Source: Lachnospiraceae bacterium oral taxon 500 (lineage in GTDB: Bacteria > Bacillota > Clostridia > Lachnospirales > Vallitaleaceae). From it: a stretch of 64,000 nucleotides of DNA. The notes under the pieces were generated by a model. The model did no database searches, was not told where the DNA came from, and saw only the letters and a program-made list of their open reading frames with translations. How positions within the stretch are numbered: the stretch's first letter is position 1; each line of letters opens with the position of its first letter. The stretch lies in contig CP027241.1 in NCBI GenBank assembly GCA_002999035.1, positions 186,001 through 250,000 of the forward strand, given 5' to 3'. Shown one piece after another: positions 1 through 64,000 of the stretch. The position numbers were made by a program, and so were the translations under genes.

Positions 1-554
1 ACTCCGGCTTTAAAAAAAATAAATGCCTGCCGGGCTAACTCCCGTACCTTTTCCATTTCATACTCTCCGTAAATAAATCCCATATATTCCTGAAATCGCA
101 TTCTGACCATAAGCTTAACCAGCGCCGGGTCAACCGGTCGATCGGCATAGCGGTCAAAAAACTGCTGATGCGAGCGGTCAAACTCCTTAAGCAAGTCCTC
201 CTTAAAGCTTTCATATTTCATACCCGCTGCCGCATCAAATAGCAACTTAAACTCCGCCCGGTGCATCATCACAAATTCAATAATCCGCAATTCATTGCTT
301 TCGGTCGCGCAAAAATCCGTCATTTCGGAGCCGATGGCCGAATGATAAAGCGGATAATAGCTTTGCAGCATTGGCTCGACCAGCGCTGCAAATAAATCCT
401 CTTTTTTCTCAAAATAAGAATAGAACGCCCCGGTCGTAACATTGGCTCGCCTACAAATCTGCCGGAGCGAGGCTTTTTCAAAGCCATGCGCTAGAAACTC
501 CGCTCGGCCGCTGGCCAGCAAGGCTTCATAAACATCAAAACTTTTCGTCTGCAT
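1..554 (-). CDS. TetR/AcrR-family transcriptional regulator (3' end cut by window edge)
   Basis: The frame is open from an ATG at 554 to the left edge (about 184 codons), so the C-terminus is missing. The N-terminus has the TetR helix-turn-helix: a FEKASLRQICRRANV stretch at about residues 24-38, followed by TTGAFYSYFEKKEDLF, the usual TetR signature. The rest looks like an all-helical ligand-binding domain with many aromatics and Met (for example MRMRFQEYMGF). A GGGAG ribosome site sits 5 nt before the ATG. TetR proteins normally repress themselves or a neighbouring gene on binding a small ligand; no target gene is visible on the right side, so the target may lie beyond the left edge. The fold assignment is firm; the ligand is unknown. 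Confidence 0.9.
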   Translation of the reverse strand, partial: MQTKSFDVYEALLASGRAEFLAHGFEKASLRQICRRANVTTGAFYSYFEKKEDLFAALVEPMLQSYYPLYHSAIGSEMTDFCATESNELRIIEFVMMHRAEFKLLFDAAAGMKYESFKEDLLKEFDRSHQQFFDRYADRPVDPALVKLMVRMRFQEYMGFIYGEYEMEKVRELARQAFIFFKAG

Positions 555-782
555 GATAGCTCCCAATCACCTGCCCGGTATCTTTATTCCAACTTATATC
601 ATTTTCTCATCAAAACTTCTGTCGCCTTGACCTGTTTCGAGAAATCACATATTGCTGCCGTTCAAAAAAGTATTTTCTTAGCCAGCTGCTTCTAAAATAA
701 ACGCCGTATTTCTGCTTCCGTCAAAGAAGCATGAACTCATGTGCACTGCTTTCCCGCAAAAAATGTTCGCTATAACGAACCA

Positions 783-811
783 ATAATAACACATGTTATG
801 CAAAAGGTCAA
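783..811 (-). promoter_or_regulatory. Putative sigma-A promoter of the tetR gene with overlapping palindrome
   Basis: On the minus strand a -35 TTGACC (806-811) and a -10 TATTAT (783-788) are separated by 17 bp. The spacer and -10 overlap the inverted repeat ATAACA-CA-TGTTAT (786-799), a plausible autoregulatory TetR operator. The predicted start near 776 leaves a leader of about 220 nt before the tetR ATG at 554, unusually long. A second inverted repeat, GTTCG...CGAAC, lies at about 764-779. The motifs are seen directly; function is inferred. Confidence 0.55.
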
Positions 812-823
812 GGGTAAAAACAA

Positions 824-873
824 TAAAAAAGCAAATAGAGCAGGCCTAAACTCAATTTCTGCCTGCTCCATTT
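824..873 (-). terminator. Rho-independent terminator of the surface-protein operon
   Basis: On the minus strand AAATGGAGCAGGC (861-873) pairs with GCCTGCTCTATTT (833-845), a 13-bp stem with one G-U pair, followed by GCTTTTTT. It lies just after the out-of-frame tail of the SLH gene, which supports that tail being part of the same transcript. Confidence 0.85.
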
Positions 874-888
874 ACCAAATTGCCCGAC

Positions 889-1073
889 CTATTCCTCCGG
901 CCAGCTGATATCTTCTTCCCTGTAATAGCTCTCTTCCTCGCTCGCAGGCATTTCTTCTGCCGTTTCTGCCGGCGGGTAGATGCTGCCCTCCGGCACCGGA
1001 TTAATCGGATAGCCGCCTGCTTCTACCGGCATCTGGTTTTGCGGATATCCCGGTGCTGCCGGAGCATTTCCTA
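889..1073 (-). pseudogene. Out-of-frame Pro/Glu-rich C-terminal tail of the SLH protein (frameshift)
   Basis: Directly after the stop of the triple-SLH gene, the -1 frame stays open for about 60 codons, from about 1073 to a TAG at 889-891. It reads as a low-complexity tail rich in Pro, Gly, Tyr and Glu (for example NAPAAPGYPQNQMPVE, then a very acidic end EEDISWPEE). It has no start codon or ribosome site, and a TGA lies only a few codons upstream in its own frame. It is therefore most likely the true C-terminus of the SLH protein, separated by a one-base change near GCAAAG. A sequencing error, a real mutation and programmed -1 slippage on AAAG are all possible. The stretch ends right before the operon terminator. 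Confidence 0.6.
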
Positions 1074-1943
1074 CTTTGCATCATGTTTTTGCTCTAAAAC
1101 CCGGGAAAGAAAGAGCGCAACTTCCATTCTTGTGGCCGGGCGGTTCGGTGTATAAGCGGAGTAAATATCATCGCCGGGCTTAACCACCGCCTGCGCTTTC
1201 ATGGTTAAGTACGCCGAATTGCTCCAGTGCTGGGGCAAAGTCTCGGTCAGTGTTTCCGGCCGGTGATACAAATAAAAGCTGCGGTTTAAAAGTGTCAAAA
1301 CCTCGCCCAAAGTAACGCCGCCATTCGGATCAAAGACCCCTTCCGCCTTGCCGTTAATCAGCTTTTTTTCGGCCAGCGCCCAAATATAGCCCTTGGCCCA
1401 GCTATTTTCAATATCCTGAAACACCACGCTGCCGGCTGCCTGTTTCTGCGGAAGCTTTAAAGCCTCACATAAAATCTTGGTAAACTCCGCCCGGGTTACG
1501 CCCTTATCCGGCCCAAAACTGCCATCCGGATAGCCGCCCAAAATCCCCTGATAATAAAGATTTAAAATAGCTTCATCCTTTTCCTTTACGCCGGTCATAT
1601 CGGTAAACACCGCCTTCTGCCCGGACTGCGGCGCCGCCGAGTAAATCAGCTCGACCTGACAGGGAAAGGCTTTCTTTTCGACCCTGATCTCCCGGCTGTC
1701 ATAACCGGCCGCCTGACCGGTCTGATAATAAATCCGGAGTTTGCCGCTGCCGTCAGCCTGCCAACTGGTAATCATCAAGGTTTGATTGCTCGGTTCTTTC
1801 CATTGCAGCTGAATCCGGGCGCTGTCCTCCGATAGCCAGTCAACCCGGCAAATGACGTAATTCCCGGCAGCATCCGCCTTTGCCGCCAGTAAAGTCAAAG
1901 CTGCCAGTATTGTTATCACCATAACCGATATTTTTTTCAACAT
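1071..1943 (-). CDS. Secreted protein with three S-layer homology (SLH) domains
   Basis: A 290-residue protein with a Sec signal peptide (residues 1-26, hydrophobic core ITILAALTLLAA, then AKADA). A beta-rich region of about 85 residues follows, then three SLH domains at about 112-163 (GGYPDGSFGPDKGVTRAEF), 174-222 (AKGYIWALAEKKLI) and 238-285 (YTPNRPATRMEVALFLSRVL). SLH triplets attach proteins non-covalently to pyruvylated secondary cell-wall polymer. It is the last gene of a three-gene operon behind two giant FN3-like proteins and may be a wall anchor or assembly partner for them. The ribosome site is GGGAG. The frame ends at a TAG just before an out-of-frame Pro-rich tail (889-1073), so the intact protein may be about 350 residues. 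Confidence 0.85.
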   Translation of the reverse strand: MLKKISVMVITILAALTLLAAKADAAGNYVICRVDWLSEDSARIQLQWKEPSNQTLMITSWQADGSGKLRIYYQTGQAAGYDSREIRVEKKAFPCQVELIYSAAPQSGQKAVFTDMTGVKEKDEAILNLYYQGILGGYPDGSFGPDKGVTRAEFTKILCEALKLPQKQAAGSVVFQDIENSWAKGYIWALAEKKLINGKAEGVFDPNGGVTLGEVLTLLNRSFYLYHRPETLTETLPQHWSNSAYLTMKAQAVVKPGDDIYSAYTPNRPATRMEVALFLSRVLEQKHDAK

Positions 1944-1961
1944 TTGTTCTCCCTTCCGCCA

Positions 1962-1982
1962 CCGGCAGCAAAAAGCTGCCGG
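1962..1982 (-). other. Intercistronic stem-loop before the SLH gene
   Basis: CCGGCAGC (1962-1969) and GCTGCCGG (1975-1982) form a perfect 8-bp stem with a 5-nt loop, just upstream of the SLH gene ribosome site. No U-tract follows on the minus strand, so it is more likely an mRNA stability or processing hairpin than a terminator. Confidence 0.6.
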
Positions 1983-2069
1983 TTTAAGAAGCTTTCGTCG
2001 GAAAAAGAAGCATTATTGACATTTTCTCCCTTCCTCTCAAAGCACTCTTAAACCCGGCAGCATTTCTAT

Positions 2070-5000
2070 TTACCAGCCTTTGGCCTTACTTAATAAAGTA
2101 AAATATTCTCCGTAACTGATTGCCCGGCGCGGTGCCGCTTGGGCAATATTAGATAAAAGCCCTGCGTTTTCCGCCTTCAGCAAGGTAATCGCCTGTTCCT
2201 GGCTAATGCCTTGCGCTTGGGCTACCGCCGCCGCCCGGTTTCTGTCATAGGCAAGCCGGGTATCCTGAATCATTTCATAGGCTTTGACAAACGCCGTGAA
2301 CGCATCCATCCGGCTGACCGTACCATCTAAATTGGCAGACGCCGCCATCAAGCCGCTGTTGACTAAGGTGCGCTTCTTATCGCCGGCAATATCACCGTTA
2401 AAGTCAATCTCACTGCTTTGGCTGACTCCGGAATAAATACCGTTGTAAAAAGCCTGGCCGCTAATCGCCTGATTCGGGTTATAAATACCCAAGTTCTTCA
2501 AAGCCATATGCGCCATCACCTTGCTGCGATACGCTTCCGACCAGTGCGGAGCCGGTGTCAGTACCGGCTGGCCAACCAGCGCATTCACTGCCGAGTATAG
2601 CCCGTAACTGCCCACGTCCATAGTCTTAAAGCGATACATATTGGCCGCCTTGTCATATTCGCCGGCCACCGGCTTTTCTTCCTTGTTGACATTCGACAGA
2701 TACGCCAGCGGCGTTTTATTATAAACCTCTGTCCGATCAACCGGGCTTAATCCGACTTCCACCGGCGCCGCCAAAAAGTCCAGTTTGGTCTTCAGCTTAC
2801 TGGATTCGACTCTGACATCCAGCAGCTGCGTCTGACTGATCTGCCGTAAATTGGCGGTATCGGCCTTAACCGGCTGCTTATCCGTTTCCGTCAGCTCCAG
2901 CTGAATCATCGGTTCTGCACCAAAACTGTGTTTCTGACGGTTGACTTCCTTTTCCACCGCCGTCATCGGCATGGTTAATTCCACTCCGCCGCCCAAGACC
3001 TTTAAGTTGACTTTATACTGCAAAAAGGCTTCATAAACCGGGTACGGCATTTTCAGCCGCCGGATTTTAACTTCTTTGTTCTGATACTTGGATAAATCCG
3101 AAGTATAGGTATAGATTCCCTTCTGGATCAACTCGTTGATTAACCGCTGGTCAACCCGGTTATCCGCTTTGCCGTCTTTATCCTTTTGTTTGTAGCGGAA
3201 ACGGAAGGTCAGGCTCTTATCCCGCTTATCATAAATCAACTCATAATCCCGCTCCGGCAAAATCTCCAAATTGGGATCCCGGTCACCGTCATATTCATTG
3301 GGGTCCCGGCCGATTGTGATTTTAACGACATTGGTGTATTCCAATGAATCAACCACCAGCTTCTTATCCCCGCTGGAAACCGTCAATCTGGTCTTGGCTC
3401 TGGCATAATAGGTCTTACCCGGCACCAAACCATTGATCTTAACCAAGGTTTTTTCCAAAATTTCAATCTTATTGGCCGCCTTATCGGATGTATTGACAAT
3501 AATCGGGTCAATAAAACTTTCATTGTCAGCAATTTCCAAGATATAATGATATACCTTGCTCAGCTGCTTGTCAGTTGCATTTTCCTCGGTGTCCTCATTT
3601 AATTTCATCCACTGCACCGAAAAATAATCCTTGCTGACCGGCCGCTCATATTTATAGCGAAGCATATCCTGCTGCGAGGCAATACCGAATCCCGGCGGTG
3701 CCGGCGGCGGCAGAATCGGCGTAGTCCGGCCGACAACTGCATTTGACCAGTCTGAAGTCTTACCCGTCGTGGCATTGGTTGCCTGAATATAAAAGTTATA
3801 GCTGGTATCCGGGAACAGCCCGGTTACATCAACAAAGAAGAAATCTCCGTTTTTGACGTAATACGGATCCTTTGGATCTTCCGACACCTTAAACGGCACT
3901 TCCACTTCCTTTTTGGGATTCAGCGTTTCCGAATATTTCAGCTTATAGGTAAAGTCCTTATTATACCGCCATGCCACCCGAATAGAAGTATCACTGGCAC
4001 TGACTACAAATAGCCGCGGTACGGTCGGATCCGGCTCGACCACATCCGGCTCGGGCTTGGTTGACACTAAAATCGGCGTCGGAAAATGCGCATAAATCTC
4101 CGTGCCGTCTGCCAGCACCCGATAAGGATAAAGGATAAACATATACGCCGTATTCGGCTTTAAGCCTTCCTCTTTATGCAGCCATTCTTCCTGATCTTCA
4201 AGATTTTTCCCCGGCGTAATCTCCTTCCACGGAATCGGTGCAATTTTTTTCTTATCCTTAGAAATCAATTCGTCAAAATATTCCTGAAAGCCGTAATTGG
4301 GCTGAACAGCCTTTTTTTCGTTAATTTCCTTTAATACCTGCTCATAGGGAACCTGAGCAAACTTATACTTAATGGTCGAATCGGCATAAGCATTCCGGCC
4401 CATGTCAATCATCCGGTGAATGAACTTATACGCCGTGTTGCCTTCCACGGCCTTTAAAAACTTCTTTAATTCTTTTTCGCTTTTATAAAGCTCATATTTG
4501 ACCGCGCCTTCGACCTCCGCCTCATAAACGGTGCCGTTCTTGATCCAGGCAACCGGCATCCAGTCTTTGAGCGGAATATTGCCGTGGCCATCCGCTTTGA
4601 CATTGACCACTTCATGCCATTTTTCCAGCCAGCCGATCGTCACCGCTTCTTTGGTTGTCCGTTCCGTCAGCTCGCGCAGCGGCGGTTTGGTCATGACCGG
4701 CGGTGCGTAAATACCCTCGGCGTCATAATAAAAACTGACAATCGTCGGGTCGGACTTTAGTTCATCCGAGCCGATTTTTTTCTTGGCTACCAATTTGATA
4801 TAATAAATCTTATTGGGCTTAAACGGGCCAAATGCCTTGGCCGTATTATCAAAATACTTATTAAAGCCGCGCTTAAAGCCAATGATATCGCCATTGCTGT
4901 TTAAAATAAAATCATTGGTTGAGGACGGCTCAAACCGAATATTTTCCTCGGCTGCCGGCACTTCTGCCAAAGCATTGTAATCATCGGTAATCGTCACATC

Positions 5001-6464
5001 ATAATAAGTATTTAAGTCAGCAATGATCTTGTTATAGGTTGTCGAATTGACATCAATATCTTTGCGCCGGAACGCACTCCAGACCAAATTAATCGAATTG
5101 CTGGCCTTATTCCGGTGAAAGACCACGTTTTGATTGAATATTTCTGCCAAATCTCCGGGATAGGTATAGGAATTCAGCAAATAGCCTTCGTCTGCCAAAC
5201 GGGTTTTAATCTCATCCGGCGTCAGAGTCAGCTTCCATTCATCCAGCATTGCCTGCGTTGTCAGCTTGGGAATGACCGGCTTGGTCGGCGTAATCCGCAG
5301 CTCGCTCGGCGAATAGAGCAAAATATTAGACAAAGCCTTAATCGGCGGTTTCGTTCCGCCGGACACCGATTTATAGGTCAGCTTTAACTGATACTTGGTA
5401 TCGCTTTTCGGCTTGTTGACCAAATAATAATTAACTGCTCCGGCTTCGCCGTAAAAAATAGCGATGTTCTTTTCGTTATCATCCTTGATTTCCACCAGCT
5501 CCGCCGTGGTCAAGGTATATTTATCCTTGTTCTTGCCGACCTCAAAATTAGCCGGAATCTTCCATTGCAGGCGCAGATAATCGCCCTCTTCGGCATAGGT
5601 CAGCTTAATATTGGTCGATACCGAGTGAATCAAAGGATAGTTGCGGTTGCGGTGCACCCGGTTGCCCTCGTAGTTCTCAACCGTCGGCTCAACCATAATC
5701 GAATAAATCTGGCCGGGATAAATTTTCTCCTTGAGCACATATTTCAGCTTATTCCGCCGGCTGGCGCTGTCATAAAAGCGAATCACATCGGGGCTGAGCG
5801 AGGTCAGGCCGGTTACTTCGCCTTCTTTGTTATTATAAAAGTTCTGGGTCGCGCCTTCGTTGGAATAATCACCCAACGAGTAGACAATCCGGTAAGTAAA
5901 GTCCTGCTTGCCCAAATCATCCCAAATAACGGAAACCGAGCTGTCGGTACTCTCCAACTTAACATTCAAATCGGTGATGGCATAGACAAAGGGATCCGGC
6001 CCGCTATAAGGAGCCGGTGTTGTTTTCCCGGTCATCGGATTTAAATGATTATGAAAAGGCCGAACCGAAACCTTATACAGAGAACCGGTCGCCAGGTTGA
6101 TATTATCCGCCACCTGACTTTCATGGTCACCCAATACCGTATATGGTACCTGATAATACTGAGTCTGGTTCAAACTGATGTTTTGCAGCGTAATCTGATA
6201 CGCCTCCGGATTATCCGCTCCCTGATCATAGCCGGTACCGGTGCTGGGCGCCCAGGCCTGCGGATCCGTCCATTTAAACTGAATGGTCGGTCGAATCAGG
6301 CGCTCGCCGGTGATCAAATCCTTACCCAGACGGTAATAGACGTTTTCAATTTCCGCGCTGACCGCCGGCAACTGTATATTGGCTCGTATCTCCACATTTG
6401 CCAGCAGAATGAACGCCAGACAAAGCGCCAGCGCTCTCCTGCCAATCGTTTTCCATTGCTTCAT
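2070..6464 (-). CDS. Giant secreted fibronectin type III-like surface protein (about 1464 aa)
   Basis: The protein begins with a Sec signal peptide (basic KQWKTIGRRA, then ALCLAFILLANVEI). It contains repeated beta-sandwich modules of the FN3 type at about 40-160, 165-280, 812-910 and 918-1035, with typical GLFPDTSYNFYIQATN- and GLVPGKTYYARAKT-like strand motifs. The last about 130 residues resemble a degenerate SLH region (HWSEAYRSKVMAHMALKNLGI, then a repeated helical segment). There is no LPXTG sorting signal or transmembrane anchor. It is the middle gene of a three-gene operon, 15 bp after a similar 1676-residue protein. I place the start at the ATG at 6464; a GTG two residues upstream would serve equally. 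Probably a surface-layer, adhesin or scaffold protein; substrate unknown. Confidence 0.8.
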   Translation of the reverse strand: MKQWKTIGRRALALCLAFILLANVEIRANIQLPAVSAEIENVYYRLGKDLITGERLIRPTIQFKWTDPQAWAPSTGTGYDQGADNPEAYQITLQNISLNQTQYYQVPYTVLGDHESQVADNINLATGSLYKVSVRPFHNHLNPMTGKTTPAPYSGPDPFVYAITDLNVKLESTDSSVSVIWDDLGKQDFTYRIVYSLGDYSNEGATQNFYNNKEGEVTGLTSLSPDVIRFYDSASRRNKLKYVLKEKIYPGQIYSIMVEPTVENYEGNRVHRNRNYPLIHSVSTNIKLTYAEEGDYLRLQWKIPANFEVGKNKDKYTLTTAELVEIKDDNEKNIAIFYGEAGAVNYYLVNKPKSDTKYQLKLTYKSVSGGTKPPIKALSNILLYSPSELRITPTKPVIPKLTTQAMLDEWKLTLTPDEIKTRLADEGYLLNSYTYPGDLAEIFNQNVVFHRNKASNSINLVWSAFRRKDIDVNSTTYNKIIADLNTYYDVTITDDYNALAEVPAAEENIRFEPSSTNDFILNSNGDIIGFKRGFNKYFDNTAKAFGPFKPNKIYYIKLVAKKKIGSDELKSDPTIVSFYYDAEGIYAPPVMTKPPLRELTERTTKEAVTIGWLEKWHEVVNVKADGHGNIPLKDWMPVAWIKNGTVYEAEVEGAVKYELYKSEKELKKFLKAVEGNTAYKFIHRMIDMGRNAYADSTIKYKFAQVPYEQVLKEINEKKAVQPNYGFQEYFDELISKDKKKIAPIPWKEITPGKNLEDQEEWLHKEEGLKPNTAYMFILYPYRVLADGTEIYAHFPTPILVSTKPEPDVVEPDPTVPRLFVVSASDTSIRVAWRYNKDFTYKLKYSETLNPKKEVEVPFKVSEDPKDPYYVKNGDFFFVDVTGLFPDTSYNFYIQATNATTGKTSDWSNAVVGRTTPILPPPAPPGFGIASQQDMLRYKYERPVSKDYFSVQWMKLNEDTEENATDKQLSKVYHYILEIADNESFIDPIIVNTSDKAANKIEILEKTLVKINGLVPGKTYYARAKTRLTVSSGDKKLVVDSLEYTNVVKITIGRDPNEYDGDRDPNLEILPERDYELIYDKRDKSLTFRFRYKQKDKDGKADNRVDQRLINELIQKGIYTYTSDLSKYQNKEVKIRRLKMPYPVYEAFLQYKVNLKVLGGGVELTMPMTAVEKEVNRQKHSFGAEPMIQLELTETDKQPVKADTANLRQISQTQLLDVRVESSKLKTKLDFLAAPVEVGLSPVDRTEVYNKTPLAYLSNVNKEEKPVAGEYDKAANMYRFKTMDVGSYGLYSAVNALVGQPVLTPAPHWSEAYRSKVMAHMALKNLGIYNPNQAISGQAFYNGIYSGVSQSSEIDFNGDIAGDKKRTLVNSGLMAASANLDGTVSRMDAFTAFVKAYEMIQDTRLAYDRNRAAAVAQAQGISQEQAITLLKAENAGLLSNIAQAAPRRAISYGEYFTLLSKAKGW

Positions 6465-6479
6465 CACTATTTCCTCTCT

Positions 6480-9400
6480 TTACAGCTTTCTTAAAAAGTT
6501 GCGCAGCTCGTTCATGGCAAACGAGGCTTTCGGCGACAATTTTCCATTTCTTAAAGTCAGCAGCTTTAAATGATACGCCGCCAGCAAATCCTTGCGGAAC
6601 TTGGCATCAATCTCATTCTGATCCTCAATTCCGTAAAAATCCGTAATCCTGACATTGGCCAGCGGTTTGCTGTTCCTTTTGGCATAAACCTGAGCCAGCA
6701 CATAGTATGCTTTTTCCCGGCTGACCGGATAATACGGGTCATAAGCCGGCACCGTTATTCCCTGACTGCGCAGAAAAGCAGCCGTATCATTGCTGTCGCC
6801 TGCGCCCAACAGCCGAGCCGCCGTCCGAATCAGCTGTTCGCCGCTGATACCTCCGTCCTGCGACAATTCATATGTGGTAAAGACTTTCGTTAAACCATTT
6901 TTCCTGATGATACTGATTTCGGCATCGGTTGAAATATCCGCCAGGTTCTGCCGAACCGTATCCGGCACGGCAGCGAAAGAACCGGTCTTGCCGCTGCGGA
7001 CAGAGCCGTCGCTGACCCGCTCCAACGGCTGCCAAGCCGAAGTCTCCCGGAAAAACACCTGATATTCTGTTTTCACAGTCGGTTTCAAGCTGACCTTCAT
7101 TTCCCGGTTCAGTGCGGTAATATAGTCCTTGCTGCTGCTGACAGCCGACAAATACTGGAATTGACCGAAAACCGAAAAATCCTTCTGTACCTGAACCATC
7201 ACCTTATTGACAATGTCATTCAGTTTGCTGTCCTGGATTCCGTATTTCAGTTCTTTTTCCAGTTCTTCAATCAAAGTGGCTTTATTCTTGCTGATGGCAT
7301 TATCCACCGCCGCCTGTAACATATTGTCCAGATAGGTCTCGGTTTTGGTCTCTCGGACCACACTGAGCGAAATATTCACCATCGGCTCCAGCGGCAGTTC
7401 GCCCTCTATTGCTGCCCCATATTTTCCGGCAGTCAGTTCAACCAAAATCGCATAATCCTTAACCGAACCCTGATACTCTTTAACCCGGCGAATGACATCG
7501 CGGATCGCCGCCGTCGCATCCTCGGTCACAAAGCCGGCCGGCAGAATAAACTCCTGCTCCTTAATCCACAGCCGCAAATCGGTATCAAACTCCGGCGCTG
7601 CCTGAATCCATTCCGCCGGCAGATAATAGGCAACCGTCTCACCCTCGCCTCTGACCAAATCATAAACCGCTCTGGTTTGATTGCGCATTTCTCCCGAAGC
7701 ATACTGTCCCCGATATTTAAAAATATTCTTTTTCTTATCAGTCGTCAAATCAAAGTACGGATTTTTCTTTAATTCCTCCGCCCGTTTAACATAGTAATCA
7801 ATGTATTCCTTATACTTTTCTTCCTTATCATGCGTTATCTGGTCAAACTCGGTCCGCGTCCGCACCACATCGGAAAACGGTGATGTCGCATAGGTATAGC
7901 TTCCGTCCGGATTTTTCTCCTGATCCTTGGTATGATCTTCCAGCCGCACTTTGATATCATAGGCCTTGCCCGGCTCCAAACCATAAACTTTGTAATACAG
8001 TCTCTGGTAATTGGCCGGCGCGCCCGAAGTCGTTTTGAGATAGGTGCTGCCATATAAGATTTGACCATTGGCCTGAACCTTATTGGTTTCCACAAAATTG
8101 GCATCCTTTTCTCCGCGGACAAAGATCTGCACCAGATAATTCTCATGCAGAACCACGCCCTCCGGCAGCGGCACGTCAAACCGAATAATCCGCTCTTCCT
8201 TGGGATTATGGTCCATCTCATTGGAATAATCGACAATCAGATTGATTGGCCGCTTCATTTCCGGCGTGGTCAGCGTTGCCTCCCGCCAACGGGACCGGCT
8301 AAGCACGGCCTGGTTGTTATTGTATTTCACCGTTCTGACATAGTAATACAGCACCCGGTTCGGTGAATTTCGCTTATCAATCACCTTTATCATCCGGTCT
8401 TCCATGGAAAACTCCGCCTGCTGTGCTCTTTCCCACGCTTTACTGCTCGGATTGTAAACCTGCAGCTCCCATTCGCCGGTAAAATTAACAACCCGGTAAG
8501 CCTGCACATTGTTGTTATGAATGCCCTGCACCTGAATCAAAGCGTTCGTCTTGGGGTCAAGCGAACTGCCGTTAACCAGATCTTCCAGCGCAATCGTATT
8601 TTCTTTGAGCACCTCAGCTAGGCCCTGATCTTCAATATTTAAAAGCTCAAAGCCATAGTTTTTTTCCTCCGGCGAAATGGTTTTCGGAATTTCCCATTCC
8701 GCATAGGTCTGCACCTTTTCTTCATCAATAAAGTCTACCTTGAACTTATCCGGCGCCAGCGGCAATTTTTCATTTTCACCCGGCTCGGGATTAACCTTTG
8801 GTACGGTCATTTCCAAGATAACCGAGGGCACACTGGTTCTGGGCTTCTTATTGCCCTGACTGTCGGTTTCAAATGTCCCGTCGCCGTTTTTGACCTGCAA
8901 TTCAACCACAAAGCGGACATAGTAAACTTCATTCGGATCCAGCCCCGTAATCTGCATCAGAAATTCACCGCCGGCAATTTTACCGGACAAAGAGTTCAGA
9001 TTCAAATCCTTGGCTTCAAAGTAAAAGACTTCGCCCGCCCGGAACTTTTCTAATTCCTCCGGTGTCACCACGATTTTTCGTTCGCCCTGCGTTTCCGGTG
9101 ATTGCAGCGGCAGCAGGTTTTGCTTATCCTCCGGCGTAATTTTCATCAGCTTCTGCCGGTTTTGAGAAATATAGCCGACATAAGTAATCGAATCGGCTGT
9201 CTTATTCAGCGGATCGAGCATTGCATCTTTAAAGTTCTTAAAATCCGTCTTATTCTTGTTCCAATCCCAGTAAATCGCCACCCCCTCTGGAATCGTCCGG
9301 TTGACATTATACACCGGTTCATAACGCAGGTTATTGGCGGTCGGGACATCATAAATCAACATACTCATGGAAAAGCTGTACGGCATCGACACTCTGGAAC

Positions 9401-11510
9401 GGGTCACAACACCGTCTTTTTCCATATAGGCTCTGATCCGGAAATAATTAACACCCGGAAAAGCCAGATCTTTAATACGTTTGTTCGGATCGGCCTGAGC
9501 GGTCACGGTATAGGTCCGGTTATCCTCATCATACACCGAGGTATGCGCCAGCGGCCATTTGCCGTCTTTATTTAAAATAATTTTTTCCATCCGGAACAAT
9601 TCATCAATCTTGTCATAGCCATTGGCATACTGCGGCCCGGCCTGACTGGGCGTGCCCTGCCAAGGATCACCCGCCAGGCTCGGATGAACGCTTAAATGAT
9701 AAGTGCCGTCGGCTGCTTTTGTCACCTTGTAGACCTGAAACATCTCATATTTATTGTCGGCGGTTTCGCCCGGCAAGGTGTTGACTGATAATTCATAATA
9801 AACGGCATCGTTATTCGGGTTATTATCCCGATTCGGGTCATCGGCCATCCGTTGAAAGACTTTTTCCAGTTCAACCTTATCAATCGCCTGCCAGACCAAG
9901 TCCAGCTGAATCTGGCTGGGGATGCTTTGATCGGCCGCATCCTGATCCGGCGGTGTGACATACAGGTTATCGACTGACACGATATGCGGCATTGCCGGGG
10001 GCACGTCCTTATCATTTTCCGCCTGATAATTTAAAAGCTGCGACCGAATATTGGTTGAAGAAAAACGGAACAATACCTGATAATGGTCGGTCGAGGAGCT
10101 ATCGTTAAACGGCACCGGAATATTAATCTTGGCCTGACCGCTGTCATTGTGCTGATAATGCCGCAGCCACAAATGATTGTTTTCATCCAGATTACCGACA
10201 TAGGTCTTATTATACAAAATCGTATATTCCAAATCCACATTATCGCCGACATCATAAGGCGTGATTTCCAGGTACGCTTCCTTTTTGTCGGCCCGCTTCA
10301 AAGTAAACTCCATATAGGTATAAGCAAACTCATTCTGCGGAGAAAAGGCCGGAAAGTCAACGATGCTTTCTTGGCCGACCGTTTTCTGGAAGTTCAGCTT
10401 GGTCTTATAGATTTTGGATTTTTCCAGATTCTTCCACTGTACGATTGTATTTTGCTGATTCAAATCAGACTTATCTTTAACAATATCAATCCGGTAGGTA
10501 TGCCGCGCCGGATCATAGGTATAGACCTCCGTTCCGGTATTGCCCGCCGGCAGAGAGGTAATCGTTTTTACGCCGTCCGGATCAAGCTTAAATTGAATAT
10601 CCATATTATCGGGGCCGGCCAAGTCCTTGAGGTCAAAGACCGCTGACAGGGTTCTCAGAATCGGCTTAGCCGCATCATAGTCAAACGCCCAGCTAACCGG
10701 CTCCAAAGCCTTGGGCTGCTCAAATTCCATCCGGATACCCGGCCGCGAACCGGCTTTTTCCGAGTTCGGCATACCCGGTACAACGATTGGAGTCGGTTCA
10801 TAGTTTTGTCCCGGATTGCCCGGATCTTTGGTTAAATGCGTCGGAATGGTAGTAAAATTGCGCAATGATTTTAAGGCATTGACCTGCTGCACCTCACCCA
10901 GCGGATTGGTCAGCTTAATCGGAAAAATTGTTCCGATCTGATATTTATCCAGATATAAATAAGCCTTACCGGAGTTAAAATCGCCGCGCAGCATTAAAAT
11001 CCGGTTATTGATGTTAAAAGCAATTCCCGGAAACTTGGCGCTGGCTCTTTTATCAATGACATAGTTTAATTTGCCGCCGATCAGGTGAGTCGCTTTGAAG
11101 GTTGCCAGCTCTGCTCCCCGGTAGCTTTTCCACACGGGAATATCGCCGCTGTAATCGGCGCTTAAAAAGGAAATATCCATCTGCGCTTCGGTCACATTGT
11201 TATGTACCGCCTGCGTTCCGCTCTCAATCATGAAATTGACTTCCAGATCATCCGGATTATTTATGATCTCCAATGTCCGCCGTTCTCCGGAATTCAAGAA
11301 ATACTCAAGTTCATACTTGTTGGGTTCGGACAGATTAATCTCAAACAGCAAATCATCTGTTCCGGACTTGTTTTCAATAATATTCAGATTAATATCCATC
11401 GTTGCCGTCTGCAGCCACGAAATCCATTTCTCCGCCGCCGCGGCCGGCACCGCCGGAAATAACGGTATTATTATACTCAGGCTTAGAACGCAAGCAATTA
11501 ATTTCTTCAT
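6480..11510 (-). CDS. Giant secreted fibronectin type III-like surface protein (1676 aa)
   Basis: The signal peptide is MKKLIACVLSLSIIIPLFPA followed by an Ala-rich cleavage region. Multiple FN3-like modules are recognisable at about 508-620, 735-900, 917-1085 and 1087-1210, with linking motifs such as ITGLDPNEVYYVRFVVEL and GLEPGKAYDIKVRLED. A more helical, charged region (about 1230-1500) carries repeated Lys/Glu and Asn. The C-terminus (about 1560-1676) looks like worn SLH repeats (PYYPVSREKAYYVLAQVYA and LSPKASFAMNELRNFLRKL). It is the first gene of the operon, behind a clear promoter and an excellent GAGGAG ribosome site. The architecture parallels the next gene, suggesting an ancient duplication. 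Likely a major cell-surface protein; exact role not recognised. Confidence 0.8.
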   Translation of the reverse strand: MKKLIACVLSLSIIIPLFPAVPAAAAEKWISWLQTATMDINLNIIENKSGTDDLLFEINLSEPNKYELEYFLNSGERRTLEIINNPDDLEVNFMIESGTQAVHNNVTEAQMDISFLSADYSGDIPVWKSYRGAELATFKATHLIGGKLNYVIDKRASAKFPGIAFNINNRILMLRGDFNSGKAYLYLDKYQIGTIFPIKLTNPLGEVQQVNALKSLRNFTTIPTHLTKDPGNPGQNYEPTPIVVPGMPNSEKAGSRPGIRMEFEQPKALEPVSWAFDYDAAKPILRTLSAVFDLKDLAGPDNMDIQFKLDPDGVKTITSLPAGNTGTEVYTYDPARHTYRIDIVKDKSDLNQQNTIVQWKNLEKSKIYKTKLNFQKTVGQESIVDFPAFSPQNEFAYTYMEFTLKRADKKEAYLEITPYDVGDNVDLEYTILYNKTYVGNLDENNHLWLRHYQHNDSGQAKINIPVPFNDSSSTDHYQVLFRFSSTNIRSQLLNYQAENDKDVPPAMPHIVSVDNLYVTPPDQDAADQSIPSQIQLDLVWQAIDKVELEKVFQRMADDPNRDNNPNNDAVYYELSVNTLPGETADNKYEMFQVYKVTKAADGTYHLSVHPSLAGDPWQGTPSQAGPQYANGYDKIDELFRMEKIILNKDGKWPLAHTSVYDEDNRTYTVTAQADPNKRIKDLAFPGVNYFRIRAYMEKDGVVTRSRVSMPYSFSMSMLIYDVPTANNLRYEPVYNVNRTIPEGVAIYWDWNKNKTDFKNFKDAMLDPLNKTADSITYVGYISQNRQKLMKITPEDKQNLLPLQSPETQGERKIVVTPEELEKFRAGEVFYFEAKDLNLNSLSGKIAGGEFLMQITGLDPNEVYYVRFVVELQVKNGDGTFETDSQGNKKPRTSVPSVILEMTVPKVNPEPGENEKLPLAPDKFKVDFIDEEKVQTYAEWEIPKTISPEEKNYGFELLNIEDQGLAEVLKENTIALEDLVNGSSLDPKTNALIQVQGIHNNNVQAYRVVNFTGEWELQVYNPSSKAWERAQQAEFSMEDRMIKVIDKRNSPNRVLYYYVRTVKYNNNQAVLSRSRWREATLTTPEMKRPINLIVDYSNEMDHNPKEERIIRFDVPLPEGVVLHENYLVQIFVRGEKDANFVETNKVQANGQILYGSTYLKTTSGAPANYQRLYYKVYGLEPGKAYDIKVRLEDHTKDQEKNPDGSYTYATSPFSDVVRTRTEFDQITHDKEEKYKEYIDYYVKRAEELKKNPYFDLTTDKKKNIFKYRGQYASGEMRNQTRAVYDLVRGEGETVAYYLPAEWIQAAPEFDTDLRLWIKEQEFILPAGFVTEDATAAIRDVIRRVKEYQGSVKDYAILVELTAGKYGAAIEGELPLEPMVNISLSVVRETKTETYLDNMLQAAVDNAISKNKATLIEELEKELKYGIQDSKLNDIVNKVMVQVQKDFSVFGQFQYLSAVSSSKDYITALNREMKVSLKPTVKTEYQVFFRETSAWQPLERVSDGSVRSGKTGSFAAVPDTVRQNLADISTDAEISIIRKNGLTKVFTTYELSQDGGISGEQLIRTAARLLGAGDSNDTAAFLRSQGITVPAYDPYYPVSREKAYYVLAQVYAKRNSKPLANVRITDFYGIEDQNEIDAKFRKDLLAAYHLKLLTLRNGKLSPKASFAMNELRNFLRKL

Positions 11511-11561
11511 AGTTTACTCCTCAACTTTTCCAGATTCTCCAGCACTACACTATCTTATATT

Positions 11562-11590
11562 ATTATCGGCTATCCTGATGAAAAAATCAA
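11562..11590 (-). promoter_or_regulatory. Sigma-A promoter of the giant surface-protein operon
   Basis: Minus-strand -35 TTGATT (11585-11590), 17-bp spacer, -10 GATAAT (11562-11567), about 50 nt upstream of the ATG at 11510. The spacing is ideal and no other gene intervenes. Confidence 0.75.
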
Positions 11591-11690
11591 TTGTTTTTTA
11601 AGGAATTTTAGCGTGTTATAAAGTTGTAATAAAAGAGGAACTGCCGCTATTTTTTCTTTATTTGTTATTTGAACTCCAATATTTAAAAAG

Positions 11691-11733
11691 CCTGCGGAAG
11701 ATTTCTTAATCTAAAATCTTCCGCAGGTTTTTT
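11691..11733 (-). terminator. Strong terminator after the 356-aa secreted protein gene
   Basis: CCTGCGGAAGATTT (11691-11704) pairs perfectly with AAATCTTCCGCAGG (11714-11727), a 14-bp stem with a 9-nt loop. A T-run follows on both strands (CTTTTTAA on minus, GTTTTTTA on plus), so it can work in both directions. It separates the 356-aa gene from the surface-protein operon promoter. Confidence 0.9.
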
Positions 11734-11739
11734 ATATTC

Positions 11740-12810
11740 TCAGATTAACAGTCTTTCTTCCATTTTGATAATCATTCCATTTTTAATGGTAAATACATAC
11801 GGCCGGAGAAACAGTTCCTCATCCGTTTCCGCCGCTTTTAAAAAGTCAGCATAATTTTTAAAAGTATACTCTCGCTCGTTTTCCACCTGCATATATTTTT
11901 GACTGGTATCAAATATGGTAATCTGTGCCGATGATGAAACCTTTAAAATCATAGTTTCCCCCAGCCGCTCAAAGTATTGACCGCCGGGATAATCTTTCGG
12001 TGAAAGTCCCAGCCGATCCAATTCTTTCTTTTCTTCCTCGTGAAAGCAAACCAAATGAATCGCTTTTTCAATTTTTATTTGACCCTTTTCCAGTTCTAAA
12101 ATCATGCCGGTCTGCTTCGTAGTTTTGGCAAAAAAAGCATTATTCTGTGCCCAATCTCTCGCGGCAAGCCGGTCATAATTAACATTAGCCCGAATAACAT
12201 CGGCCGTCTTTATCTTCTGCAAAACCATATTATAACCTGAATTAAACATTTCCATCTTCTTATCTTCCGGTGTGTTTGTACTATCCGCCCGGTAGAGAAT
12301 CGGAGCACTTGCGTCTACTCTGCAATAATAAGCAGACAACTTGCTTAATTCTTTCGGATTTAAATCTTCCTTTTTAATTGCATACTTAAACGTCGACCGG
12401 TCTGTTACTAAGTAGCACTCCTCTATAATTTCCTCCGCCCGCTTTTCCATTTGACGCTGCGCTTCCAAACGGTCAGTAATCCCCAATCCGCCATTCTCCA
12501 TCGCCATTTCCATGCCTTTAAAATAGGGAAGTTCTTTAGGATGGCAAGTCAACGTCATATCTACCGATACGTCAATGCCCAAATATGGCACACCGTCCAC
12601 TTCAAACTCAAAAGTACTTGTTTCAAAATTCTCTAACCGGTAAAAACTTTGATATCCATCTAAGATTTGCCGTATAATCGGCTCAAACTCAAACGTTTCA
12701 TTCCTCTTTGCCCCGGAAACATCAGTGCCCTCTTCTATCTGGCCAATAGAACAAACTATAAAGACACAGACAAACAGTAGTCTACCCATTTTTTTCAATA
12801 ATACTTTCAT
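11740..12810 (-). CDS. Secreted protein of unknown function (356 aa)
   Basis: The N-terminus is a likely export signal (MKVLLKKMGRLLFVCVFIVCSIG); a lipobox is not canonical because Val precedes each Cys. The mature part is mixed alpha/beta, charged, with no repeats or membrane segments and no catalytic motif I recognise. A central stretch with several Tyr/Asp residues (YCRVDASAPILYRADS) and a C-terminal block ending VFTIKNGMIIKMEERLLI suggest an immunity- or regulator-like extracytoplasmic domain, but this is only a guess. The gene is monocistronic, with its own promoter (12924-12952), an AGGAGGTG ribosome site and a strong terminator. Function unknown. Confidence 0.75.
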   Translation of the reverse strand: MKVLLKKMGRLLFVCVFIVCSIGQIEEGTDVSGAKRNETFEFEPIIRQILDGYQSFYRLENFETSTFEFEVDGVPYLGIDVSVDMTLTCHPKELPYFKGMEMAMENGGLGITDRLEAQRQMEKRAEEIIEECYLVTDRSTFKYAIKKEDLNPKELSKLSAYYCRVDASAPILYRADSTNTPEDKKMEMFNSGYNMVLQKIKTADVIRANVNYDRLAARDWAQNNAFFAKTTKQTGMILELEKGQIKIEKAIHLVCFHEEEKKELDRLGLSPKDYPGGQYFERLGETMILKVSSSAQITIFDTSQKYMQVENEREYTFKNYADFLKAAETDEELFLRPYVFTIKNGMIIKMEERLLI

Positions 12811-12923
12811 AGTACACCTCCTGTTTCTCGGATCAATAAATTTTAAACTTCCCTTTCCTGATTTGACATGTTTTTTTGTTTGCTATCTCTTCCTTTCTTT
12901 GACTGTAACCTGATTTCATTATA

Positions 12924-12952
12924 ACTATATCACTATCATCTTATTGTGTAAA
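12924..12952 (-). promoter_or_regulatory. Sigma-A promoter of the 356-aa secreted protein gene
   Basis: Minus-strand -35 TTTACA (12947-12952), 17-bp spacer, -10 TATAGT (12924-12929), followed at once by a second TATAAT-like hexamer. It lies about 115 nt upstream of the ATG at 12810. Confidence 0.65.
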
Positions 12953-13027
12953 TTATTTTTTTATATATTTTCCCTTTTTCTTCTTTCAGAAGCTTTGTTC
13001 CTATGCTCTGCTTTATCCTTTCTCCGC

Positions 13028-14401
13028 TTACGCCTGCTCCTTTGTCCAAAAAATCTCCACTGTCAGTATACTTTGAGCCGGTAATATCAGCCTTACTTCT
13101 CTCTCATTTTTGTCGATGGAATACGGCTGCATATCCTTCCCCTCGGAAGTAATCACCGCCGCTGCCTGAACAATGTCCTGCCCGCTCTCTATGCAGCAGC
13201 TTTTCTCTGCCGCCGTTTCGTTCAACAGCACGCAAACCGCCTTATTTTCCACAGGGTCATAGGCTATTATGCCGTTTTCCGGCAAGTGCTCCGGCAGCAG
13301 CATACCCGGACGAATAAAGCGTGTAAATTGACCAAATACATAAAAACTCTTGGTAATATGATATTCCTCTTTTTCATCATAACCGGCCTGAATAAAACCA
13401 TAGTTGTGATTTAGATTTTTATTCTCCACTGCCTGCCAGTAAACCCATGCTTCCGGCCGCAAATATGCAAAATCCGCCATAATCGCCTTGGCAATCCGCA
13501 GCCCGCTGGCCATTGCCGCCGGCTCTTGTGCTCCCTCTTGCGCCAGACAAACTTCCGACATCCACAGCGGTTTTTTTTCTTTTTGCGCCAAACGGCACAG
13601 CGCCTTTCTGGCTCTGTCATCCGCCAAATAAGTATGCGTGCTGATTCTCCCCAAAGCCGCCCGCGCCGCTTCTGACAAATCATTGTACATACTAATGCTC
13701 TCAAATACGCTCCAGCCCTCCGGCCCGCTTAAAGTTAAGGGATACAGGCCCCCTTCCTTTATTTTTTGCTGCATCAGGCACAGCAGCCGCTCCTGCTGCG
13801 CTACGCTGTAATGACAGCCCTCCTGATCATTATCGCTTTGCCACCACATCGAGGACGGCTCATTAAATAAAGACAGACTATGAAAGCGAATCTGATATGC
13901 CGCCGCAAACTGGTTTAAAAGTTCCGCCACATACTCGGCAAATGCCGCCTCCTGCTCCGGCAGGAGATTATTTTGCCCATAATCCGCTCCGGCCGTTGAC
14001 GGACAAGCCAAAAGCCACAGCGGCGGCGAATTAAAAAACGCCTCTGTTTGATTAGCGCCTCTCTTTATTGCCTCCTGCAAAATCCAGCGCTGCCCGCCAT
14101 CCCTGTCCATATCCCACTTGGCCGGGCCTTGGCCGTAACATTCTATATTCGCACCGACTCGAAAATTAGCCGGCTCTTTCCCCGGTTCGCCCGCCCCAAA
14201 ATTATAGCGGACAATAGTAAGCCCCAAACCCTTTGGCAGCGAAAAAATCAAATCGCAAATCGCTTGCTTTTTATCCTCATCCCGCCACCGACCAATTACA
14301 TTGGCCCACCATGCCAGACTTGTACCCCAGCCGGCAAACTTACGGCCGGATGCTGTCTTTATCATTTCTTCGGTTAAAACTATTTTTTCCAATTCCCTCA
14401 C
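13028..14401 (-). CDS. GH30-type endo-beta-1,6-galactanase-like glycoside hydrolase
   Basis: About 457 residues with no signal peptide, so probably cytoplasmic. The N-terminal FAGWGTSLAWWANVIG motif is typical of GH30 subfamily 5 (endo-beta-1,6-galactanases). The clan GH-A catalytic pair is present: acid/base Glu181 in SLFNEPSSMWW and nucleophile Glu283 in WMSEVC. A small beta-domain (about 370-457) follows the barrel, as in other GH30 enzymes. It is the last gene of the galactan locus, 4 bp after an ABC permease, fitting hydrolysis of imported beta-1,6-galacto-oligosaccharides. The start is uncertain: GTG at 14401, or TTG at 14392, which sits better behind an AGGTGAGG ribosome site. Family placement is firm; exact specificity is inferred. 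Confidence 0.85.
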   Translation of the reverse strand: MRELEKIVLTEEMIKTASGRKFAGWGTSLAWWANVIGRWRDEDKKQAICDLIFSLPKGLGLTIVRYNFGAGEPGKEPANFRVGANIECYGQGPAKWDMDRDGGQRWILQEAIKRGANQTEAFFNSPPLWLLACPSTAGADYGQNNLLPEQEAAFAEYVAELLNQFAAAYQIRFHSLSLFNEPSSMWWQSDNDQEGCHYSVAQQERLLCLMQQKIKEGGLYPLTLSGPEGWSVFESISMYNDLSEAARAALGRISTHTYLADDRARKALCRLAQKEKKPLWMSEVCLAQEGAQEPAAMASGLRIAKAIMADFAYLRPEAWVYWQAVENKNLNHNYGFIQAGYDEKEEYHITKSFYVFGQFTRFIRPGMLLPEHLPENGIIAYDPVENKAVCVLLNETAAEKSCCIESGQDIVQAAAVITSEGKDMQPYSIDKNEREVRLILPAQSILTVEIFWTKEQA

Positions 14402-14405
14402 CTCG

Positions 14406-15257
14406 CTACTTACTTACATCGCTGCTGATTCCAACATTCAACTCAAAGATTCGCCGCTGATTCAATATAAAAATAATTATCATCGGCAAAGTCAGCAGCA
14501 GAGAAGATACCATAACAATATTCCACTCCGGCGTAGCGCCGACAGAGGAAGTCGCACTTAATATCTGCACTCCCAGCGCCAATGGCATTTTTGCCTTATC
14601 CTCAATATAAATCAGCGGTTCCATAAACGCACCCCAATTATAATTAAAGGTAAATATGGCAATCACTGCCAGCACCGGTTTAATCAAGGGCAATATCATT
14701 TTAAAGTAAATTCCGATATAGCCTAAGCCGTCAATCTTGGCCGCATCGTCTAACGACTGCGGAATCGTCATAATAATCTGCCGACATAAGAAAATATTAT
14801 ATGCTCCGCCGGCAAAATTAGGAACGATAATCGGCAGTAAGGTATTGACCCACTTTAGTTTGGTAAAAATAATAAACTGCGGAATCAGCGTAATTTGCTG
14901 CGGAATCATCATCGTTGCCAGCAAAATCATAAACAAAACATTTTTGTACTTATAATTCAGCCGGGCAAAGCCAAACGCCACAAACGAACTGGCCATAACC
15001 TGACCAATCATACAAAACACCACCAGCACAACACTGTTCATAAACCAGCGGAGAATTCTCTCATCCGTAAAAACACGAATATAGTTTTGAAAATGCAACT
15101 CCTGCGGCAAAACCGTAAACAACATCTTCGCATTGGTCTGCGGCGATATCAAAGAGATAGAGATCATATAGACAAAGGGCATCAGCATTAAAATTCCGAT
15201 TAGTGTCAAAATCAAGTAAAGCCTTATCTTTTCCCCATTTCTCAGCTTTCTTCTCAT
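14406..15257 (-). CDS. Carbohydrate ABC transporter permease, MalG/UgpE type (importer 2)
   Basis: A 283-residue inner permease with six predicted membrane helices and the family EAA loop, here DDAAKIDGLGYIGIYFKMILPLIKP at about 187-211, which docks the ATPase. Its ATG overlaps the stop of the preceding permease (ATGA), so the pair is translationally coupled. With the 15254-16162 permease and the binding protein at 16229 it forms a CUT1-type importer for oligosaccharides. No ATPase gene is encoded in the locus, so a shared MsmX-type ATPase elsewhere is expected. Confidence 0.92.
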   Translation of the reverse strand: MRRKLRNGEKIRLYLILTLIGILMLMPFVYMISISLISPQTNAKMLFTVLPQELHFQNYIRVFTDERILRWFMNSVVLVVFCMIGQVMASSFVAFGFARLNYKYKNVLFMILLATMMIPQQITLIPQFIIFTKLKWVNTLLPIIVPNFAGGAYNIFLCRQIIMTIPQSLDDAAKIDGLGYIGIYFKMILPLIKPVLAVIAIFTFNYNWGAFMEPLIYIEDKAKMPLALGVQILSATSSVGATPEWNIVMVSSLLLTLPMIIIFILNQRRIFELNVGISSDVSK

Positions 15258-16162
15258 TTTCTCACCTCACCCTCATAAAATACCCACAGGCTGGATGACT
15301 TCAGCACCGCCAGAGTAAATGCCAGAATAATTACAAACAGCACCCACGACAGCGCCGACGCATAACCCATACGATAATACTTAAACGCATTGTCATAAAG
15401 ATACGGCACAATCATTTTGCTGGCGTTGTTCGGCCCTCCTTTCGTCAAAATATAAACCTGCGAAAAGGTCTGCAAACCACCAATAATTCCCATAATCAAA
15501 TTAAAAAAGATAATCGGACTCAGCATTGGTATCGTAATGCTGCAAAATTGCCGCCAGCGGCTTGCTCCGTCCAATGCCGCCGATTCATATAATTCTTTGG
15601 AAATGCTCTGCATTCCCGAAAGCAGCAAAATCATGCTGCCGCCAACCGCCCACAGCGCCAACATAACGAAAGACATTTTAACATACTTTTCATCTAAGAG
15701 CCACGCCGGTCCTTTCAGCCCCAAAAAAGCCAAGGCCTGATTGATTATGCCCTTGGGTGCTAAAATCCATAAGAATATCAGCGAACTTGCTACCACCGGT
15801 ACGACCGACGGCAAATAAAAAATCGTCCGAAACCAGCGAATACCACGAACCGGTTTGTTTAAAAGATATGCCACCAACAGAGAAACCACCGTCGTCAGCG
15901 GCACCATAATAAGCACATAGTAAAAAGTATTGTATAACACTTTCCAAAAAAGTTTATCTTCTGAAAATAAATAAATATAATTCTCCAAGCCTATAAAATT
16001 GGGCTTTGTCAGCATATTCCAGTCCGTAAAACTGATATAGACAGACGCTGCCAGCGGCCCTAAAGTAAATATCAGAAAGCCCAAAATCCAAGGGGCGGTA
16101 AATAAAAAGAACAAGTGTCTTTCTATTTTTTGTCTTTTGCTGCTTCTTTGCCCTGCTGCCAT
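15254..16162 (-). CDS. Carbohydrate ABC transporter permease, MalF/UgpA type (importer 2)
   Basis: About 302 residues with six membrane helices; the EAA loop reads ELYESAALDGASRWRQFCSI, the MalF-type version. The start is set at ATG 16162 because a GAGGAGG site lies 5 nt upstream; a TTG ten codons further up has no such site and lies inside a stem-loop. The gene is the first of the coupled permease pair and follows a strong hairpin after the binding-protein gene, as in many sugar importers where the binding protein is made in excess. Confidence 0.92.
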   Translation of the reverse strand: MAAGQRSSKRQKIERHLFFLFTAPWILGFLIFTLGPLAASVYISFTDWNMLTKPNFIGLENYIYLFSEDKLFWKVLYNTFYYVLIMVPLTTVVSLLVAYLLNKPVRGIRWFRTIFYLPSVVPVVASSLIFLWILAPKGIINQALAFLGLKGPAWLLDEKYVKMSFVMLALWAVGGSMILLLSGMQSISKELYESAALDGASRWRQFCSITIPMLSPIIFFNLIMGIIGGLQTFSQVYILTKGGPNNASKMIVPYLYDNAFKYYRMGYASALSWVLFVIILAFTLAVLKSSSLWVFYEGEVRK

Positions 16163-16178
16163 TACTGCCTCCTCTTTT

Positions 16179-16213
16179 CTATGCGGCTCCAAAACTCTGC
16201 TGGAGCCGCATAG
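16179..16213 (-). other. Intercistronic stem-loop between binding-protein and permease genes (importer 2)
   Basis: CTATGCGGCTCC (16179-16190) and GGAGCCGCATAG (16202-16213) form a perfect 12-bp stem with an 11-nt loop. No U-tract follows on the minus strand. Its position suggests an mRNA-stabilising or attenuating element that raises binding-protein expression over permeases. Confidence 0.75.
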
Positions 16214-16228
16214 CCTATAAACTTGCGC

Positions 16229-17563
16229 TTATTTATAGCGTTTCATCATTTCTTCTAAATCCGCCTGAATGTTTTCGGCTACTTCTGCCGCTTCTTTTTG
16301 TCCGTTAAACAATTCACTCAAATGATTCCCGCATATTTCCGTCATTTCATTCCAATAAGGCCCTAACGGCAAATCCATAATTTGGTCGGCTGATTCCGAA
16401 AAAACATTCATGTCAATTGCCCGACTGGCAAACTGCGCACTTAAAAACTTTTCACTGCTTAACAATTCAATGTTTACCGGCGCGTCCTGTTTCATTTCTA
16501 CGATTGGCATTTGCCCTTCCACGCTCGTCAGAAAATCAATCACCTGATAAGCGACTTCCGGGTATTTGCAGTTTTGGGAAATCGCCAGCCCCGAACCAAA
16601 GGCTGTCGTGCCGCTTTCCTTTTGATGCCACAGCGGGGCGATATCATAGTTCAAATCCGGCACATTATTTAATGAACCAATATTCCAAAAGCCGGTAATT
16701 TCAAAAGCAACCTTACCCTGAGCAAATAAAGGATCCGGGCCGGGATTGCCCATATCGGCATATTCCTGCGGTGAGGGTGCCACTTTGTGCTTAAAGACCA
16801 AATCATTATAAAATTGAAGTGCTTCTACGGTTTCCGGCGAATTAAATACTACTTTGCCGTCCTTGTCCAAAATCCGGCCGCCATTTTGATAAATAAAACT
16901 CAGCCACCACGGCCACCAATCACCGGCAGCAAAGCCGTATGTTTCCACCTCTTCCCCATTTCGGACAGTCAGCTTCTGCGCCGCCGCCAACATATCTTTC
17001 CAAGTCCAGTCTTTGGTAGGATAGCTTACTCCCGCTTTATCAAACAAATCCTTGTTGTAGTACACAATCATTGCGCCGCCGCGATCCGGCAAAGCATACA
17101 AATTATCTTTATAAACATAGGTTTGATGCGCCGTACCAAAGCGTTTCCCCAAATCCAGTCCATTTTTGCTCACCAAATCATCCAACGCCATGATTTGACC
17201 CAAGGCCGAATAAGAATGAACATCCTCTGACAGCTGCAAAATATCAGGCGCTTCGCCGGAAACAAACATTGTTTTTACCTTAGTGGCGTATTCCGACGGA
17301 ATATAAAGCAGCTCCACCTCAATATTTTCATATTTCTTTTGCACCAAATCCAAACGCTGACGATATACCGCCTCATCATTGTCGCTCCCGAAAATCGTCA
17401 TTTTCAGTTTAATCTTTTCGGCCGCGCCCGTCTCTTTGTTTCCTTTCTCGCTCGTCTGCTGCGTCTGTCCCGTTTCTGCCGGTTTTTCCGTCTTTTCCCC
17501 ACAGCCCCCAAGCAGCGTAATCAACATAACAACTGCCAAACAACTCGCTAATAATTTCTTCAT
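16229..17563 (-). CDS. Extracellular sugar-binding lipoprotein (importer 2)
   Basis: A 444-residue family-1 solute-binding protein. The signal peptide ends in a clear lipobox (LLGGCGEK), so Cys is lipidated and the protein is held on the outer face of the membrane. After a Thr/Glu-rich linker comes the usual two-lobed fold, with landmarks such as IEVELLYIPSEYATKVKTMF, YALPDRGGAMIVYYNKDLF and KVAFEITGFWN. It starts 15 bp after lacI with an AGGAGG site and is followed by a strong stem-loop and two permeases. The predicted ligand is a beta-galacto-oligosaccharide, from the neighbouring GH30 and GH35 enzymes. Confidence 0.92.
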   Translation of the reverse strand: MKKLLASCLAVVMLITLLGGCGEKTEKPAETGQTQQTSEKGNKETGAAEKIKLKMTIFGSDNDEAVYRQRLDLVQKKYENIEVELLYIPSEYATKVKTMFVSGEAPDILQLSEDVHSYSALGQIMALDDLVSKNGLDLGKRFGTAHQTYVYKDNLYALPDRGGAMIVYYNKDLFDKAGVSYPTKDWTWKDMLAAAQKLTVRNGEEVETYGFAAGDWWPWWLSFIYQNGGRILDKDGKVVFNSPETVEALQFYNDLVFKHKVAPSPQEYADMGNPGPDPLFAQGKVAFEITGFWNIGSLNNVPDLNYDIAPLWHQKESGTTAFGSGLAISQNCKYPEVAYQVIDFLTSVEGQMPIVEMKQDAPVNIELLSSEKFLSAQFASRAIDMNVFSESADQIMDLPLGPYWNEMTEICGNHLSELFNGQKEAAEVAENIQADLEEMMKRYK

Positions 17564-17578
17564 TCTTATTCCTCCTTT

Positions 17579-18637
17579 TTATTTCTTATATCCTGCGCCT
17601 ATCACGCTGTAAGCCAAGCCAATACTTTCTCTTTCTATCATCTCCCCCCGCAAAAGCTGCCGATTCACCGCCGCGTTATCCGTATATAAATGCCGGATAG
17701 TTTCTACAGCAAACTGCGCCAGCTTAGCGTAAGGATGCGAATAGGTCGTCAATTTAGGATAAGTACATTCCGCCAAATCCGTATTGTCATAACCCATCAC
17801 TGACAACTCCTCCGGTACCTTAACCCCAGCTTTGACGCAAGCCTGAAGGATTCCGGCCGCCACCTCGTCATTAATTGCAATCAGCGCCTCCGGCAGCCGA
17901 CCGCTTTGCCGCAGTTCCTGAAAAATGGCTTCGCCGCCCTGAAAATGGAATTCACCATAACAGGTAAAAAAATCGCCCTCGGCCAAACCATATTTTAAAC
18001 AGGCCTTTTGAAAGGCAGCCATTTTAAACTCCGTTACCGTAATCCCTTTGGCGCCGCCTACCATTGCAATCCGCCGATAACCTTTCTGTACCAGATAATG
18101 CACCATCCGATCAACCGCCGTTTCCTCATCGGTGCTGACCGTGTAAATCCGGTCGTCATCAATCTCGCCGTTGATTACCACCACCGGACAAATGGCTGCC
18201 GCTGCTTTCAGCTCCTCCACAACATCCGCTTTGGGCACACAGTCATTGACGCAGCCGCCCATAAAAATAATACTGTCTACCTGCTGTTCAACCAGCTTTT
18301 TTAAATACACGCTTTCCAGCTTCGACTGATTCATCGAATTACACAGAAACATCGTATACCCGTATTTATAAGCAATCTGCTCAATTGCCAGATAAATTTT
18401 CGCAAAATAGCGATTGGTAATATCCGGTAAAATACAGCCGATGACATTACTCTTTTTGGTATATAAGCTGCGGGCAATCGCATTTGGCCGATAGTCAAAT
18501 TCTTCTATGACTTTCCGCACTCTTTGTTTCGTCTCTTCCGTAACCTGTTCTGACCGATTGATTACCCGTGAAACCGTTGCCACCGAAACGCCGGCTCTGG
18601 CAGCAATATCTTTAATTGTAACCGCAGAAGCTTTCAT
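17579..18637 (-). CDS. LacI-family transcriptional repressor of the galactan locus
   Basis: A 352-residue protein. The N-terminal helix-turn-helix (VTIKDIAARAGVSVATVSRV) and hinge (FDYRPNAIARSL) are typical LacI, followed by a periplasmic-binding-protein-like effector domain (SNVIGCILPDITNRYF, VMGYDNTDLAE). It is encoded between the two halves of the locus and is followed within 15 bp by the importer 2 genes. The likely operators are the two 14-bp palindromes with a central CG (24227-24240 and 23867-23880) upstream of importer 1; no copy was seen directly before lacI. The sugar effector is unknown, probably a galactoside released by the locus enzymes. Confidence 0.93.
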   Translation of the reverse strand: MKASAVTIKDIAARAGVSVATVSRVINRSEQVTEETKQRVRKVIEEFDYRPNAIARSLYTKKSNVIGCILPDITNRYFAKIYLAIEQIAYKYGYTMFLCNSMNQSKLESVYLKKLVEQQVDSIIFMGGCVNDCVPKADVVEELKAAAAICPVVVINGEIDDDRIYTVSTDEETAVDRMVHYLVQKGYRRIAMVGGAKGITVTEFKMAAFQKACLKYGLAEGDFFTCYGEFHFQGGEAIFQELRQSGRLPEALIAINDEVAAGILQACVKAGVKVPEELSVMGYDNTDLAECTYPKLTTYSHPYAKLAQFAVETIRHLYTDNAAVNRQLLRGEMIERESIGLAYSVIGAGYKK

Positions 18638-18718
18638 TTACTTTCTCCTCTATTAAAATTTCAGTTCAAATCCGGTAACCTGCACCCTTTGCACCTCTCT
18701 GAACAAAACCGGCTGCTT

Positions 18719-20353
18719 TTAAAATTCATAATACCAAGCTCTTACTGCCGTTGGCTTTTCTTCCATTTGAACCTGCTGCTCGTCGCCGTTTAAGTCCATA
18801 TCTTTTATCCAGTTAGCCTTTTCATCATAGTGACCTTTTTCCAATGCCAAAAAATCCAATTGCTTTCCGCTTTCTGCCGCATCAAGGCAAGCTCTGTATC
18901 CATAGCCGGCAAAAATCCATTCGTATTCACCCGCTTGGATTATAATGCCTGCTGCCGGAAGAAATTCATCATCGTCATTTACCGAATGATAAAACTGGAT
19001 CGTCAGCCGGCATCCGCCCAGTTCAAGCTGCTTTTCTTTTTCACTGCGCCCCTGAACAAAACCTGTCATTTTACCGTCGCCGTAATGTCCGGTAATAACC
19101 GGCAGCATATTGCCCAAAAGCCGATAACTTTGTGCCAGATATTCCTTGACCGCCGGACTGGATACATTTTTATCCTTAGAATCTGTATGAATACGCCCGG
19201 TAATAAAGGAATGATCTTCTCCAATACTTTCCGCCCCAAACGGCGAATAACATAAGGTATGATACCGGCCTACGGCCAAATATAAATTAGCCGCCGCCCA
19301 CTTATCCCGGCGTGTTTCCGGAACAAACAAGGGGTTATCCGCTCTGGCGTAGGAATCGGCTGCCCCGGCAAAATCAAAGGTATAAATATCCGGTGCCAAT
19401 ATATCCAAACTTGGCGCTCCCAGCTTCCAAATATCCAGCATTTCCGGCACCGGCCCGCCGCTGGGATAAACGCCCGCTTTTTCCAGGGCATGGCTCTTCA
19501 GCCAAACATTGGTAAACATTGGCAACGCATAACATTCTTTCCCGCACTTAGCCAGTTCATTTATATAACCGGCATAATGCCAAGCCATAAACACTTCTTC
19601 CGCCTTTTCTTTAAACACCTTTTCCCATGAACCGCCAATCCTGTTTGTATCCGCTTCGGAAAGAAAGGCTTTGCTGCTCTCCCCGTTTTTCACCGTTTCC
19701 ATTCCCTCTGAGTCCTCAGCCTCTGTACCGCATAGGTTGCAATTTTTTATATGTTTCGCCAAGGAATTCGGGATATCTTTCTTATATTCAGCTTCTGCGC
19801 CCACAGAAAAATCTCTGGCCGCCCCCAAAATGCCTACTTCATTTTCTATCTGCACAGCTAAAACGGTTTGTTCCTCTGCGTCAAAGACTTTTATATACTG
19901 CATAAAGTTTCTAAAAGCATTCTGCTCAGCCGCCAAAACCTCGCTGCCAAACATGCTCAATATTTTCGTTCTTCTGCCATGCTCATCTTCCGTTCTGGAA
20001 AACCTTTGCCCATCCGTCTTAACCCAAGTCGGCGCATAAGTAGAAAGCCCATTTTTCCAACTGCCAAACCACAGCAAGACCAATTTCATCCGATTTTTTC
20101 TTGCTTCTATTATTAGCTGTTCTGCCAAGTCAAAATCAAACTGATTTTCCTGCGGTTCAATCCATTCCCAATAAACCGGCGCTAAAAGAGTATTGCAGTT
20201 TAATTCTTTCACCTTGCTCCACACCTGCTGCATATACTCCCGCGAGGCGCAGGCAGAATTATGCGTTTCGGCCGCCAGCATAATAAACGGATGCCCTTCC
20301 AGCCAAAAGCAATGCCCGCCATTTCTCTTTTTGATTTCCGGTAAGTCTTTCAT
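18719..20353 (-). CDS. GH35-type beta-galactosidase-like enzyme
   Basis: A 544-residue TIM-barrel enzyme related to GH35 / DUF5597 beta-galactosidases, with no signal peptide. The N-terminus has FIMLAAETHNSACA and NTLLAPVYWEWIEPQEN. The predicted acid/base is Glu172 in VQIENEVG, and the nucleophile is Glu346 in LFVPETRR. The C-terminal about 150 residues form a beta-rich accessory domain. It lies between importer 1 (upstream in transcription) and lacI. The expected role is to remove galactosyl residues from imported oligosaccharides in the cytoplasm, complementing the GH30 endo-galactanase. Substrate linkage cannot be read from sequence. Confidence 0.85.
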   Translation of the reverse strand: MKDLPEIKKRNGGHCFWLEGHPFIMLAAETHNSACASREYMQQVWSKVKELNCNTLLAPVYWEWIEPQENQFDFDLAEQLIIEARKNRMKLVLLWFGSWKNGLSTYAPTWVKTDGQRFSRTEDEHGRRTKILSMFGSEVLAAEQNAFRNFMQYIKVFDAEEQTVLAVQIENEVGILGAARDFSVGAEAEYKKDIPNSLAKHIKNCNLCGTEAEDSEGMETVKNGESSKAFLSEADTNRIGGSWEKVFKEKAEEVFMAWHYAGYINELAKCGKECYALPMFTNVWLKSHALEKAGVYPSGGPVPEMLDIWKLGAPSLDILAPDIYTFDFAGAADSYARADNPLFVPETRRDKWAAANLYLAVGRYHTLCYSPFGAESIGEDHSFITGRIHTDSKDKNVSSPAVKEYLAQSYRLLGNMLPVITGHYGDGKMTGFVQGRSEKEKQLELGGCRLTIQFYHSVNDDDEFLPAAGIIIQAGEYEWIFAGYGYRACLDAAESGKQLDFLALEKGHYDEKANWIKDMDLNGDEQQVQMEEKPTAVRAWYYEF

Positions 20354-20438
20354 CTCTCTCTATTCCTTTCGCCTCATTTTTGGTTTCAATGTTTGGTCTG
20401 ACTCCGCACTTTCGGCCGTTAAGACAAAACTGCTGCCT

Positions 20439-21281
20439 TCAACCTTTTAGTCCGCTGGCTACAATCCCCTTAATAAAATATTTCTGAAAACAAGCATACA
20501 GTATAATAACCGGCAGCACAGTCAAAAGTGCCATCGCCATAACCGGCCCCTGATCCAGAGCATCCTTGTAACCGCTGATTGACGAGTTTAAAAACACCAA
20601 ACCAACCGCCAATGTGTATTTCGGTTCGTCGTTCAAAAAAATTGCCGGCCCAAAATAATCATTCCACGTCCAAACAAACATAAAAATCGCCACCACAAAC
20701 AATATGGCTTTGGAATTTGGCAAAACAATTTCAAACAAAATCCGCAGCTCGCCGCAGCCGTCAATTCGAGCCGATTCTTCTATCTCGCCCGGAAAAGTTT
20801 TAAAAAACTGATGCAGCAAAAAAATACTGAAGCTGCTTCCCGCCAACAAATTCGGCAGTACCAGCGGCACAAAGGTATTGATTAGCTTTAATCTGGCATA
20901 GATATTATACAAAGGAATAATCGTAACAAAATACGGCACCATCATAGTTGACATCAAAATGGTAAACCATACATTTTTCAGACGAGCGTCATATTTGGCA
21001 AAACCATACGCTACTATCGGTGTACTCAGCAAAGCCCCCAAAATATTTAAGCCTGTTATGATGCTGCTGTTTTTTAAATAAGTAAAAAAGTTCGTACTGG
21101 TAAAAATATATGCAAATGAACGCAGCGTCAAAGGCGCTGGTACCATCTCCGGCGGATATTTTACAATTTGCGTCGTGCTCATCAGCGATGTTGACAACAT
21201 CCAGATAAACGGCAGCAAAAATACCACGCCCAATGCGGTGCATAGTAATATTCGCAGCCCGAACCGGCTCTTTTGCAGCAT
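20439..21281 (-). CDS. Carbohydrate ABC transporter permease, MalG/UgpE type (importer 1)
   Basis: A 280-residue permease with six helices and the EAA loop EIEESARIDGCGELRILFEIVLPNSK. It starts with a GGGGTGA-type ribosome site 16 bp after the partner permease, so the two are co-transcribed. With the 21298 permease and the 22338 binding protein it forms the first CUT1 importer of the locus. No ATPase gene is present. Confidence 0.92.
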   Translation of the reverse strand: MLQKSRFGLRILLCTALGVVFLLPFIWMLSTSLMSTTQIVKYPPEMVPAPLTLRSFAYIFTSTNFFTYLKNSSIITGLNILGALLSTPIVAYGFAKYDARLKNVWFTILMSTMMVPYFVTIIPLYNIYARLKLINTFVPLVLPNLLAGSSFSIFLLHQFFKTFPGEIEESARIDGCGELRILFEIVLPNSKAILFVVAIFMFVWTWNDYFGPAIFLNDEPKYTLAVGLVFLNSSISGYKDALDQGPVMAMALLTVLPVIILYACFQKYFIKGIVASGLKG

Positions 21282-21297
21282 TGCTTCACCCCCCTGC

Positions 21298-22176
21298 TTA
21301 TTCTTCGTAATTCATCAACTTTTGCAGCGACCGCAAAATAAACATACTCGTAAAAATAATAATCAGATACATAATCCAAGCCAGCGCCGCCGCATAGCCA
21401 AACCGGCCAAAACTGAACCCACTGTCATAGATATACATTCCGTAAACATAAGTTTTTTTAAACGGTCCGCCGCCGGTCATAATCAGCGGCTGAACAAAGA
21501 CCTGAAAAGCACTGATTATGCCCATCACTAAATTAAATATAAAAACATTGGCAATCAGCGGAAAAGTTATCCTGAAAAAACATTGGAAACTGCCCGCACC
21601 GTCTAATCTAGCCGCTTCATAATAGGAAACCGGGATTTGCTTAATTCCGGCTAAAAATATCAACATCTGCTGCCCGCAGAAGATTAAATTGGCAATGACC
21701 AGCGCCGTCATCGCCCACTTAGGATCCGTCAGCCAAAACGGGCCTTTGATTCCAACCAGCGATAAAACATAATTAAGCAAGCCGCCTTCTCCTTTGAGCA
21801 AAAACTTAATTACCGCATATACTGCCGCTCCGGCTGCAATCGACGGAAAATAAAAAACAATCTGAAAGAAATTGCTGGTCCTGGATTCCCTCGACAGCAG
21901 CAAAGCAATCACCAACGCTAAAAGCAGACTGGTCGGTACCGCAGCCAATGCGTAATGAAAGGAATTAAACAGGCTTTTTTGAAACAAAGCATCGCTCAGA
22001 AGAATATCCGCATAATTTTGCAGGCCAATAAACTGCGGTGCCGTAATTCCGTTATACTGGGTTAAAGACAAATAAATAGAATAAATCAGCGGGAGAAATG
22101 TCAACAAGAAAAAGCCCGCTAACCACGGAGAAATAAAGAGGTAAAAATATTTTGCCTGTCTTTTTCTATTTTTCAT
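21298..22176 (-). CDS. Carbohydrate ABC transporter permease, MalF/UgpA type (importer 1)
   Basis: About 292 residues, six membrane helices, EAA loop SYYEAARLDGAGSFQCFFRITFPLI. The start at ATG 22176 is preferred because a GGGGG site lies 7 nt upstream; the ATG two codons earlier would be only 1 nt from it. It is separated from the binding-protein gene by a 53-bp stem-loop region, mirroring importer 2. Confidence 0.92.
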   Translation of the reverse strand: MKNRKRQAKYFYLFISPWLAGFFLLTFLPLIYSIYLSLTQYNGITAPQFIGLQNYADILLSDALFQKSLFNSFHYALAAVPTSLLLALVIALLLSRESRTSNFFQIVFYFPSIAAGAAVYAVIKFLLKGEGGLLNYVLSLVGIKGPFWLTDPKWAMTALVIANLIFCGQQMLIFLAGIKQIPVSYYEAARLDGAGSFQCFFRITFPLIANVFIFNLVMGIISAFQVFVQPLIMTGGGPFKKTYVYGMYIYDSGFSFGRFGYAAALAWIMYLIIIFTSMFILRSLQKLMNYEE

Positions 22177-22271
22177 AAGCATGCCCCCATTTATGCACTC
22201 AACTTTTCCTTAATCCTTTCTCTGCCCGCAAGAGTATTGCATTTCTTCCCTTTTCAGAGACAGCCCGGCAC

Positions 22272-22324
22272 TTTGGCGGCGCTCTTTTTTATGCTTTCCG
22301 CTTAAAAAACAAGCCGCCGCCAAA
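22272..22324 (-). other. Intercistronic stem-loop between binding-protein and permease genes (importer 1)
   Basis: TTTGGCGGCG (22272-22281) pairs perfectly with CGCCGCCAAA (22315-22324). Inside the loop TTTTTTA (22285-22291) can pair with TAAAAAA (22303-22309), extending the hairpin. It lacks a terminal U-tract on minus. It holds the same position as the 16179-16213 hairpin in importer 2 but has no sequence similarity to it. Confidence 0.65.
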
Positions 22325-22337
22325 CGCCGACATTCCT

Positions 22338-23684
22338 TTAACCCTTCATTCTGTCTAACTTTAACTGCCCTTTGGTTTGAATATTCTTTAAGGTCGTATC
22401 GATATCCTGCTCACCTGCAAACAAGAGCTCCAACTCAACCTTAATAACCTCATCCTGAATCTCATTCAACACCACACCGTCTACGGCATAGTCAAGCGCG
22501 TCAAAAAATACCGATTTATCAAACTTTTTCCAGCCGGCCGGAATCGAATTGATGAAATTACTGTCCTGGCTAATTGATTTTAGCGCCGGCAAACCAATAA
22601 TCTCCATTTCTTCCTGCACTTTACCAGCCGACATATAGCGAATATATTCCCATGCCTCATCCTTATGCGGCGAATCAGCCGAAATACCAATCGCCGTTGT
22701 CCACAACGGTGAACGCCACTGCCCATACTTAGGATTGGCCGGAAAAGTGACGATATCCCATTCAAACTTATCGCCAATCGCTTCGTTAAAGCTGGCCATA
22801 TCCCAAGATGCACCGATGGTCATGGCATATTTCCCGGTTTCAAAGGTTCCGCCGATATCAGCTGCCATCGTCGGTGTCGGTGAAACCTGATGTACTCTAT
22901 ACAGGTCAGTAACAAACTGAACGCCATCCCGGAAGCCCTGCGTATCTGCTGTCATTTTTCCGGTTTCCCAATCCCAGGCTTTATACCCGGCATATAAGTT
23001 TCTGGCCAGCGAATACGCCCACCACGAAGAAAAATCAGCACCCCAAACCTTGTTATCGCCCTCACCTTTAGTCAAAGCCTTAGCGGCCGCCAAAAATTCT
23101 TCTTCCGTCCAGCCCTTATGGGGCAGCGGAACGTTGTTTTCCTCAAACATTGTTTTGTTGTAAATAATAAAACCGGAATAAAACGTAGTCGGTGCAGCGT
23201 AAACACTGCCGTTATAGGATAATCCGCTCATCAGGCTGTCCACCCACGCCCCCTCTAAACCATCTTTTTTAATATAATCATCGAGCGGCGCAAAAGTACC
23301 TTTTTTAAAATATTCTCCGCCAAAGTCACCGGCGATTTGCACCAAGTCTGCCAATGTCCCAGAAGAAACCTGCACTGTCAGTTTCTCATGAAACCCCTCC
23401 GGGATTGCTTCCAAATTGACATGGATTTTATCATTTTGAGCATTAAATTCTTCCGTCCATTTCTTTTTACACTCAATCTCCTTTTGATTGCCCCATAACA
23501 AAAAGCGCAGCTCCACCTTTTCGCTATTCGTCTGATTATCCGCTTGGCTGTCCGTCTTATTTTCTGCTTGCTTCGCCGGCTGATCCGGAGTCTTGGTCGG
23601 TGCCTGCGAACTGCCGCAAGACGACAAAATCAGCATCATTACCATTAAAATCATCAAACTTGCCGTTTTCTTTCGCTGTAACAT
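22338..23684 (-). CDS. Extracellular sugar-binding lipoprotein (importer 1)
   Basis: A 448-residue family-1 solute-binding protein. The signal peptide has a lipobox (LILSSCGSS), followed by a Thr/Gln/Asn-rich linker and a two-lobed fold with landmarks VELRFLLWGNQKE, DLVQIAGDFGGEYF and YAMTIGASWDMASF. It is the first gene of the galactan transcription unit, with an AGGAGGG ribosome site and a leader of about 550 nt carrying two LacI-type operators and an inverted-repeat element. It differs clearly from the importer 2 binding protein, so the two systems probably take up different galactan fragments. Confidence 0.92.
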   Translation of the reverse strand: MLQRKKTASLMILMVMMLILSSCGSSQAPTKTPDQPAKQAENKTDSQADNQTNSEKVELRFLLWGNQKEIECKKKWTEEFNAQNDKIHVNLEAIPEGFHEKLTVQVSSGTLADLVQIAGDFGGEYFKKGTFAPLDDYIKKDGLEGAWVDSLMSGLSYNGSVYAAPTTFYSGFIIYNKTMFEENNVPLPHKGWTEEEFLAAAKALTKGEGDNKVWGADFSSWWAYSLARNLYAGYKAWDWETGKMTADTQGFRDGVQFVTDLYRVHQVSPTPTMAADIGGTFETGKYAMTIGASWDMASFNEAIGDKFEWDIVTFPANPKYGQWRSPLWTTAIGISADSPHKDEAWEYIRYMSAGKVQEEMEIIGLPALKSISQDSNFINSIPAGWKKFDKSVFFDALDYAVDGVVLNEIQDEVIKVELELLFAGEQDIDTTLKNIQTKGQLKLDRMKG

Positions 23685-23866
23685 TGATATTCCCTCCTTT
23701 TGCTTAGTGCTTGTCCGAACTCTAAATTACTTGATACGAGCGATTATTTTAACCCCTATTCCCCGCAACAAAATAAAACTCTTTTTCCTCCTCCCCTTCC
23801 CTTGGTTTTGCTTATTTTCCGCAAGTGACAAAACAATTTTGCCGCTCGCTATATACCCCGCTTCTT

Positions 23867-23880
23867 TGTAACCGATTACA
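23867..23880. promoter_or_regulatory. LacI-type operator O2 (TGTAACCGATTACA)
   Basis: A near-perfect 14-bp palindrome differing at one position from the upstream operator at 24227-24240. The two are exactly 360 bp apart. It lies about 180 bp before the importer 1 binding-protein gene. This fits an auxiliary operator for looping or a roadblock by the LacI protein encoded at 17579-18637. Confidence 0.75.
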
Positions 23881-23974
23881 TTTTATTTAAACTTAGTCTT
23901 TCACTTTTCCCAATCTTTTTCCCGTTGCTTTCTATTTCATTTTCCCTATTTTCGCCTACTTTTGTTTATTCTAT

Positions 23975-24068
23975 ACTCAACTTTCCCATGTTCGCCAGAA
24001 CAGTCTTTTTAGGCTAACTACCCGCCCGGGCAGAAGTGCGCAGCACTTCGATCAGGGGAAAGTTGAGT
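23975..24068. repeat. 94-bp inverted-repeat element with internal hairpins (MITE-like or structured RNA)
   Basis: Perfect 13-bp terminal inverted repeats, ACTCAACTTTCCC (23975-23987) and GGGAAAGTTGAGT (24056-24068), enclose two internal hairpins: GAAGTGC-GCA-GCACTTC (24033-24049) and TGTTC-GCCA-GAACA-like pairing (about 23989-24002). A GC-rich GCCCGGGC palindrome lies at about 24024-24031. On the minus strand it sits inside the galactan-operon leader and would fold into a multi-branched RNA closed by the 13-bp stem. It has no coding capacity. A short non-autonomous mobile element and a structured leader RNA are both possible. Confidence 0.7.
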
Positions 24069-24226
24069 TCCATATTTTTTATTCTGCCAATATTTGAAAA
24101 TTCTCCAACAAGAATAATTTGCAAACTCTGTTTTGCTTTGCCTGTTTGAAACGCTTATTTTGGTTTTAAAGCATCAATTAAATACCGCCGCCATATATCG
24201 TCATTATTCTATTTAACAACTCTATT

Positions 24227-24240
24227 TGTAACCGGTTACA
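24227..24240. promoter_or_regulatory. LacI-type operator O1 (TGTAACCGGTTACA)
   Basis: A perfect 14-bp palindrome with the central CG typical of LacI-family operators. It begins 5 bp downstream of the -10 hexamer of the strong minus-strand promoter at 24246-24274 and so covers the transcription start. Bound repressor would block initiation directly. Confidence 0.85.
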
Positions 24241-24245
24241 TTTAC

Positions 24246-24274
24246 ATTTTAAACGAAAAGTCCTAATTTGTCAA
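24246..24274 (-). promoter_or_regulatory. Main sigma-A promoter of the galactan operon
   Basis: Minus-strand -35 TTGACA (24269-24274, perfect), 17-bp spacer, -10 TAAAAT (24246-24251). The adjoining palindrome O1 marks it as the LacI-controlled promoter. Confidence 0.85.
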
Positions 24275-24282
24275 TAGGCGAA

Positions 24283-24352
24283 AAAACTTCTTGTCCCTTT
24301 TTATAAGCCATATATGATAATGTCCCGTTTATGCCGGGAAAACTTATTGTCC
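24283..24352. repeat. Short direct repeats, possible insertion-sequence end remnant
   Basis: AAAACTTCTTGTCC (24283-24296) recurs as AAAACTTATTGTCC (24339-24352). Three TGTCC-starting blocks are spaced by about 28 bp, the middle one followed by GTTTATGCCGGG. Multiple spaced repeats of this kind occur at ends of IS21-like elements. No transposase is present, so this could be a relic or chance. Confidence 0.3.
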
Positions 24353-24361
24353 TATTACTAT

Positions 24362-24560
24362 GAAAGGCGAGAGCAGTAACGCCATCTCACCTTGAGCCTT
24401 GATTTTATTCTTTCATTTGTACCAACACCATTTGACAAAAAACAAATAAAATCTTTATTACTAAAAAGCTGATTCATCCATTAATATAACAAGGGTGAGA
24501 TAGCTTACGCTATTTCACCCTGAAATTTGATTTTATTCTCTACCAACACCATTTGACAAA
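24362..24560. repeat. Two imperfect copies of an intergenic hairpin-plus-motif repeat
   Basis: Each copy has a hairpin arm set built on GGTGAGAT or a related sequence. The second is a good stem: GGGTGAGATAGC (24493-24504) pairs with GCTATTTCACCC (24509-24520). Then comes TTGATTTTATTCT (24399-24411 and 24527-24539) and an identical 19-mer ACCAACACCATTTGACAAA (24421-24439 and 24542-24560). The copies are about 121-128 bp apart. It looks like a tandem pair of a dispersed intergenic element between the galactan locus and the atp operon. Confidence 0.65.
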
Positions 24561-24567
24561 GAACCAA

Positions 24568-24604
24568 GAAAGCAGGCAGTTTCCTCTCAAAACCGCCTGC
24601 TTTC
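24568..24604 (-). terminator. Terminator of the ATP synthase operon
   Basis: GAAAGCAGGC (24568-24577) pairs with GCCTGCTTTC (24595-24604), extended by GTTT/AAAC inside the loop. On the minus strand the second arm ends in CTTTCTT. It lies 15 bp after the atpC stop. The U-tract is modest but position and stem are convincing. Confidence 0.8.
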
Positions 24605-24619
24605 TTATTTTTCGGAAAA

Positions 24620-25054
24620 TCAGTTTCCCTCATTGAGGGAGCCAACCTCAATCCGGGCCATTTGCTTGAGCATCGAATAACGCGCCCATTTAATCGCCGG
24701 ATCGCCCGCTTCGGCGCTGCTTAAAACTTCTTCCGCTTTCTTCATCCGCCGTTTGGCTCTTTCCACATCAATCTCATCCGGCCATTCCGCCGCATCCACC
24801 AAAATCGTCACCCGATCCGGCTGAATCTCAGCAAAACCGCCGTGAATCACGCCAACATGAACCGTATTCGGGTCAATCTGAATCTTGCAGTGCCCAGTCG
24901 ATAAGCCGACCGTCAAGGGAATATGCCCCTTAAGCACACCCAAATCACCCTCGGTTGTGCGGAAAGTTACTCTTTCAACCGGCGCGTGATAAAACTGGCG
25001 CTCCGGCGAAATAATCACCAAATCAAATTGATTATTTTTTAATTCTTCCGCCAT
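24620..25054 (-). CDS. atpC: F1F0 ATP synthase epsilon subunit
   Basis: About 144 residues with the epsilon beta-sandwich (DLVIISPERQFYHAPVERVTFRTTEGDLGVLKGHIPLTVGL) followed by a two-helix C-terminal domain. It regulates and stabilises the F1 rotor. The start is placed at ATG 25054, which lies 8 nt after GAGGGG; upstream ATG/GTG codons are too close to that site. Last gene of the atp operon, directly before the terminator. Confidence 0.95.
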   Translation of the reverse strand: MAEELKNNQFDLVIISPERQFYHAPVERVTFRTTEGDLGVLKGHIPLTVGLSTGHCKIQIDPNTVHVGVIHGGFAEIQPDRVTILVDAAEWPDEIDVERAKRRMKKAEEVLSSAEAGDPAIKWARYSMLKQMARIEVGSLNEGN

Positions 25055-25059
25055 GTTCA

Positions 25060-27332
<2,273 letters not shown>

Positions 27333-27338
27333 ATCTTA

Positions 27339-29418
<2,080 letters not shown>

Positions 29419-29431
<13 letters not shown>

Positions 29432-29964
29432 GCGTTATCACCCATCCCGTCCATTGTTTCGCGAATAAGCTGTCTTTGTTTCTCATCACTCATATTCGCT
29501 TCAATAAATTTTCCGACTAAAAGAGCGGCTACCTCTACGATTTCATGACGAATATCGTCCTGAACCTGCGCTTTTTCTCTTTCAATTTCCAGCCGGCCGC
29601 GGGCAATGATCTTTTCCGCCTCCTGCTGGGCCTCAGCCAGTATTTTATGCTCTTTGTCCAAGGCTTTCTTGCGGGCTTCTTCCAGAATACTGTCATATTC
29701 CTTCTGAATCTCCTTCAGCTTTGCCTCGTACTCTTCTTTCATCTTATGGGCTGCAAATTCAGCTTCGTCCGCTTCGTGAAGTTTACTGGCAATTCTTTCC
29801 TGACGCTGCGCCAAGAACTGCTTTACCGGGTTAAACAATAAATAGCCCAGTAGAATAAACAAAAGAAACATACTAAACATCACGATCAGTGCGCTGCTTA
29901 CTGTTTCTGCATCCAGTCCAAACAAACGGCTGATTGGCTCTGCCGCTAAATAAACGGTTTGCAA
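29419..29964 (-). CDS. atpF: F1F0 ATP synthase b subunit
   Basis: A 181-residue protein with one N-terminal membrane helix (VMFSMFLLFILLGYLLFNPV) followed by a long, highly charged coiled coil, the normal b-subunit plan for the peripheral stalk. It overlaps atpH and follows atpE by 60 bp. Confidence 0.95.
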
Positions 29965-30024
29965 GGTCCTACCTCCTTTCTGGTTGGCATCGGAACATCA
30001 TATTCCGTTTCAAAAAGCCATTTC

Positions 30025-30363
<339 letters not shown>

Positions 30364-30482
30364 TCACCGGTTCTGATTCGCCTAAGAAAAAATGAATAAG
30401 TTAATGAACTCTCTGTTTCCTTTGATCCCGTTTCCGACTTTCTATCCTGCCAGTCGCTGTCAAACTCCGCCTCTGCCTATGA

Positions 30483-31226
30483 TTACTCGACAATCACATC
30501 CGAAACGAAGATCATGCTCAACATGGTGAAAACAACTGCCTGCAGCACGCCGGCAAAAACATCTAAATAGGCATGCAGGAGCGAGGGAATCCCGATTTTC
30601 ATAAACCACGGCAGCATCGCATAATAAAGCCCCATCAGGATCGTCCCGCCGACGATATTACCAAACAGACGGAACGATAAGCTGAAAGGTTTCGCTATTT
30701 CTCCGATGATGTTAAGCGGTGTAAACGGCCAAGCCGGCTCTGTATACCCCTTTAAATAGGTGCCGATCCCCTTTGTCGTAATACCAAAATAATGAATCAG
30801 GAAAAAAGTAATCAGCGATAATCCCAGCGGCACCGAATAATTCGCCGTCGGCGGCCGGATTCCGAATAAGCCCGACAAATTCGACAATAAAATCAGTAAA
30901 AACAAAGAACCAAAATAGGGGGTAAACCTGCGGTTCTTCTCTCCCATGCTGCTGCCGACAAATGAATCCAGGCCTTCAACCAAAATTTCCACAAAGTTCT
31001 GAAAACCCTTGGGCTGATCGGTAAAACTTTTGATTTTCAGCCGCACAATCAGTGCGAACACAACCAAAACCGCCATCACCAGCCACAGACTCAAAATGGA
31101 TTCGGTAATTACAAACCGGAGAGGGCCGATGTCAAAATAAGATAAAACCTTATCGTCAAACGAAATCGCCTTCGTCGTTCCTAATATTGTGACGGTATTA
31201 AATAACACGCCATCCGTAACCATCAT
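30483..31226 (-). CDS. atpB: F1F0 ATP synthase a subunit
   Basis: A 247-residue membrane subunit forming the ion half-channels. The essential Arg lies in the SLSFRLFGNIVGG motif, and the C-terminal helices end in VFTMLSMIFVSDVIVE. Two adjacent ATG codons (31226, 31223) follow an AGGAG site; either may be used. A 185-bp gap before atpE holds no gene. Confidence 0.96.
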   Translation of the reverse strand: MMVTDGVLFNTVTILGTTKAISFDDKVLSYFDIGPLRFVITESILSLWLVMAVLVVFALIVRLKIKSFTDQPKGFQNFVEILVEGLDSFVGSSMGEKNRRFTPYFGSLFLLILLSNLSGLFGIRPPTANYSVPLGLSLITFFLIHYFGITTKGIGTYLKGYTEPAWPFTPLNIIGEIAKPFSLSFRLFGNIVGGTILMGLYYAMLPWFMKIGIPSLLHAYLDVFAGVLQAVVFTMLSMIFVSDVIVE

Positions 31227-31258
31227 TTTCTCCTTTCTTTTTTATTTTTTAAACTGCC

Positions 31259-31279
31259 GCCGGCAGGCTGTCTGCCGGC
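31259..31279 (-). other. Intercistronic stem-loop between atpI and atpB
   Basis: GCCGGCAG (31259-31266) and CTGCCGGC (31272-31279) form a perfect 8-bp GC-rich stem with a 5-nt loop, without a U-tract on the minus strand. It may set different mRNA levels for the small regulatory genes and the structural atp genes. Confidence 0.6.
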
Positions 31280-31350
31280 AGGCAGCTAAAATCTTTCCTT
31301 AAACCAGACTCTCTCCTTGTCCGCGGGGCTTTTCACCGCCAAAATAAAGC

Positions 31351-31776
31351 TCAAACCGAGCCGCCGCTCTCCCGGCGCCCTTGTGCTCTGCGCTCTAATT
31401 GCGGAACAAGAAAGCCGCTGATTTTAACACAAAAAAGCCCAGCCGCTACTCCCAAAAGGAGCCATCTGTCGTTGAAAACGCCAATCAGCAGAAGCGCCAG
31501 CATGACCAGGAGTCTGACCGCATAATGCTTCAGCATATATTTCTGGGCTGACTGCGCGTCTTTTGTAATCGCTCTTTGAATCGAATAAGACATGGAAAGA
31601 ATCAACACCACTCCACCCAAACCGCCAATCGCAAGGCCCAAAACACAGTTCCATAAAACAGGCCGCATAAATACAGCGATCATAATTGCAGGGATCAGTA
31701 ACAGCAATGTGCACAGGCTATGAGATATCAGCAATAATTTTAGAGTCTTTTGATGCTTCGTTTTAGCTGTCTCCAT
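31351..31776 (-). CDS. atpI: ATP synthase subunit I-like membrane protein
   Basis: A 141-residue protein with four membrane helices (LLLISHSLCTLLLLIPAIMIA, VLGLAIGGLGGVVLILSMSY, and two more) and short charged ends, matching the AtpI family that helps assemble the c ring. It lies directly before atpB and overlaps the upstream small gene by 14 nt. Sequence conservation in this family is low, so the call rests on topology plus position. Confidence 0.8.
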   Translation of the reverse strand: METAKTKHQKTLKLLLISHSLCTLLLLIPAIMIAVFMRPVLWNCVLGLAIGGLGGVVLILSMSYSIQRAITKDAQSAQKYMLKHYAVRLLVMLALLLIGVFNDRWLLLGVAAGLFCVKISGFLVPQLERRAQGRRESGGSV

Positions 31777-32077
31777 CTTCTTCGGATTCCTCTTTCCGGG
31801 TCTTACTGTCTTGTTTCGGCATTTCCCTTAAAATGGCCTCCTGCTTCAAAACGCTTTCTGACGGCGACTTCATAAAACTTTGAGTGATGTGATGCACATT
31901 GCGAAAACCAGCCGCGATTCCTATCAGAATCATCGCAAACAGAAAAATGGGGGCCGTTCCTAACTTTTGATCCAAAAACACTCCCAAAAACACTCCCATG
32001 CCAATGGGAACTACCATTGTTATCGCTAACTGCGTCAAGAGAGAAAGTGCTTTTAGACTGTCTCTGTTAAAAAACAT
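31763..32077 (-). CDS. AtpZ/AtpI-type small membrane protein (first gene of atp operon)
   Basis: A 104-residue protein with two membrane helices (LLTQLAITMVVPIGMGVFLG, PIFLFAMILIGIAAGF) and a charged C-terminal tail. This is the ATPase_gene1 pattern (AtpZ/AtpQ-like), commonly the first gene of Clostridia and Na+-type atp operons. Some relatives are proposed to act in Mg2+ uptake or ring assembly. It starts 30 nt downstream of a strong promoter. Confidence 0.85.
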   Translation of the reverse strand: MFFNRDSLKALSLLTQLAITMVVPIGMGVFLGVFLDQKLGTAPIFLFAMILIGIAAGFRNVHHITQSFMKSPSESVLKQEAILREMPKQDSKTRKEESEEDGDS

Positions 32078-32106
32078 AAGCTCACCACCTATCTGGCTTA
32101 GTTATC

Positions 32107-32134
32107 ATTATACCATTTTTTTTAAAATTGTCTA
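32107..32134 (-). promoter_or_regulatory. Sigma-A promoter of the ATP synthase operon
   Basis: Minus-strand -35 TAGACA (32129-32134), 16-bp A-rich spacer, extended -10 TGGTATAAT with a perfect TATAAT (32107-32112), 30 bp before the first ATG at 32077. Confidence 0.85.
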
Positions 32135-32184
32135 TGACAAGATTAGAATTTCCTAAAAAATACATCGGCTTTTCTTAGAAAAAC

Positions 32185-33306
32185 TTAACCTTGAAAATAC
32201 CTGGCAATGTATTCGGCAATCCGCTCGGCTGCGTGACCATCGCCGTAAGGATTGACCGCCGTTGCCATTTTTTCATAAGCCGCCCGGTCGGTTAACAGCT
32301 TTTCTGTTTCCGCCACAATCACATTATAGTCCGTGCCAACCAGCTTCAAGGTACCGGCCTCAACCCCTTCCGGCCGTTCGGTAACATTGCGCAGCACCAG
32401 CACTGGTTTGCCCATACTGGGCACCTCCTCCTGTAAGCCGCCCGAATCGGTTAAAACCAGATACGACTGATTCATCAGATTATGCATATCCTGCAATGCC
32501 AACGGCGGAATCAAATGGACACGGCCGACACCGTCCAAAATCTGCCGAGCTGTTTCCTGAACCTTGGGATTTAAATGCACCGCATAAACAACTTCTACGT
32601 CCGGATGATTTTCCACCAGATAGCGAATCGCCCGGCAAATCTCCGTCAACGGCTCGCCCAAGTTCTCTCGCCGATGCGCGGTCATGGTAATGATTTTACG
32701 GCTGTAATCAATATGATTGAGCAAATCATAGTCAAACCGGTAATTCTCCTTAATCGTAGTCTGCAAGGCGTCAATTACCGTATTGCCTGTCACATAAATC
32801 GCATCCGCAGCAACATTTTCCGCCAGCAGGTTCTTTTTTGAATTTTCGGTCGGCGCAAAGTGCAGATCGGCCAGTCGGCCGGTTAAACAGCGATTCATTT
32901 CCTCCGGGAAAGGCTCATATTTATTAAAAGTGCGCAGACCGGCCTCGACATGACCCACCGGAATTTGCTGATAAAAAGCCGCCAAGGCACCGGCAAAGCT
33001 GGTCGTGGTATCCCCGTGAACCAGCACGATATCGGGCTTAGCCGCAATGAATACCTCTTCCAGACCGTTCATGGCGCGAGTCGTGATTTGCGTTAAGGTT
33101 TGGCCGGGCTGCATGATGTTTAAATCATAATCCGGCCGGACAGAAAACACCTCCAACACCTGATCCAGCATTTCCCGATGCTGAGCGGTAACTGCCACCA
33201 CCGACTCCAAAGCCGGATGCTTTTGCACCGCCTGTACCACCGGCGCCATCTTAACTGCTTCCGGCCGCGTTCCGAACACTGACATTACCCTTATTTTTCT
33301 ATTCAT
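32185..33306 (-). CDS. wecB: UDP-N-acetylglucosamine 2-epimerase (non-hydrolysing)
   Basis: A 373-residue cytoplasmic enzyme converting UDP-GlcNAc to UDP-ManNAc. Family motifs are intact: GTRPEAVKMAPV at the N-terminus, HGDTTTSFAGA, HVEAGLRTFNKYEPFPEE and the C-terminal DSGGLQEEVPSMGKPVLVLR. UDP-ManNAc feeds wall polymer linkage units and the SLH-anchoring polymer, linking it to the neighbouring wecA/tagO gene and the SLH protein at the left end. It lies directly before the atp promoter, a position shared with mnaA of Bacillus. Confidence 0.96.
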   Translation of the reverse strand: MNRKIRVMSVFGTRPEAVKMAPVVQAVQKHPALESVVAVTAQHREMLDQVLEVFSVRPDYDLNIMQPGQTLTQITTRAMNGLEEVFIAAKPDIVLVHGDTTTSFAGALAAFYQQIPVGHVEAGLRTFNKYEPFPEEMNRCLTGRLADLHFAPTENSKKNLLAENVAADAIYVTGNTVIDALQTTIKENYRFDYDLLNHIDYSRKIITMTAHRRENLGEPLTEICRAIRYLVENHPDVEVVYAVHLNPKVQETARQILDGVGRVHLIPPLALQDMHNLMNQSYLVLTDSGGLQEEVPSMGKPVLVLRNVTERPEGVEAGTLKLVGTDYNVIVAETEKLLTDRAAYEKMATAVNPYGDGHAAERIAEYIARYFQG

Positions 33307-33330
33307 ACCTTCTCCTTAAAAATTAATTTT

Positions 33331-33524
33331 CGGCTGTCCCTTGCCAATACGCAAGCGCGACTGTCCTTTCCACCACGCTCTGCTGCCAATGTGCAGGCCG
33401 ACTGTCCTTTCACCGGACTTTACTGCCGATACACAAACCAGCTATCCTTCTGCCATGCTTTACGGCCAATGCCTAGACCCGCTTTTCACTGCGCTTTGCA
33501 ACTGTCCTTTCACCACACTTTGCT
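33331..33524. repeat. Degenerate tandem repeat with about 40-bp period
   Basis: Units beginning CTGTCC or a close variant start at 33361 (41 bp), 33402 (40 bp) and 33442 (40 bp). Each runs CTGTCCTTTCACC..GCTTT.CTGCCAATR.GCA. A shortened unit at 33482 and a partial unit at 33502 follow, and another partial lies at 33334. No spacers separate the units, so this is not CRISPR. It fills the gap between the ketopantoate reductase gene and wecB. Confidence 0.75.
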
Positions 33525-33549
33525 CTAAATAAGCGGAACATTCCGCCTG

Positions 33550-34488
33550 TTATTTTACCCCTAAAATCGCTTCCTTACCATGCGTCAAAATAGTAATGAT
33601 TTCGCAGTACGGTGCGGCTGCGCCTTTTTCCTTAGCCAAACGCCAAACATAGCCGTTTAAATACTCAATTTCCGTCCGCCGATGCTGCTGCACCAGATCC
33701 TGATGCATGGACGGATAATGCTCTCCCTGCCGGGCCGGATCCAAAGAAAACTTAATCAATTCAAGGATTGCCGTTTGATCCAGTTCCACCTGATCCTCGA
33801 CCTTAGCCGCCCAGGCAAACTCTTTAATGATATTCTGAATAAAGATATCGCCCTCCGGCACCAGGCGGAAGTCCATCAGCCTGCAGTCCAAGATCGCACA
33901 AACCGCATTCATCGCTCCGTTGACGCAGGCCTTTTTCCAAACGGAATAAAGTACGTCCTGACTATATTTGGCCTTTAAACCGCCCTGATTCAGCACCGCC
34001 ACGATTTCTTCCGCACCCGCTGTCATTTCCGGTGCAATGTTTTGCAGCTCAATATTGCCGTCGCCGGATAAATGAACCCGGGCCGGACCCAATAGCTTAG
34101 CCGTCCACAGCGTTACCCCCAAATAAATATTTTTCCGCGGGATAAAGCGCTCCATCGTCCGAACATGACCTAAGCCATTCAGCAGGCAAAGCACCTTGGT
34201 GTCTTTGTGAATAATACTTTTTAAATCTTCCAGCATTTCCGAAAGCTGCATGGATTTAACAAATAAAATAATCAGGTCGGCTTGCTCCGGCCCGATATTT
34301 TTGGAATGATAGGCTCTGACCGGGATTGTTCTTTCTTCTCCGTTTTCTTCAATCGTCAGCCCGTCCCGATTCATCTTATCGACATTTTCCGGCCAACCGT
34401 CAATATAAAATACCTCTTGCCCGGACTTTTGCAGCATATAGCCGAAACGGCCGCCCATTGCGCCCGCGCCCGCAATTGCAATTCTCAT
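33550..34488 (-). CDS. 2-dehydropantoate 2-reductase (ketopantoate reductase family)
   Basis: A 312-residue ApbA/PanE-type NADPH enzyme. The N-terminal Rossmann fold has IAGAGAMGGRFGYML, and the C-terminal helical domain has the catalytic Lys/Asn region KKACVNGAMNAVCA. It would reduce ketopantoate to pantoate for coenzyme A. The family also includes other 2-oxoacid reductases, so the exact substrate is not certain. It sits between wecA/tagO and wecB in a housekeeping gene string. Confidence 0.88.
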   Translation of the reverse strand: MRIAIAGAGAMGGRFGYMLQKSGQEVFYIDGWPENVDKMNRDGLTIEENGEERTIPVRAYHSKNIGPEQADLIILFVKSMQLSEMLEDLKSIIHKDTKVLCLLNGLGHVRTMERFIPRKNIYLGVTLWTAKLLGPARVHLSGDGNIELQNIAPEMTAGAEEIVAVLNQGGLKAKYSQDVLYSVWKKACVNGAMNAVCAILDCRLMDFRLVPEGDIFIQNIIKEFAWAAKVEDQVELDQTAILELIKFSLDPARQGEHYPSMHQDLVQQHRRTEIEYLNGYVWRLAKEKGAAAPYCEIITILTHGKEAILGVK

Positions 34489-34516
34489 GATTTCGTTTCC
34501 CTCCGCTCAATTATTT

Positions 34517-35590
34517 TTACTTGGAATCGGTTTTTTCCTGCCTGACCCGCAGCACGCCGTCGCCAATCCAAACCGCAAAAACTACAATCAGCAGAATCGC
34601 CGCCGCCCACACGTCCTTTAAAACAACCAAAATCGCAGCCAGACCAAACAGGGCACTGATAAAATAAAGCGTCAATACTGCTTTTTTCTGGCTCAGTCCC
34701 TTATCAATCAGACGATGATGGAGATGCCCCCGATCACCCTCGCTGATCGGCCGGTGATTGACCACCCGGCGGATAATGGCAAACATGGTATCGGCAATCG
34801 GCAGCGCCAAGACAATCACCGCTACCACTAAGGTCAGCGCCGTATAAGTCTTGAGCATTGTCTGCACGGAAATCACTGCCAGAGAATACCCCAAAAAGGT
34901 CGAACCGGTATCGCCCATAAAAATCTTGGCCGGATTGAAATTATACGGTAAAAAACCCAGACAACTCCCGGCCAGCGCCGCCGTCAGCAGAATCGGAAGT
35001 CCGGCCAGCAGCGGATCGCCAAAAATAACGGCAATAATCATCAGCGTGGCCGAAGCAATCGATGCCACGCCGGTCGCCAGGCCGTCCAGACCATCTAAAA
35101 GATTAACCGCATTGGTTACACCAATAATCCAAAAAATAGTGATCACATTGCTGAAAATACCAAAGTTAATTTTGCCGAAAAACGGCACCGTAATATCGCT
35201 GATTTGCGTTCCCGTTGTCACCGCAATCAGCGCCGCCAAAAGCTGCACCACAATTCTGGTGCGGGGTCTTAAGCTGTAAATATCATCCAAAAATCCTAAC
35301 AGGGTAATCAGCGCCGCCCCGCCCAGCAGCCCCCAAACCGTGGGCTGCTGACCGGCCGGAACCTGATGCATCAGGAAAAGAACCGTTATAAAAAATCCGA
35401 CAAAAATCGCCAGTCCTCCCGCCCGAGGCATTACCTTGGTATGCATTCCCCTTTTTTTAGGCTGATCGAGCGCTCCCACCTTATAAGCAATTTTCATACT
35501 GATGGGGGTTGTCGCCAGGGACAGCACAAAGGCCAGCAAAAAAGCAATCATATAACTGTAGTACTCTGTTAATACTTGAAAAAAAGCCAC
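34517..35590 (-). CDS. tagO: Undecaprenyl-phosphate N-acetylglucosaminyl 1-phosphate transferase (WecA/TagO family)
   Basis: A 357-residue polytopic membrane enzyme that starts lipid-linked glycan synthesis by moving GlcNAc-1-phosphate to undecaprenyl phosphate. Diagnostic motifs are visible: LDDIYSLRPRTRI, NAVNLLDGLDGLATGVASIA, FMGDTGSTFLGY and the cytoplasmic GDRGHLHHRLIDKG. It is 15 bp from upp and close to wecB, suggesting supply of a wall teichoic acid-like or secondary cell-wall polymer. Confidence 0.94.
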   Translation of the reverse strand: MAFFQVLTEYYSYMIAFLLAFVLSLATTPISMKIAYKVGALDQPKKRGMHTKVMPRAGGLAIFVGFFITVLFLMHQVPAGQQPTVWGLLGGAALITLLGFLDDIYSLRPRTRIVVQLLAALIAVTTGTQISDITVPFFGKINFGIFSNVITIFWIIGVTNAVNLLDGLDGLATGVASIASATLMIIAVIFGDPLLAGLPILLTAALAGSCLGFLPYNFNPAKIFMGDTGSTFLGYSLAVISVQTMLKTYTALTLVVAVIVLALPIADTMFAIIRRVVNHRPISEGDRGHLHHRLIDKGLSQKKAVLTLYFISALFGLAAILVVLKDVWAAAILLIVVFAVWIGDGVLRVRQEKTDSK

Positions 35591-35605
35591 TGTTTCCTCC
35601 GTTAT

Positions 35606-36235
35606 TTATTTGGTTCCGAACAAGCGGTCGCCGGCATCACCCAGTCCCGGAACAATGTATGCATGATCATTTAATTTTTCGTCCAACGCGCCAATATAAA
35701 TGGCTACATCCGGATGCGCCTCGCGCAATTCCTTGACTCCTTCCGGCGCGGCAATAATACATAAAAAGTGAAGCTTGGTCACGCCTTTCTGCTTTAAAAA
35801 GTCAATGGCGGCAATCGCCGAACCACCGGTTGCCAGCATCGGGTCGAGCACAAACATATCTCTTTCACTGACGTCGCTGGGGAGTTTGCAGTAATATTCC
35901 ACGGGCTTTAACGACTGCGGATCGCGGTAAAGGCCGATATGACCAACCTTGGCCGTCGGCACCAGCGTCAGCAAAGCATCCGCCATACCAAGTCCCGCTC
36001 TTAAAATCGGAACAATGCCCAAATGCCGCCCCTCTATTTGTTTAACCGTAGTTTTCGCAATCGGAGTTTCAATCTCAATCTCTTCCAAAGGCAAGTTTCT
36101 GGTCGCTTCATAAGACATCAGCATAGCAATCTCACTGACCAGCTCCCTAAACTCCTTCGGGCCGGTTTCTTTTCTTCTTAAAATCCCGATCTTGTGCTGA
36201 ATTAACGGGTGATCCATAACAAATACATTCGACAT
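35606..36235 (-). CDS. upp: Uracil phosphoribosyltransferase
   Basis: A 209-residue pyrimidine-salvage enzyme making UMP from uracil and PRPP. The PRPP-binding loop [10 protein letters not shown] and the uracil-binding C-terminus [15 protein letters not shown] are intact. An AAGGAG site lies before the ATG. It occupies the usual Bacillota position between rpiB and the atp operon. Confidence 0.97.
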
Positions 36236-36516
36236 TTTTTGCTCCTTCCGCGTGTTGTTCCCTCAATTTCCCATGTCAAGCACTGCTTGTTTGCCGGCCC
36301 TGCGCACAATACTCGCTTGTGAGCGCTTCCAAGCGCCAACATAAAAAATCAAGTAATTTCCTTCTGTCTCTTTATGTAAGCCGCCGGCCCATCACAACCG
36401 GCCACTTTATTTCTGCGCGTTTCCGCGCGGTTTTCACAGTTTCTTATTTTTCCTGCACGCCAGACTCCGGCAGGCAAAGCATTCCATTGCCTTCGGTGCC
36501 GCCATGCGGCAAATCG

Positions 36517-36966
36517 TTATCTTTCCGTCAGCGTTTGTCCAAAGCAGGTCTTTTCAATCCGGCGTCTATGCCGCTCTTCCTCCGAAAAAGGGGTTGTTAA
36601 AAAGGTATGCGTGATCTTCTTGGCCAGTTCCGGACCGATTACCCGACCGCCCATCGCCAGTACATTGGCATCATTATGCAGCCGCGTTGCCTCCGCCGAA
36701 AAGCAGTCATGACACAGCGCCGCCCGAATCCCGGCATAGCGATTGGCCGTAATCGAAATCCCAATGCCCGTACCGCAGATTAAAATGCCTTTATCCGCTT
36801 CACCGCGCAAAATCATCTCCGCCGCTTTTTTGGCAATATCCGGATAGTCCGCCGTTGTTTCCTGATAAATCCCCACGTCTTGATATTCATATCCGCCCTG
36901 CTTTAAAAACTCGATAATTTCCTGCTTTAAAGCAAAGCCACCATGATCAGAACCAATTACTATCAT
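36517..36966 (-). CDS. rpiB: Ribose 5-phosphate isomerase B
   Basis: About 149 residues (RpiB/LacA-B family). The start is set at ATG 36966 (MIVIGSDHGGFALKQE), preceded by a strong AGGAGG site. A longer frame starting 60 nt upstream would run through the promoter. The active-site Cys lies in LICGTGIGI and the helix GGRVIGPELAKKI is typical. It interconverts ribose 5-phosphate and ribulose 5-phosphate. The 280-bp gap to upp contains only a small GCGCG hairpin near 36413-36429. Confidence 0.95.
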   Translation of the reverse strand: MIVIGSDHGGFALKQEIIEFLKQGGYEYQDVGIYQETTADYPDIAKKAAEMILRGEADKGILICGTGIGISITANRYAGIRAALCHDCFSAEATRLHNDANVLAMGGRVIGPELAKKITHTFLTTPFSEEERHRRRIEKTCFGQTLTER

Positions 36967-36993
36967 TTTATGCCTCCTTCCTCTATTCGCTCT

Positions 36994-37022
36994 ATTATAA
37001 CTCATTTTTTCAAATTTGAAAA
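36994..37022 (-). promoter_or_regulatory. Promoter of rpiB with a 16-bp palindrome at the -35 region
   Basis: A perfect -10 TATAAT (36994-36999) lies 28 nt upstream of the rpiB ATG. At 17 bp distance the -35 is TTTTCA (37017-37022), inside the perfect palindrome TTTTCAAATTTGAAAA (37007-37022). The palindrome could be an operator or only AT-rich symmetry. Confidence 0.6.
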
Positions 37023-37062
37023 TCATTTTTTCCTTGCCGCCGGAATCGGGTGCAAAGGGCGG

Positions 37063-37293
37063 CTACAGTTCTGCCTGTATAATATGACCATATTTAAGTT
37101 CATCCTGCAATAATCCATATACATAGGAGGGGCTCTCTCTGTATAATCCGGTTTCTGCATCCATTAGTTTGTCATGGATTTCCGATGTATATAGGATGCA
37201 CATTGCGATATCATATTCAATTCCCTGATCTTCAGAAAGCATTTCAACCAGATCCTGAACCATGTATTCTATCATCTGCTGCTCTTTCCCCAT
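37063..37293 (-). CDS. Small acidic helical protein, third component of DUF3990/DUF3791 module A
   Basis: A 76-residue, all-helical, acidic protein with no assigned function that I recognise. It aligns along its length with the 79-residue protein at 41458-41697. Shared features are an early L.P/Q.LV..L segment, LY.SE(I/L)...L...ET.L(Y/W), then S...(V/L)Y.L..E and G.I. It starts 3 bp after the DUF3990 gene, so the two are surely co-transcribed. In both modules it is adjacent to the DUF3990 gene, suggesting an antitoxin-like or adaptor role. A GCCGCC/GGCGGC stem-loop overlaps its stop (37036-37063). Confidence 0.8.
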   Translation of the reverse strand: MGKEQQMIEYMVQDLVEMLSEDQGIEYDIAMCILYTSEIHDKLMDAETGLYRESPSYVYGLLQDELKYGHIIQAEL

Positions 37294-37296
37294 TGT

Positions 37297-37800
37297 TTAT
37301 ATGCCCTCCTTTCTTAACAAACGAATTGCTCTTTCTGTATGAAAAGAGTATTGATTCGTAGTTTTTTTATATATCATTCCTCTCAGCATATTCTCAAAGG
37401 TTATCATACCATTTTCATATTGTCTGAAAAGAAGCGCCATATCATCATCCGCAATTGGTCCTATAACAATATCGTATTTGTTATCAAAATTACATTCTGG
37501 GCTGGAAAAATCTGCAAACTTTCTATCACGATTATTTCTTATAAACCTCACCCACTCTTCCGATGTCTCCATACCAAAATCTTTTATTCTCAAATCTTTC
37601 ATTTCTAAAAAAGAATCATCAATATCGTATTCATTGAGAACCGGTGAGCCCCCATAAATCCTTGCCACTCTCTTTGCCATCTTCTCGGCTTGTTCTTTCA
37701 TAACAGTAAGGTAAAAGCCCTGTCCAAAATCTTTATAGGGACGGCACATAGCAAGATTTATTTCTTTGATATCCGTATTGCTTCCATGATATAAGCGCAT
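37297..37800 (-). CDS. DUF3990 protein, ADP-ribosyltransferase-like (module A)
   Basis: A 167-residue protein. The start at ATG 37800 (MRLYHGSN) overlaps the stop of the DUF3791 gene by one base (TAATG); a longer frame upstream is not needed. The pattern YHGSN (His5), DFGQGFYLT (Tyr30) and NQYSFHTERA (Glu156) resembles the H-Y-E order of PARP-like ADP-ribosyltransferases. Conserved blocks shared with the copy at 41694-42194 include DFG.GFY.T, EEW..F...NR, YDI..GP.A and T(E). The family function is unproven. The small coupled neighbours and duplication suggest a toxin-antitoxin-like or stress-effector system. Confidence 0.85.
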   Translation of the reverse strand: MRLYHGSNTDIKEINLAMCRPYKDFGQGFYLTVMKEQAEKMAKRVARIYGGSPVLNEYDIDDSFLEMKDLRIKDFGMETSEEWVRFIRNNRDRKFADFSSPECNFDNKYDIVIGPIADDDMALLFRQYENGMITFENMLRGMIYKKTTNQYSFHTERAIRLLRKEGI

Positions 37801-38018
37801 TAATAGCCACCTCCATTGTTTCGGCATACCATGACAAGGTCTTCCACCGCATCATCTAAACTCAAGGTATGCTCAATATCATAATGATCTTTGATAAACT
37901 CAATCCCCTTATGATCATACAAATAGATAAACGCTTCTTTTGAGGCTATATGAAACTTACTGGCAAATTCATTCACGCAAACCACCGTAAAGTTAATTTT
38001 CTTTTTTAGTTCGCTCAT
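37800..38018 (-). CDS. DUF3791 protein, first gene of module A
   Basis: A 72-residue protein (MSELKKKINFTVVC...). Start ATG 38018 lies 7 nt after AGGAGG; an ATG two codons upstream is only 1 nt from it. It shares the pattern I.F.V.C(I/V)NE(F/Y)......(M/I)(T/A).K with the DUF3791 protein at 41207-41455. Its stop overlaps the DUF3990 start (TAATG), so expression is coupled. Short helical DUF3791 proteins are often found next to DUF3990 genes; a partner or antitoxin role is inferred. Confidence 0.85.
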   Translation of the reverse strand: MSELKKKINFTVVCVNEFASKFHIASKEAFIYLYDHKGIEFIKDHYDIEHTLSLDDAVEDLVMVCRNNGGGY

Positions 38019-38085
38019 AATCATTCCTCCTGAATCATTTTCTCGGATAGCGCCACCAATTGACCTTAAGGCCTCATCATACCCA

Positions 38086-39117
38086 TTAATTTCCTGCCGC
38101 CTTGCGCAAACGGTTCATAATCGCCGCTCCGATTCCTTCCTCCGGATAAGATACCGCAAAAATTTCTTCAATCTCATGGCTATCCATAAAACGCAGGCCA
38201 TCAAACAAATGACTGGCAATCTCAGCCAGATTTTCCCGACTGCCCAGTGAAAAACAAAGATAGGGCGAAAGCTGCTCCGCATACTCCGCCGGTACCAGCG
38301 CCGCCGCTTTTCTGCCCTGCCGCCCGGCCGCCTCCAAACCGCTGCGCAGCGCCGCCAAGTTTGCCGCCTCGTCCGCCGCCGGCAGCAGATAAACCTTGCC
38401 TTTCGGCGCGTAATGCCGGTACTTCATCCCCGGTGCAATCGGGATTTCACCATCCTTTAAACGGCCCCGATTGATTTGCACTTCGCCAATCACCGCTTCA
38501 ATCATCGCCTGCGTCACTGCCCCCGGCCTTAAAATTACCGGCACTTCCCGGCTCATATCAATCACAGTTGACTCCAGTCCCACTTCCGCCGAACCGGAAC
38601 GGATAATCATATCAACTCGGCCATCCAAGTCTTCCGCAACATGGACAAACTCAGTCGGACTCGGCCGGCCGGACAAATTGGCGCTGGGCGCGGCAATCGG
38701 CAGTCCACATGCCCGCAAAACCGCATGAGCGACCGGATGCCGCGGAATCCGAATCCCCACTGTGTTCAACCCGCCGGTGATGGCCGCCGGAATATTATCC
38801 TGTTTTTTAAAAATCATAGTTAAAGGCCCCGGACAAAAGGCGGCCGCCAAGCATCTGGCCCGCTCACTGATTGCCTCCACATACCGGTCTGCCTCTGCCC
38901 ACTCGGCCAAATGCACAATCAGCGGATTATCACTCGGCCGACCCTTGGCCTCATAAATTTTGGCCGCCGCCTCCGCCGACAGAGCATTGGCTCCAATGCC
39001 GTAAACCGTTTCGGTCGGAAAAGCAACCAGCTTTCCCTGCCGCAAAAAATCTGCCGCCAGCTTTACCCGCTCCGGCTGCGGCTCTTTTTCATCAATTTCA
39101 AGCACTATTGTTTTCAT
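38086..39117 (-). CDS. Threonylcarbamoyl-AMP synthase (Sua5/YwlC/YrdC family)
   Basis: About 343 residues with the YrdC-like catalytic domain (about 12-195) and a C-terminal SUA5 domain. It makes threonylcarbamoyl-AMP for the t6A37 modification of ANN-decoding tRNAs. Motifs include KLVAFPTETVYGIGANA, YEAKGRPSDNPLIVHL and GLPIAAPSANLSGRPSPT. The start at 39117 (MKTIVLEIDEKE) has a GAGAGG site; an upstream in-frame start would lack one. In Bacillota sua5 lies upstream of rpiB; here module A is inserted between them. Confidence 0.94.
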   Translation of the reverse strand: MKTIVLEIDEKEPQPERVKLAADFLRQGKLVAFPTETVYGIGANALSAEAAAKIYEAKGRPSDNPLIVHLAEWAEADRYVEAISERARCLAAAFCPGPLTMIFKKQDNIPAAITGGLNTVGIRIPRHPVAHAVLRACGLPIAAPSANLSGRPSPTEFVHVAEDLDGRVDMIIRSGSAEVGLESTVIDMSREVPVILRPGAVTQAMIEAVIGEVQINRGRLKDGEIPIAPGMKYRHYAPKGKVYLLPAADEAANLAALRSGLEAAGRQGRKAAALVPAEYAEQLSPYLCFSLGSRENLAEIASHLFDGLRFMDSHEIEEIFAVSYPEEGIGAAIMNRLRKAAGN

Positions 39118-39232
39118 GGTTTTTCCTCTCAAAAACGCCTGCCGGAAACCGAAGTTTCCGATACGGGAAAGCAAATGACATGAAAAGAACTGCCGCCATG
39201 ATTTTCTCATTTGGCAGCAGCCTTTTAATCTC

Positions 39233-41008
39233 TTACTGTTTCAGGTACTGACTGATTGCTTCCCAGGCCTCTTCACTTTCCAGACCCAGCTTCCAGCCGG
39301 AAATTCCGGCCAAACGATAGCCGCTGGCTATGTTCAGCTTTTCCGTCAGCGAACGCTGATCTTCAATCCACATCTTAAAGGTCGCATCGCCTTCTTTATA
39401 CTCGCCGTAATATTGCGCCACTTCCTCGTTCCACTCAATTTTGGCGCCCTTGTCAATCAGCAGCTGCTTGCCGTAGCCCATGCCGTAAGCCTTGGAGCTA
39501 ACCTTTAAGCTGTCGCCGCTTCCGGTTTCCTGCCAGAGCCGAGTATAAAAAGGAATCCCTAAGATGACCTTATTGGCCGGCACCAAAGCCAGCGTATCGG
39601 TCACACCTTCGCGCACAAAATTAATCGAAGCAACCGAACCGCTCTTGGGCGACGTGCTCCAATGTTCATCATAGCCCATAATAATTAAATAATCAATGTA
39701 TTTGCCGATTTCCGCCCGGCCGTAATGCTCTGTCCACGGCTTCGGCACATACATATCGACCGATACGGTCACGCCCTTTTGCTTTAAAAACAAAGATAAT
39801 TCCTTGACAAATTGGACATACGCCGGCCCGTCTTCTTTCGGTACTTCTTCAAAGTCAATATTGATTCCGTCCAGTCCGTACAAATCAACAAAACTCAGGA
39901 TCTGGCGAATCACCTTTTCCCGCTTGGCTGTACTGGAGAGCACCGCGTGGGTAATCGGCTTGTCAAAGGAATTGCTGAACAGCGGCCAGACTTTGTAGCC
40001 GTTTTGATGTGCCCACCGGACATAGGCAATATCCGCTAACGAAGAAACCGCGCCCTCGGTATCGGTGATATGAAACCAGGTCGGGCTGATGACATTAACT
40101 CCCTTCGCTGCCGCCATTTTCTCCTGAATCGAGCCATTAGCCGTCATGTTAAAAACCTGATGCCAAACCATATTGACCTTGCCCGGCAGCGCTGCCGAAA
40201 GAGCCGGCGCACTTTCTTTGAGCGAATTGGACTCAATAATCTCCTCAACCTCTCCGATCACGTCTTTCCTGACGTAGCCTATAAAGCCTTCATGAGTCCG
40301 CACCTTATAATAATCGCCGCTTTCTTCCAGCAAAACAAAAATCATGCCCGATAACACCGGATAATAATAATAGACCGTTTCCCCCTCCTGCGGAATGGCA
40401 TTGTAAACATAGGCCTTGACATCACCGGCCTGCTTCTTTTCTTTTTCCGCTTCGGACTCCGCGGCCGTTAAATCGGCTACACCGATTCTCTGCGTTTTTT
40501 GCGGATTATCCAAGGTCAGGATATGATACCGGCCATTGTAGGATAAGCGAAAATTGGCAAACTTAGCAACCAGCTCTGTCGGCAAATAGGGAACGCCGTT
40601 GATTTCCTCCAAACCGATTTGCAGTTCAACCGGCTCATTATTATAATAATAAGTCTTTTCCCCCGGCTTTAAGCGGATTACATCGCGGCTGTCAGTATAG
40701 GTCAGCACCTTTTCCGCCGCATCATAATAAAGCGCGTCCGTCAAGTGACTCAGCACCAAGTCCAGCGGCAGATAAAAGGTCTCGCCAATCTTCTTGGCCG
40801 GAGCCGCCAACTGTAAAGCCTGCCCCTCAAAGACCGTTGCCAGATTTTCATCATTATATTCGGCATAAAGCCCGGCTAAATCCAGCGGCAATTCTTTGGC
40901 CGTCTGCGTTTGCCGGGAAGCAAAATATTTCCAGGCAAAAAAAGCTGCCGCCGCCAAAGCCAAGATCAGAAAAAATGACAAAATAATTGTCGCTCTATGT
41001 TTTTTCAT
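39233..41008 (-). CDS. Membrane-anchored GH18 family glycoside hydrolase with stalk and SH3-like domains
   Basis: About 591 residues; start ATG 41008 follows AGGAGG by 6 nt. The N-terminal membrane anchor is ATIILSFFLILALAAAAFFA. Two copper-amine-oxidase-N-like repeats (about 55-150, with FYLPLDLVLSHL and VPYLPTELVAKFA) and an SH3-like segment (about 185-245) precede the GH18 barrel (about 265-590). The catalytic DxxDxDxE motif is DGINIDFE (about 383-390), followed by DYLIIMGYDEHW. The architecture resembles Clostridia/Bacillus YaaH- or SleL-like enzymes acting on peptidoglycan or wall amino sugars outside the cell. Substrate not proven. Confidence 0.9.
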   Translation of the reverse strand: MKKHRATIILSFFLILALAAAAFFAWKYFASRQTQTAKELPLDLAGLYAEYNDENLATVFEGQALQLAAPAKKIGETFYLPLDLVLSHLTDALYYDAAEKVLTYTDSRDVIRLKPGEKTYYYNNEPVELQIGLEEINGVPYLPTELVAKFANFRLSYNGRYHILTLDNPQKTQRIGVADLTAAESEAEKEKKQAGDVKAYVYNAIPQEGETVYYYYPVLSGMIFVLLEESGDYYKVRTHEGFIGYVRKDVIGEVEEIIESNSLKESAPALSAALPGKVNMVWHQVFNMTANGSIQEKMAAAKGVNVISPTWFHITDTEGAVSSLADIAYVRWAHQNGYKVWPLFSNSFDKPITHAVLSSTAKREKVIRQILSFVDLYGLDGINIDFEEVPKEDGPAYVQFVKELSLFLKQKGVTVSVDMYVPKPWTEHYGRAEIGKYIDYLIIMGYDEHWSTSPKSGSVASINFVREGVTDTLALVPANKVILGIPFYTRLWQETGSGDSLKVSSKAYGMGYGKQLLIDKGAKIEWNEEVAQYYGEYKEGDATFKMWIEDQRSLTEKLNIASGYRLAGISGWKLGLESEEAWEAISQYLKQ

Positions 41009-41164
41009 TCGATTCCTCCTGTGTGTTACAGATTCAGGCAAGCGCTCGCAATTTGTCGAAATATCAACAACTTACCTGTACTATAACTTTTTATCAATTC
41101 TCTCACAGGCGGCTGGTTTATGCAAGTTATTTTTTGGAATTTGGGGGTTTTTAATGAAAGATTA

Positions 41165-41203
41165 ATCAAAGCAAGGGGTTATTTCCGTTGTCTGTGCTTT
41201 GAT
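41165..41203 (-). terminator. Stem-loop after module B, probable terminator
   Basis: ATCAAAGCA (41165-41173) pairs with TGCTTTGAT (41195-41203), a 9-bp stem with a 21-nt loop, 4 bp after the last module B gene. The following minus-strand bases (TAATCTTTCATT) give only a weak U-tract, so termination may be partial. Confidence 0.5.
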
Positions 41204-41206
41204 GAG

Positions 41207-41455
41207 CTACAAATTTTGTTCAGCCAAATCTTCATCAGCTTTAGGTAACAGTAAGCCCTGCCGAGCCTCGATATAGGCACTAATATCATCCACAATATAC
41301 TGCCGGCCAGTGGTGTGCAGCGCTTCATAATAAGCCCTGATATAGCTAATCACATCATAGCGATTAAATACCTCAATTACACTCTTTCCCGTCATTCCTT
41401 TGGCGTGCTTATATTCTTCGATACAATATACAATAAATCCTATTTTAGTGTCCAT
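41207..41455 (-). CDS. DUF3791 protein, last gene of module B
   Basis: About 82 residues, start ATG 41455 (MDTKIGFIVYCIEEYKHAKGM). An upstream in-frame extension would run inside the previous gene. It corresponds to the 72-residue DUF3791 protein of module A, with an extra acidic C-terminal tail (about 15 residues). It follows the small helical-protein gene by 2 nt. In module A this family comes first, here last, so the order of the three components is permuted. Confidence 0.82.
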   Translation of the reverse strand: MDTKIGFIVYCIEEYKHAKGMTGKSVIEVFNRYDVISYIRAYYEALHTTGRQYIVDDISAYIEARQGLLLPKADEDLAEQNL

Positions 41456-41457
41456 AA

Positions 41458-41697
41458 TCAGGCCTCCTCCGGATAGGTGATGCGTCCGGTTTCTTTTTCC
41501 TCCAGCCATAAATTATATAGAGTAACAATGCTCAAATGCCACAGTTTGGTCTCCTCCCGCTCCAATTGGCTATACAGTTCCGAACAATATAGTTGGGTCA
41601 AAGCTTCGGTTTCAGTTAAATGCCGTTCTTCCATCAGCCTTTGAACCAGACGGGGAATAATCAGTTCCAGCATTCCTTTAACGCTCGTTTCACTCAT
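41458..41697 (-). CDS. Small acidic helical protein, middle gene of module B
   Basis: A 79-residue all-helical protein (MSETSVKGMLELIIPRLVQ...), homologous to the 76-residue protein of module A; the best block is LY.SEL...L..EET.LW. Its ATG overlaps the DUF3990 stop (ATGA, 4 nt) and its stop lies 2 nt before the DUF3791 start. This is tight translational coupling of all three genes. Function not recognised; probable partner of the DUF3990 protein. Confidence 0.8.
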   Translation of the reverse strand: MSETSVKGMLELIIPRLVQRLMEERHLTETEALTQLYCSELYSQLEREETKLWHLSIVTLYNLWLEEKETGRITYPEEA

Positions 41698-42194
41698 GGT
41701 TTTCCCCTTTCTATCGGCAGTTGTCCGCTATAGGTTAATTCATTCAAAGCCGCTTCTGTGGCAAAAGTCATCTGATTATACAACTCTTTCACCTTCAAAC
41801 GAGCAATGGTTTCTTCTTTAGTTAAAATTCCTTCTTCATAAGCAACGAACGTTCGATAAATGGTGTCATTCGCAACCGGCCCGAAAATAATGTCGTACTG
41901 CTTTCCGACATACATTCCATTCCGATTGGCAAATACAAAATCCAGCCATTCTTCGTTTGGTTCTGAAAAAACTAAAACCTTATACCTGCCTGCCAGCTTC
42001 TCTATGTCCGGTACGACATAGGAACTAACACAGGGCGAGCCGCTTTGTCTTCGGCTCGTTACCTTATCGGCAAAACTGATTGCCTGATTTAAATTAGTCG
42101 TTGTATAAAACCCATAACCAAAATCCAAAGTCCGGTTTTGGTGAACCAGCCTTGGGCGGGCAACAATAACATTACTGCCATGATATACAATCAT
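41694..42194 (-). CDS. DUF3990 protein, ADP-ribosyltransferase-like (module B)
   Basis: A 166-residue protein. Start ATG 42194 (MIVYHGSN) follows GGAGG by 6 nt; the same frame extends further up but crosses the leader. His5 and Tyr30 are at the same positions as in module A, and the third candidate is Glu147 in NQMTFATEAA. Shared motifs are DFG.GFYTT, EEWLDF..ANR and YDIIFGPVAND. The two copies differ at most other positions, so this is an old duplication or independent acquisition. A role as a toxin or signalling ADP-ribosyltransferase is inferred from motifs and context only. Confidence 0.85.
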   Translation of the reverse strand: MIVYHGSNVIVARPRLVHQNRTLDFGYGFYTTTNLNQAISFADKVTSRRQSGSPCVSSYVVPDIEKLAGRYKVLVFSEPNEEWLDFVFANRNGMYVGKQYDIIFGPVANDTIYRTFVAYEEGILTKEETIARLKVKELYNQMTFATEAALNELTYSGQLPIERGKP

Positions 42195-42267
42195 AGATAC
42201 CTCCGGATTGCTTCTGGGGTAAATGGTCAAAAACTCCTGACCATAATCAAAACCAATAAATATCATC

Positions 42268-42351
42268 TCAAACAGTACTAACCTCTTCCGCACGAATATG
42301 CTCTTCCCATTTCTCAGCACTGGCTTTCTCACGGGAATCTGCTTTCTGCAT
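42268..42351 (-). CDS. Possible 27-codon upstream ORF in the module B leader
   Basis: A short frame (MQKADSREKASAEKWEE...) starts about 5 nt after the module B -10 hexamer and ends at a TGA 73 nt before the DUF3990 ATG. It has no ribosome site, so it would need leaderless initiation. The charged helical composition is suggestive of a coding remnant. Weak support. Confidence 0.2.
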   Translation of the reverse strand: MQKADSREKASAEKWEEHIRAEEVSTV

Positions 42352-42355
42352 ATAT

Positions 42356-42384
42356 ATTTTAAGTATTTTTATCGGTTTTGTCAA
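42356..42384 (-). promoter_or_regulatory. Sigma-A promoter of module B
   Basis: Minus-strand -35 TTGACA (42379-42384), 17-bp spacer, -10 TAAAAT (42356-42361), giving a leader of about 155 nt before the DUF3990 ATG. The hexamers equal those of the galactan promoter, so module B is its own transcription unit. Confidence 0.8.
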
Positions 42385-42397
42385 TTAAGATTGAACT

Positions 42398-42439
42398 AAA
42401 ACAAGCGCTGCCTTGCCTGTAAAGGCCAAAGTAGCGCTT
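42398..42439 (-). terminator. Terminator at the end of the glycan cluster
   Basis: AAGCGCT (42403-42409) pairs with AGCGCTT (42433-42439) and an inner GCCT/AGGC hairpin fills the loop; on minus the stem is followed by GTTTTAG. It lies 13 bp after the rmlB stop and just before the module B promoter. Confidence 0.75.
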
Positions 42440-42451
42440 ATTTTAATGTTT

Positions 42452-43501
42452 TTATCCGCGGTACATTTTCTCATAATAATTCTGGTATTCGCCGCTGACT
42501 ACCTTCTCAAGCCAATCTTCATGGTTTAAATACCACTGAATTGTTTCCGCCATCCCCTGCTCAAAAGTATAGCTCGGACTCCAACCCAACTTCGTCGTGA
42601 TTTTAGTGTTATCAATCGCATAGCGACGGTCATGCCCCGGGCGGTCCTTGACATACTCAATCAGATCTTCCGTCTTACCTAATTCCTTGATAATCAACTT
42701 AACAATCTCAATATTGGCTTTTTCATTATTGCCGCCAATATTATAAACCTCGCCCAGCTCGCCTTTCTCCAGAACAGTTAAAATCGCCGTGCAATGGTCT
42801 TTCACATGCAGCCAATCCCGGATCTGCATCCCATCACCGTAAACCGGCAGTTTTTTGTCCTTTTGGCAGTTATGAATCATCAGTGGAATCAGCTTTTCCG
42901 GGAACTGATACGGTCCGTAATTATTAGAACATCTGGTAATATTCACCGGCAAGCCAAAGGTTTCATGATAGGCTCGCACCAGCATATCGGCGCTGGCCTT
43001 GGACGCAGAATACGGACTGTTCGGTGCCAGCGGCGTACTTTCTGTAAAAAGTCCAGTTTTTCCCAGCGCACCATAAACCTCATCGGTTGACACCTGCAAA
43101 TATTTCACCCCCGGCTGATAAGTCCGGTCATATTTGTCCTGCGGCTTCACCTTCCAATGCTTTTTAGCCGTATCTAACAGCGCCTGCGTTCCCATAATAT
43201 TAGTCTTTAAAAAGATTTCCGGATCTTCAATACTTCTGTCGACATGCGACTCGGCTGCGAAATGAACGACGGTATCAATCTTATATTTAGCAAAAAGATT
43301 ATCCAGTAAATCCCGGTCACAAACATCCCCTTTGACAAAGGTATACCTCTGATCATCTTTAATATCCTCTAAATTTTCCAAATTGCCGGCATAAGTCAAG
43401 GCATCCAAATTGATAAGGTTATATTCTCCTCTTTCCAACATCAACTTAATAAAATTGGAACCAATAAAGCCGGCACCACCGGTAACTAAGATATTTTTCA
43501 T
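42452..43501 (-). CDS. rfbB: dTDP-glucose 4,6-dehydratase
   Basis: A 349-residue extended SDR enzyme (RmlB) making dTDP-4-keto-6-deoxyglucose. The NAD-binding GGAGFIGSNFIK, the STDEVYG motif with the Asp-Glu catalytic pair, and YSASKASAD (Tyr-x-x-x-Lys) are all intact. Its product feeds the deoxysugar genes at 46684-50485. It is the last gene of the cluster, before the terminator. Confidence 0.97.
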   Translation of the reverse strand: MKNILVTGGAGFIGSNFIKLMLERGEYNLINLDALTYAGNLENLEDIKDDQRYTFVKGDVCDRDLLDNLFAKYKIDTVVHFAAESHVDRSIEDPEIFLKTNIMGTQALLDTAKKHWKVKPQDKYDRTYQPGVKYLQVSTDEVYGALGKTGLFTESTPLAPNSPYSASKASADMLVRAYHETFGLPVNITRCSNNYGPYQFPEKLIPLMIHNCQKDKKLPVYGDGMQIRDWLHVKDHCTAILTVLEKGELGEVYNIGGNNEKANIEIVKLIIKELGKTEDLIEYVKDRPGHDRRYAIDNTKITTKLGWSPSYTFEQGMAETIQWYLNHEDWLEKVVSGEYQNYYEKMYRG

Positions 43502-43638
43502 GGTATTCTCCTTTGCTAATTGTTCATTGTTTCATTATTTATCTAACTTAAATAACTATTTCATCCAACCTGTTTTAAACGATTGCACCTTTGATTTCAT
43601 TTATATAAATCTGATGCAATAATTATCTTTCCATTTTA

Positions 43639-44199
43639 TCAATTCTTAGGATACAAAATTCTTTTTTCGCTGATTGGCAATACCTGTTCATATAATCTAA
43701 AAAGATTGATCAGACTTTTTCCTTTATCCGTAATTCTATATCCATCCCCTATTTTTTCTATATTCTTCAAGTATAACTGTTCCTGTATTCTTCGCTCTGT
43801 TGCTTTCATTTTATAAATATAGCCTTCGATAAAGGAAGCCTCTATTTCTTCTCTGGTAAAAACCTTATCTGAATTCTCAGTCATATCCGCCAATGAATAT
43901 ACCGTATATGACCGGTCAATCGGCATAGATACAATCGTAACAACAAATAACATAGCCAAAAAAACAGAAACATAAGTTGACGCTATTTCTACTTCCGAAA
44001 TATTAAGAATCTTGATTTTTTTCAATATAATACCAAATATTAAAGTAAGGATTATATTAAATACAACTAAGTATACTATCCGGTAATAATAAATCAATAC
44101 TCCTTCAAATAAAGGTGTCCGAATCAGAACCGCTAATAATACAGTATTACATAATCCTAAAACAACACATCTTACAAAATATTCCCATACTTTCTTCAC
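43639..44199 (-). CDS. Unknown membrane protein with C-terminal winged-helix-like tail
   Basis: A 186-residue protein with three or four membrane helices (VVLGLCNTVLLAVLI, IVYLVVFNIILTLIFGIIL, ASTYVSVFLAMLFVVTIV). The soluble C-terminal part has TREEIEASFIEGYIYKM and then a short EKIGDGYRITDKGKSLINLFRL segment, like the wing of a helix-turn-helix. Such proteins are sometimes found in polysaccharide loci. It lies between rmlA and rmlB. Function not recognised. Confidence 0.75.
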   Translation of the reverse strand: MKKVWEYFVRCVVLGLCNTVLLAVLIRTPLFEGVLIYYYRIVYLVVFNIILTLIFGIILKKIKILNISEVEIASTYVSVFLAMLFVVTIVSMPIDRSYTVYSLADMTENSDKVFTREEIEASFIEGYIYKMKATERRIQEQLYLKNIEKIGDGYRITDKGKSLINLFRLYEQVLPISEKRILYPKN

Positions 44200-44216
44200 T
44201 TTTTTCTCCTAAATGT

Positions 44217-45086
44217 TTATTTTTCCCTAGCCACTCGCTTTAAATACTGGCCATACTCCGACTTCTCCAAGGTTTTCGCCGCCTCAAGCAACTGTTCTTT
44301 CGTGATATAGCCTCTAAGATACGCAATCTCCTCTAAGCAGGAAACGTATAAGCCCGTTCTTTTTTGCATGGTCTGCACAAAATTGGATGCCTCCAATAGT
44401 CCTTCAAAGGTTCCGGTATCAAGCCACGCCATACCCCGGCCAAACAGTTCAACCTTCAACTGCTTTCGATTCAAATACTCCTGATTAACCGCCGTAATCT
44501 CCAGTTCCCCTCTGGCGGACGGTTTGATGTTTTTGGCAATCTCAACCACCTGATTATCATAAAAATACAGCCCCGGAATTGCGTAATTAGACTTAGGGTT
44601 TTCCGGCTTTTCTTCCAGCGAAAGTACATTCCAGTCTTTGTCAAACTCAACTACTCCAAAATCTTTCGGGTTATTCACATAATAGCCGTAAATCACTGCG
44701 CCTTGTTCCAAAGCGGCTGACTTCCATAAAAGTTCTGAAAAATGCCGACCATAAAAAATATTATCGCCCAGTACCAGACAAACATTATCCTTGCCAATAA
44801 ACTCCTCGCCAATAATAAATGCCTCCGCCAGTCCATTCGGTGCGGCCTGCACCGCATAGGACAGCGTCAGGCCAAGTGAACTGCCGTCGCCCAACAGATT
44901 TTGATAAAACGGCAAATCTCGCTCCGTCGAAATAATCAAGATTTCCCGAATCCGCGCCAGCATAAGCGTTGACAGCGGATAATAAATCATCGGTTTATCA
45001 TAAATCGGAACAATTTGCTTAGAAATTGATTTAGTAATTGGGTACAAGCGAGTACCTGCTCCACCAGCTAAAATAATTCCTTTCAT
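44217..45086 (-). CDS. rfbA: Glucose-1-phosphate thymidylyltransferase
   Basis: A 289-residue RmlA enzyme coupling dTTP and glucose 1-phosphate to dTDP-glucose. The nucleotide-binding [17 protein letters not shown], the VLGDNIFYG metal motif and [13 protein letters not shown] near the C-terminus are intact. It overlaps the GtrA gene by 4 nt. First step of the dTDP-sugar pathway of the cluster. Confidence 0.97.
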
Positions 45087-45490
45087 TTCATTTTCTCCTT
45101 CTTTTTAAAGATATAGAACTTACTGAAAATATAATTTAAGATAATAATAACTGCATTGACAATTACTTTGGAAATATATTTATGCGCCCCGATTTGCACC
45201 AGCAGCAGCATGCCACCGTTATCAATCAAAATCGTCATAATCCGCATTCCAAAAAACTGTAAAAAATTAGCTTTCGTAAACGCAACCGCAAAAACAAACT
45301 TGGTATTGGTATAATAGGCGAACAGCACCGCTAATACAAACGCCAGAGAATTCGATAGTAATAAAGAACACCCTAAAAAATCAAACAAGGCAAAAAGCAC
45401 CATATTAACAATCACTGTCAGCATCCCAAAAATCAAGTATAATATGGTTTCCTTATATTTTTTTATTAAGATAATTCCTTTTCCACTCAT
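45083..45490 (-). CDS. GtrA-family membrane protein (first copy)
   Basis: A 135-residue protein with four membrane helices ([39 protein letters not shown], and others), matching the GtrA family, which helps flip or handle polyprenyl-phosphate-linked sugars. Overlaps its neighbours on both sides by 4 nt, showing tight coupling between glf and rfbA. The substrate is unknown. Confidence 0.88.
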
Positions 45491-46671
45491 ACCAAACTAC
45501 TCGATATTTCTAATTCTTCTTTTAATATTTCCCATTTCTTTAAAGTATGGTTGATAATCCAATCCATATTATAGTATTTGTAGTCTGCTAACCGCCCACA
45601 CAAAAATAAATTGCTGTATTGACCAGCTTTATCCGTATATTTCTGAAAAAGTTCCAGATTTTCTTTGGCAACCACCGGATAGTAAGGTAAATTACCTCTA
45701 TCCGCATTTTTATCATACGGCATAGAATACTCTTTAGCTATTGTAGCATACTCGCCTTTTGGCTGTCCATTTATTTTGTTATATTCCGTAATTCTGGTAT
45801 ATGGCACATCCGGGGAAGGGCAGGATAAAATATCCGCTGGTAAAATAGAGTCTGCTTTTTGACTTTCATACTCAAACTCTAAGGAACGATAGGGAAGCGC
45901 CCCGTACTCAAGATTAAATAATTCATCAATTGCACCGGTAAACACTAATTTCTCGACACTATTCCCTTCATAAAGCACTTTTTTATTTTCTTCATCAAAA
46001 CTAATATGCTCCAAGGCATCTATGTTTAATTCAACTTTTATATTTTGATGCCTTAATAGATTTTCAAAAAGTGCTGTATATCCATATTTAGGAATAAATT
46101 GAAAGTCTGCATCTAAGTAACGTTCTTCATAATTCAGCCTCATCTTCACCCGATCCAAAACACTTTTATCCAATTGCTCTGGATCAAGACTCCATTGCTT
46201 GGCCGTATATGTCTTATAGGCCTTCTCATATAATAATGTTCCATATTCTTTGATATCCTCGTCTTTATGCCGGATCAACTCAAAGATAGATACTGTAGAG
46301 CGGCCTTTAAATTCTGTTCGCATTTTATTTAAAAGATAAGAAGCCTGCTTATAACCAACTAATTGCTGCATGGTTAAATAATTGAACGGCAGTTGAACAT
46401 ATTTCCCATCTATCAAACTCAATAATTTAACGGCAAAGGGAATGAGTTCTGTGTATTTTTCTAAAAATTCAATTACATGTACCATATTGGTATTGATCAG
46501 ATGCGGGCCGTATTTATGCACCATAACCCCATATTCATTTACATAATCATACATATTTCCGGCAATATGCGGTCTTTGTTCAATAACTCTAACCTTATAA
46601 TCCGCTTCTGCTAATTTCCTGGCTAAAATACTACCTGAAAAGCCACTTCCGACAACAATTGCTTCTTTCAT
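45487..46671 (-). CDS. glf: UDP-galactopyranose mutase
   Basis: A 394-residue FAD enzyme converting UDP-galactopyranose to UDP-galactofuranose. The FAD-binding N-terminus VGSGFSGSILARKLAE, the HIAGNMYDYVNEYGV stretch, HKYGPHLINTN and the C-terminal CGRLADYKYYNMDW motif are typical. Indicates galactofuranose in the glycan. Overlaps gtrA by 4 nt and follows the 4-ketoreductase gene by 12 bp. Confidence 0.96.
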   Translation of the reverse strand: MKEAIVVGSGFSGSILARKLAEADYKVRVIEQRPHIAGNMYDYVNEYGVMVHKYGPHLINTNMVHVIEFLEKYTELIPFAVKLLSLIDGKYVQLPFNYLTMQQLVGYKQASYLLNKMRTEFKGRSTVSIFELIRHKDEDIKEYGTLLYEKAYKTYTAKQWSLDPEQLDKSVLDRVKMRLNYEERYLDADFQFIPKYGYTALFENLLRHQNIKVELNIDALEHISFDEENKKVLYEGNSVEKLVFTGAIDELFNLEYGALPYRSLEFEYESQKADSILPADILSCPSPDVPYTRITEYNKINGQPKGEYATIAKEYSMPYDKNADRGNLPYYPVVAKENLELFQKYTDKAGQYSNLFLCGRLADYKYYNMDWIINHTLKKWEILKEELEISSSLV

Positions 46672-46683
46672 TTTCTGCTCCTA

Positions 46684-47607
46684 TTATATCTTGATGTCTA
46701 AAGTTTTAACCCAGTTTGCTGTTTCTAAAATATTTTTCTCAAAATCGGATACAACTGCATATCCCGTATCCCTATAAAGCGCACCAATATCAACTTTTCT
46801 ATAGTCCAAAGCCATAGCATCCGGATATACGCCAAATCTTAGTTCTACACTCGGCGCTAAAATATCTCTGACTTGACCGGCAATCTCCTTAAACGTGCGA
46901 AGCTTCTGGTTACCTACATAATAGCTTTTTTGATTTTCTCCCTTTTCGGCAATTGCACATAATCCAGCAACAATATCATCAATATATACCCAGTCATATA
47001 AAAAATCGCCTTCTACTAAGTCAGGACTTTTCCCTTTTAATAAATTGGATATTAAAATATTTGGAATAGTTTTTGACCGATCACCAGGTCCGTAGGAATT
47101 CGCAATCAACGCAATATTCATTTCTATTCCTTTTTGATAGGCCAGTGTTTTACAAATCATTTCTGCCGCTAATTTACTCGCTCCATAAATACAAGTATAT
47201 CGAGGCTTAATACCAGACTTACCAAAATAATCTATCACTTCCATTACATTGATAGTACTCGCCATAATAAACTTTTTAGTTTTAAATTGAATGGCTGCAT
47301 TTAAAGCATCCCCAGAATATACCGCATTATTCATCTGCATTTGGTAATTTTTAAAATATTCCCCATACGTTCCTTCCCAAGCAAGATGAAAAAAAACATC
47401 TATATCATTAAACTGATATTTTTCAGCCAATTGACTATATTCACTTAATTCCGCTTCTATGATATGCAGTTGGGTACTTTCTTGCCATTCCAGTATTTCT
47501 CCTCTAGAACGAACTACTGCAAAAATTTCGACATCTTCTTTCAGCAGCTTTTGGGTCAAGGCTCTGCCAATAAAGCCACTGGCTCCTGCAATGATTACCT
47601 TTTTCAT
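46684..47607 (-). CDS. NAD-dependent epimerase/dehydratase, predicted dTDP-4-keto-2,6-dideoxyhexose 4-ketoreductase
   Basis: A 307-residue extended SDR. Rossmann motif GASGFIGRALTQ, catalytic Ser in MASTINVME and YGASKLAAEM (Tyr-x-x-x-Lys) are present. It overlaps the 3,5-epimerase gene by 4 nt and follows the 2,3-dehydratase and 3-ketoreductase genes, the same functional set as OleV-OleW-OleL-OleU of dTDP-L-olivose synthesis. By that logic it reduces the 4-keto group last. An RmlD-like reductase is not seen elsewhere in the window. The fold is certain; the step is inferred from context. Confidence 0.8.
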   Translation of the reverse strand: MKKVIIAGASGFIGRALTQKLLKEDVEIFAVVRSRGEILEWQESTQLHIIEAELSEYSQLAEKYQFNDIDVFFHLAWEGTYGEYFKNYQMQMNNAVYSGDALNAAIQFKTKKFIMASTINVMEVIDYFGKSGIKPRYTCIYGASKLAAEMICKTLAYQKGIEMNIALIANSYGPGDRSKTIPNILISNLLKGKSPDLVEGDFLYDWVYIDDIVAGLCAIAEKGENQKSYYVGNQKLRTFKEIAGQVRDILAPSVELRFGVYPDAMALDYRKVDIGALYRDTGYAVVSDFEKNILETANWVKTLDIKI

Positions 47608-48170
47608 ACCAGATTCCTTTCCATATTTAAGTTTACATCACTATCTTTTAATTTCGGCGCTCTGGTGTCCTTTTCTGAAATAATCGGATTTTTTATCCCC
47701 CATTCTACATTTATCTCCGGGTCGTTCCACGCAATCGCCCGGTCAAATTCTGGATAATAAAATTCCGTTACTTTATACTGAACCTCACAGTGATCTTCCA
47801 AAGTCAAAAACGCATGACCAAACCCACTAGGAATCCAAATTTGTTTATGATTATCAGCTGACAGTTCAACCGCCAGCCATTTTTTAAACGTCAGCGAATC
47901 TTTGCGCAAATCAACTACCACATCCAATATTCTGCCTCTAATGCAGCGCACCAGCTTAATTTGAGGCTTCGGATTATTCTGAAAGTGAATTCCCCGTAGT
48001 GTTCCTTGCTTAATGGTATAACTGTGATTATCCTGAACAAAAGTCGCGTTAATCCCCAGTTCCGCCAATGTTCTGGCCGAATAGCTTTCCGTATAATATC
48101 CTCGATAGTCCTCAAAGTACCTTGGTTCTAAAATTTTAACACCCGCTAATTCCAGTTCTGTTATTTTCAT
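47604..48170 (-). CDS. rfbC: dTDP-4-keto-6-deoxyhexose 3,5-epimerase (RmlC family)
   Basis: A 188-residue cupin enzyme. RmlC landmarks are intact: RGYYTESYS, the catalytic His in LRGIHFQ, the IPSGFGHAFLTLED core and Tyr in TEFYYPEFDRAIAWNDP. In rhamnose synthesis it makes the L-configured 4-keto sugar. Here, with 2,3-dehydratase and 3-ketoreductase genes beside it, it probably epimerises a 2-deoxy intermediate to the L series. It overlaps the oxidoreductase gene by 35 nt. Confidence 0.93.
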   Translation of the reverse strand: MKITELELAGVKILEPRYFEDYRGYYTESYSARTLAELGINATFVQDNHSYTIKQGTLRGIHFQNNPKPQIKLVRCIRGRILDVVVDLRKDSLTFKKWLAVELSADNHKQIWIPSGFGHAFLTLEDHCEVQYKVTEFYYPEFDRAIAWNDPEINVEWGIKNPIISEKDTRAPKLKDSDVNLNMERNLV

Positions 48171-49152
48171 TTTCGTTTTCTTCCCTTTCTTGCCCTTGCA
48201 ACCACACCGCTTCCACTAACTCCGCCTGCCGCAATAACTCTTGATACTCCCTCTCCCTTCGCTGATTATTTGCCAAACAGCCTTCAAACCGCAGAATCGA
48301 GCCATAAAATTGATCCGCCGCCGGAATTCGAAGCGATTTTTTCTCGCCTTTTTCCTCTATCTCCAAAGCAACTTCCAGTTCCGATCCAGCCGTAAAAACC
48401 CGCGGTGATTTTATACTGCCCGTCTGTCCCCAAACTTCCAGCTCGCACTTATAGACGTTATCCATGCCAAAGCTGATTTGCGCCACTTGTCTTTTTGAAT
48501 TTTCCAGCACCGCTGAGCCATATAAATCAACATCGGATAACGTGTCTTGATTTAAACTAACATATTGACATTTTGTATCTTCGCCCAAAAGAATGCTTGC
48601 CAGTTTTACGGTATATCCGCCGCAATCCAGCAAAGCCCCACCACCTAACGCTTTCTCATAGCGAAAGTCTTTTCCCGCTCGCCGCGGAAAGCCAAAGGCA
48701 ATGCGAATCAGACGCAGCTCTCCAATTTTTTCCTCCGCTATCATCGCCTGAATCGCCCTTAGTTGTGGATGCTCGGTAAACATATAGTTCTCGCGCAGCG
48801 CCAAATTCTTTTGCTTTGCCAGCCTCACCAATTCTTGCGTTTGCTCATAGGAAATCGTTGACGGTTTTTCCAAGAAAACATGCTTGCCGTTTTCCAGTGC
48901 TTTTCTCGCCCATTCAAAATGCAGCGCCGGCGGAAGCGGCAAATAAACGGCATCAATTTCTCCGTCCGCCAAAAGTTCCTCGTAACTGCCATAGCCCTTA
49001 CCACCAAACTCGTGCACAAATTTCTCTGTTTTTGCCAGTTCTCTGGATGCTACACCGGCATATTCCCAATTTTCTGCTTTTTTTAGCGCCGGCAGGAAAC
49101 GTCGAAAAGCAATTTCTGAAGTTCCTAAAATTCCTATTTTAATTTTGGCCAT
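48136..49152 (-). CDS. Gfo/Idh/MocA-family oxidoreductase, predicted NDP-3-keto-sugar 3-reductase
   Basis: A 338-residue NAD(P)-dependent enzyme. The N-terminal Rossmann fold starts KIGILGTSEIAFRRFLPAL, followed by the family EKPSTISYEQTQELV motif (catalytic Lys in EKP) and GGGALLDCGGYTV. Members next to NDP-hexose 2,3-dehydratases (for example KijD10, OleW, UrdT) reduce the C3 keto group to form the 2,6-dideoxy sugar. The gene overlaps the 2,3-dehydratase gene by 14 nt, strongly supporting this role. Confidence 0.85.
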   Translation of the reverse strand: MAKIKIGILGTSEIAFRRFLPALKKAENWEYAGVASRELAKTEKFVHEFGGKGYGSYEELLADGEIDAVYLPLPPALHFEWARKALENGKHVFLEKPSTISYEQTQELVRLAKQKNLALRENYMFTEHPQLRAIQAMIAEEKIGELRLIRIAFGFPRRAGKDFRYEKALGGGALLDCGGYTVKLASILLGEDTKCQYVSLNQDTLSDVDLYGSAVLENSKRQVAQISFGMDNVYKCELEVWGQTGSIKSPRVFTAGSELEVALEIEEKGEKKSLRIPAADQFYGSILRFEGCLANNQRREREYQELLRQAELVEAVWLQGQEREENENENNRTGISGC

Positions 49153-50485
49153 CTTCCCTTCCTCCCAGTACCGACAAAAGATTTCTTAGTTGTATATTAA
49201 GACAATTATTTATCTGTGTCAATAAGTTTAGCGTTCGGAGATCAACCGCAAAGTAGCCCGCCGGCAAAATACCGATCTCCCTCTTATCAACTTCTATGAT
49301 TACATTATGGTTCTGCTCATGATAAAATCTTCCGCCCTCTTCTGATAAAATCGTGTCAAACAGAACCCCTTGCCTCTGGTGATACTTTTCCCAGAACAAG
49401 GTTCGAATCCAATCTTTTTCCTCTCCTCGCGCTCCCGCTTCCTGCTGAATGGTCGGCCCCAGTTCTATTTTATCAAAGCAGCCCACCTCTGGCACTGCTT
49501 TAACAACAAAATACCATGTTCCGTCCTCTTGATAACGAAGCAGCCCAAAAAATGCTTTCCCTACCGCTTCAAATAAAGGCTGACACCATTTGACAACTTC
49601 CCGGCCTTCAATCTCAATTTCGCAAAAGACCACTTTAAACGGATATTCTCTTTTATGTGCGATTTCCGCTTCTGTTATTCTCCAGTCTTTCAATGCCGTT
49701 AAAGCCGTCTGCTGCCGCTTTCGACTGTCAAACATTTTATAATTATTGATAAAATGATATATCTCCGGTAAATGATTCTGCCCATCGCCAACACAAGCGT
49801 TCTTTAAAAAGTCCGTCGGCAGCCCCAAAGGCACCCATTGCTCCACACCATGCAGCGCAAAAGGAATACAGGAAAGTACCGTCCGAGTATCCATATTGAC
49901 CAGATTTTCGACCATCATTAGTTCCTTAATCTGCGGCAAAGTTATCCACTTATGCGAAGGCAGTACCTCTATGTCTTCGTCTATCTTGATGATAATGTTG
50001 CGGTTACGCTTACCCCAAAAGCGTGACGACTGCTCCGACTGGATTTGATCCACTATAATCTGCTCTTTTTTAGCATAAATAAAGTAATCCAAATAAGCTG
50101 GTTTTTTCCCGCCATGCTGCTGGGTAAAATTACTTTTTGTCGCCTGAATGGTTGGTGACAGTTGAATCTTATTGATATTGCCCGGTTCAATCTTTGCCTG
50201 CATCAAAAAATGAGTTTCGCCGTCAAAATCCCTGCAAATAATCCCTAAGTAGCCAATCTCTTCCTGCAATAAAATAGGCTGCTCCAAAAGAACCTCGCCC
50301 TGTGGATTGACTTCCCGCAAACCAGCAATTTGAAAAAAGGTATTCTTCGCATTGCGGATATAACCATCTTTTTCATCTAAAAACCAGCCCTGGCACTCCG
50401 CAAAATGGATTTTGCTAATTTCTACCTTAGTGGTTTGATTTCGAGATTTAATCCATAATAGGATATCATTCATCTGATTTTGCAT
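49139..50485 (-). CDS. NDP-hexose 2,3-dehydratase (2-deoxysugar-forming)
   Basis: About 448 residues; start ATG 50485 lies 7 nt after AAGGAG. It has the internal two-fold repeat typical of the hexose_dehydrat family (EvaA, TylX3, OleV). The first half carries EPGNINKIQLSPTIQATKSN and QTEQSS..WGKRNRNIIIKI, and the second half DKIELGPTIQQEAG and EEGGRFYHEQNHNVIIEV. This enzyme removes the 2-OH from dTDP-4-keto-6-deoxyglucose, the committed step to 2,6-dideoxyhexoses. It is mostly known from actinobacterial antibiotic clusters, so its place in a Clostridia surface-glycan cluster is unusual. Overlaps the GT2 gene by 20 nt. Confidence 0.88.
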   Translation of the reverse strand: MQNQMNDILLWIKSRNQTTKVEISKIHFAECQGWFLDEKDGYIRNAKNTFFQIAGLREVNPQGEVLLEQPILLQEEIGYLGIICRDFDGETHFLMQAKIEPGNINKIQLSPTIQATKSNFTQQHGGKKPAYLDYFIYAKKEQIIVDQIQSEQSSRFWGKRNRNIIIKIDEDIEVLPSHKWITLPQIKELMMVENLVNMDTRTVLSCIPFALHGVEQWVPLGLPTDFLKNACVGDGQNHLPEIYHFINNYKMFDSRKRQQTALTALKDWRITEAEIAHKREYPFKVVFCEIEIEGREVVKWCQPLFEAVGKAFFGLLRYQEDGTWYFVVKAVPEVGCFDKIELGPTIQQEAGARGEEKDWIRTLFWEKYHQRQGVLFDTILSEEGGRFYHEQNHNVIIEVDKREIGILPAGYFAVDLRTLNLLTQINNCLNIQLRNLLSVLGGREDGQN

Positions 50486-51446
50486 TGCTATTCTCCTTAG
50501 CAGCTTCCGGCTGATCAAAGTTCAGTTTCTTTTCAATGACTACTAATGGGCGTTTTAATAAACGAGCGTTAATGCTCAAAATATATTCTCCTAAAATACC
50601 TATAAAGAAAAGCTGAACGGCACCAATAAGAAAAATCCCGATGATAATACTAGCCGTTCCGATTGGATAACTATCCCAGTGTAATAGCTTATATACAAAA
50701 ACATACAGTGCTATTAATATACTTCCTATTCCCATTATCATTCCTACAAAAGTAGCCGCCCGCATCAATAGCTTTGTATATGAGGTTACTCCTATCATGG
50801 CTTCATCATAATACTTAAAAAAATTAAAACCGGACGAGCCCCTCTCGCTTTTGGCTTGGTGGTATTTCATAATATACATATTCATGCCAAATTCCGATAT
50901 AATTCCTCTAAGATAAGGAACCGGGTCTTCTATATTCCTTATAGTATCTACAAAAACCCGATCATACAGGCCAAAACCATTAAAATGTTCAATTTGTTGA
51001 TTACTGGCCATTTTCCTGATTAGTTTGTAATATATCGTTCTAAAAAAGTACAGCAATGGATTTTCTGAACTGCTATATTTTTGACCAATGATAACTTTAT
51101 AGCCTTCTTCCCACTTTTTTACAAACTCCGGTAATAATTCTGGTGGATCCTGTAAATCACCAAACAACATAAAGGTGGCATCTCCGCTGCCTTGTAAAAA
51201 AGTTGAAAAAACATTCCTTGAAAAGCCAAAATTTTTAGCATTGCGAATTCCTTTAACTTTTCTGTCAAAAGCGCATACCTTTTCAATTTCCTGCCATGTA
51301 TTATCCGGTGAACAGTCATCTACAAAGAAAATTTCATAATCGTATTTTGTTAACTCATTTTGAAAAACTGCTACTAATCTCTCATACATCAACTGGATAC
51401 TTTTTTCTTCCTTATAACATGGAATAACCACGCTAATCTTTTTCAT
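50466..51446 (-). CDS. Family 2 polyprenyl-phosphate glycosyltransferase with two C-terminal membrane helices
   Basis: About 326 residues. The GT2 domain has VVIPCYKEEKSI, FFVDDCSPDNTW and FGDLQDPPE (metal-binding Asp). It ends in two membrane helices, the DPM1/GtrB plan for loading a sugar onto a polyprenyl phosphate. I start at ATG 51446 (MKKISVV); a TTG 36 nt upstream is an alternative. It would provide the lipid-linked donor for GtrA and the GT-C-like proteins of the cluster. Confidence 0.88.
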   Translation of the reverse strand: MKKISVVIPCYKEEKSIQLMYERLVAVFQNELTKYDYEIFFVDDCSPDNTWQEIEKVCAFDRKVKGIRNAKNFGFSRNVFSTFLQGSGDATFMLFGDLQDPPELLPEFVKKWEEGYKVIIGQKYSSSENPLLYFFRTIYYKLIRKMASNQQIEHFNGFGLYDRVFVDTIRNIEDPVPYLRGIISEFGMNMYIMKYHQAKSERGSSGFNFFKYYDEAMIGVTSYTKLLMRAATFVGMIMGIGSILIALYVFVYKLLHWDSYPIGTASIIIGIFLIGAVQLFFIGILGEYILSINARLLKRPLVVIEKKLNFDQPEAAKENSNAKSDE

Positions 51447-51501
51447 ATCACCACTTATTTCCTTCCTAATTTCAGCTTTCAAATAAACTATTTCACCTTT
51501 T

Positions 51502-53268
51502 TTATTCCCTTAAAAAATCCTCTAAATAAAAACTTATCTGCCATCCGCAAGTATAGTAAATGGGTTTATCGGATTGATCACTGGTCTTAACTATTTTACC
51601 ACATTTAATTCCATAATCCTTTAAATTATATAGATATCCACTGCACCCTTCCTCCGGAGTTCGAACAAAGCCCACTTCCAGTATTTTATCATTTTCAAAT
51701 GCATTTTGGGAAATAATGCTGAAATCTTTATTAGTCTTTATGCTTTCTTTATATATGTCTGTAAATACCTTTGCCCAAGGGATAATATTTAAAAATATTC
51801 CTACAATAAAGATTCCTGCAATAATTTTCATTAAAATATTTCGGGAATTCTTTTTAATATTTCCCAATATTAAAAGAACTGACAACGGAATTATAACATA
51901 AAAATAGCCGACATATCTAAGCCCTCCTGCTCCTAAAGGCGTTAAACTGCATTGAATAAAAATCAACCCTAAAATTCCAATAGAAGTCTTATAAAAGAAA
52001 TCATTTATTATATATTTTTTATTCTGATAAATAATCACTGCTAATATAATTACACTTATAATAAATAGTCCACTAAAAAGGACTCCATAAGCCCCAAAAT
52101 GTGGAGCATGAATGTAATAAGATACTATTTCCCTGATTGAAAACGTAAATGGAATTTTTAACGGTAATTGAGTTTCACTCCAAAAATCTCCCATTTTTCC
52201 AAATAATAATGCCCAAAATATTTGAGGAGTATTAAACCCATCTGTTGATGTGGCAAAGCTTCCAGACATATATCCCAAAGTATTTCCTATCACTCCCGGC
52301 AAAATTTCTTTCCACCGCAAGTAATTCGTTACATATGGCGCAAAACCCACTAAAATAATACTTAACAATGTATAAATAGCTAGTGTCATAAAAATCTTAA
52401 AACTACTTAAAACACAAATTGCTTCTTTTTTTCGTTCTTTCCAAAAAACTATCCCAAAAAAGATTAAGCAAATGACTCCCATTGAATAAAGGGCATTAAA
52501 TTTAGTATTTATTCCTATTATAATACTCAATCCGACAGCATTTAGCACTTCCTCTTTTTTAATCTCGATATACTTTGCATCTAAAAGCATAATAATAAAT
52601 ATCAAGTTTACTATTACCATATTATTCAATGGTGCATCCACATAAAATGTCCGAAGTTGAGTAAGAGCAACAGGATTTAACATTGTAATTAGTGCTATTA
52701 GAAAACTTGATATTCTATTAAAATATCTTGTTCTCACATAATCATAAAAAAAGCAAAAAATCATAAACATAGTTATAAAATGATACGCTTTTCCGCATTC
52801 TATATTTTGACTTATAGCATATATACTTGCCCCAAAAATAGCCATTCCTTTAGGAAAAAATTCTATCCACTTCCATTCATCTTTCCCTATTACTCTTGGC
52901 AAACTCCCCAACTTTGCATTAAATTCCTCCGGTGTTTCATAAACTGGGTTCCAGCCCTCTTTTAACAAACCCACCATCGGTTTTCGATATGCATTGCCGT
53001 CATACGAGGTATCAATCACATTCCCTGAAATCATAATAAACAGACATGCTATGACTATGCTAATAATCGTGATTTGCAAGATGTTTTCTTTTTTTAGCAT
53101 TTTAAAACTCAGTATCGTCAGCAACAGCGAAATCAAAGTATGCGCCGGGCCAATTGTAATGCCAATAAAAAACAGCAACATAGAAATGGTAATCAAAATT
53201 GCCATATATATTAGGAAAAATAATCCTAAATCAAAGTAAAAGTGTTTCTTTCTATTCTTTATCTCCAT
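51502..53268 (-). CDS. GT-C-like polytopic membrane glycosyltransferase candidate (first copy)
   Basis: A 588-residue, very AT-rich gene coding for a protein with about 11-13 membrane helices. After the early helices comes an extracytoplasmic loop with DTSYDGNAYRKPMV (acidic at about 86-90) and later a MLNPVALTQLRTFYVD block. The paralogue at 54354 has TWDGAAYHK and ALNPVVLAQ...YYLD at equivalent places. Asp in the first outer loop is a hallmark of GT-C glycosyltransferases using polyprenyl-linked sugars. I do not recognise a named family, so the activity is inferred. Confidence 0.7.
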   Translation of the reverse strand: MEIKNRKKHFYFDLGLFFLIYMAILITISMLLFFIGITIGPAHTLISLLLTILSFKMLKKENILQITIISIVIACLFIMISGNVIDTSYDGNAYRKPMVGLLKEGWNPVYETPEEFNAKLGSLPRVIGKDEWKWIEFFPKGMAIFGASIYAISQNIECGKAYHFITMFMIFCFFYDYVRTRYFNRISSFLIALITMLNPVALTQLRTFYVDAPLNNMVIVNLIFIIMLLDAKYIEIKKEEVLNAVGLSIIIGINTKFNALYSMGVICLIFFGIVFWKERKKEAICVLSSFKIFMTLAIYTLLSIILVGFAPYVTNYLRWKEILPGVIGNTLGYMSGSFATSTDGFNTPQIFWALLFGKMGDFWSETQLPLKIPFTFSIREIVSYYIHAPHFGAYGVLFSGLFIISVIILAVIIYQNKKYIINDFFYKTSIGILGLIFIQCSLTPLGAGGLRYVGYFYVIIPLSVLLILGNIKKNSRNILMKIIAGIFIVGIFLNIIPWAKVFTDIYKESIKTNKDFSIISQNAFENDKILEVGFVRTPEEGCSGYLYNLKDYGIKCGKIVKTSDQSDKPIYYTCGWQISFYLEDFLRE

Positions 53269-53306
53269 TTTTTCTCTCTTTCCGCAAGAAATAAACTTTT
53301 ATCTTT

Positions 53307-54332
53307 TTATAATTCCGGCCAAAGTTTTCGGAAAAACGCTCCTTTCTTTGCATAAAATCTAAAAAAATATCCAAGTAATCTCATCCTATATAGTGCATAT
53401 ATAAAGAACAGCACTCCACGAACTAAAACTTTAGAGCCTTTCGGCCGAAATAAAGATATATATGGATTGTGAATAAATTCACAAAAATCATCTTCCAATA
53501 CTTTTATAGCCTTTAAATACTCTTGATTCATATCCTCTTCTTTGACATACGCTCCTGTCTTTAATAAATACCAACAAGTAAAATAAAAACTATAATATGA
53601 AATCACCTGTTTTTGTTCTTGTGTCAACGCCTTTTTTTGCTTAATTCCCTTTAAGTATTTATAGCTTTTTTCTAAAATTCCTTCTTGAAATTTTAGAAAA
53701 ACAGTATTTTTAATAGATTTTCTGTTAAATACATAGTAATAAAAAGGATAATCATATACTATAATATTCGGAGTGCTGATTTCCAAACCACCTTGATACA
53801 AAATATCTTCAATGACCCTGCCTTCGCAAGATTTTAATTGATTCTCTATCAAAAATTGTCTTTTATAAAGTTTCGCAAATAACGGAATACTTTGACGTAA
53901 GGCCATTTCTTTATTTTTAAATCGCCTAATATATCGGATTTTGCCAGTATCATCAACACTGGTAAAACCCGTATACACAATATCGTACTTCGGATTTTTT
54001 TCTGCAAATTTAAGTACCCTTTCTACATAAGAATCATGAATATAGTCATCATGATCCATAAATAAGATATATTCTCCTTTGGCTTGGTGTAAGCAATAGT
54101 TCCTGCCATAGCCCACTCCTTTGTTTTCATCTGAATAAAATATTCGAATTTTATCTGGAAATTCCGTTTGCATTTTTTTCATTATTTCTCGCGTTGAGTC
54201 AGTTGAAGCATCATCATAAAGCAATATCTCAATATTTTTATATGTTTGATTTAGTAACGATCTTACATTCTTTTCAATAAAGCTTTCTGAATTATATTCT
54301 CCAACAATTATAGATACGAACTTTGAATCCAT
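53307..54332 (-). CDS. Family 2 glycosyltransferase
   Basis: About 341 residues. Start ATG 54332 (MDSKFVSIIV) follows AAAGGAG; the GTG upstream lacks a better site. GT2 motifs: VSIIVGEYNSESFIEKNV, the nucleotide-binding LYDDASTDSTREI and the metal-binding FMDHDDY at about 95. No membrane anchor except weak C-terminal hydrophobicity. It probably adds a sugar to the glycan at the cytoplasmic face. It lies between the two GT-C-like genes. Confidence 0.9.
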   Translation of the reverse strand: MDSKFVSIIVGEYNSESFIEKNVRSLLNQTYKNIEILLYDDASTDSTREIMKKMQTEFPDKIRIFYSDENKGVGYGRNYCLHQAKGEYILFMDHDDYIHDSYVERVLKFAEKNPKYDIVYTGFTSVDDTGKIRYIRRFKNKEMALRQSIPLFAKLYKRQFLIENQLKSCEGRVIEDILYQGGLEISTPNIIVYDYPFYYYVFNRKSIKNTVFLKFQEGILEKSYKYLKGIKQKKALTQEQKQVISYYSFYFTCWYLLKTGAYVKEEDMNQEYLKAIKVLEDDFCEFIHNPYISLFRPKGSKVLVRGVLFFIYALYRMRLLGYFFRFYAKKGAFFRKLWPEL

Positions 54333-54353
54333 TTTGCTCCTTTCCACAACTCT

Positions 54354-56057
54354 TTATGGTAGTTCCTTATAATATAACCAATTTGCATATGTCAATTGAA
54401 ATGTTTCATCTACCTGTTCTCTTAAAACTAATTCATAGTTGATATCCTTATCCATTAAATTATAATTCATTCCACTAAAATCATCCACATAAAAACAAAC
54501 CTGATATTTTTTTCCTTCTTGACTTCTATTTTTCATATAATTCAAAATCGCTCTAATATCTGTAGCTGCATCAATTTTATGAAGCATTACCGGAACATAC
54601 GGCGCTGTATTTAGAATTCCCATAACGCAAATAAATATTCCGATATAATTTGAAATCTTATTTTTCAATTTATTTTCCAAACTAAACAATATAAAAAGTG
54701 AAATAAAAAATAATATATAGATATGTCCGATATATCTGGTATTATACGATGTTGGTAAAAATGCCATTTCTATAAAAGATATCCATGAAAATATTTCCAC
54801 AATCAGCATTTTATCTTTTGTATCACTAAATTCTTTTCTCCATTGTTTTCTTTTTAAAGCCCATACAATAATACTCAGAAAAAATATACCACTAAAAAAT
54901 ACACCTAACCCTCCAACTCTAGGGTCTACATAGTAATAATAATTCAATTCCTCCATTTTAAAAGTAAATGGTATCTTAACCAAATCTCCTATTTGTGTCA
55001 GATTTCCATGGCTCATTCTTCCTATCAATGATAGAAAAAACATAACGGGATCACTCAGTCCCTTAATTCCAAAATATTGCCCTGCAAGGTCTTTTGTCAT
55101 AAATCCCTGTTCCCCAATGAAACCATAAAAAATATTTTGATATCTTAATAGGTTAGTTAAATATGGTGAAACTCCAACTACACCCACTGCCATAAATGCC
55201 GAAAAAGCCAATATTAGAAACCTTCCCCCCACTTTTCGTTTATTTGTTTCCCTATAACAATAATACAGAATAAAAATAATAGCATATGTTGCTACAAACA
55301 GTCCTACTGAAAATTTTAAATTACATCCTATTATCATCAAAAAAGATAAATTGAGCCAATTCTTTGCTTGATCTCGCCCCTCAAAAACTTGCATAAATAA
55401 TAGCATAATTAGCATTAAACTACAGACTACAACACTGTCCAAATAATATGAACAAAACTGTGCCAATACAACAGGATTTAAGGCTATAACTAAAGAACTC
55501 AAAATAGCTTGATATTTTTTTAAACCTTTTCTGATTAAAAATTCCGAAAAGAATAAATATGTAATCAGCGCAAACAACAAGTGGTACATCTTTCCCGATT
55601 CTATATTCCCGGTAAGCGCATAAATCGAAGCGCTGAAATACCAAGTCGCTTTGGGATATGCTTCTGCCCAAAGCATTGGATTGTGTCTAGGAATTTGAAT
55701 ATTATGAGACAATTCATTAAAAACCGTGTTGGCCTGATACACCGGATTCCATCCATATTTCAAAAAACCAATAGCCTGCTTATGATAAGCGGCCCCATCC
55801 CATGTTTGATCAAAAACCGAACTACTAAATAATGTTATCAATACAATAATAGCCGCCACCACAACTAAATGAAATATTGTCTTTTTAAAATCATTATCTT
55901 TATACAAAAAAATACTCGCCGTAACCGTGCTCGCAAAAAGAATATTCCATATACTCACACTAATTCCAGCCAGCAAAAAAATTGCAGTAACAACGACTGT
56001 CATAGAAAAAAAAGTCAACAGCATTGATGCAAGTTTATATCTATCAACTTTATACAT
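54354..56057 (-). CDS. GT-C-like polytopic membrane glycosyltransferase candidate (second copy)
   Basis: A 567-residue protein with about 11-13 helices, paralogous to the 588-residue protein at 51502. The outer-loop acidic motif is FDQTWDGAAYHK (Asp83/Asp87), and the second conserved block is ALNPVVLAQFCSYYLDS. Its gene is strongly AT-rich, like its neighbours. It likely transfers a lipid-linked sugar outside the membrane. The HAD and UbiA genes next to it suggest a polyprenyl-phosphate pentose as possible donor. Not a family I can name with certainty. Confidence 0.7.
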   Translation of the reverse strand: MYKVDRYKLASMLLTFFSMTVVVTAIFLLAGISVSIWNILFASTVTASIFLYKDNDFKKTIFHLVVVAAIIVLITLFSSSVFDQTWDGAAYHKQAIGFLKYGWNPVYQANTVFNELSHNIQIPRHNPMLWAEAYPKATWYFSASIYALTGNIESGKMYHLLFALITYLFFSEFLIRKGLKKYQAILSSLVIALNPVVLAQFCSYYLDSVVVCSLMLIMLLFMQVFEGRDQAKNWLNLSFLMIIGCNLKFSVGLFVATYAIIFILYYCYRETNKRKVGGRFLILAFSAFMAVGVVGVSPYLTNLLRYQNIFYGFIGEQGFMTKDLAGQYFGIKGLSDPVMFFLSLIGRMSHGNLTQIGDLVKIPFTFKMEELNYYYYVDPRVGGLGVFFSGIFFLSIIVWALKRKQWRKEFSDTKDKMLIVEIFSWISFIEMAFLPTSYNTRYIGHIYILFFISLFILFSLENKLKNKISNYIGIFICVMGILNTAPYVPVMLHKIDAATDIRAILNYMKNRSQEGKKYQVCFYVDDFSGMNYNLMDKDINYELVLREQVDETFQLTYANWLYYKELP

Positions 56058-56061
56058 TTGT

Positions 56062-56640
56062 CTATTCCTTTCCCCAAAAATTTATTTTTTTATCCTCTTT
56101 TATTAAATACGCACTTTCCGCTTTTTCGGCTAAGTATCGATCCGAATAAGTATCCGAATAAAATTCTTTTATCTCCGCTTCCGGGCATTCCGCTTTTAAT
56201 CTTACCACTTTTTCTTTCCCATAGCAATTCGGCGATAAAAAATGGCCGCTATGAGAATCAACTTTACTGGCAATCAGCTTATAAATCTTCATTTCTCGGC
56301 TTGGAATTTCCAATAAAAACTCCGGCGATGCCGATATAATCACATCTTTTGAATGATCTTTTTTCTCTAAATACCATTTCTTTATTTTTCTTAAATGCTG
56401 CTGCCAAAATTTTTCAACATGCTCCATCGTATTTGGAATATACTTCAAAAAAGAGAAAAATATTTCTTTCAATTGCTCTTTCTTTATTTTTTTCAAAAAA
56501 TACTGAAGGAACGCCACCATTAAGCTCGGCAAAATCCTTATAATGCTAAACGGATGCCGCTGAAAAGTAAACAGAAAAAAATCCACGCTGCTGTCACCCC
56601 GATAAATTGTTCCGTCAAAATCATACACATATATTTCCAT
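56062..56640 (-). CDS. HAD-superfamily phosphatase (IB-like)
   Basis: A 192-residue enzyme. HAD motifs are visible: YDFDGTIYRGD (nucleophile Asp and acid Asp), IISASPEF (motif II), a conserved Lys in YGKEKVVRL and YSDTYSDRYLAE (motif IV). It lies 7 bp from the UbiA-family gene, so it may remove the 5-phosphate from a polyprenyl-phosphoryl-pentose phosphate, the step after DPPR synthase. This role is inferred from context. Confidence 0.85.
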   Translation of the reverse strand: MEIYVYDFDGTIYRGDSSVDFFLFTFQRHPFSIIRILPSLMVAFLQYFLKKIKKEQLKEIFFSFLKYIPNTMEHVEKFWQQHLRKIKKWYLEKKDHSKDVIISASPEFLLEIPSREMKIYKLIASKVDSHSGHFLSPNCYGKEKVVRLKAECPEAEIKEFYSDTYSDRYLAEKAESAYLIKEDKKINFWGKE

Positions 56641-56647
56641 AAACTAT

Positions 56648-57505
56648 TTACCTTCCATATAGCACATACAGCATTAAAGCCGCATAAATAATTCCCAGAC
56701 TCATTATAGTTTTATCCGATAAAATAACCTCTACCGGATCACCGTCGGAATCGCTTTCAATAATCAGCGTATACTTCAAAACCGTTATAATCACAATCGG
56801 TACCGAAAGTAAAACAACATCACCATAAATCTTAACTACACTTTCGCACCACAAGGAATAAAAAACCATGGTCGTTCCCAAGAACATATACATTACTTTG
56901 TCCAAAAATTCCTTTGGGTAATATCTCAAAACCAGCCGATGCGTCATCCCCCTTTTTAGCAGTTCGTTCCTACGCTTGCCAAAACCTAAAAAGAACGATA
57001 ATGACATCATACTTAAATATAGCCAAGCCGAAACTGTAATATCCACTAACACCGCCCCAAAATAAATCCGCAAAATATAGCCAAAGGCTAAAATAAGAAC
57101 GTCTATGATGGGATAATTTTTAAGATAACTGCTGTAAGCAATATTTAATGCCAAATATACCATTAAAACAACCAATGGCAGCACCTTATGGTGAACAATA
57201 AGAACATTAATACCCAAAACCGCCGCCAGCAAAAGGAACGCTATCGCTCTAGCTGTTTTTATCTTAATTTCTCCACTGGCCAGCGGCCGAAATCGTTTGG
57301 TTGGATGTTGTCTGTCTTTCTCAATATCTTTAATATCATTAAAAATATATACTACTGACGAAATCAGACTAAAAAGAAAAAAACCAATCCCTGCCTGAAT
57401 AACTTTGGGAATATCAAACAGATTATTCGCAAATACCAGCGGAACAAATACCAATATATTTTTAATATAATGCTTTATCCTAAGTAGCTTAATGTATTTC
57501 TTCAT
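56648..57505 (-). CDS. UbiA-family prenyltransferase resembling decaprenyl-phosphate phosphoribosyltransferase
   Basis: About 285 residues with eight or nine membrane helices; start ATG 57505 (MKKYIKLLRIKHY). The first Asp-rich motif and following stretch, NDIKDIEKDRQHPTKRFRPLASG, closely resembles the corresponding part of mycobacterial DPPR synthase (Rv3806c), and YLKNYPIID matches the second motif. Such enzymes join PRPP to polyprenyl phosphate, the first step to lipid-linked ribo- or arabinofuranose. HAD and GtrA genes flank it. The start overlaps gtrA by 17 nt. Confidence 0.85.
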   Translation of the reverse strand: MKKYIKLLRIKHYIKNILVFVPLVFANNLFDIPKVIQAGIGFFLFSLISSVVYIFNDIKDIEKDRQHPTKRFRPLASGEIKIKTARAIAFLLLAAVLGINVLIVHHKVLPLVVLMVYLALNIAYSSYLKNYPIIDVLILAFGYILRIYFGAVLVDITVSAWLYLSMMSLSFFLGFGKRRNELLKRGMTHRLVLRYYPKEFLDKVMYMFLGTTMVFYSLWCESVVKIYGDVVLLSVPIVIITVLKYTLIIESDSDGDPVEVILSDKTIMSLGIIYAALMLYVLYGR

Positions 57506-57911
57506 TCCTTTTCCCTTTCTCAAATACATATATTTTATTCAGCATATATGTCGCCAATATAATTCCGCCACTGATAAATACTTTGCTCAGCATCTTATCC
57601 TGTCTCAAACAGCTCACAGCAATATAAAGCAAAAGCGAGTCCAGTACAATGGAAAAAGCCCTTACCAAAACATAGCGAATAAATTCGTTTTTCCTGGCCC
57701 TTGACCTTTTTTCGATAAATACCCATTTTTTATTGAAGTAATAGGAAATAACTACCGCAATCACAAAAGACAATACATTGGCAATCAGATAATTCATATC
57801 AAGTTCTACCATGAAGTAATACATCAGCAAATTCAGAATCGTTGTAACCCCTCCAAAAAAAGCATATCGCAGCATTTCTTTTAGGGTATTTTTATTTAGT
57901 AACCGCTTCAT
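57489..57911 (-). CDS. GtrA-family membrane protein (second copy)
   Basis: A 140-residue protein with four membrane helices (YAFFGGVTTILNLLMYYFMV, YLIANVLSFVIAVVISYYFN and more), ending in a Lys/Glu-rich tail. Similar in plan but not closely identical to the GtrA at 45083. Its ATG shares one base with the stop of the preceding GT gene (TAATG) and it overlaps the UbiA gene. Together with UbiA and HAD it resembles the set used for lipid-linked arabinofuranose handling in mycobacteria (Rv3789 is a GtrA protein). Confidence 0.87.
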   Translation of the reverse strand: MKRLLNKNTLKEMLRYAFFGGVTTILNLLMYYFMVELDMNYLIANVLSFVIAVVISYYFNKKWVFIEKRSRARKNEFIRYVLVRAFSIVLDSLLLYIAVSCLRQDKMLSKVFISGGIILATYMLNKIYVFEKGKRNEEIH

Positions 57912-60214
57912 TATTTTGTTCCTCGGATTCCATCTCGGATTTTACTTAATACTTTGCCTACTGCAGTATTATTCATAAATCTTTGGTATTTTTCTATCAT
58001 TTTCCACGATCTCATACTATAAATTTCTTGCAGCCGAAGTTCAGCACTACTACCATTTCCTGCAAAAAGTTCCTTATTATTAAGAATATCCTCTATGCGG
58101 AGTTTATTTAACCATAATCTATTGGCAACCTCTTCTTTTTGTTGATAAGCCGAAAAAATTGTAACTAATTCATCAATTATTCGGCTGTCCCCCACAAACT
58201 TATTAGAGTGTTCTACCATCTTATCATACACCGCATTCACTTCAGAGCAAATACTATTTAACCCTATATACTTATCATAATTTTTAATAATTAAATCTCT
58301 TAGTCCATTTTTATCTATTGCTGAATTATATAGTATTCGATTAATTGCAATTACATATAAATTAATCTCTTCTGCTGAATAATCATAATTAAATAAATCT
58401 TTCGCTTCATCTTGCAAACAAGGAATAAGTTCTCCTCGTTCTGAATTAATCAGTTCTTTTTGTCCACCCACATCAGAACTAATCACCGGAAGTCCCATGG
58501 ACATTGCTTCAAAAGCCGTTAATGTCAATCCTTCCTTCAAAGAAGTAATTAGCAGAACATCTGAAATTGCATAAAAATCCCTTGTATTTTTTTGTTCCCC
58601 AGTTAAAATAAAGCGATTAGAAAAAGAACTTTTCTTAATTTTATCATGCAATAAATCATAATTTTCTCCGTCCCCTACAATTAAAAAAAACATATCTTTA
58701 TGCTGAGCTAAAAGCTTCTCGGCAATATCGAACATCAAAAACGGCCTTTTTTCAGGATTAATTCTGCATAAAAACAAGACCACTTTGTTCCCGTTTGGAA
58801 TCTTGTATTTTTCCCTTATTTTTTTCTCATCTCCCAAATGAGGATTAAAGTATTCTGTATCTGTACCAATGTAACATACTTGTGTATTGTTATTTCGTTT
58901 GTTATAATCTTCTTCCATTATTTCTAACGTAGTCCGATTAGCAATCCAGGTTTTGTCAATTACACTGTCAAATACTGATGATAACCTTGCATATCCACCA
59001 TTTCTCCAATACTTCGAATCGGCATGGATATAGTCATAAATATATATATCCGAAAATTCTTTTCTAATCCAAGGCAAGGCATAATATCCATAAAAGCTAC
59101 TGATATTGAAAACAACCTTTATATCCCTTGTTACTATTAAATAGTGGATAAACGAAATGTAATGATTTACATTTAAAAAACTTGATAATGTATATATTTC
59201 AGTTGTAATTTCTTTAAACCTACTCTCCAGTAAGTTTTCACTCTTCTCGGTGGTAATAAGTGCAACTTTATACCCATTATTTACAAGAGTTTTGACTAAA
59301 TCTAAATTAAATATATCCGCTCCCCCCATTTCAAGATGAGGAATCATTAACAGAACATATTTTTCTTTTTTAATTAATGGAAATTTTTGACTGATTTCCC
59401 ATTTAACCGGTTCTGTAAATTCTAATTCATGCCGAAGCAAGAAATCAATTGCCAGTACATTATCCGGCACATTCATTGCAAGCGCTTTTATTCTTTTTTT
59501 TAATTCTTTTTTCAATTCCGGATTTTTTTCGATTTTTGATAACTCTCCGGAATCAAGACGACGATACCAGAAAAAAGGCTTTTTAATTTGAATTGGTCGG
59601 TGTCCTTTCGATAAAACCTTTAACCAAAACTGATAATCCTCCCAAAGATTTTTATTATTTTCATCATACATATCCTTATCTTGAAACACTGTTTTTTTTA
59701 TGCACCCAATATAACTTAAAATATTCTCTTCCTTCATTTTCGTTGTAGAAAATTCTGGTTCCCATAAATATTCCTGCTTGTCAAAACCTATAGAATTAGT
59801 AAAAGTCCACGATGCTTCTTGATTAGTATATATTCCTAAAAATGTATACTCCAAATACAAAGGGTCTATAAGGTCATCTGCGTCCAAAAAAACTATATAT
59901 TCTGTTTGACTCTTTGATATTCCATAATTTCTAGCTTTGGAAGCACCACTATTCTCTTGATGATATACTCTTATTCTATCATCTATATTTTCAAGCTTTG
60001 CAAGCACCTCTAACTCATGTTTAGATGTACTTCCATCATTTACGATAATCCATTCAAAAAAAGGAAATGTCTGATTCAAAAGACTATTTGCTGTTTCCAT
60101 AATATATTTTGATGCATTATAATAAGGTGTCACTACAGAAACATATCTTTGTTTAATTCTTTTAGAATCAAATCGATCTAGCCTTTGCTTTCCCGGTCTA
60201 TTTTCAAAATTCAT
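57911..60214 (-). CDS. Bifunctional GT2-GT4 glycosyltransferase
   Basis: A 767-residue fused enzyme. The N-terminal GT2 domain (about 25-260) has VVTPYYNASKYI, VNDGSTSKHELEV and the metal-binding FLDADD. The C-terminal GT4 domain (about 290-680) has PHLEMGGADIFNLDLV, FLCRINPEKRP, VGDGENYDLL and EGLTLTAFEAMSMGLP (ExxxxxxxE type). A motif YWRNGGYAR in the middle is shared with both neighbours. It is AT-rich and the middle of three tandem paralogues. It could add two residues in sequence. Confidence 0.9.
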   Translation of the reverse strand: MNFENRPGKQRLDRFDSKRIKQRYVSVVTPYYNASKYIMETANSLLNQTFPFFEWIIVNDGSTSKHELEVLAKLENIDDRIRVYHQENSGASKARNYGISKSQTEYIVFLDADDLIDPLYLEYTFLGIYTNQEASWTFTNSIGFDKQEYLWEPEFSTTKMKEENILSYIGCIKKTVFQDKDMYDENNKNLWEDYQFWLKVLSKGHRPIQIKKPFFWYRRLDSGELSKIEKNPELKKELKKRIKALAMNVPDNVLAIDFLLRHELEFTEPVKWEISQKFPLIKKEKYVLLMIPHLEMGGADIFNLDLVKTLVNNGYKVALITTEKSENLLESRFKEITTEIYTLSSFLNVNHYISFIHYLIVTRDIKVVFNISSFYGYYALPWIRKEFSDIYIYDYIHADSKYWRNGGYARLSSVFDSVIDKTWIANRTTLEIMEEDYNKRNNNTQVCYIGTDTEYFNPHLGDEKKIREKYKIPNGNKVVLFLCRINPEKRPFLMFDIAEKLLAQHKDMFFLIVGDGENYDLLHDKIKKSSFSNRFILTGEQKNTRDFYAISDVLLITSLKEGLTLTAFEAMSMGLPVISSDVGGQKELINSERGELIPCLQDEAKDLFNYDYSAEEINLYVIAINRILYNSAIDKNGLRDLIIKNYDKYIGLNSICSEVNAVYDKMVEHSNKFVGDSRIIDELVTIFSAYQQKEEVANRLWLNKLRIEDILNNKELFAGNGSSAELRLQEIYSMRSWKMIEKYQRFMNNTAVGKVLSKIRDGIRGTK

Positions 60215-60227
60215 TTCCCCTCTCCTT

Positions 60228-62525
60228 TCAAAGGTTTATTTTTTTTAACTTCATTATCCACATAATACTTTTATCTTCTGTCAAAATTTTTAGTTTATAA
60301 TTAAACTTTTCTATTGTATTCTTCAATTCACGAATCTGTTCTTCTTGGATTTTATATTTTTTCTCTATCTCTTTTAATTTATTAATCTCACCATCTTTTA
60401 TTTCTATCTGATCTAAAAAATATCGTTTTGCTTCCATAAGTTCATGCAATTCTCTATCTTTATTACTTATTTCTTTTAAGTAATAATCTTTTGCTTCATG
60501 AAGATTATCTATTTGTCCTAAATGATATTGTTTTGCTTCTTTAAGGGCACTTATCTCTGAGAGAAAGTATTTTTTGGCTTCCTCAAATTCTATAATAAAT
60601 TTTCCCTGACTTTTTAGGATCTTCTCTTTACTATCAATTTGATCCAAGTAGTATTTTTTGGCTTTTTCCCAATTACTCTCAGTTTCCTCATATAGCGCAT
60701 ACAATTGAAGCGGCTCAAAGTCTATCTCATTAATTGATTGTGATTCTTCGACACTTTCTTTTTTAGACAATTTAATAAATTCTTGTTCTAATTTAAAAAC
60801 CGTCTGATTAATCGAAAATCTTTCTTGTGCGACTAATCTGCAATTGCTTTTCATTTGTAACAATTTTTCTTCTGACGACAACAACTCTTCAATAGCACTT
60901 ACATATTGATTAACTTCATCAACATCTATTTCATATTCTTTTACAGATGTTTGAATTACTCTGCCAACATCATTTGTAATCACTTCATCCTGACCACCTG
61001 AACTGCTCGATACAACTGGCAAGCCCATTGCTAAAGATTGGTAAGTAACAAAAGTAATCCCCACCAACGTACAAATTAATGATATATCTGCACTTTCATA
61101 ATATGGTATTAAATTATCTTGATAGCCTTCTAATACTACAAAGTCTTCAAGTTTCTCTTTTGCAATAAACTTTTGCATTTTATTAAATTCCGGACCATCT
61201 CCTACTACTAAAAAAACAATATCTCTCCTTATTTTTATAAGCTGCTTTGCTATTTCCAACATTAACAAAGGTCTCTTTTCTTTATTTAATCTGGCAATGT
61301 AAAGAATTATCTTTTTATCATTAAACCTTGATCTAACATTTATATCCCCTATTCCTTTATTTTTATAAATATCTGTATCCACGCCAACATATACTTGTTC
61401 TACATTTTTTCTATTGAATACATCTGTTAATACCTTTCTAGTATTTACACTTCCTGTAAAAGATTTCGATAAAAGTCCACCCATTATTCCTGAAATTCTT
61501 GCAAACCCGCCATTTCTCCAGTACCACTCTTCTGTATGGACAAAATCTATGCAAACCACTTTCGGAAATCTTTTTTTTATATAAGGCAAAAAATAATATG
61601 CAATATATGAATTGGAAATAAAAACAATATCTATATTTCTTGTTTCTATAAACTTTAAAATATAATCGATATAATCTGATTTTTTTAAAAAGCAAGATAA
61701 ATCCATAATTTCTTCTACTTCATCTTCAAATTTATATTTCCATACATTAACACTTTTTTGGGTAGTAATGACTCTAACATCAAACTTCTCCTTGTTAACT
61801 CTTTTAACAAACTCTAAATTAAAAGCATCTGCTCCGCCTATTTCTAACCATTGTGTTAAAAGTAATATACTTATTTTTTCTCTTTGTTCTAAAGAATGAG
61901 TTTCCTCTTGTTCTACTTGTCTAATCAATTTAAATCTTTCTAAATAATTCATATCTTCGAAATTAATAAATTCTAATCCGGGAACATAAGTATTAATTAA
62001 TATGGACTCACCAACCCATTTATTTTTTAATTCTCTACATTTTTTATCCTCGTATGTTTTTTCTATATATATAATCTGATTCCACTTCTTTATACTCTCT
62101 TTAATTGATATCTCCTGACATAACCCATCTTTTTTTATCATAAAAAAGTTTATATTTTCTTCAGTAGCACAGATTTTATTTAAAACGCATGACATTTTAA
62201 ACTTCGGATTAAAATACAAAAGATATAGAAGTTCTTCCAGCCAAGTATTTCCTATGACACTTCCCTCCGGCAAAAAAAAGATATAGTCCGATTTAATTTG
62301 CCGAAAAACTTCCTGCTCTACTTCAAGAATATCCGAGTTCTCACTTAAATGTAATAAAATTCTATTATCCAATGAAGCTATTTTTCCCAATTCCATTTTA
62401 TCTTCCATTTTAGCAATAATAAGCCATTGGAAATCTATATTTTTTTGCTTCTGTAAGCTGCAGTAAGTTTTATACAAACATTCATACTTATCAAACAATG
62501 TTATAACTGTAACTCGGTTCTCCAT
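60228..62525 (-). CDS. GT4 glycosyltransferase with degenerate GT2 domain and C-terminal coiled coil
   Basis: A 765-residue protein. The N-terminal about 210 residues keep the GT2 fold pattern, but the DxD site is replaced by FFLPEGS, so this half is probably inactive. The GT4 domain (about 220-600) is intact: LLTQWLEIGGADAFNLEF, YWRNGGFAR, YIARLNKEKRP and GITFVTYQSLAMGLP. The C-terminus (about 640-755) is a coiled coil with five repeats of AK.Y(F/Y/H)L..I, spaced 28, 14, 14 and 21 residues, all multiples of seven. The coil may organise the glycan-assembly complex. Strongly AT-rich. Confidence 0.88.
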   Translation of the reverse strand: MENRVTVITLFDKYECLYKTYCSLQKQKNIDFQWLIIAKMEDKMELGKIASLDNRILLHLSENSDILEVEQEVFRQIKSDYIFFLPEGSVIGNTWLEELLYLLYFNPKFKMSCVLNKICATEENINFFMIKKDGLCQEISIKESIKKWNQIIYIEKTYEDKKCRELKNKWVGESILINTYVPGLEFINFEDMNYLERFKLIRQVEQEETHSLEQREKISILLLTQWLEIGGADAFNLEFVKRVNKEKFDVRVITTQKSVNVWKYKFEDEVEEIMDLSCFLKKSDYIDYILKFIETRNIDIVFISNSYIAYYFLPYIKKRFPKVVCIDFVHTEEWYWRNGGFARISGIMGGLLSKSFTGSVNTRKVLTDVFNRKNVEQVYVGVDTDIYKNKGIGDINVRSRFNDKKIILYIARLNKEKRPLLMLEIAKQLIKIRRDIVFLVVGDGPEFNKMQKFIAKEKLEDFVVLEGYQDNLIPYYESADISLICTLVGITFVTYQSLAMGLPVVSSSSGGQDEVITNDVGRVIQTSVKEYEIDVDEVNQYVSAIEELLSSEEKLLQMKSNCRLVAQERFSINQTVFKLEQEFIKLSKKESVEESQSINEIDFEPLQLYALYEETESNWEKAKKYYLDQIDSKEKILKSQGKFIIEFEEAKKYFLSEISALKEAKQYHLGQIDNLHEAKDYYLKEISNKDRELHELMEAKRYFLDQIEIKDGEINKLKEIEKKYKIQEEQIRELKNTIEKFNYKLKILTEDKSIMWIMKLKKINL
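60411..60668 (-). repeat. Heptad-based AKxYxLxxI repeats inside the 765-aa glycosyltransferase
   Basis: Five copies of AK.Y(F/Y/H)L.(Q/E)I are encoded here. Their spacing in residues is 28, 14, 14 and 21, always whole heptads, so the Tyr and Leu keep the same face of the helix. Internal duplication of coiled-coil units is the simplest explanation. Confidence 0.75.
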
Positions 62526-62541
62526 TTTTCATCCCTCATAT

Positions 62542-63993
62542 CTATTTAAAAATCTTATTCACTCTTAATTTAAAGGCTAAACTAATTAATCTTCTCCCCC
62601 ATTTTGAGTTTGCAATCCGTATCAGTTCATTTTTCATATTTGGAGAATGATTATTTTTAAAAGAGGCTCCCAGCGCTTCATACTCTACATAAAGGCTTAG
62701 GTAGTCCTCTGCCAATTTCGAATATTTTCTAAGTTCTTCCGATTTCTCTTTTCTCTCCCTTTTCCTTTCCTTTGTTTGCCCCTCCTCCAATTCTCTCTCC
62801 AAATTCACAATCATATTATCCGTTGAAAATCCTTCTTCAATCCTCTTTCGACAAGCAAGCCGCCTTTTAGCTCCGTCTTCTTCCGCCTCAGTCAACAAGC
62901 TTTTAATCGCCTCTGTATACTCTCGGATTTCTTCTTTCGAAAACTCCCGATTATCTAAGTCTTTCTCCTCTTCCTGCCCTAACGCAATTATTTTTCCGAC
63001 TTCCTCGGTAATTAATTCTTTCTGCCCTCCAACATCCGAACTGACTACCGGTACTCCCATCGCCAAGGATTCATATGCTGTCAGTGCCAATCCTTCCTTT
63101 AAGGAACAAATCAACGTAATATTTGACAAAGCATAGTATGAACGCATGTCTTTTGCTCTGCCTGCAAACTTTATTCTTTCCCCAAGACCACTATCCTGCA
63201 CTTTTTGCTGCATTTCCTCTAATTGCGGTCCATTTCCCACTACTAAAAAAACAGCTTCCTTTACTTCTTTTGCAATTTCCAACAACAAAAACGGACGTTT
63301 CTGCGGATGAATCCGGCACGGAAATAAAACTACTTTTCTTTCTCCTAATTGAAATTTCTCTTTCAGTTCTTCAATTTCTTCTTGTCCCACCTTTTCTCTT
63401 TGAAATTTCTCTTTATCTACTCCAATGTATAACGTTTTAACACTGCCTTTTTCTCTTCCGAAATGTTCTTCCAATATCTGTTGCGTCCTGCCATTACACA
63501 CATACGTTCTTTCCAGTACTTCTCCCATCACACCGGAAACACGCGCAAATCCACCATTTCTCCAATACCATTCTTCCATATGGACATAGTCAATAATTGC
63601 TAACTCCGGAAATTCTTTTCTCAGCCATGGTATTAAATAGTACCCATAATATGAATTGCTCAAAAACAATACATCTACTTCCCGACTTTGAATAAAATAG
63701 CTGATAAATGCCGCATAGTTTTTCATCTCTAAAAATTGAGGCAGTTCAAATATCTCTGGCACATAATCTTGAAATCTGTCTTTCCATGTGTTCTCACTTG
63801 GCAATGTCGTTATAATACTATATTCATACTTCTCTTTGTTGGATTTTTTGACTACTTCTAAGTTAAAAAGATCGGAACCTCCCATTTCTAACCAAGGCAA
63901 TAACATTAAAATCCTAGTTTTATCCTTTTTTTCATAAACCGGAAATGACCACTCTATTTTTTGAGGAACAGCAAAGCAATTCGTTTCTTCCAT
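62542..63993 (-). CDS. GT4 glycosyltransferase (possibly N-terminally cut by the window edge)
   Basis: At least 483 residues. The GT4 domain has LLPWLEMGGSDLFNLEVV, YWRNGGFAR, LFPCRIHPQKRPFLLLEI, VGNGPQLEEM and EGLALTAYESLAMGVP. A charged helical tail (about 400-445) follows. The frame remains open from the ATG at 63993 to the right edge, and the two neighbours both carry an N-terminal GT2-type domain before the equivalent position. The real start may therefore lie outside the window. Third member of the tandem paralogue set. Less AT-rich than the two neighbours. Confidence 0.85.
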   Translation of the reverse strand: MEETNCFAVPQKIEWSFPVYEKKDKTRILMLLPWLEMGGSDLFNLEVVKKSNKEKYEYSIITTLPSENTWKDRFQDYVPEIFELPQFLEMKNYAAFISYFIQSREVDVLFLSNSYYGYYLIPWLRKEFPELAIIDYVHMEEWYWRNGGFARVSGVMGEVLERTYVCNGRTQQILEEHFGREKGSVKTLYIGVDKEKFQREKVGQEEIEELKEKFQLGERKVVLFPCRIHPQKRPFLLLEIAKEVKEAVFLVVGNGPQLEEMQQKVQDSGLGERIKFAGRAKDMRSYYALSNITLICSLKEGLALTAYESLAMGVPVVSSDVGGQKELITEEVGKIIALGQEEEKDLDNREFSKEEIREYTEAIKSLLTEAEEDGAKRRLACRKRIEEGFSTDNMIVNLERELEEGQTKERKRERKEKSEELRKYSKLAEDYLSLYVEYEALGASFKNNHSPNMKNELIRIANSKWGRRLISLAFKLRVNKIFK

Positions 63994-64000
63994 TACTGGA

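Follow-up and report, generated by a model that had tools for sequence, protein, structure and literature searches.

The window analysed here is a 64,000-nucleotide stretch of the Lachnospiraceae bacterium oral taxon 500 genome. The initial annotation had described rfbA, rfbB and four contiguous, overlapping genes; all six are open frames on the minus strand at the coordinates below, and profile searches bore out their families. We found that the gene run extends past these genes. The dehydratase overlaps GT2a by 20 nt and the ketoreductase by 14 nt, the ketoreductase overlaps RmlC by 35 nt, and RmlC overlaps the SDR by 4 nt. After a gap of 12 nt comes a homolog of UDP-galactopyranose mutase (UGM) at 45487-46671, a 'UDP-galactopyranose mutase' gene inside the pathway operon that the initial annotation had omitted; 4-nt overlaps join UGM to GtrA1 and GtrA1 to RmlA. 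Because of the overlaps of 4-35 nt and the 12-nt gap, the eight genes from GT2a to RmlA (51482-44217) look like a single operon. The features are as follows.

50466-51482, minus strand: GT2a, polyprenyl-phosphate-sugar synthase-type GT2 glycosyltransferase (ArnC/PgfS/GtrB-like) that opens the overlapping run (PF00535, 91.5 bits)
49139-50485, minus strand: NDP-hexose 2,3-dehydratase, EvaA/OleV type (PF03559, 397 bits)
48136-49152, minus strand: Gfo/Idh/MocA 3-ketoreductase, predicted C3 reduction (PF01408, 96 bits; PF22725)
47604-48170, minus strand: RmlC-type 3,5-epimerase, predicted D-to-L step (TIGR01221, 222 bits, cut-off 155.75)
46684-47607, minus strand: extended SDR, predicted 4-ketoreductase (PF01370, 114 bits)
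45487-46671, minus strand: UGM homolog with altered base and sugar contacts (TIGR00031, 328 bits, cut-off 304)
45083-45490, minus strand: GtrA1, transmembrane protein of the GtrA/DPMS type that may flip a lipid-linked sugar (PF04138, 63.5 bits)
44217-45086, minus strand: RmlA, glucose-1-phosphate thymidylyltransferase (TIGR01207, 475 bits, cut-off 361)
42452-43501, minus strand: RmlB, dTDP-glucose 4,6-dehydratase (TIGR01181, 514.5 bits, cut-off 365)
51502-53268, minus strand: MEM588, polytopic membrane protein, candidate GT-C transferase by likeness to MEM567
54354-56057, minus strand: MEM567, MEM588 paralog (NF051875 WsfD, 24.8 bits, cut-off 80)
56062-57911, minus strand: second lipid-sugar module as a whole
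56062-56640, minus strand: HAD phosphatase of the second module (PF12710)
56648-57529, minus strand: UbiA-family phosphoribosyltransferase-like protein of the second module (PF01040), under the cut-off of the decaprenyl-phosphate phosphoribosyltransferase model (NF008977, 214 bits, cut-off 234)
57489-57911, minus strand: GtrA2 of the second module (PF04138)

The protein at 49139-50485 matched the NDP-hexose 2,3-dehydratase profile in two stretches (a duplicated domain; cut-off 25 bits), in agreement with the family first assigned to it, and its single solved relative was EvaA (4j7g, 269 bits). The catalytic glutamates of EvaA pocket A, E139 and E190 (PMC8987622), were present in all 20 aligned sequences, those of EvaA and the window dehydratase among them. 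Its predicted product is dTDP-3,4-diketo-2,6-dideoxy-D-glucose. The best solved relative of the Gfo/Idh/MocA protein was a sugar 3-ketoreductase (3rbv, 218.7 bits; next different protein 119.8), which we take to be KijD10. The EKP lysine and a tyrosine (Phe in entry 3rc7), presumably the catalytic residues, were both kept. The epimerase matched 3ryk best in the PDB (201 bits), with NovW and PCZA361.16 at 85-88 bits. The SDR has a YGASK motif, its relatives lie within or adjoining the corresponding operon at other loci, and its place and family predict a 4-ketoreductase. Own-genome profile searches revealed a single RmlA and no RmlD over cut-off (best 47 bits, cut-off 224), so dTDP-L-rhamnose is an unlikely use of RmlA, RmlB and RmlC.

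These results support a full predicted dTDP-2,6-dideoxy-L-hexose set in a surface-glycan cluster, with no over-cut-off rhamnose route competing for RmlC. The surface-glycan setting claimed initially was supported by glycosyltransferases adjoining the pathway genes and by ABC-transporter genes for polymer export, which lie a little beyond the window edge, some 13 kb upstream of GT2a. A function-for-function match to the set that makes dTDP-L-olivose had also been claimed; all the enzyme families do occur together, but L-olivose is a candidate product only, since C3 and C4 stereochemistry cannot be read from sequence.

OleV, EvaA and their kin are enzymes of actinobacterial dTDP-2,6-dideoxyhexose routes (PMC8987622). 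Like the window, these routes use RmlA and RmlB, then a 2,3-dehydratase, a Gfo/Idh/MocA 3-ketoreductase, a 3,5-epimerase and a 4-ketoreductase. We take OleW, OleL and OleU to be the counterparts of the last three. The window set differs in its surface-glycan context, in the UGM-type mutase of its operon and in an epimerase that resembles RmlC more than NovW or PCZA361.16.

The dehydratase also differs. Of 20 dehydratases placed in a tree, 15 (anaerobes and others, the window enzyme among them) were separate from four actinobacterial natural-product enzymes, which gives no sign that the window gene was recently acquired from antibiotic clusters. The actinobacterial contrast implied initially calls for caution: one of the 15 came from an Actinomycetota MAG, and the dehydratase of G017, a genome of the same family as the window, fell on the natural-product side of the midpoint root. 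The five named relatives were from a Filifactor alocis MAG, a 'Clostridia bacterium' MAG, a Lachnospiraceae MAG, an Actinomycetota MAG and a Synergistales assembly. The dehydratase family was found in 2 of 22 genomes of the bacterium's family, 9 of 391 of its class and 5 of 398 of its phylum (4 of these over cut-off), and in none of 14 control genomes.

The order GT2a-dehydratase-3-ketoreductase-RmlC-SDR-UGM-GtrA1 was identical in the window and at loci L048 and L061, which represent three families, one of them in another class. The rarity of the dehydratase family and this recurrence in distant genomes indicate that the cluster is not a chance assembly. The pathway set and UGM lay within one run at L055 and L045, the latter in a different order (UGM-RmlA-RmlB-dehydratase-3-ketoreductase-RmlC-SDR), and UGM lay between an SDR and RmlA at L110, L111 and L112. 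At five loci (L017, L018, L043, L044 and L062), the dehydratase-ketoreductase pair was followed by a DegT aminotransferase, and no UGM was present within the stretches examined. If these aminotransferases act at C4, the absence of UGM would make chemical sense, because a furanose requires the 4-hydroxyl to be free and a 4-amino sugar would have none. G017 has dehydratase, ketoreductase, RmlC, RmlA and RmlB without UGM, which counts against the mutase proposal, although a DegT gene is present there.

We compared the window mutase with seven related UGMs from other dehydratase-bearing genomes, using KpUGM residue numbering. The residues through which UGM contacts galactose and uracil include 84, 151 (Dr F175), 152 and 270; the diphosphate is contacted by 174, 185, 280 and 314 (PMC3624792, Table 3). 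The eight variants carried A151, S270, N/T63, I/L62 and V/A/T/I84, none of which was present in any of 29 other UGMs. The window mutase has V84, A151, Y152 and S270, and the contact residues of solved UGMs were departed from at positions 84, 151 and 270 in 8/8. Position 152 discriminates weakly (Y in 6/8, F in 2/8), and P154, present in L048, is frequent among viral UGMs (43/57). Kept in all eight were the FAD and diphosphate residues H60, R174, Y185, R280 and Y314, the uracil/galactose contacts Y155 and Y349, and W160.

The eight variants formed one clade with support 100/100 in a tree with 34 other UGMs and were also separate from 26 others in a second tree. The window mutase was 49-58% identical to the other seven members and 29-41% identical to the 34. 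At all eight loci the variant lies inside a gene set predicted to make an NDP-6-deoxyhexose. In the class sample (n = 391), it occurred in 7 of 9 dehydratase genomes and in 0 of 382 others (p = 1.4e-13), counts that are not independent, as the eight may stem from few transfers. A clade profile scored members at 672-752 bits and the next-best protein at 408 bits, a gap that is partly by construction because these eight proteins themselves went into the profile; the search shows mainly that no further sampled genome carries a variant mutase. In G362 the ketoreductase was unseen and contigs are broken there. L049 is an ordinary UGM adjoining a dehydratase fragment.

The sister of the variant clade (100/99) was the UGM of L140, in a neighbourhood that encodes glucose-1-phosphate cytidylyltransferase, CDP-glucose 4,6-dehydratase, an SDR and RmlC. 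This mutase (branch 1.09; CDP-6-deoxyhexofuranose-type role predicted from the neighbouring genes) also departs at 84, 151, 152, 154 and 270. Fcf2 of E. coli O52 is, we assume, a dTDP-fucopyranose mutase of the UGM family; likened by description, it would be a dTDP-deoxyhexose mutase of one family with the window mutase, acting on 6-deoxy D-fucose where the window sugar is proposed to be 2,6-dideoxy. In Campylobacter jejuni HS:41, HS41.17 to HS41.21 form the CDP-D-fucofuranose/CDP-6-deoxy-L-altrofuranose set, in which gene kinds like those of L140, with an FAD mutase, make CDP-6-deoxy-L-altrofuranose (PMC12369002). Both HS:41 and the window have a nucleotidyltransferase, 4,6-dehydratase, 3,5-epimerase, C4-reductase and FAD mutase, and the HS:41 furanose is capsular. 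The window differs in using dTDP instead of CDP and in its additional 2,3-dehydratase and 3-ketoreductase, which would give a 2-deoxy product. Any kinship to the HS:41 type would be through L140, HS41.17 and Fcf2 both being outside the tree; searches in E. coli found nothing.

For delivery, GT2a matched PgfS (NF047588, 178.5 bits) and ArnC (PRK10714, 105 bits), each under cut-off. Its relatives in the corresponding place at L048 (456 bits) and L061 (482 bits) have two predicted membrane stretches, and GtrA1 relatives occupy the matching place there (109 and 152 bits); similar GT2 genes at L044 and L062 scored 113 and 109 bits against GT2a. Relatives of GT2a and GtrA1 were unseen at L045, L055, L110, L111 and L112, four of them cut by contig ends and only L055 well flanked, so the two proteins could serve a different sugar. 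MEM588 had no Pfam or NCBIfam match, the L048 protein at 6453-8360 had no family match, and the predicted MEM588 structure was uninformative (pLDDT 34). MEM588 and MEM567 are 30% identical and share D...DG.AY.K and GWNPVY stretches. MEM588 is a candidate GT-C transferase using a lipid-linked sugar, judged from the weak, under-cut-off WsfD match of MEM567 and from a 528-aa membrane protein at L061 that is WsfD over cut-off. MEM567, a weak match to this glycan hexose transferase, probably works with the second lipid-linked sugar module. GtrA, GtrB and GT-C proteins form three-component glycan decoration systems. The window likewise has an adjoining GtrB-like GT2, a GtrA (over cut-off) and polytopic membrane proteins, and it differs in that the same operon would make the donor sugar. 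The GtrB-like transferase and GtrA in the operons of three genomes, with polymer-export ABC genes in the cluster, suggest lipid-linked delivery.

Together, we infer the following reactions, ring form, stereochemistry and delivery route, the last being the weakest step. RmlA would form dTDP-glucose and RmlB the 4-keto-6-deoxy sugar; the 2,3-dehydratase would take off the C2 hydroxyl, the Gfo/Idh/MocA enzyme would reduce C3, RmlC would invert C5 and perhaps C3, and the SDR would reduce C4 to give dTDP-2,6-dideoxy-L-hexopyranose (L-olivose or an epimer). The modified UGM homolog in the pathway operon is probably a dTDP-2,6-dideoxy-L-hexopyranose mutase that, with reduced FAD, contracts the ring, and the end product would thus be a furanose. 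GT2a may transfer the sugar to polyprenyl phosphate, GtrA1 may assist its membrane crossing, and MEM588 may attach it outside, onto polymer exported by the cluster's ABC transporter. We put a probability of roughly 0.7 on the operon, together with RmlB, making dTDP-2,6-dideoxy-L-hexofuranose that is delivered to a surface glycan. The broader proposal, for which we see slightly less than even odds, is that a UGM-type subfamily changed its specificity for both base and sugar and now acts as dTDP-2,6-dideoxy-L-hexopyranose mutases, and that in some anaerobes the furanose moves as a polyprenyl-phosphate sugar through GT2a and GtrA1 and is attached outside, a counterpart of mycobacterial decaprenyl-phospho-arabinofuranose.

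An unlikely alternative is that the product stays a pyranose such as dTDP-L-olivose, and that the UGM homolog, though diverged, is an ordinary UDP-galactopyranose mutase supplying galactofuranose for the same polymer. It passes TIGR00031, keeps the flavin and diphosphate residues, and is the sole UGM over cut-off in its own genome, as are the variants in G127, G236, G322, G381 and G767. Against this stand the altered uracil and galactose contacts, the separate clade and its sister from a CDP-6-deoxyhexose gene set. Moreover, the window UGM overlaps GtrA1, every one of the eight variants shares a run with RmlA, RmlC or SDR, and G391 and G362 own one and four ordinary UGMs, respectively, so that the variant is unneeded there for galactofuranose.

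Less probable again is a different sugar nucleotide, in which the SDR has some role other than 4-ketoreduction or the mutase acts on another intermediate, for example a 6-deoxyhexose that RmlA, RmlB and SDR would produce without the 2,3-dehydratase. Among the 25 of 27 NCBIfam matches listed for the SDR, none was over cut-off and rmlD did not appear; L053, L055, L110 and L111 each have two SDR genes, and one Campylobacter mutase takes two different 6-deoxyhexoses (PMC12369002). The confinement of the variant mutase to dehydratase genomes in the class sample argues against this. That the genes serve a secreted, antibiotic-like natural product is very improbable: such enzyme kinds are used in actinobacterial antibiotic clusters (PMC8987622) and three plasmid-borne relatives adjoin PKS or NRPS genes, but the window genes scanned, a part of the total, included neither PKS nor NRPS. 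The neighbours are instead GT2/GT4 transferases, GtrA, UbiA and membrane proteins, with ABC-transporter genes farther up; a WcaJ glycosylphosphotransferase follows the L048 operon, and the window dehydratase stands apart from the four natural-product enzymes.

A dideoxyhexose type best known from antibiotics thus has its full predicted gene set here in the cell-surface glycan cluster of an anaerobe. Under the names searched, we found no description of a 2,6-dideoxyhexofuranose-type ring form in open-licence PMC papers, and dideoxyfuranose formation, if true, would add such a form. Because both furanosides and 2-deoxy-glycosides are acid-labile, such sugars could have gone unnoticed in routine sugar analysis. 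If this reading is right, 'UDP-galactopyranose mutase' annotations in operons like this one would be wrong, and the residue signature at 84, 151 and 270, with 63, would mark mutases for other nucleotide sugars. Antibiotic-type dideoxysugar chemistry would, in that case, operate in the surface polymers of anaerobes.

The gene run lies on the minus strand, starts with a GT2 glycosyltransferase gene and comprises the following features:

50466-51482, minus strand: GtrB-like GT2 glycosyltransferase (GT2a), start of the run
49139-50485, minus strand: 2,3-dehydratase (PF03559, 397 bits)
48136-49152, minus strand: Gfo/Idh/MocA 3-ketoreductase, nearest solved structure 3rbv
47604-48170, minus strand: RmlC (TIGR01221, 222 bits)
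46684-47607, minus strand: SDR
45487-46671, minus strand: UDP-galactopyranose-mutase (UGM) homolog, between SDR and GtrA1 (TIGR00031, 328 bits)
45083-45490, minus strand: GtrA protein (GtrA1)
44217-45086, minus strand: RmlA (TIGR01207, 475 bits)
43639-44199, minus strand: 186-aa frame without a family match, between RmlA and RmlB
42452-43501, minus strand: RmlB (TIGR01181, 514.5 bits)

From GT2a to RmlA all gene junctions overlap save for a 12-nt gap preceding the UGM gene, so this stretch looks like one operon. The 186-aa frame contains hydrophobic stretches, and no such frame lies between RmlA and RmlB in the related loci L048, L055 and L112.

OleW, OleL and OleU have roles in the actinobacterial dTDP-2,6-dideoxyhexose route, and the initial annotation had read this run as an equivalent pathway to dTDP-L-olivose. 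The 49139-50485 protein matched the NDP-hexose 2,3-dehydratase profile, the check set beforehand for this assignment. Its sole solved relative was EvaA (269 bits), and both catalytic glutamates described for EvaA (PMC8987622) were present in the alignment. Among solved structures, the 3-ketoreductase was closest to the sugar 3-ketoreductase 3rbv (219 bits; next different protein, 120 bits). The call of a dTDP-2,6-dideoxy-L-hexose pathway was sound as observed; its product may be L-olivose or an epimer. We also considered rhamnose as the use of RmlA, RmlB and RmlC. A profile search of the window genome (one contig, 3.2 Mb) turned up no RmlD above its threshold (the top hit reached 47 bits, with 224 required) and a single RmlA over cut-off, the operon's own; a rhamnose route is therefore unlikely, and we rejected it.

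We then focused on the UGM homolog. In the twelve dehydratase genomes searched, eight UGMs (those of the window, L048, L061, L055, L045, L110, L111 and L112) scored 327-356 bits against TIGR00031, compared with 394-434 bits for six others. The eight formed one clade with support of 100/100; the window protein shares 49-58% identity with its seven fellow members, against 29-41% with 34 UGMs outside the clade. In KpUGM, whose numbering is used here, F152 and Y155 stack on the uracil and N270 bonds it, N84 and Y349 bond galactose, and R174, Y185, R280 and Y314 bond the diphosphate; the bonding residues of DrUGM are F175 and N296 for uracil, H109 and R305 for galactose (PMC3624792, Table 3). DrUGM F175, N296 and H109 align with positions 151, 270 and 84. 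All eight variants carried Ala at 151, Ser at 270, Val, Ala, Thr or Ile at 84, Asn or Thr at 63 and Ile or Leu at 62, and none of 29 other UGMs had any of these states. Position 152 was Tyr in six variants and Phe in two, and the diphosphate residues together with Y155, W160, Y349 and H60 were retained in all eight. Ala151 could leave space next to the base, which thymine would require for its methyl group, and the loss of the side chain at 84 would fit a sugar with fewer hydroxyls. We think that the remaining pathway enzymes supply a dTDP-2,6-dideoxy-L-hexopyranose and that the UGM homolog turns this into its furanose form.

The variant mutase recurred in a conserved setting. The order GT2a-dehydratase-3-ketoreductase-RmlC-SDR-UGM-GtrA1 was identical in three genomes, those of the window, L048 (G322) and L061 (G767), the last belonging to another class. 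L055 had the order dehydratase-3-ketoreductase-RmlC-SDR-SDR-UGM-RmlA-RmlB, and L045 the order UGM-RmlA-RmlB-dehydratase-3-ketoreductase-RmlC-SDR; no relative of GT2a or GtrA1 was found in the available stretch of either. On the shorter contigs L110 (G236), L111 (G381) and L112 (G362), all from dehydratase genomes, the UGM was flanked by SDR and RmlA. The 3-ketoreductase was not seen in G362 because its contigs break. Another locus of this genome, L049, places an ordinary UGM next to a dehydratase fragment, which counts against a strict link between mutase and dehydratase, though G362 also carries the variant on a separate contig with RmlC, SDR, RmlA and RmlB.

A profile built from the eight variants was searched against 391 genomes of the class, and seven proteins scored 672-752 bits, with the next at 408 bits; in the phylum sample (398 genomes), only the window genome and G767 exceeded 600 bits. 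High scores are expected because the profile contains these same proteins, and the informative point is that no other sampled genome had a variant mutase. In the class, the variant was present in 7/9 dehydratase genomes and 0/382 others (Fisher test, 1.4e-13, which overstates independence because the genomes are related). The two dehydratase genomes without it were G108, where a 3-ketoreductase is followed by a DegT aminotransferase, and G232, where an SDR alone adjoins the dehydratase. Outside the class sample, DegT without a UGM was also the case in G017 and G602 and, within the available stretch, at two named loci, L017 and L018. If the aminotransferases act at C4, this split is chemically sensible, since a furanose needs the free 4-hydroxyl that a 4-amino sugar lacks. 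Dehydratase and 3-ketoreductase followed by DegT were observed in L017, L018, L043, L044 and L062, with RmlC and a PglD-like acyltransferase also in L043 and a GNAT acetyltransferase also in L062. The probable products of these five glycan loci, which come from anaerobes and other organisms, are amino-dideoxy or amino-trideoxy sugars.

Fcf2 of E. coli is a known example of a dTDP-fucopyranose mutase; no relatives of two mutase DNAs were found in E. coli. To place the variants among other UGMs, we compared them with further homologs. In G581, a genome of the same phylum absent from its dehydratase-bearing genomes (398 searched), the UGM (L133, L140) neighbours a glucose-1-phosphate cytidylyltransferase (TIGR02623, 398 bits), a CDP-glucose 4,6-dehydratase (TIGR02622, 450 bits), an SDR and RmlC. 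The set at L140:5811-10283 resembles the CDP-6-deoxyhexofuranose set of Campylobacter HS:41, being of the same kind; Simons and co-workers reconstituted such a set from Campylobacter jejuni HS:41, whose FAD mutase (HS41.17, UniProt Q5M6T4) interconverts CDP-6-deoxy-L-altropyranose and its furanose (PMC12369002). The G581 UGM carried Leu84, Asp151, Tyr152, Leu154 and Ala270. A tree of 35 UGMs placed it as sister to the eight variants with 100/99 support, its own branch being long. Nine other UGMs added alongside it, among which L130 is the same gene as L076, kept His84 and Asn270. Viral UGMs were sampled as 80 loci from 180 relatives, 57 of them distinct. Position 84 was His or Asn in 54/57, position 270 was Asn in 55/57, His63 was present in 57/57 and Ala151 in none. 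Four departed at 84 or 270: L147 (L84 and S270), L154 (L84), L156 (T270) and L171 (Q84). The homologs with altered contact residues at L147:3279-4442 and L156:5953-7077 are perhaps mutases for other nucleotide sugars.

The 2,3-dehydratase family was rare, occurring in 2/22 genomes of the window's family, 9/391 of the class, 5/398 of the phylum (four of these over cut-off) and 1/46 of the class of G767. Named relatives came from MAGs of Filifactor alocis, Clostridia, Lachnospiraceae and Actinomycetota and from a Synergistales assembly. Plasmid matches numbered 85 records, 75 of them Streptomyces, with 34-37% identity among the matches listed (20 of 85); PKS or NRPS genes adjoined the dehydratase in all three plasmid records examined. 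A phage search found no 2,3-dehydratase. No PKS or NRPS was present among the scanned neighbours of the window operon, and an antibiotic setting was rejected. In a midpoint-rooted tree of 20 dehydratases, four actinobacterial natural-product enzymes and that of G017 fell on one side and the remaining 15, the window's included, on the other. A recent transfer from actinobacterial antibiotic clusters is thus not supported by this tree, with the caveats that G017, a member of the window's own family, groups with the actinobacterial enzymes and that the root was placed at the midpoint only.

As for delivery, GT2a is similar to enzymes that attach sugars to polyprenyl phosphate and would load the dideoxysugar onto this carrier; it scored 178 bits against PgfS and 105 bits against ArnC, both under cut-off. 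The GtrA family is thought to move polyprenyl-linked sugars in the GtrA/GtrB scheme, and GtrA1 would move the lipid-linked sugar. The polytopic protein at 51502-53268 was 30% identical to that at 54354-56057, which matched the transferase WsfD weakly; the structure predicted for 51502-53268 (pLDDT 34) was discarded. In L061, WsfD was over cut-off three genes ahead of GT2a, and a Wzt-type ATPase was present. The window genome has ABC-2 transporter genes some 13 kb upstream of GT2a, just beyond the window (L066); in L048 the corresponding upstream distance is about 6 kb. The delivery step is less sure than the mutase reading. L055, covered well on both sides, had no GT2a or GtrA1 relative, and the sugar is therefore probably usable by other routes too.

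Several other features were observed. An arylsulfotransferase-type (ASST) gene (L061:9111-10682) lies directly ahead of GT2a in G767. The window holds a second lipid-linked sugar module (54354-57911, minus strand), consisting of a UbiA-family phosphoribosyltransferase-like gene, a HAD phosphatase, GtrA2 and a membrane protein that is a paralog of 51502-53268; it resembles mycobacterial decaprenyl-phospho-ribose/arabinose synthesis. Two DUF3990 genes (37297-37827 and 41694-42332, minus strand) flank one gene of Sua5 type and one of GH18 type. The span 2070-11510 (minus strand) holds a pair of very large genes, encoding 1465 and 1676 aa; their sole match above cut-off was a fibronectin type III domain in the first.

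In open-licence PMC literature, titles and the openings of abstracts gave no report of a clostridial surface glycan with a 2,6-dideoxyhexose, and no paper turned up under six furanose or mutase names for such sugars; this absence is weak evidence because coverage is limited to open-licence papers. In the excerpt of PMC7725333, the dideoxy sugars mentioned were 3,6-dideoxy only. The mutase is the main point of interest, and with it the locus would represent a new variation on known deoxyhexofuranose pathways.
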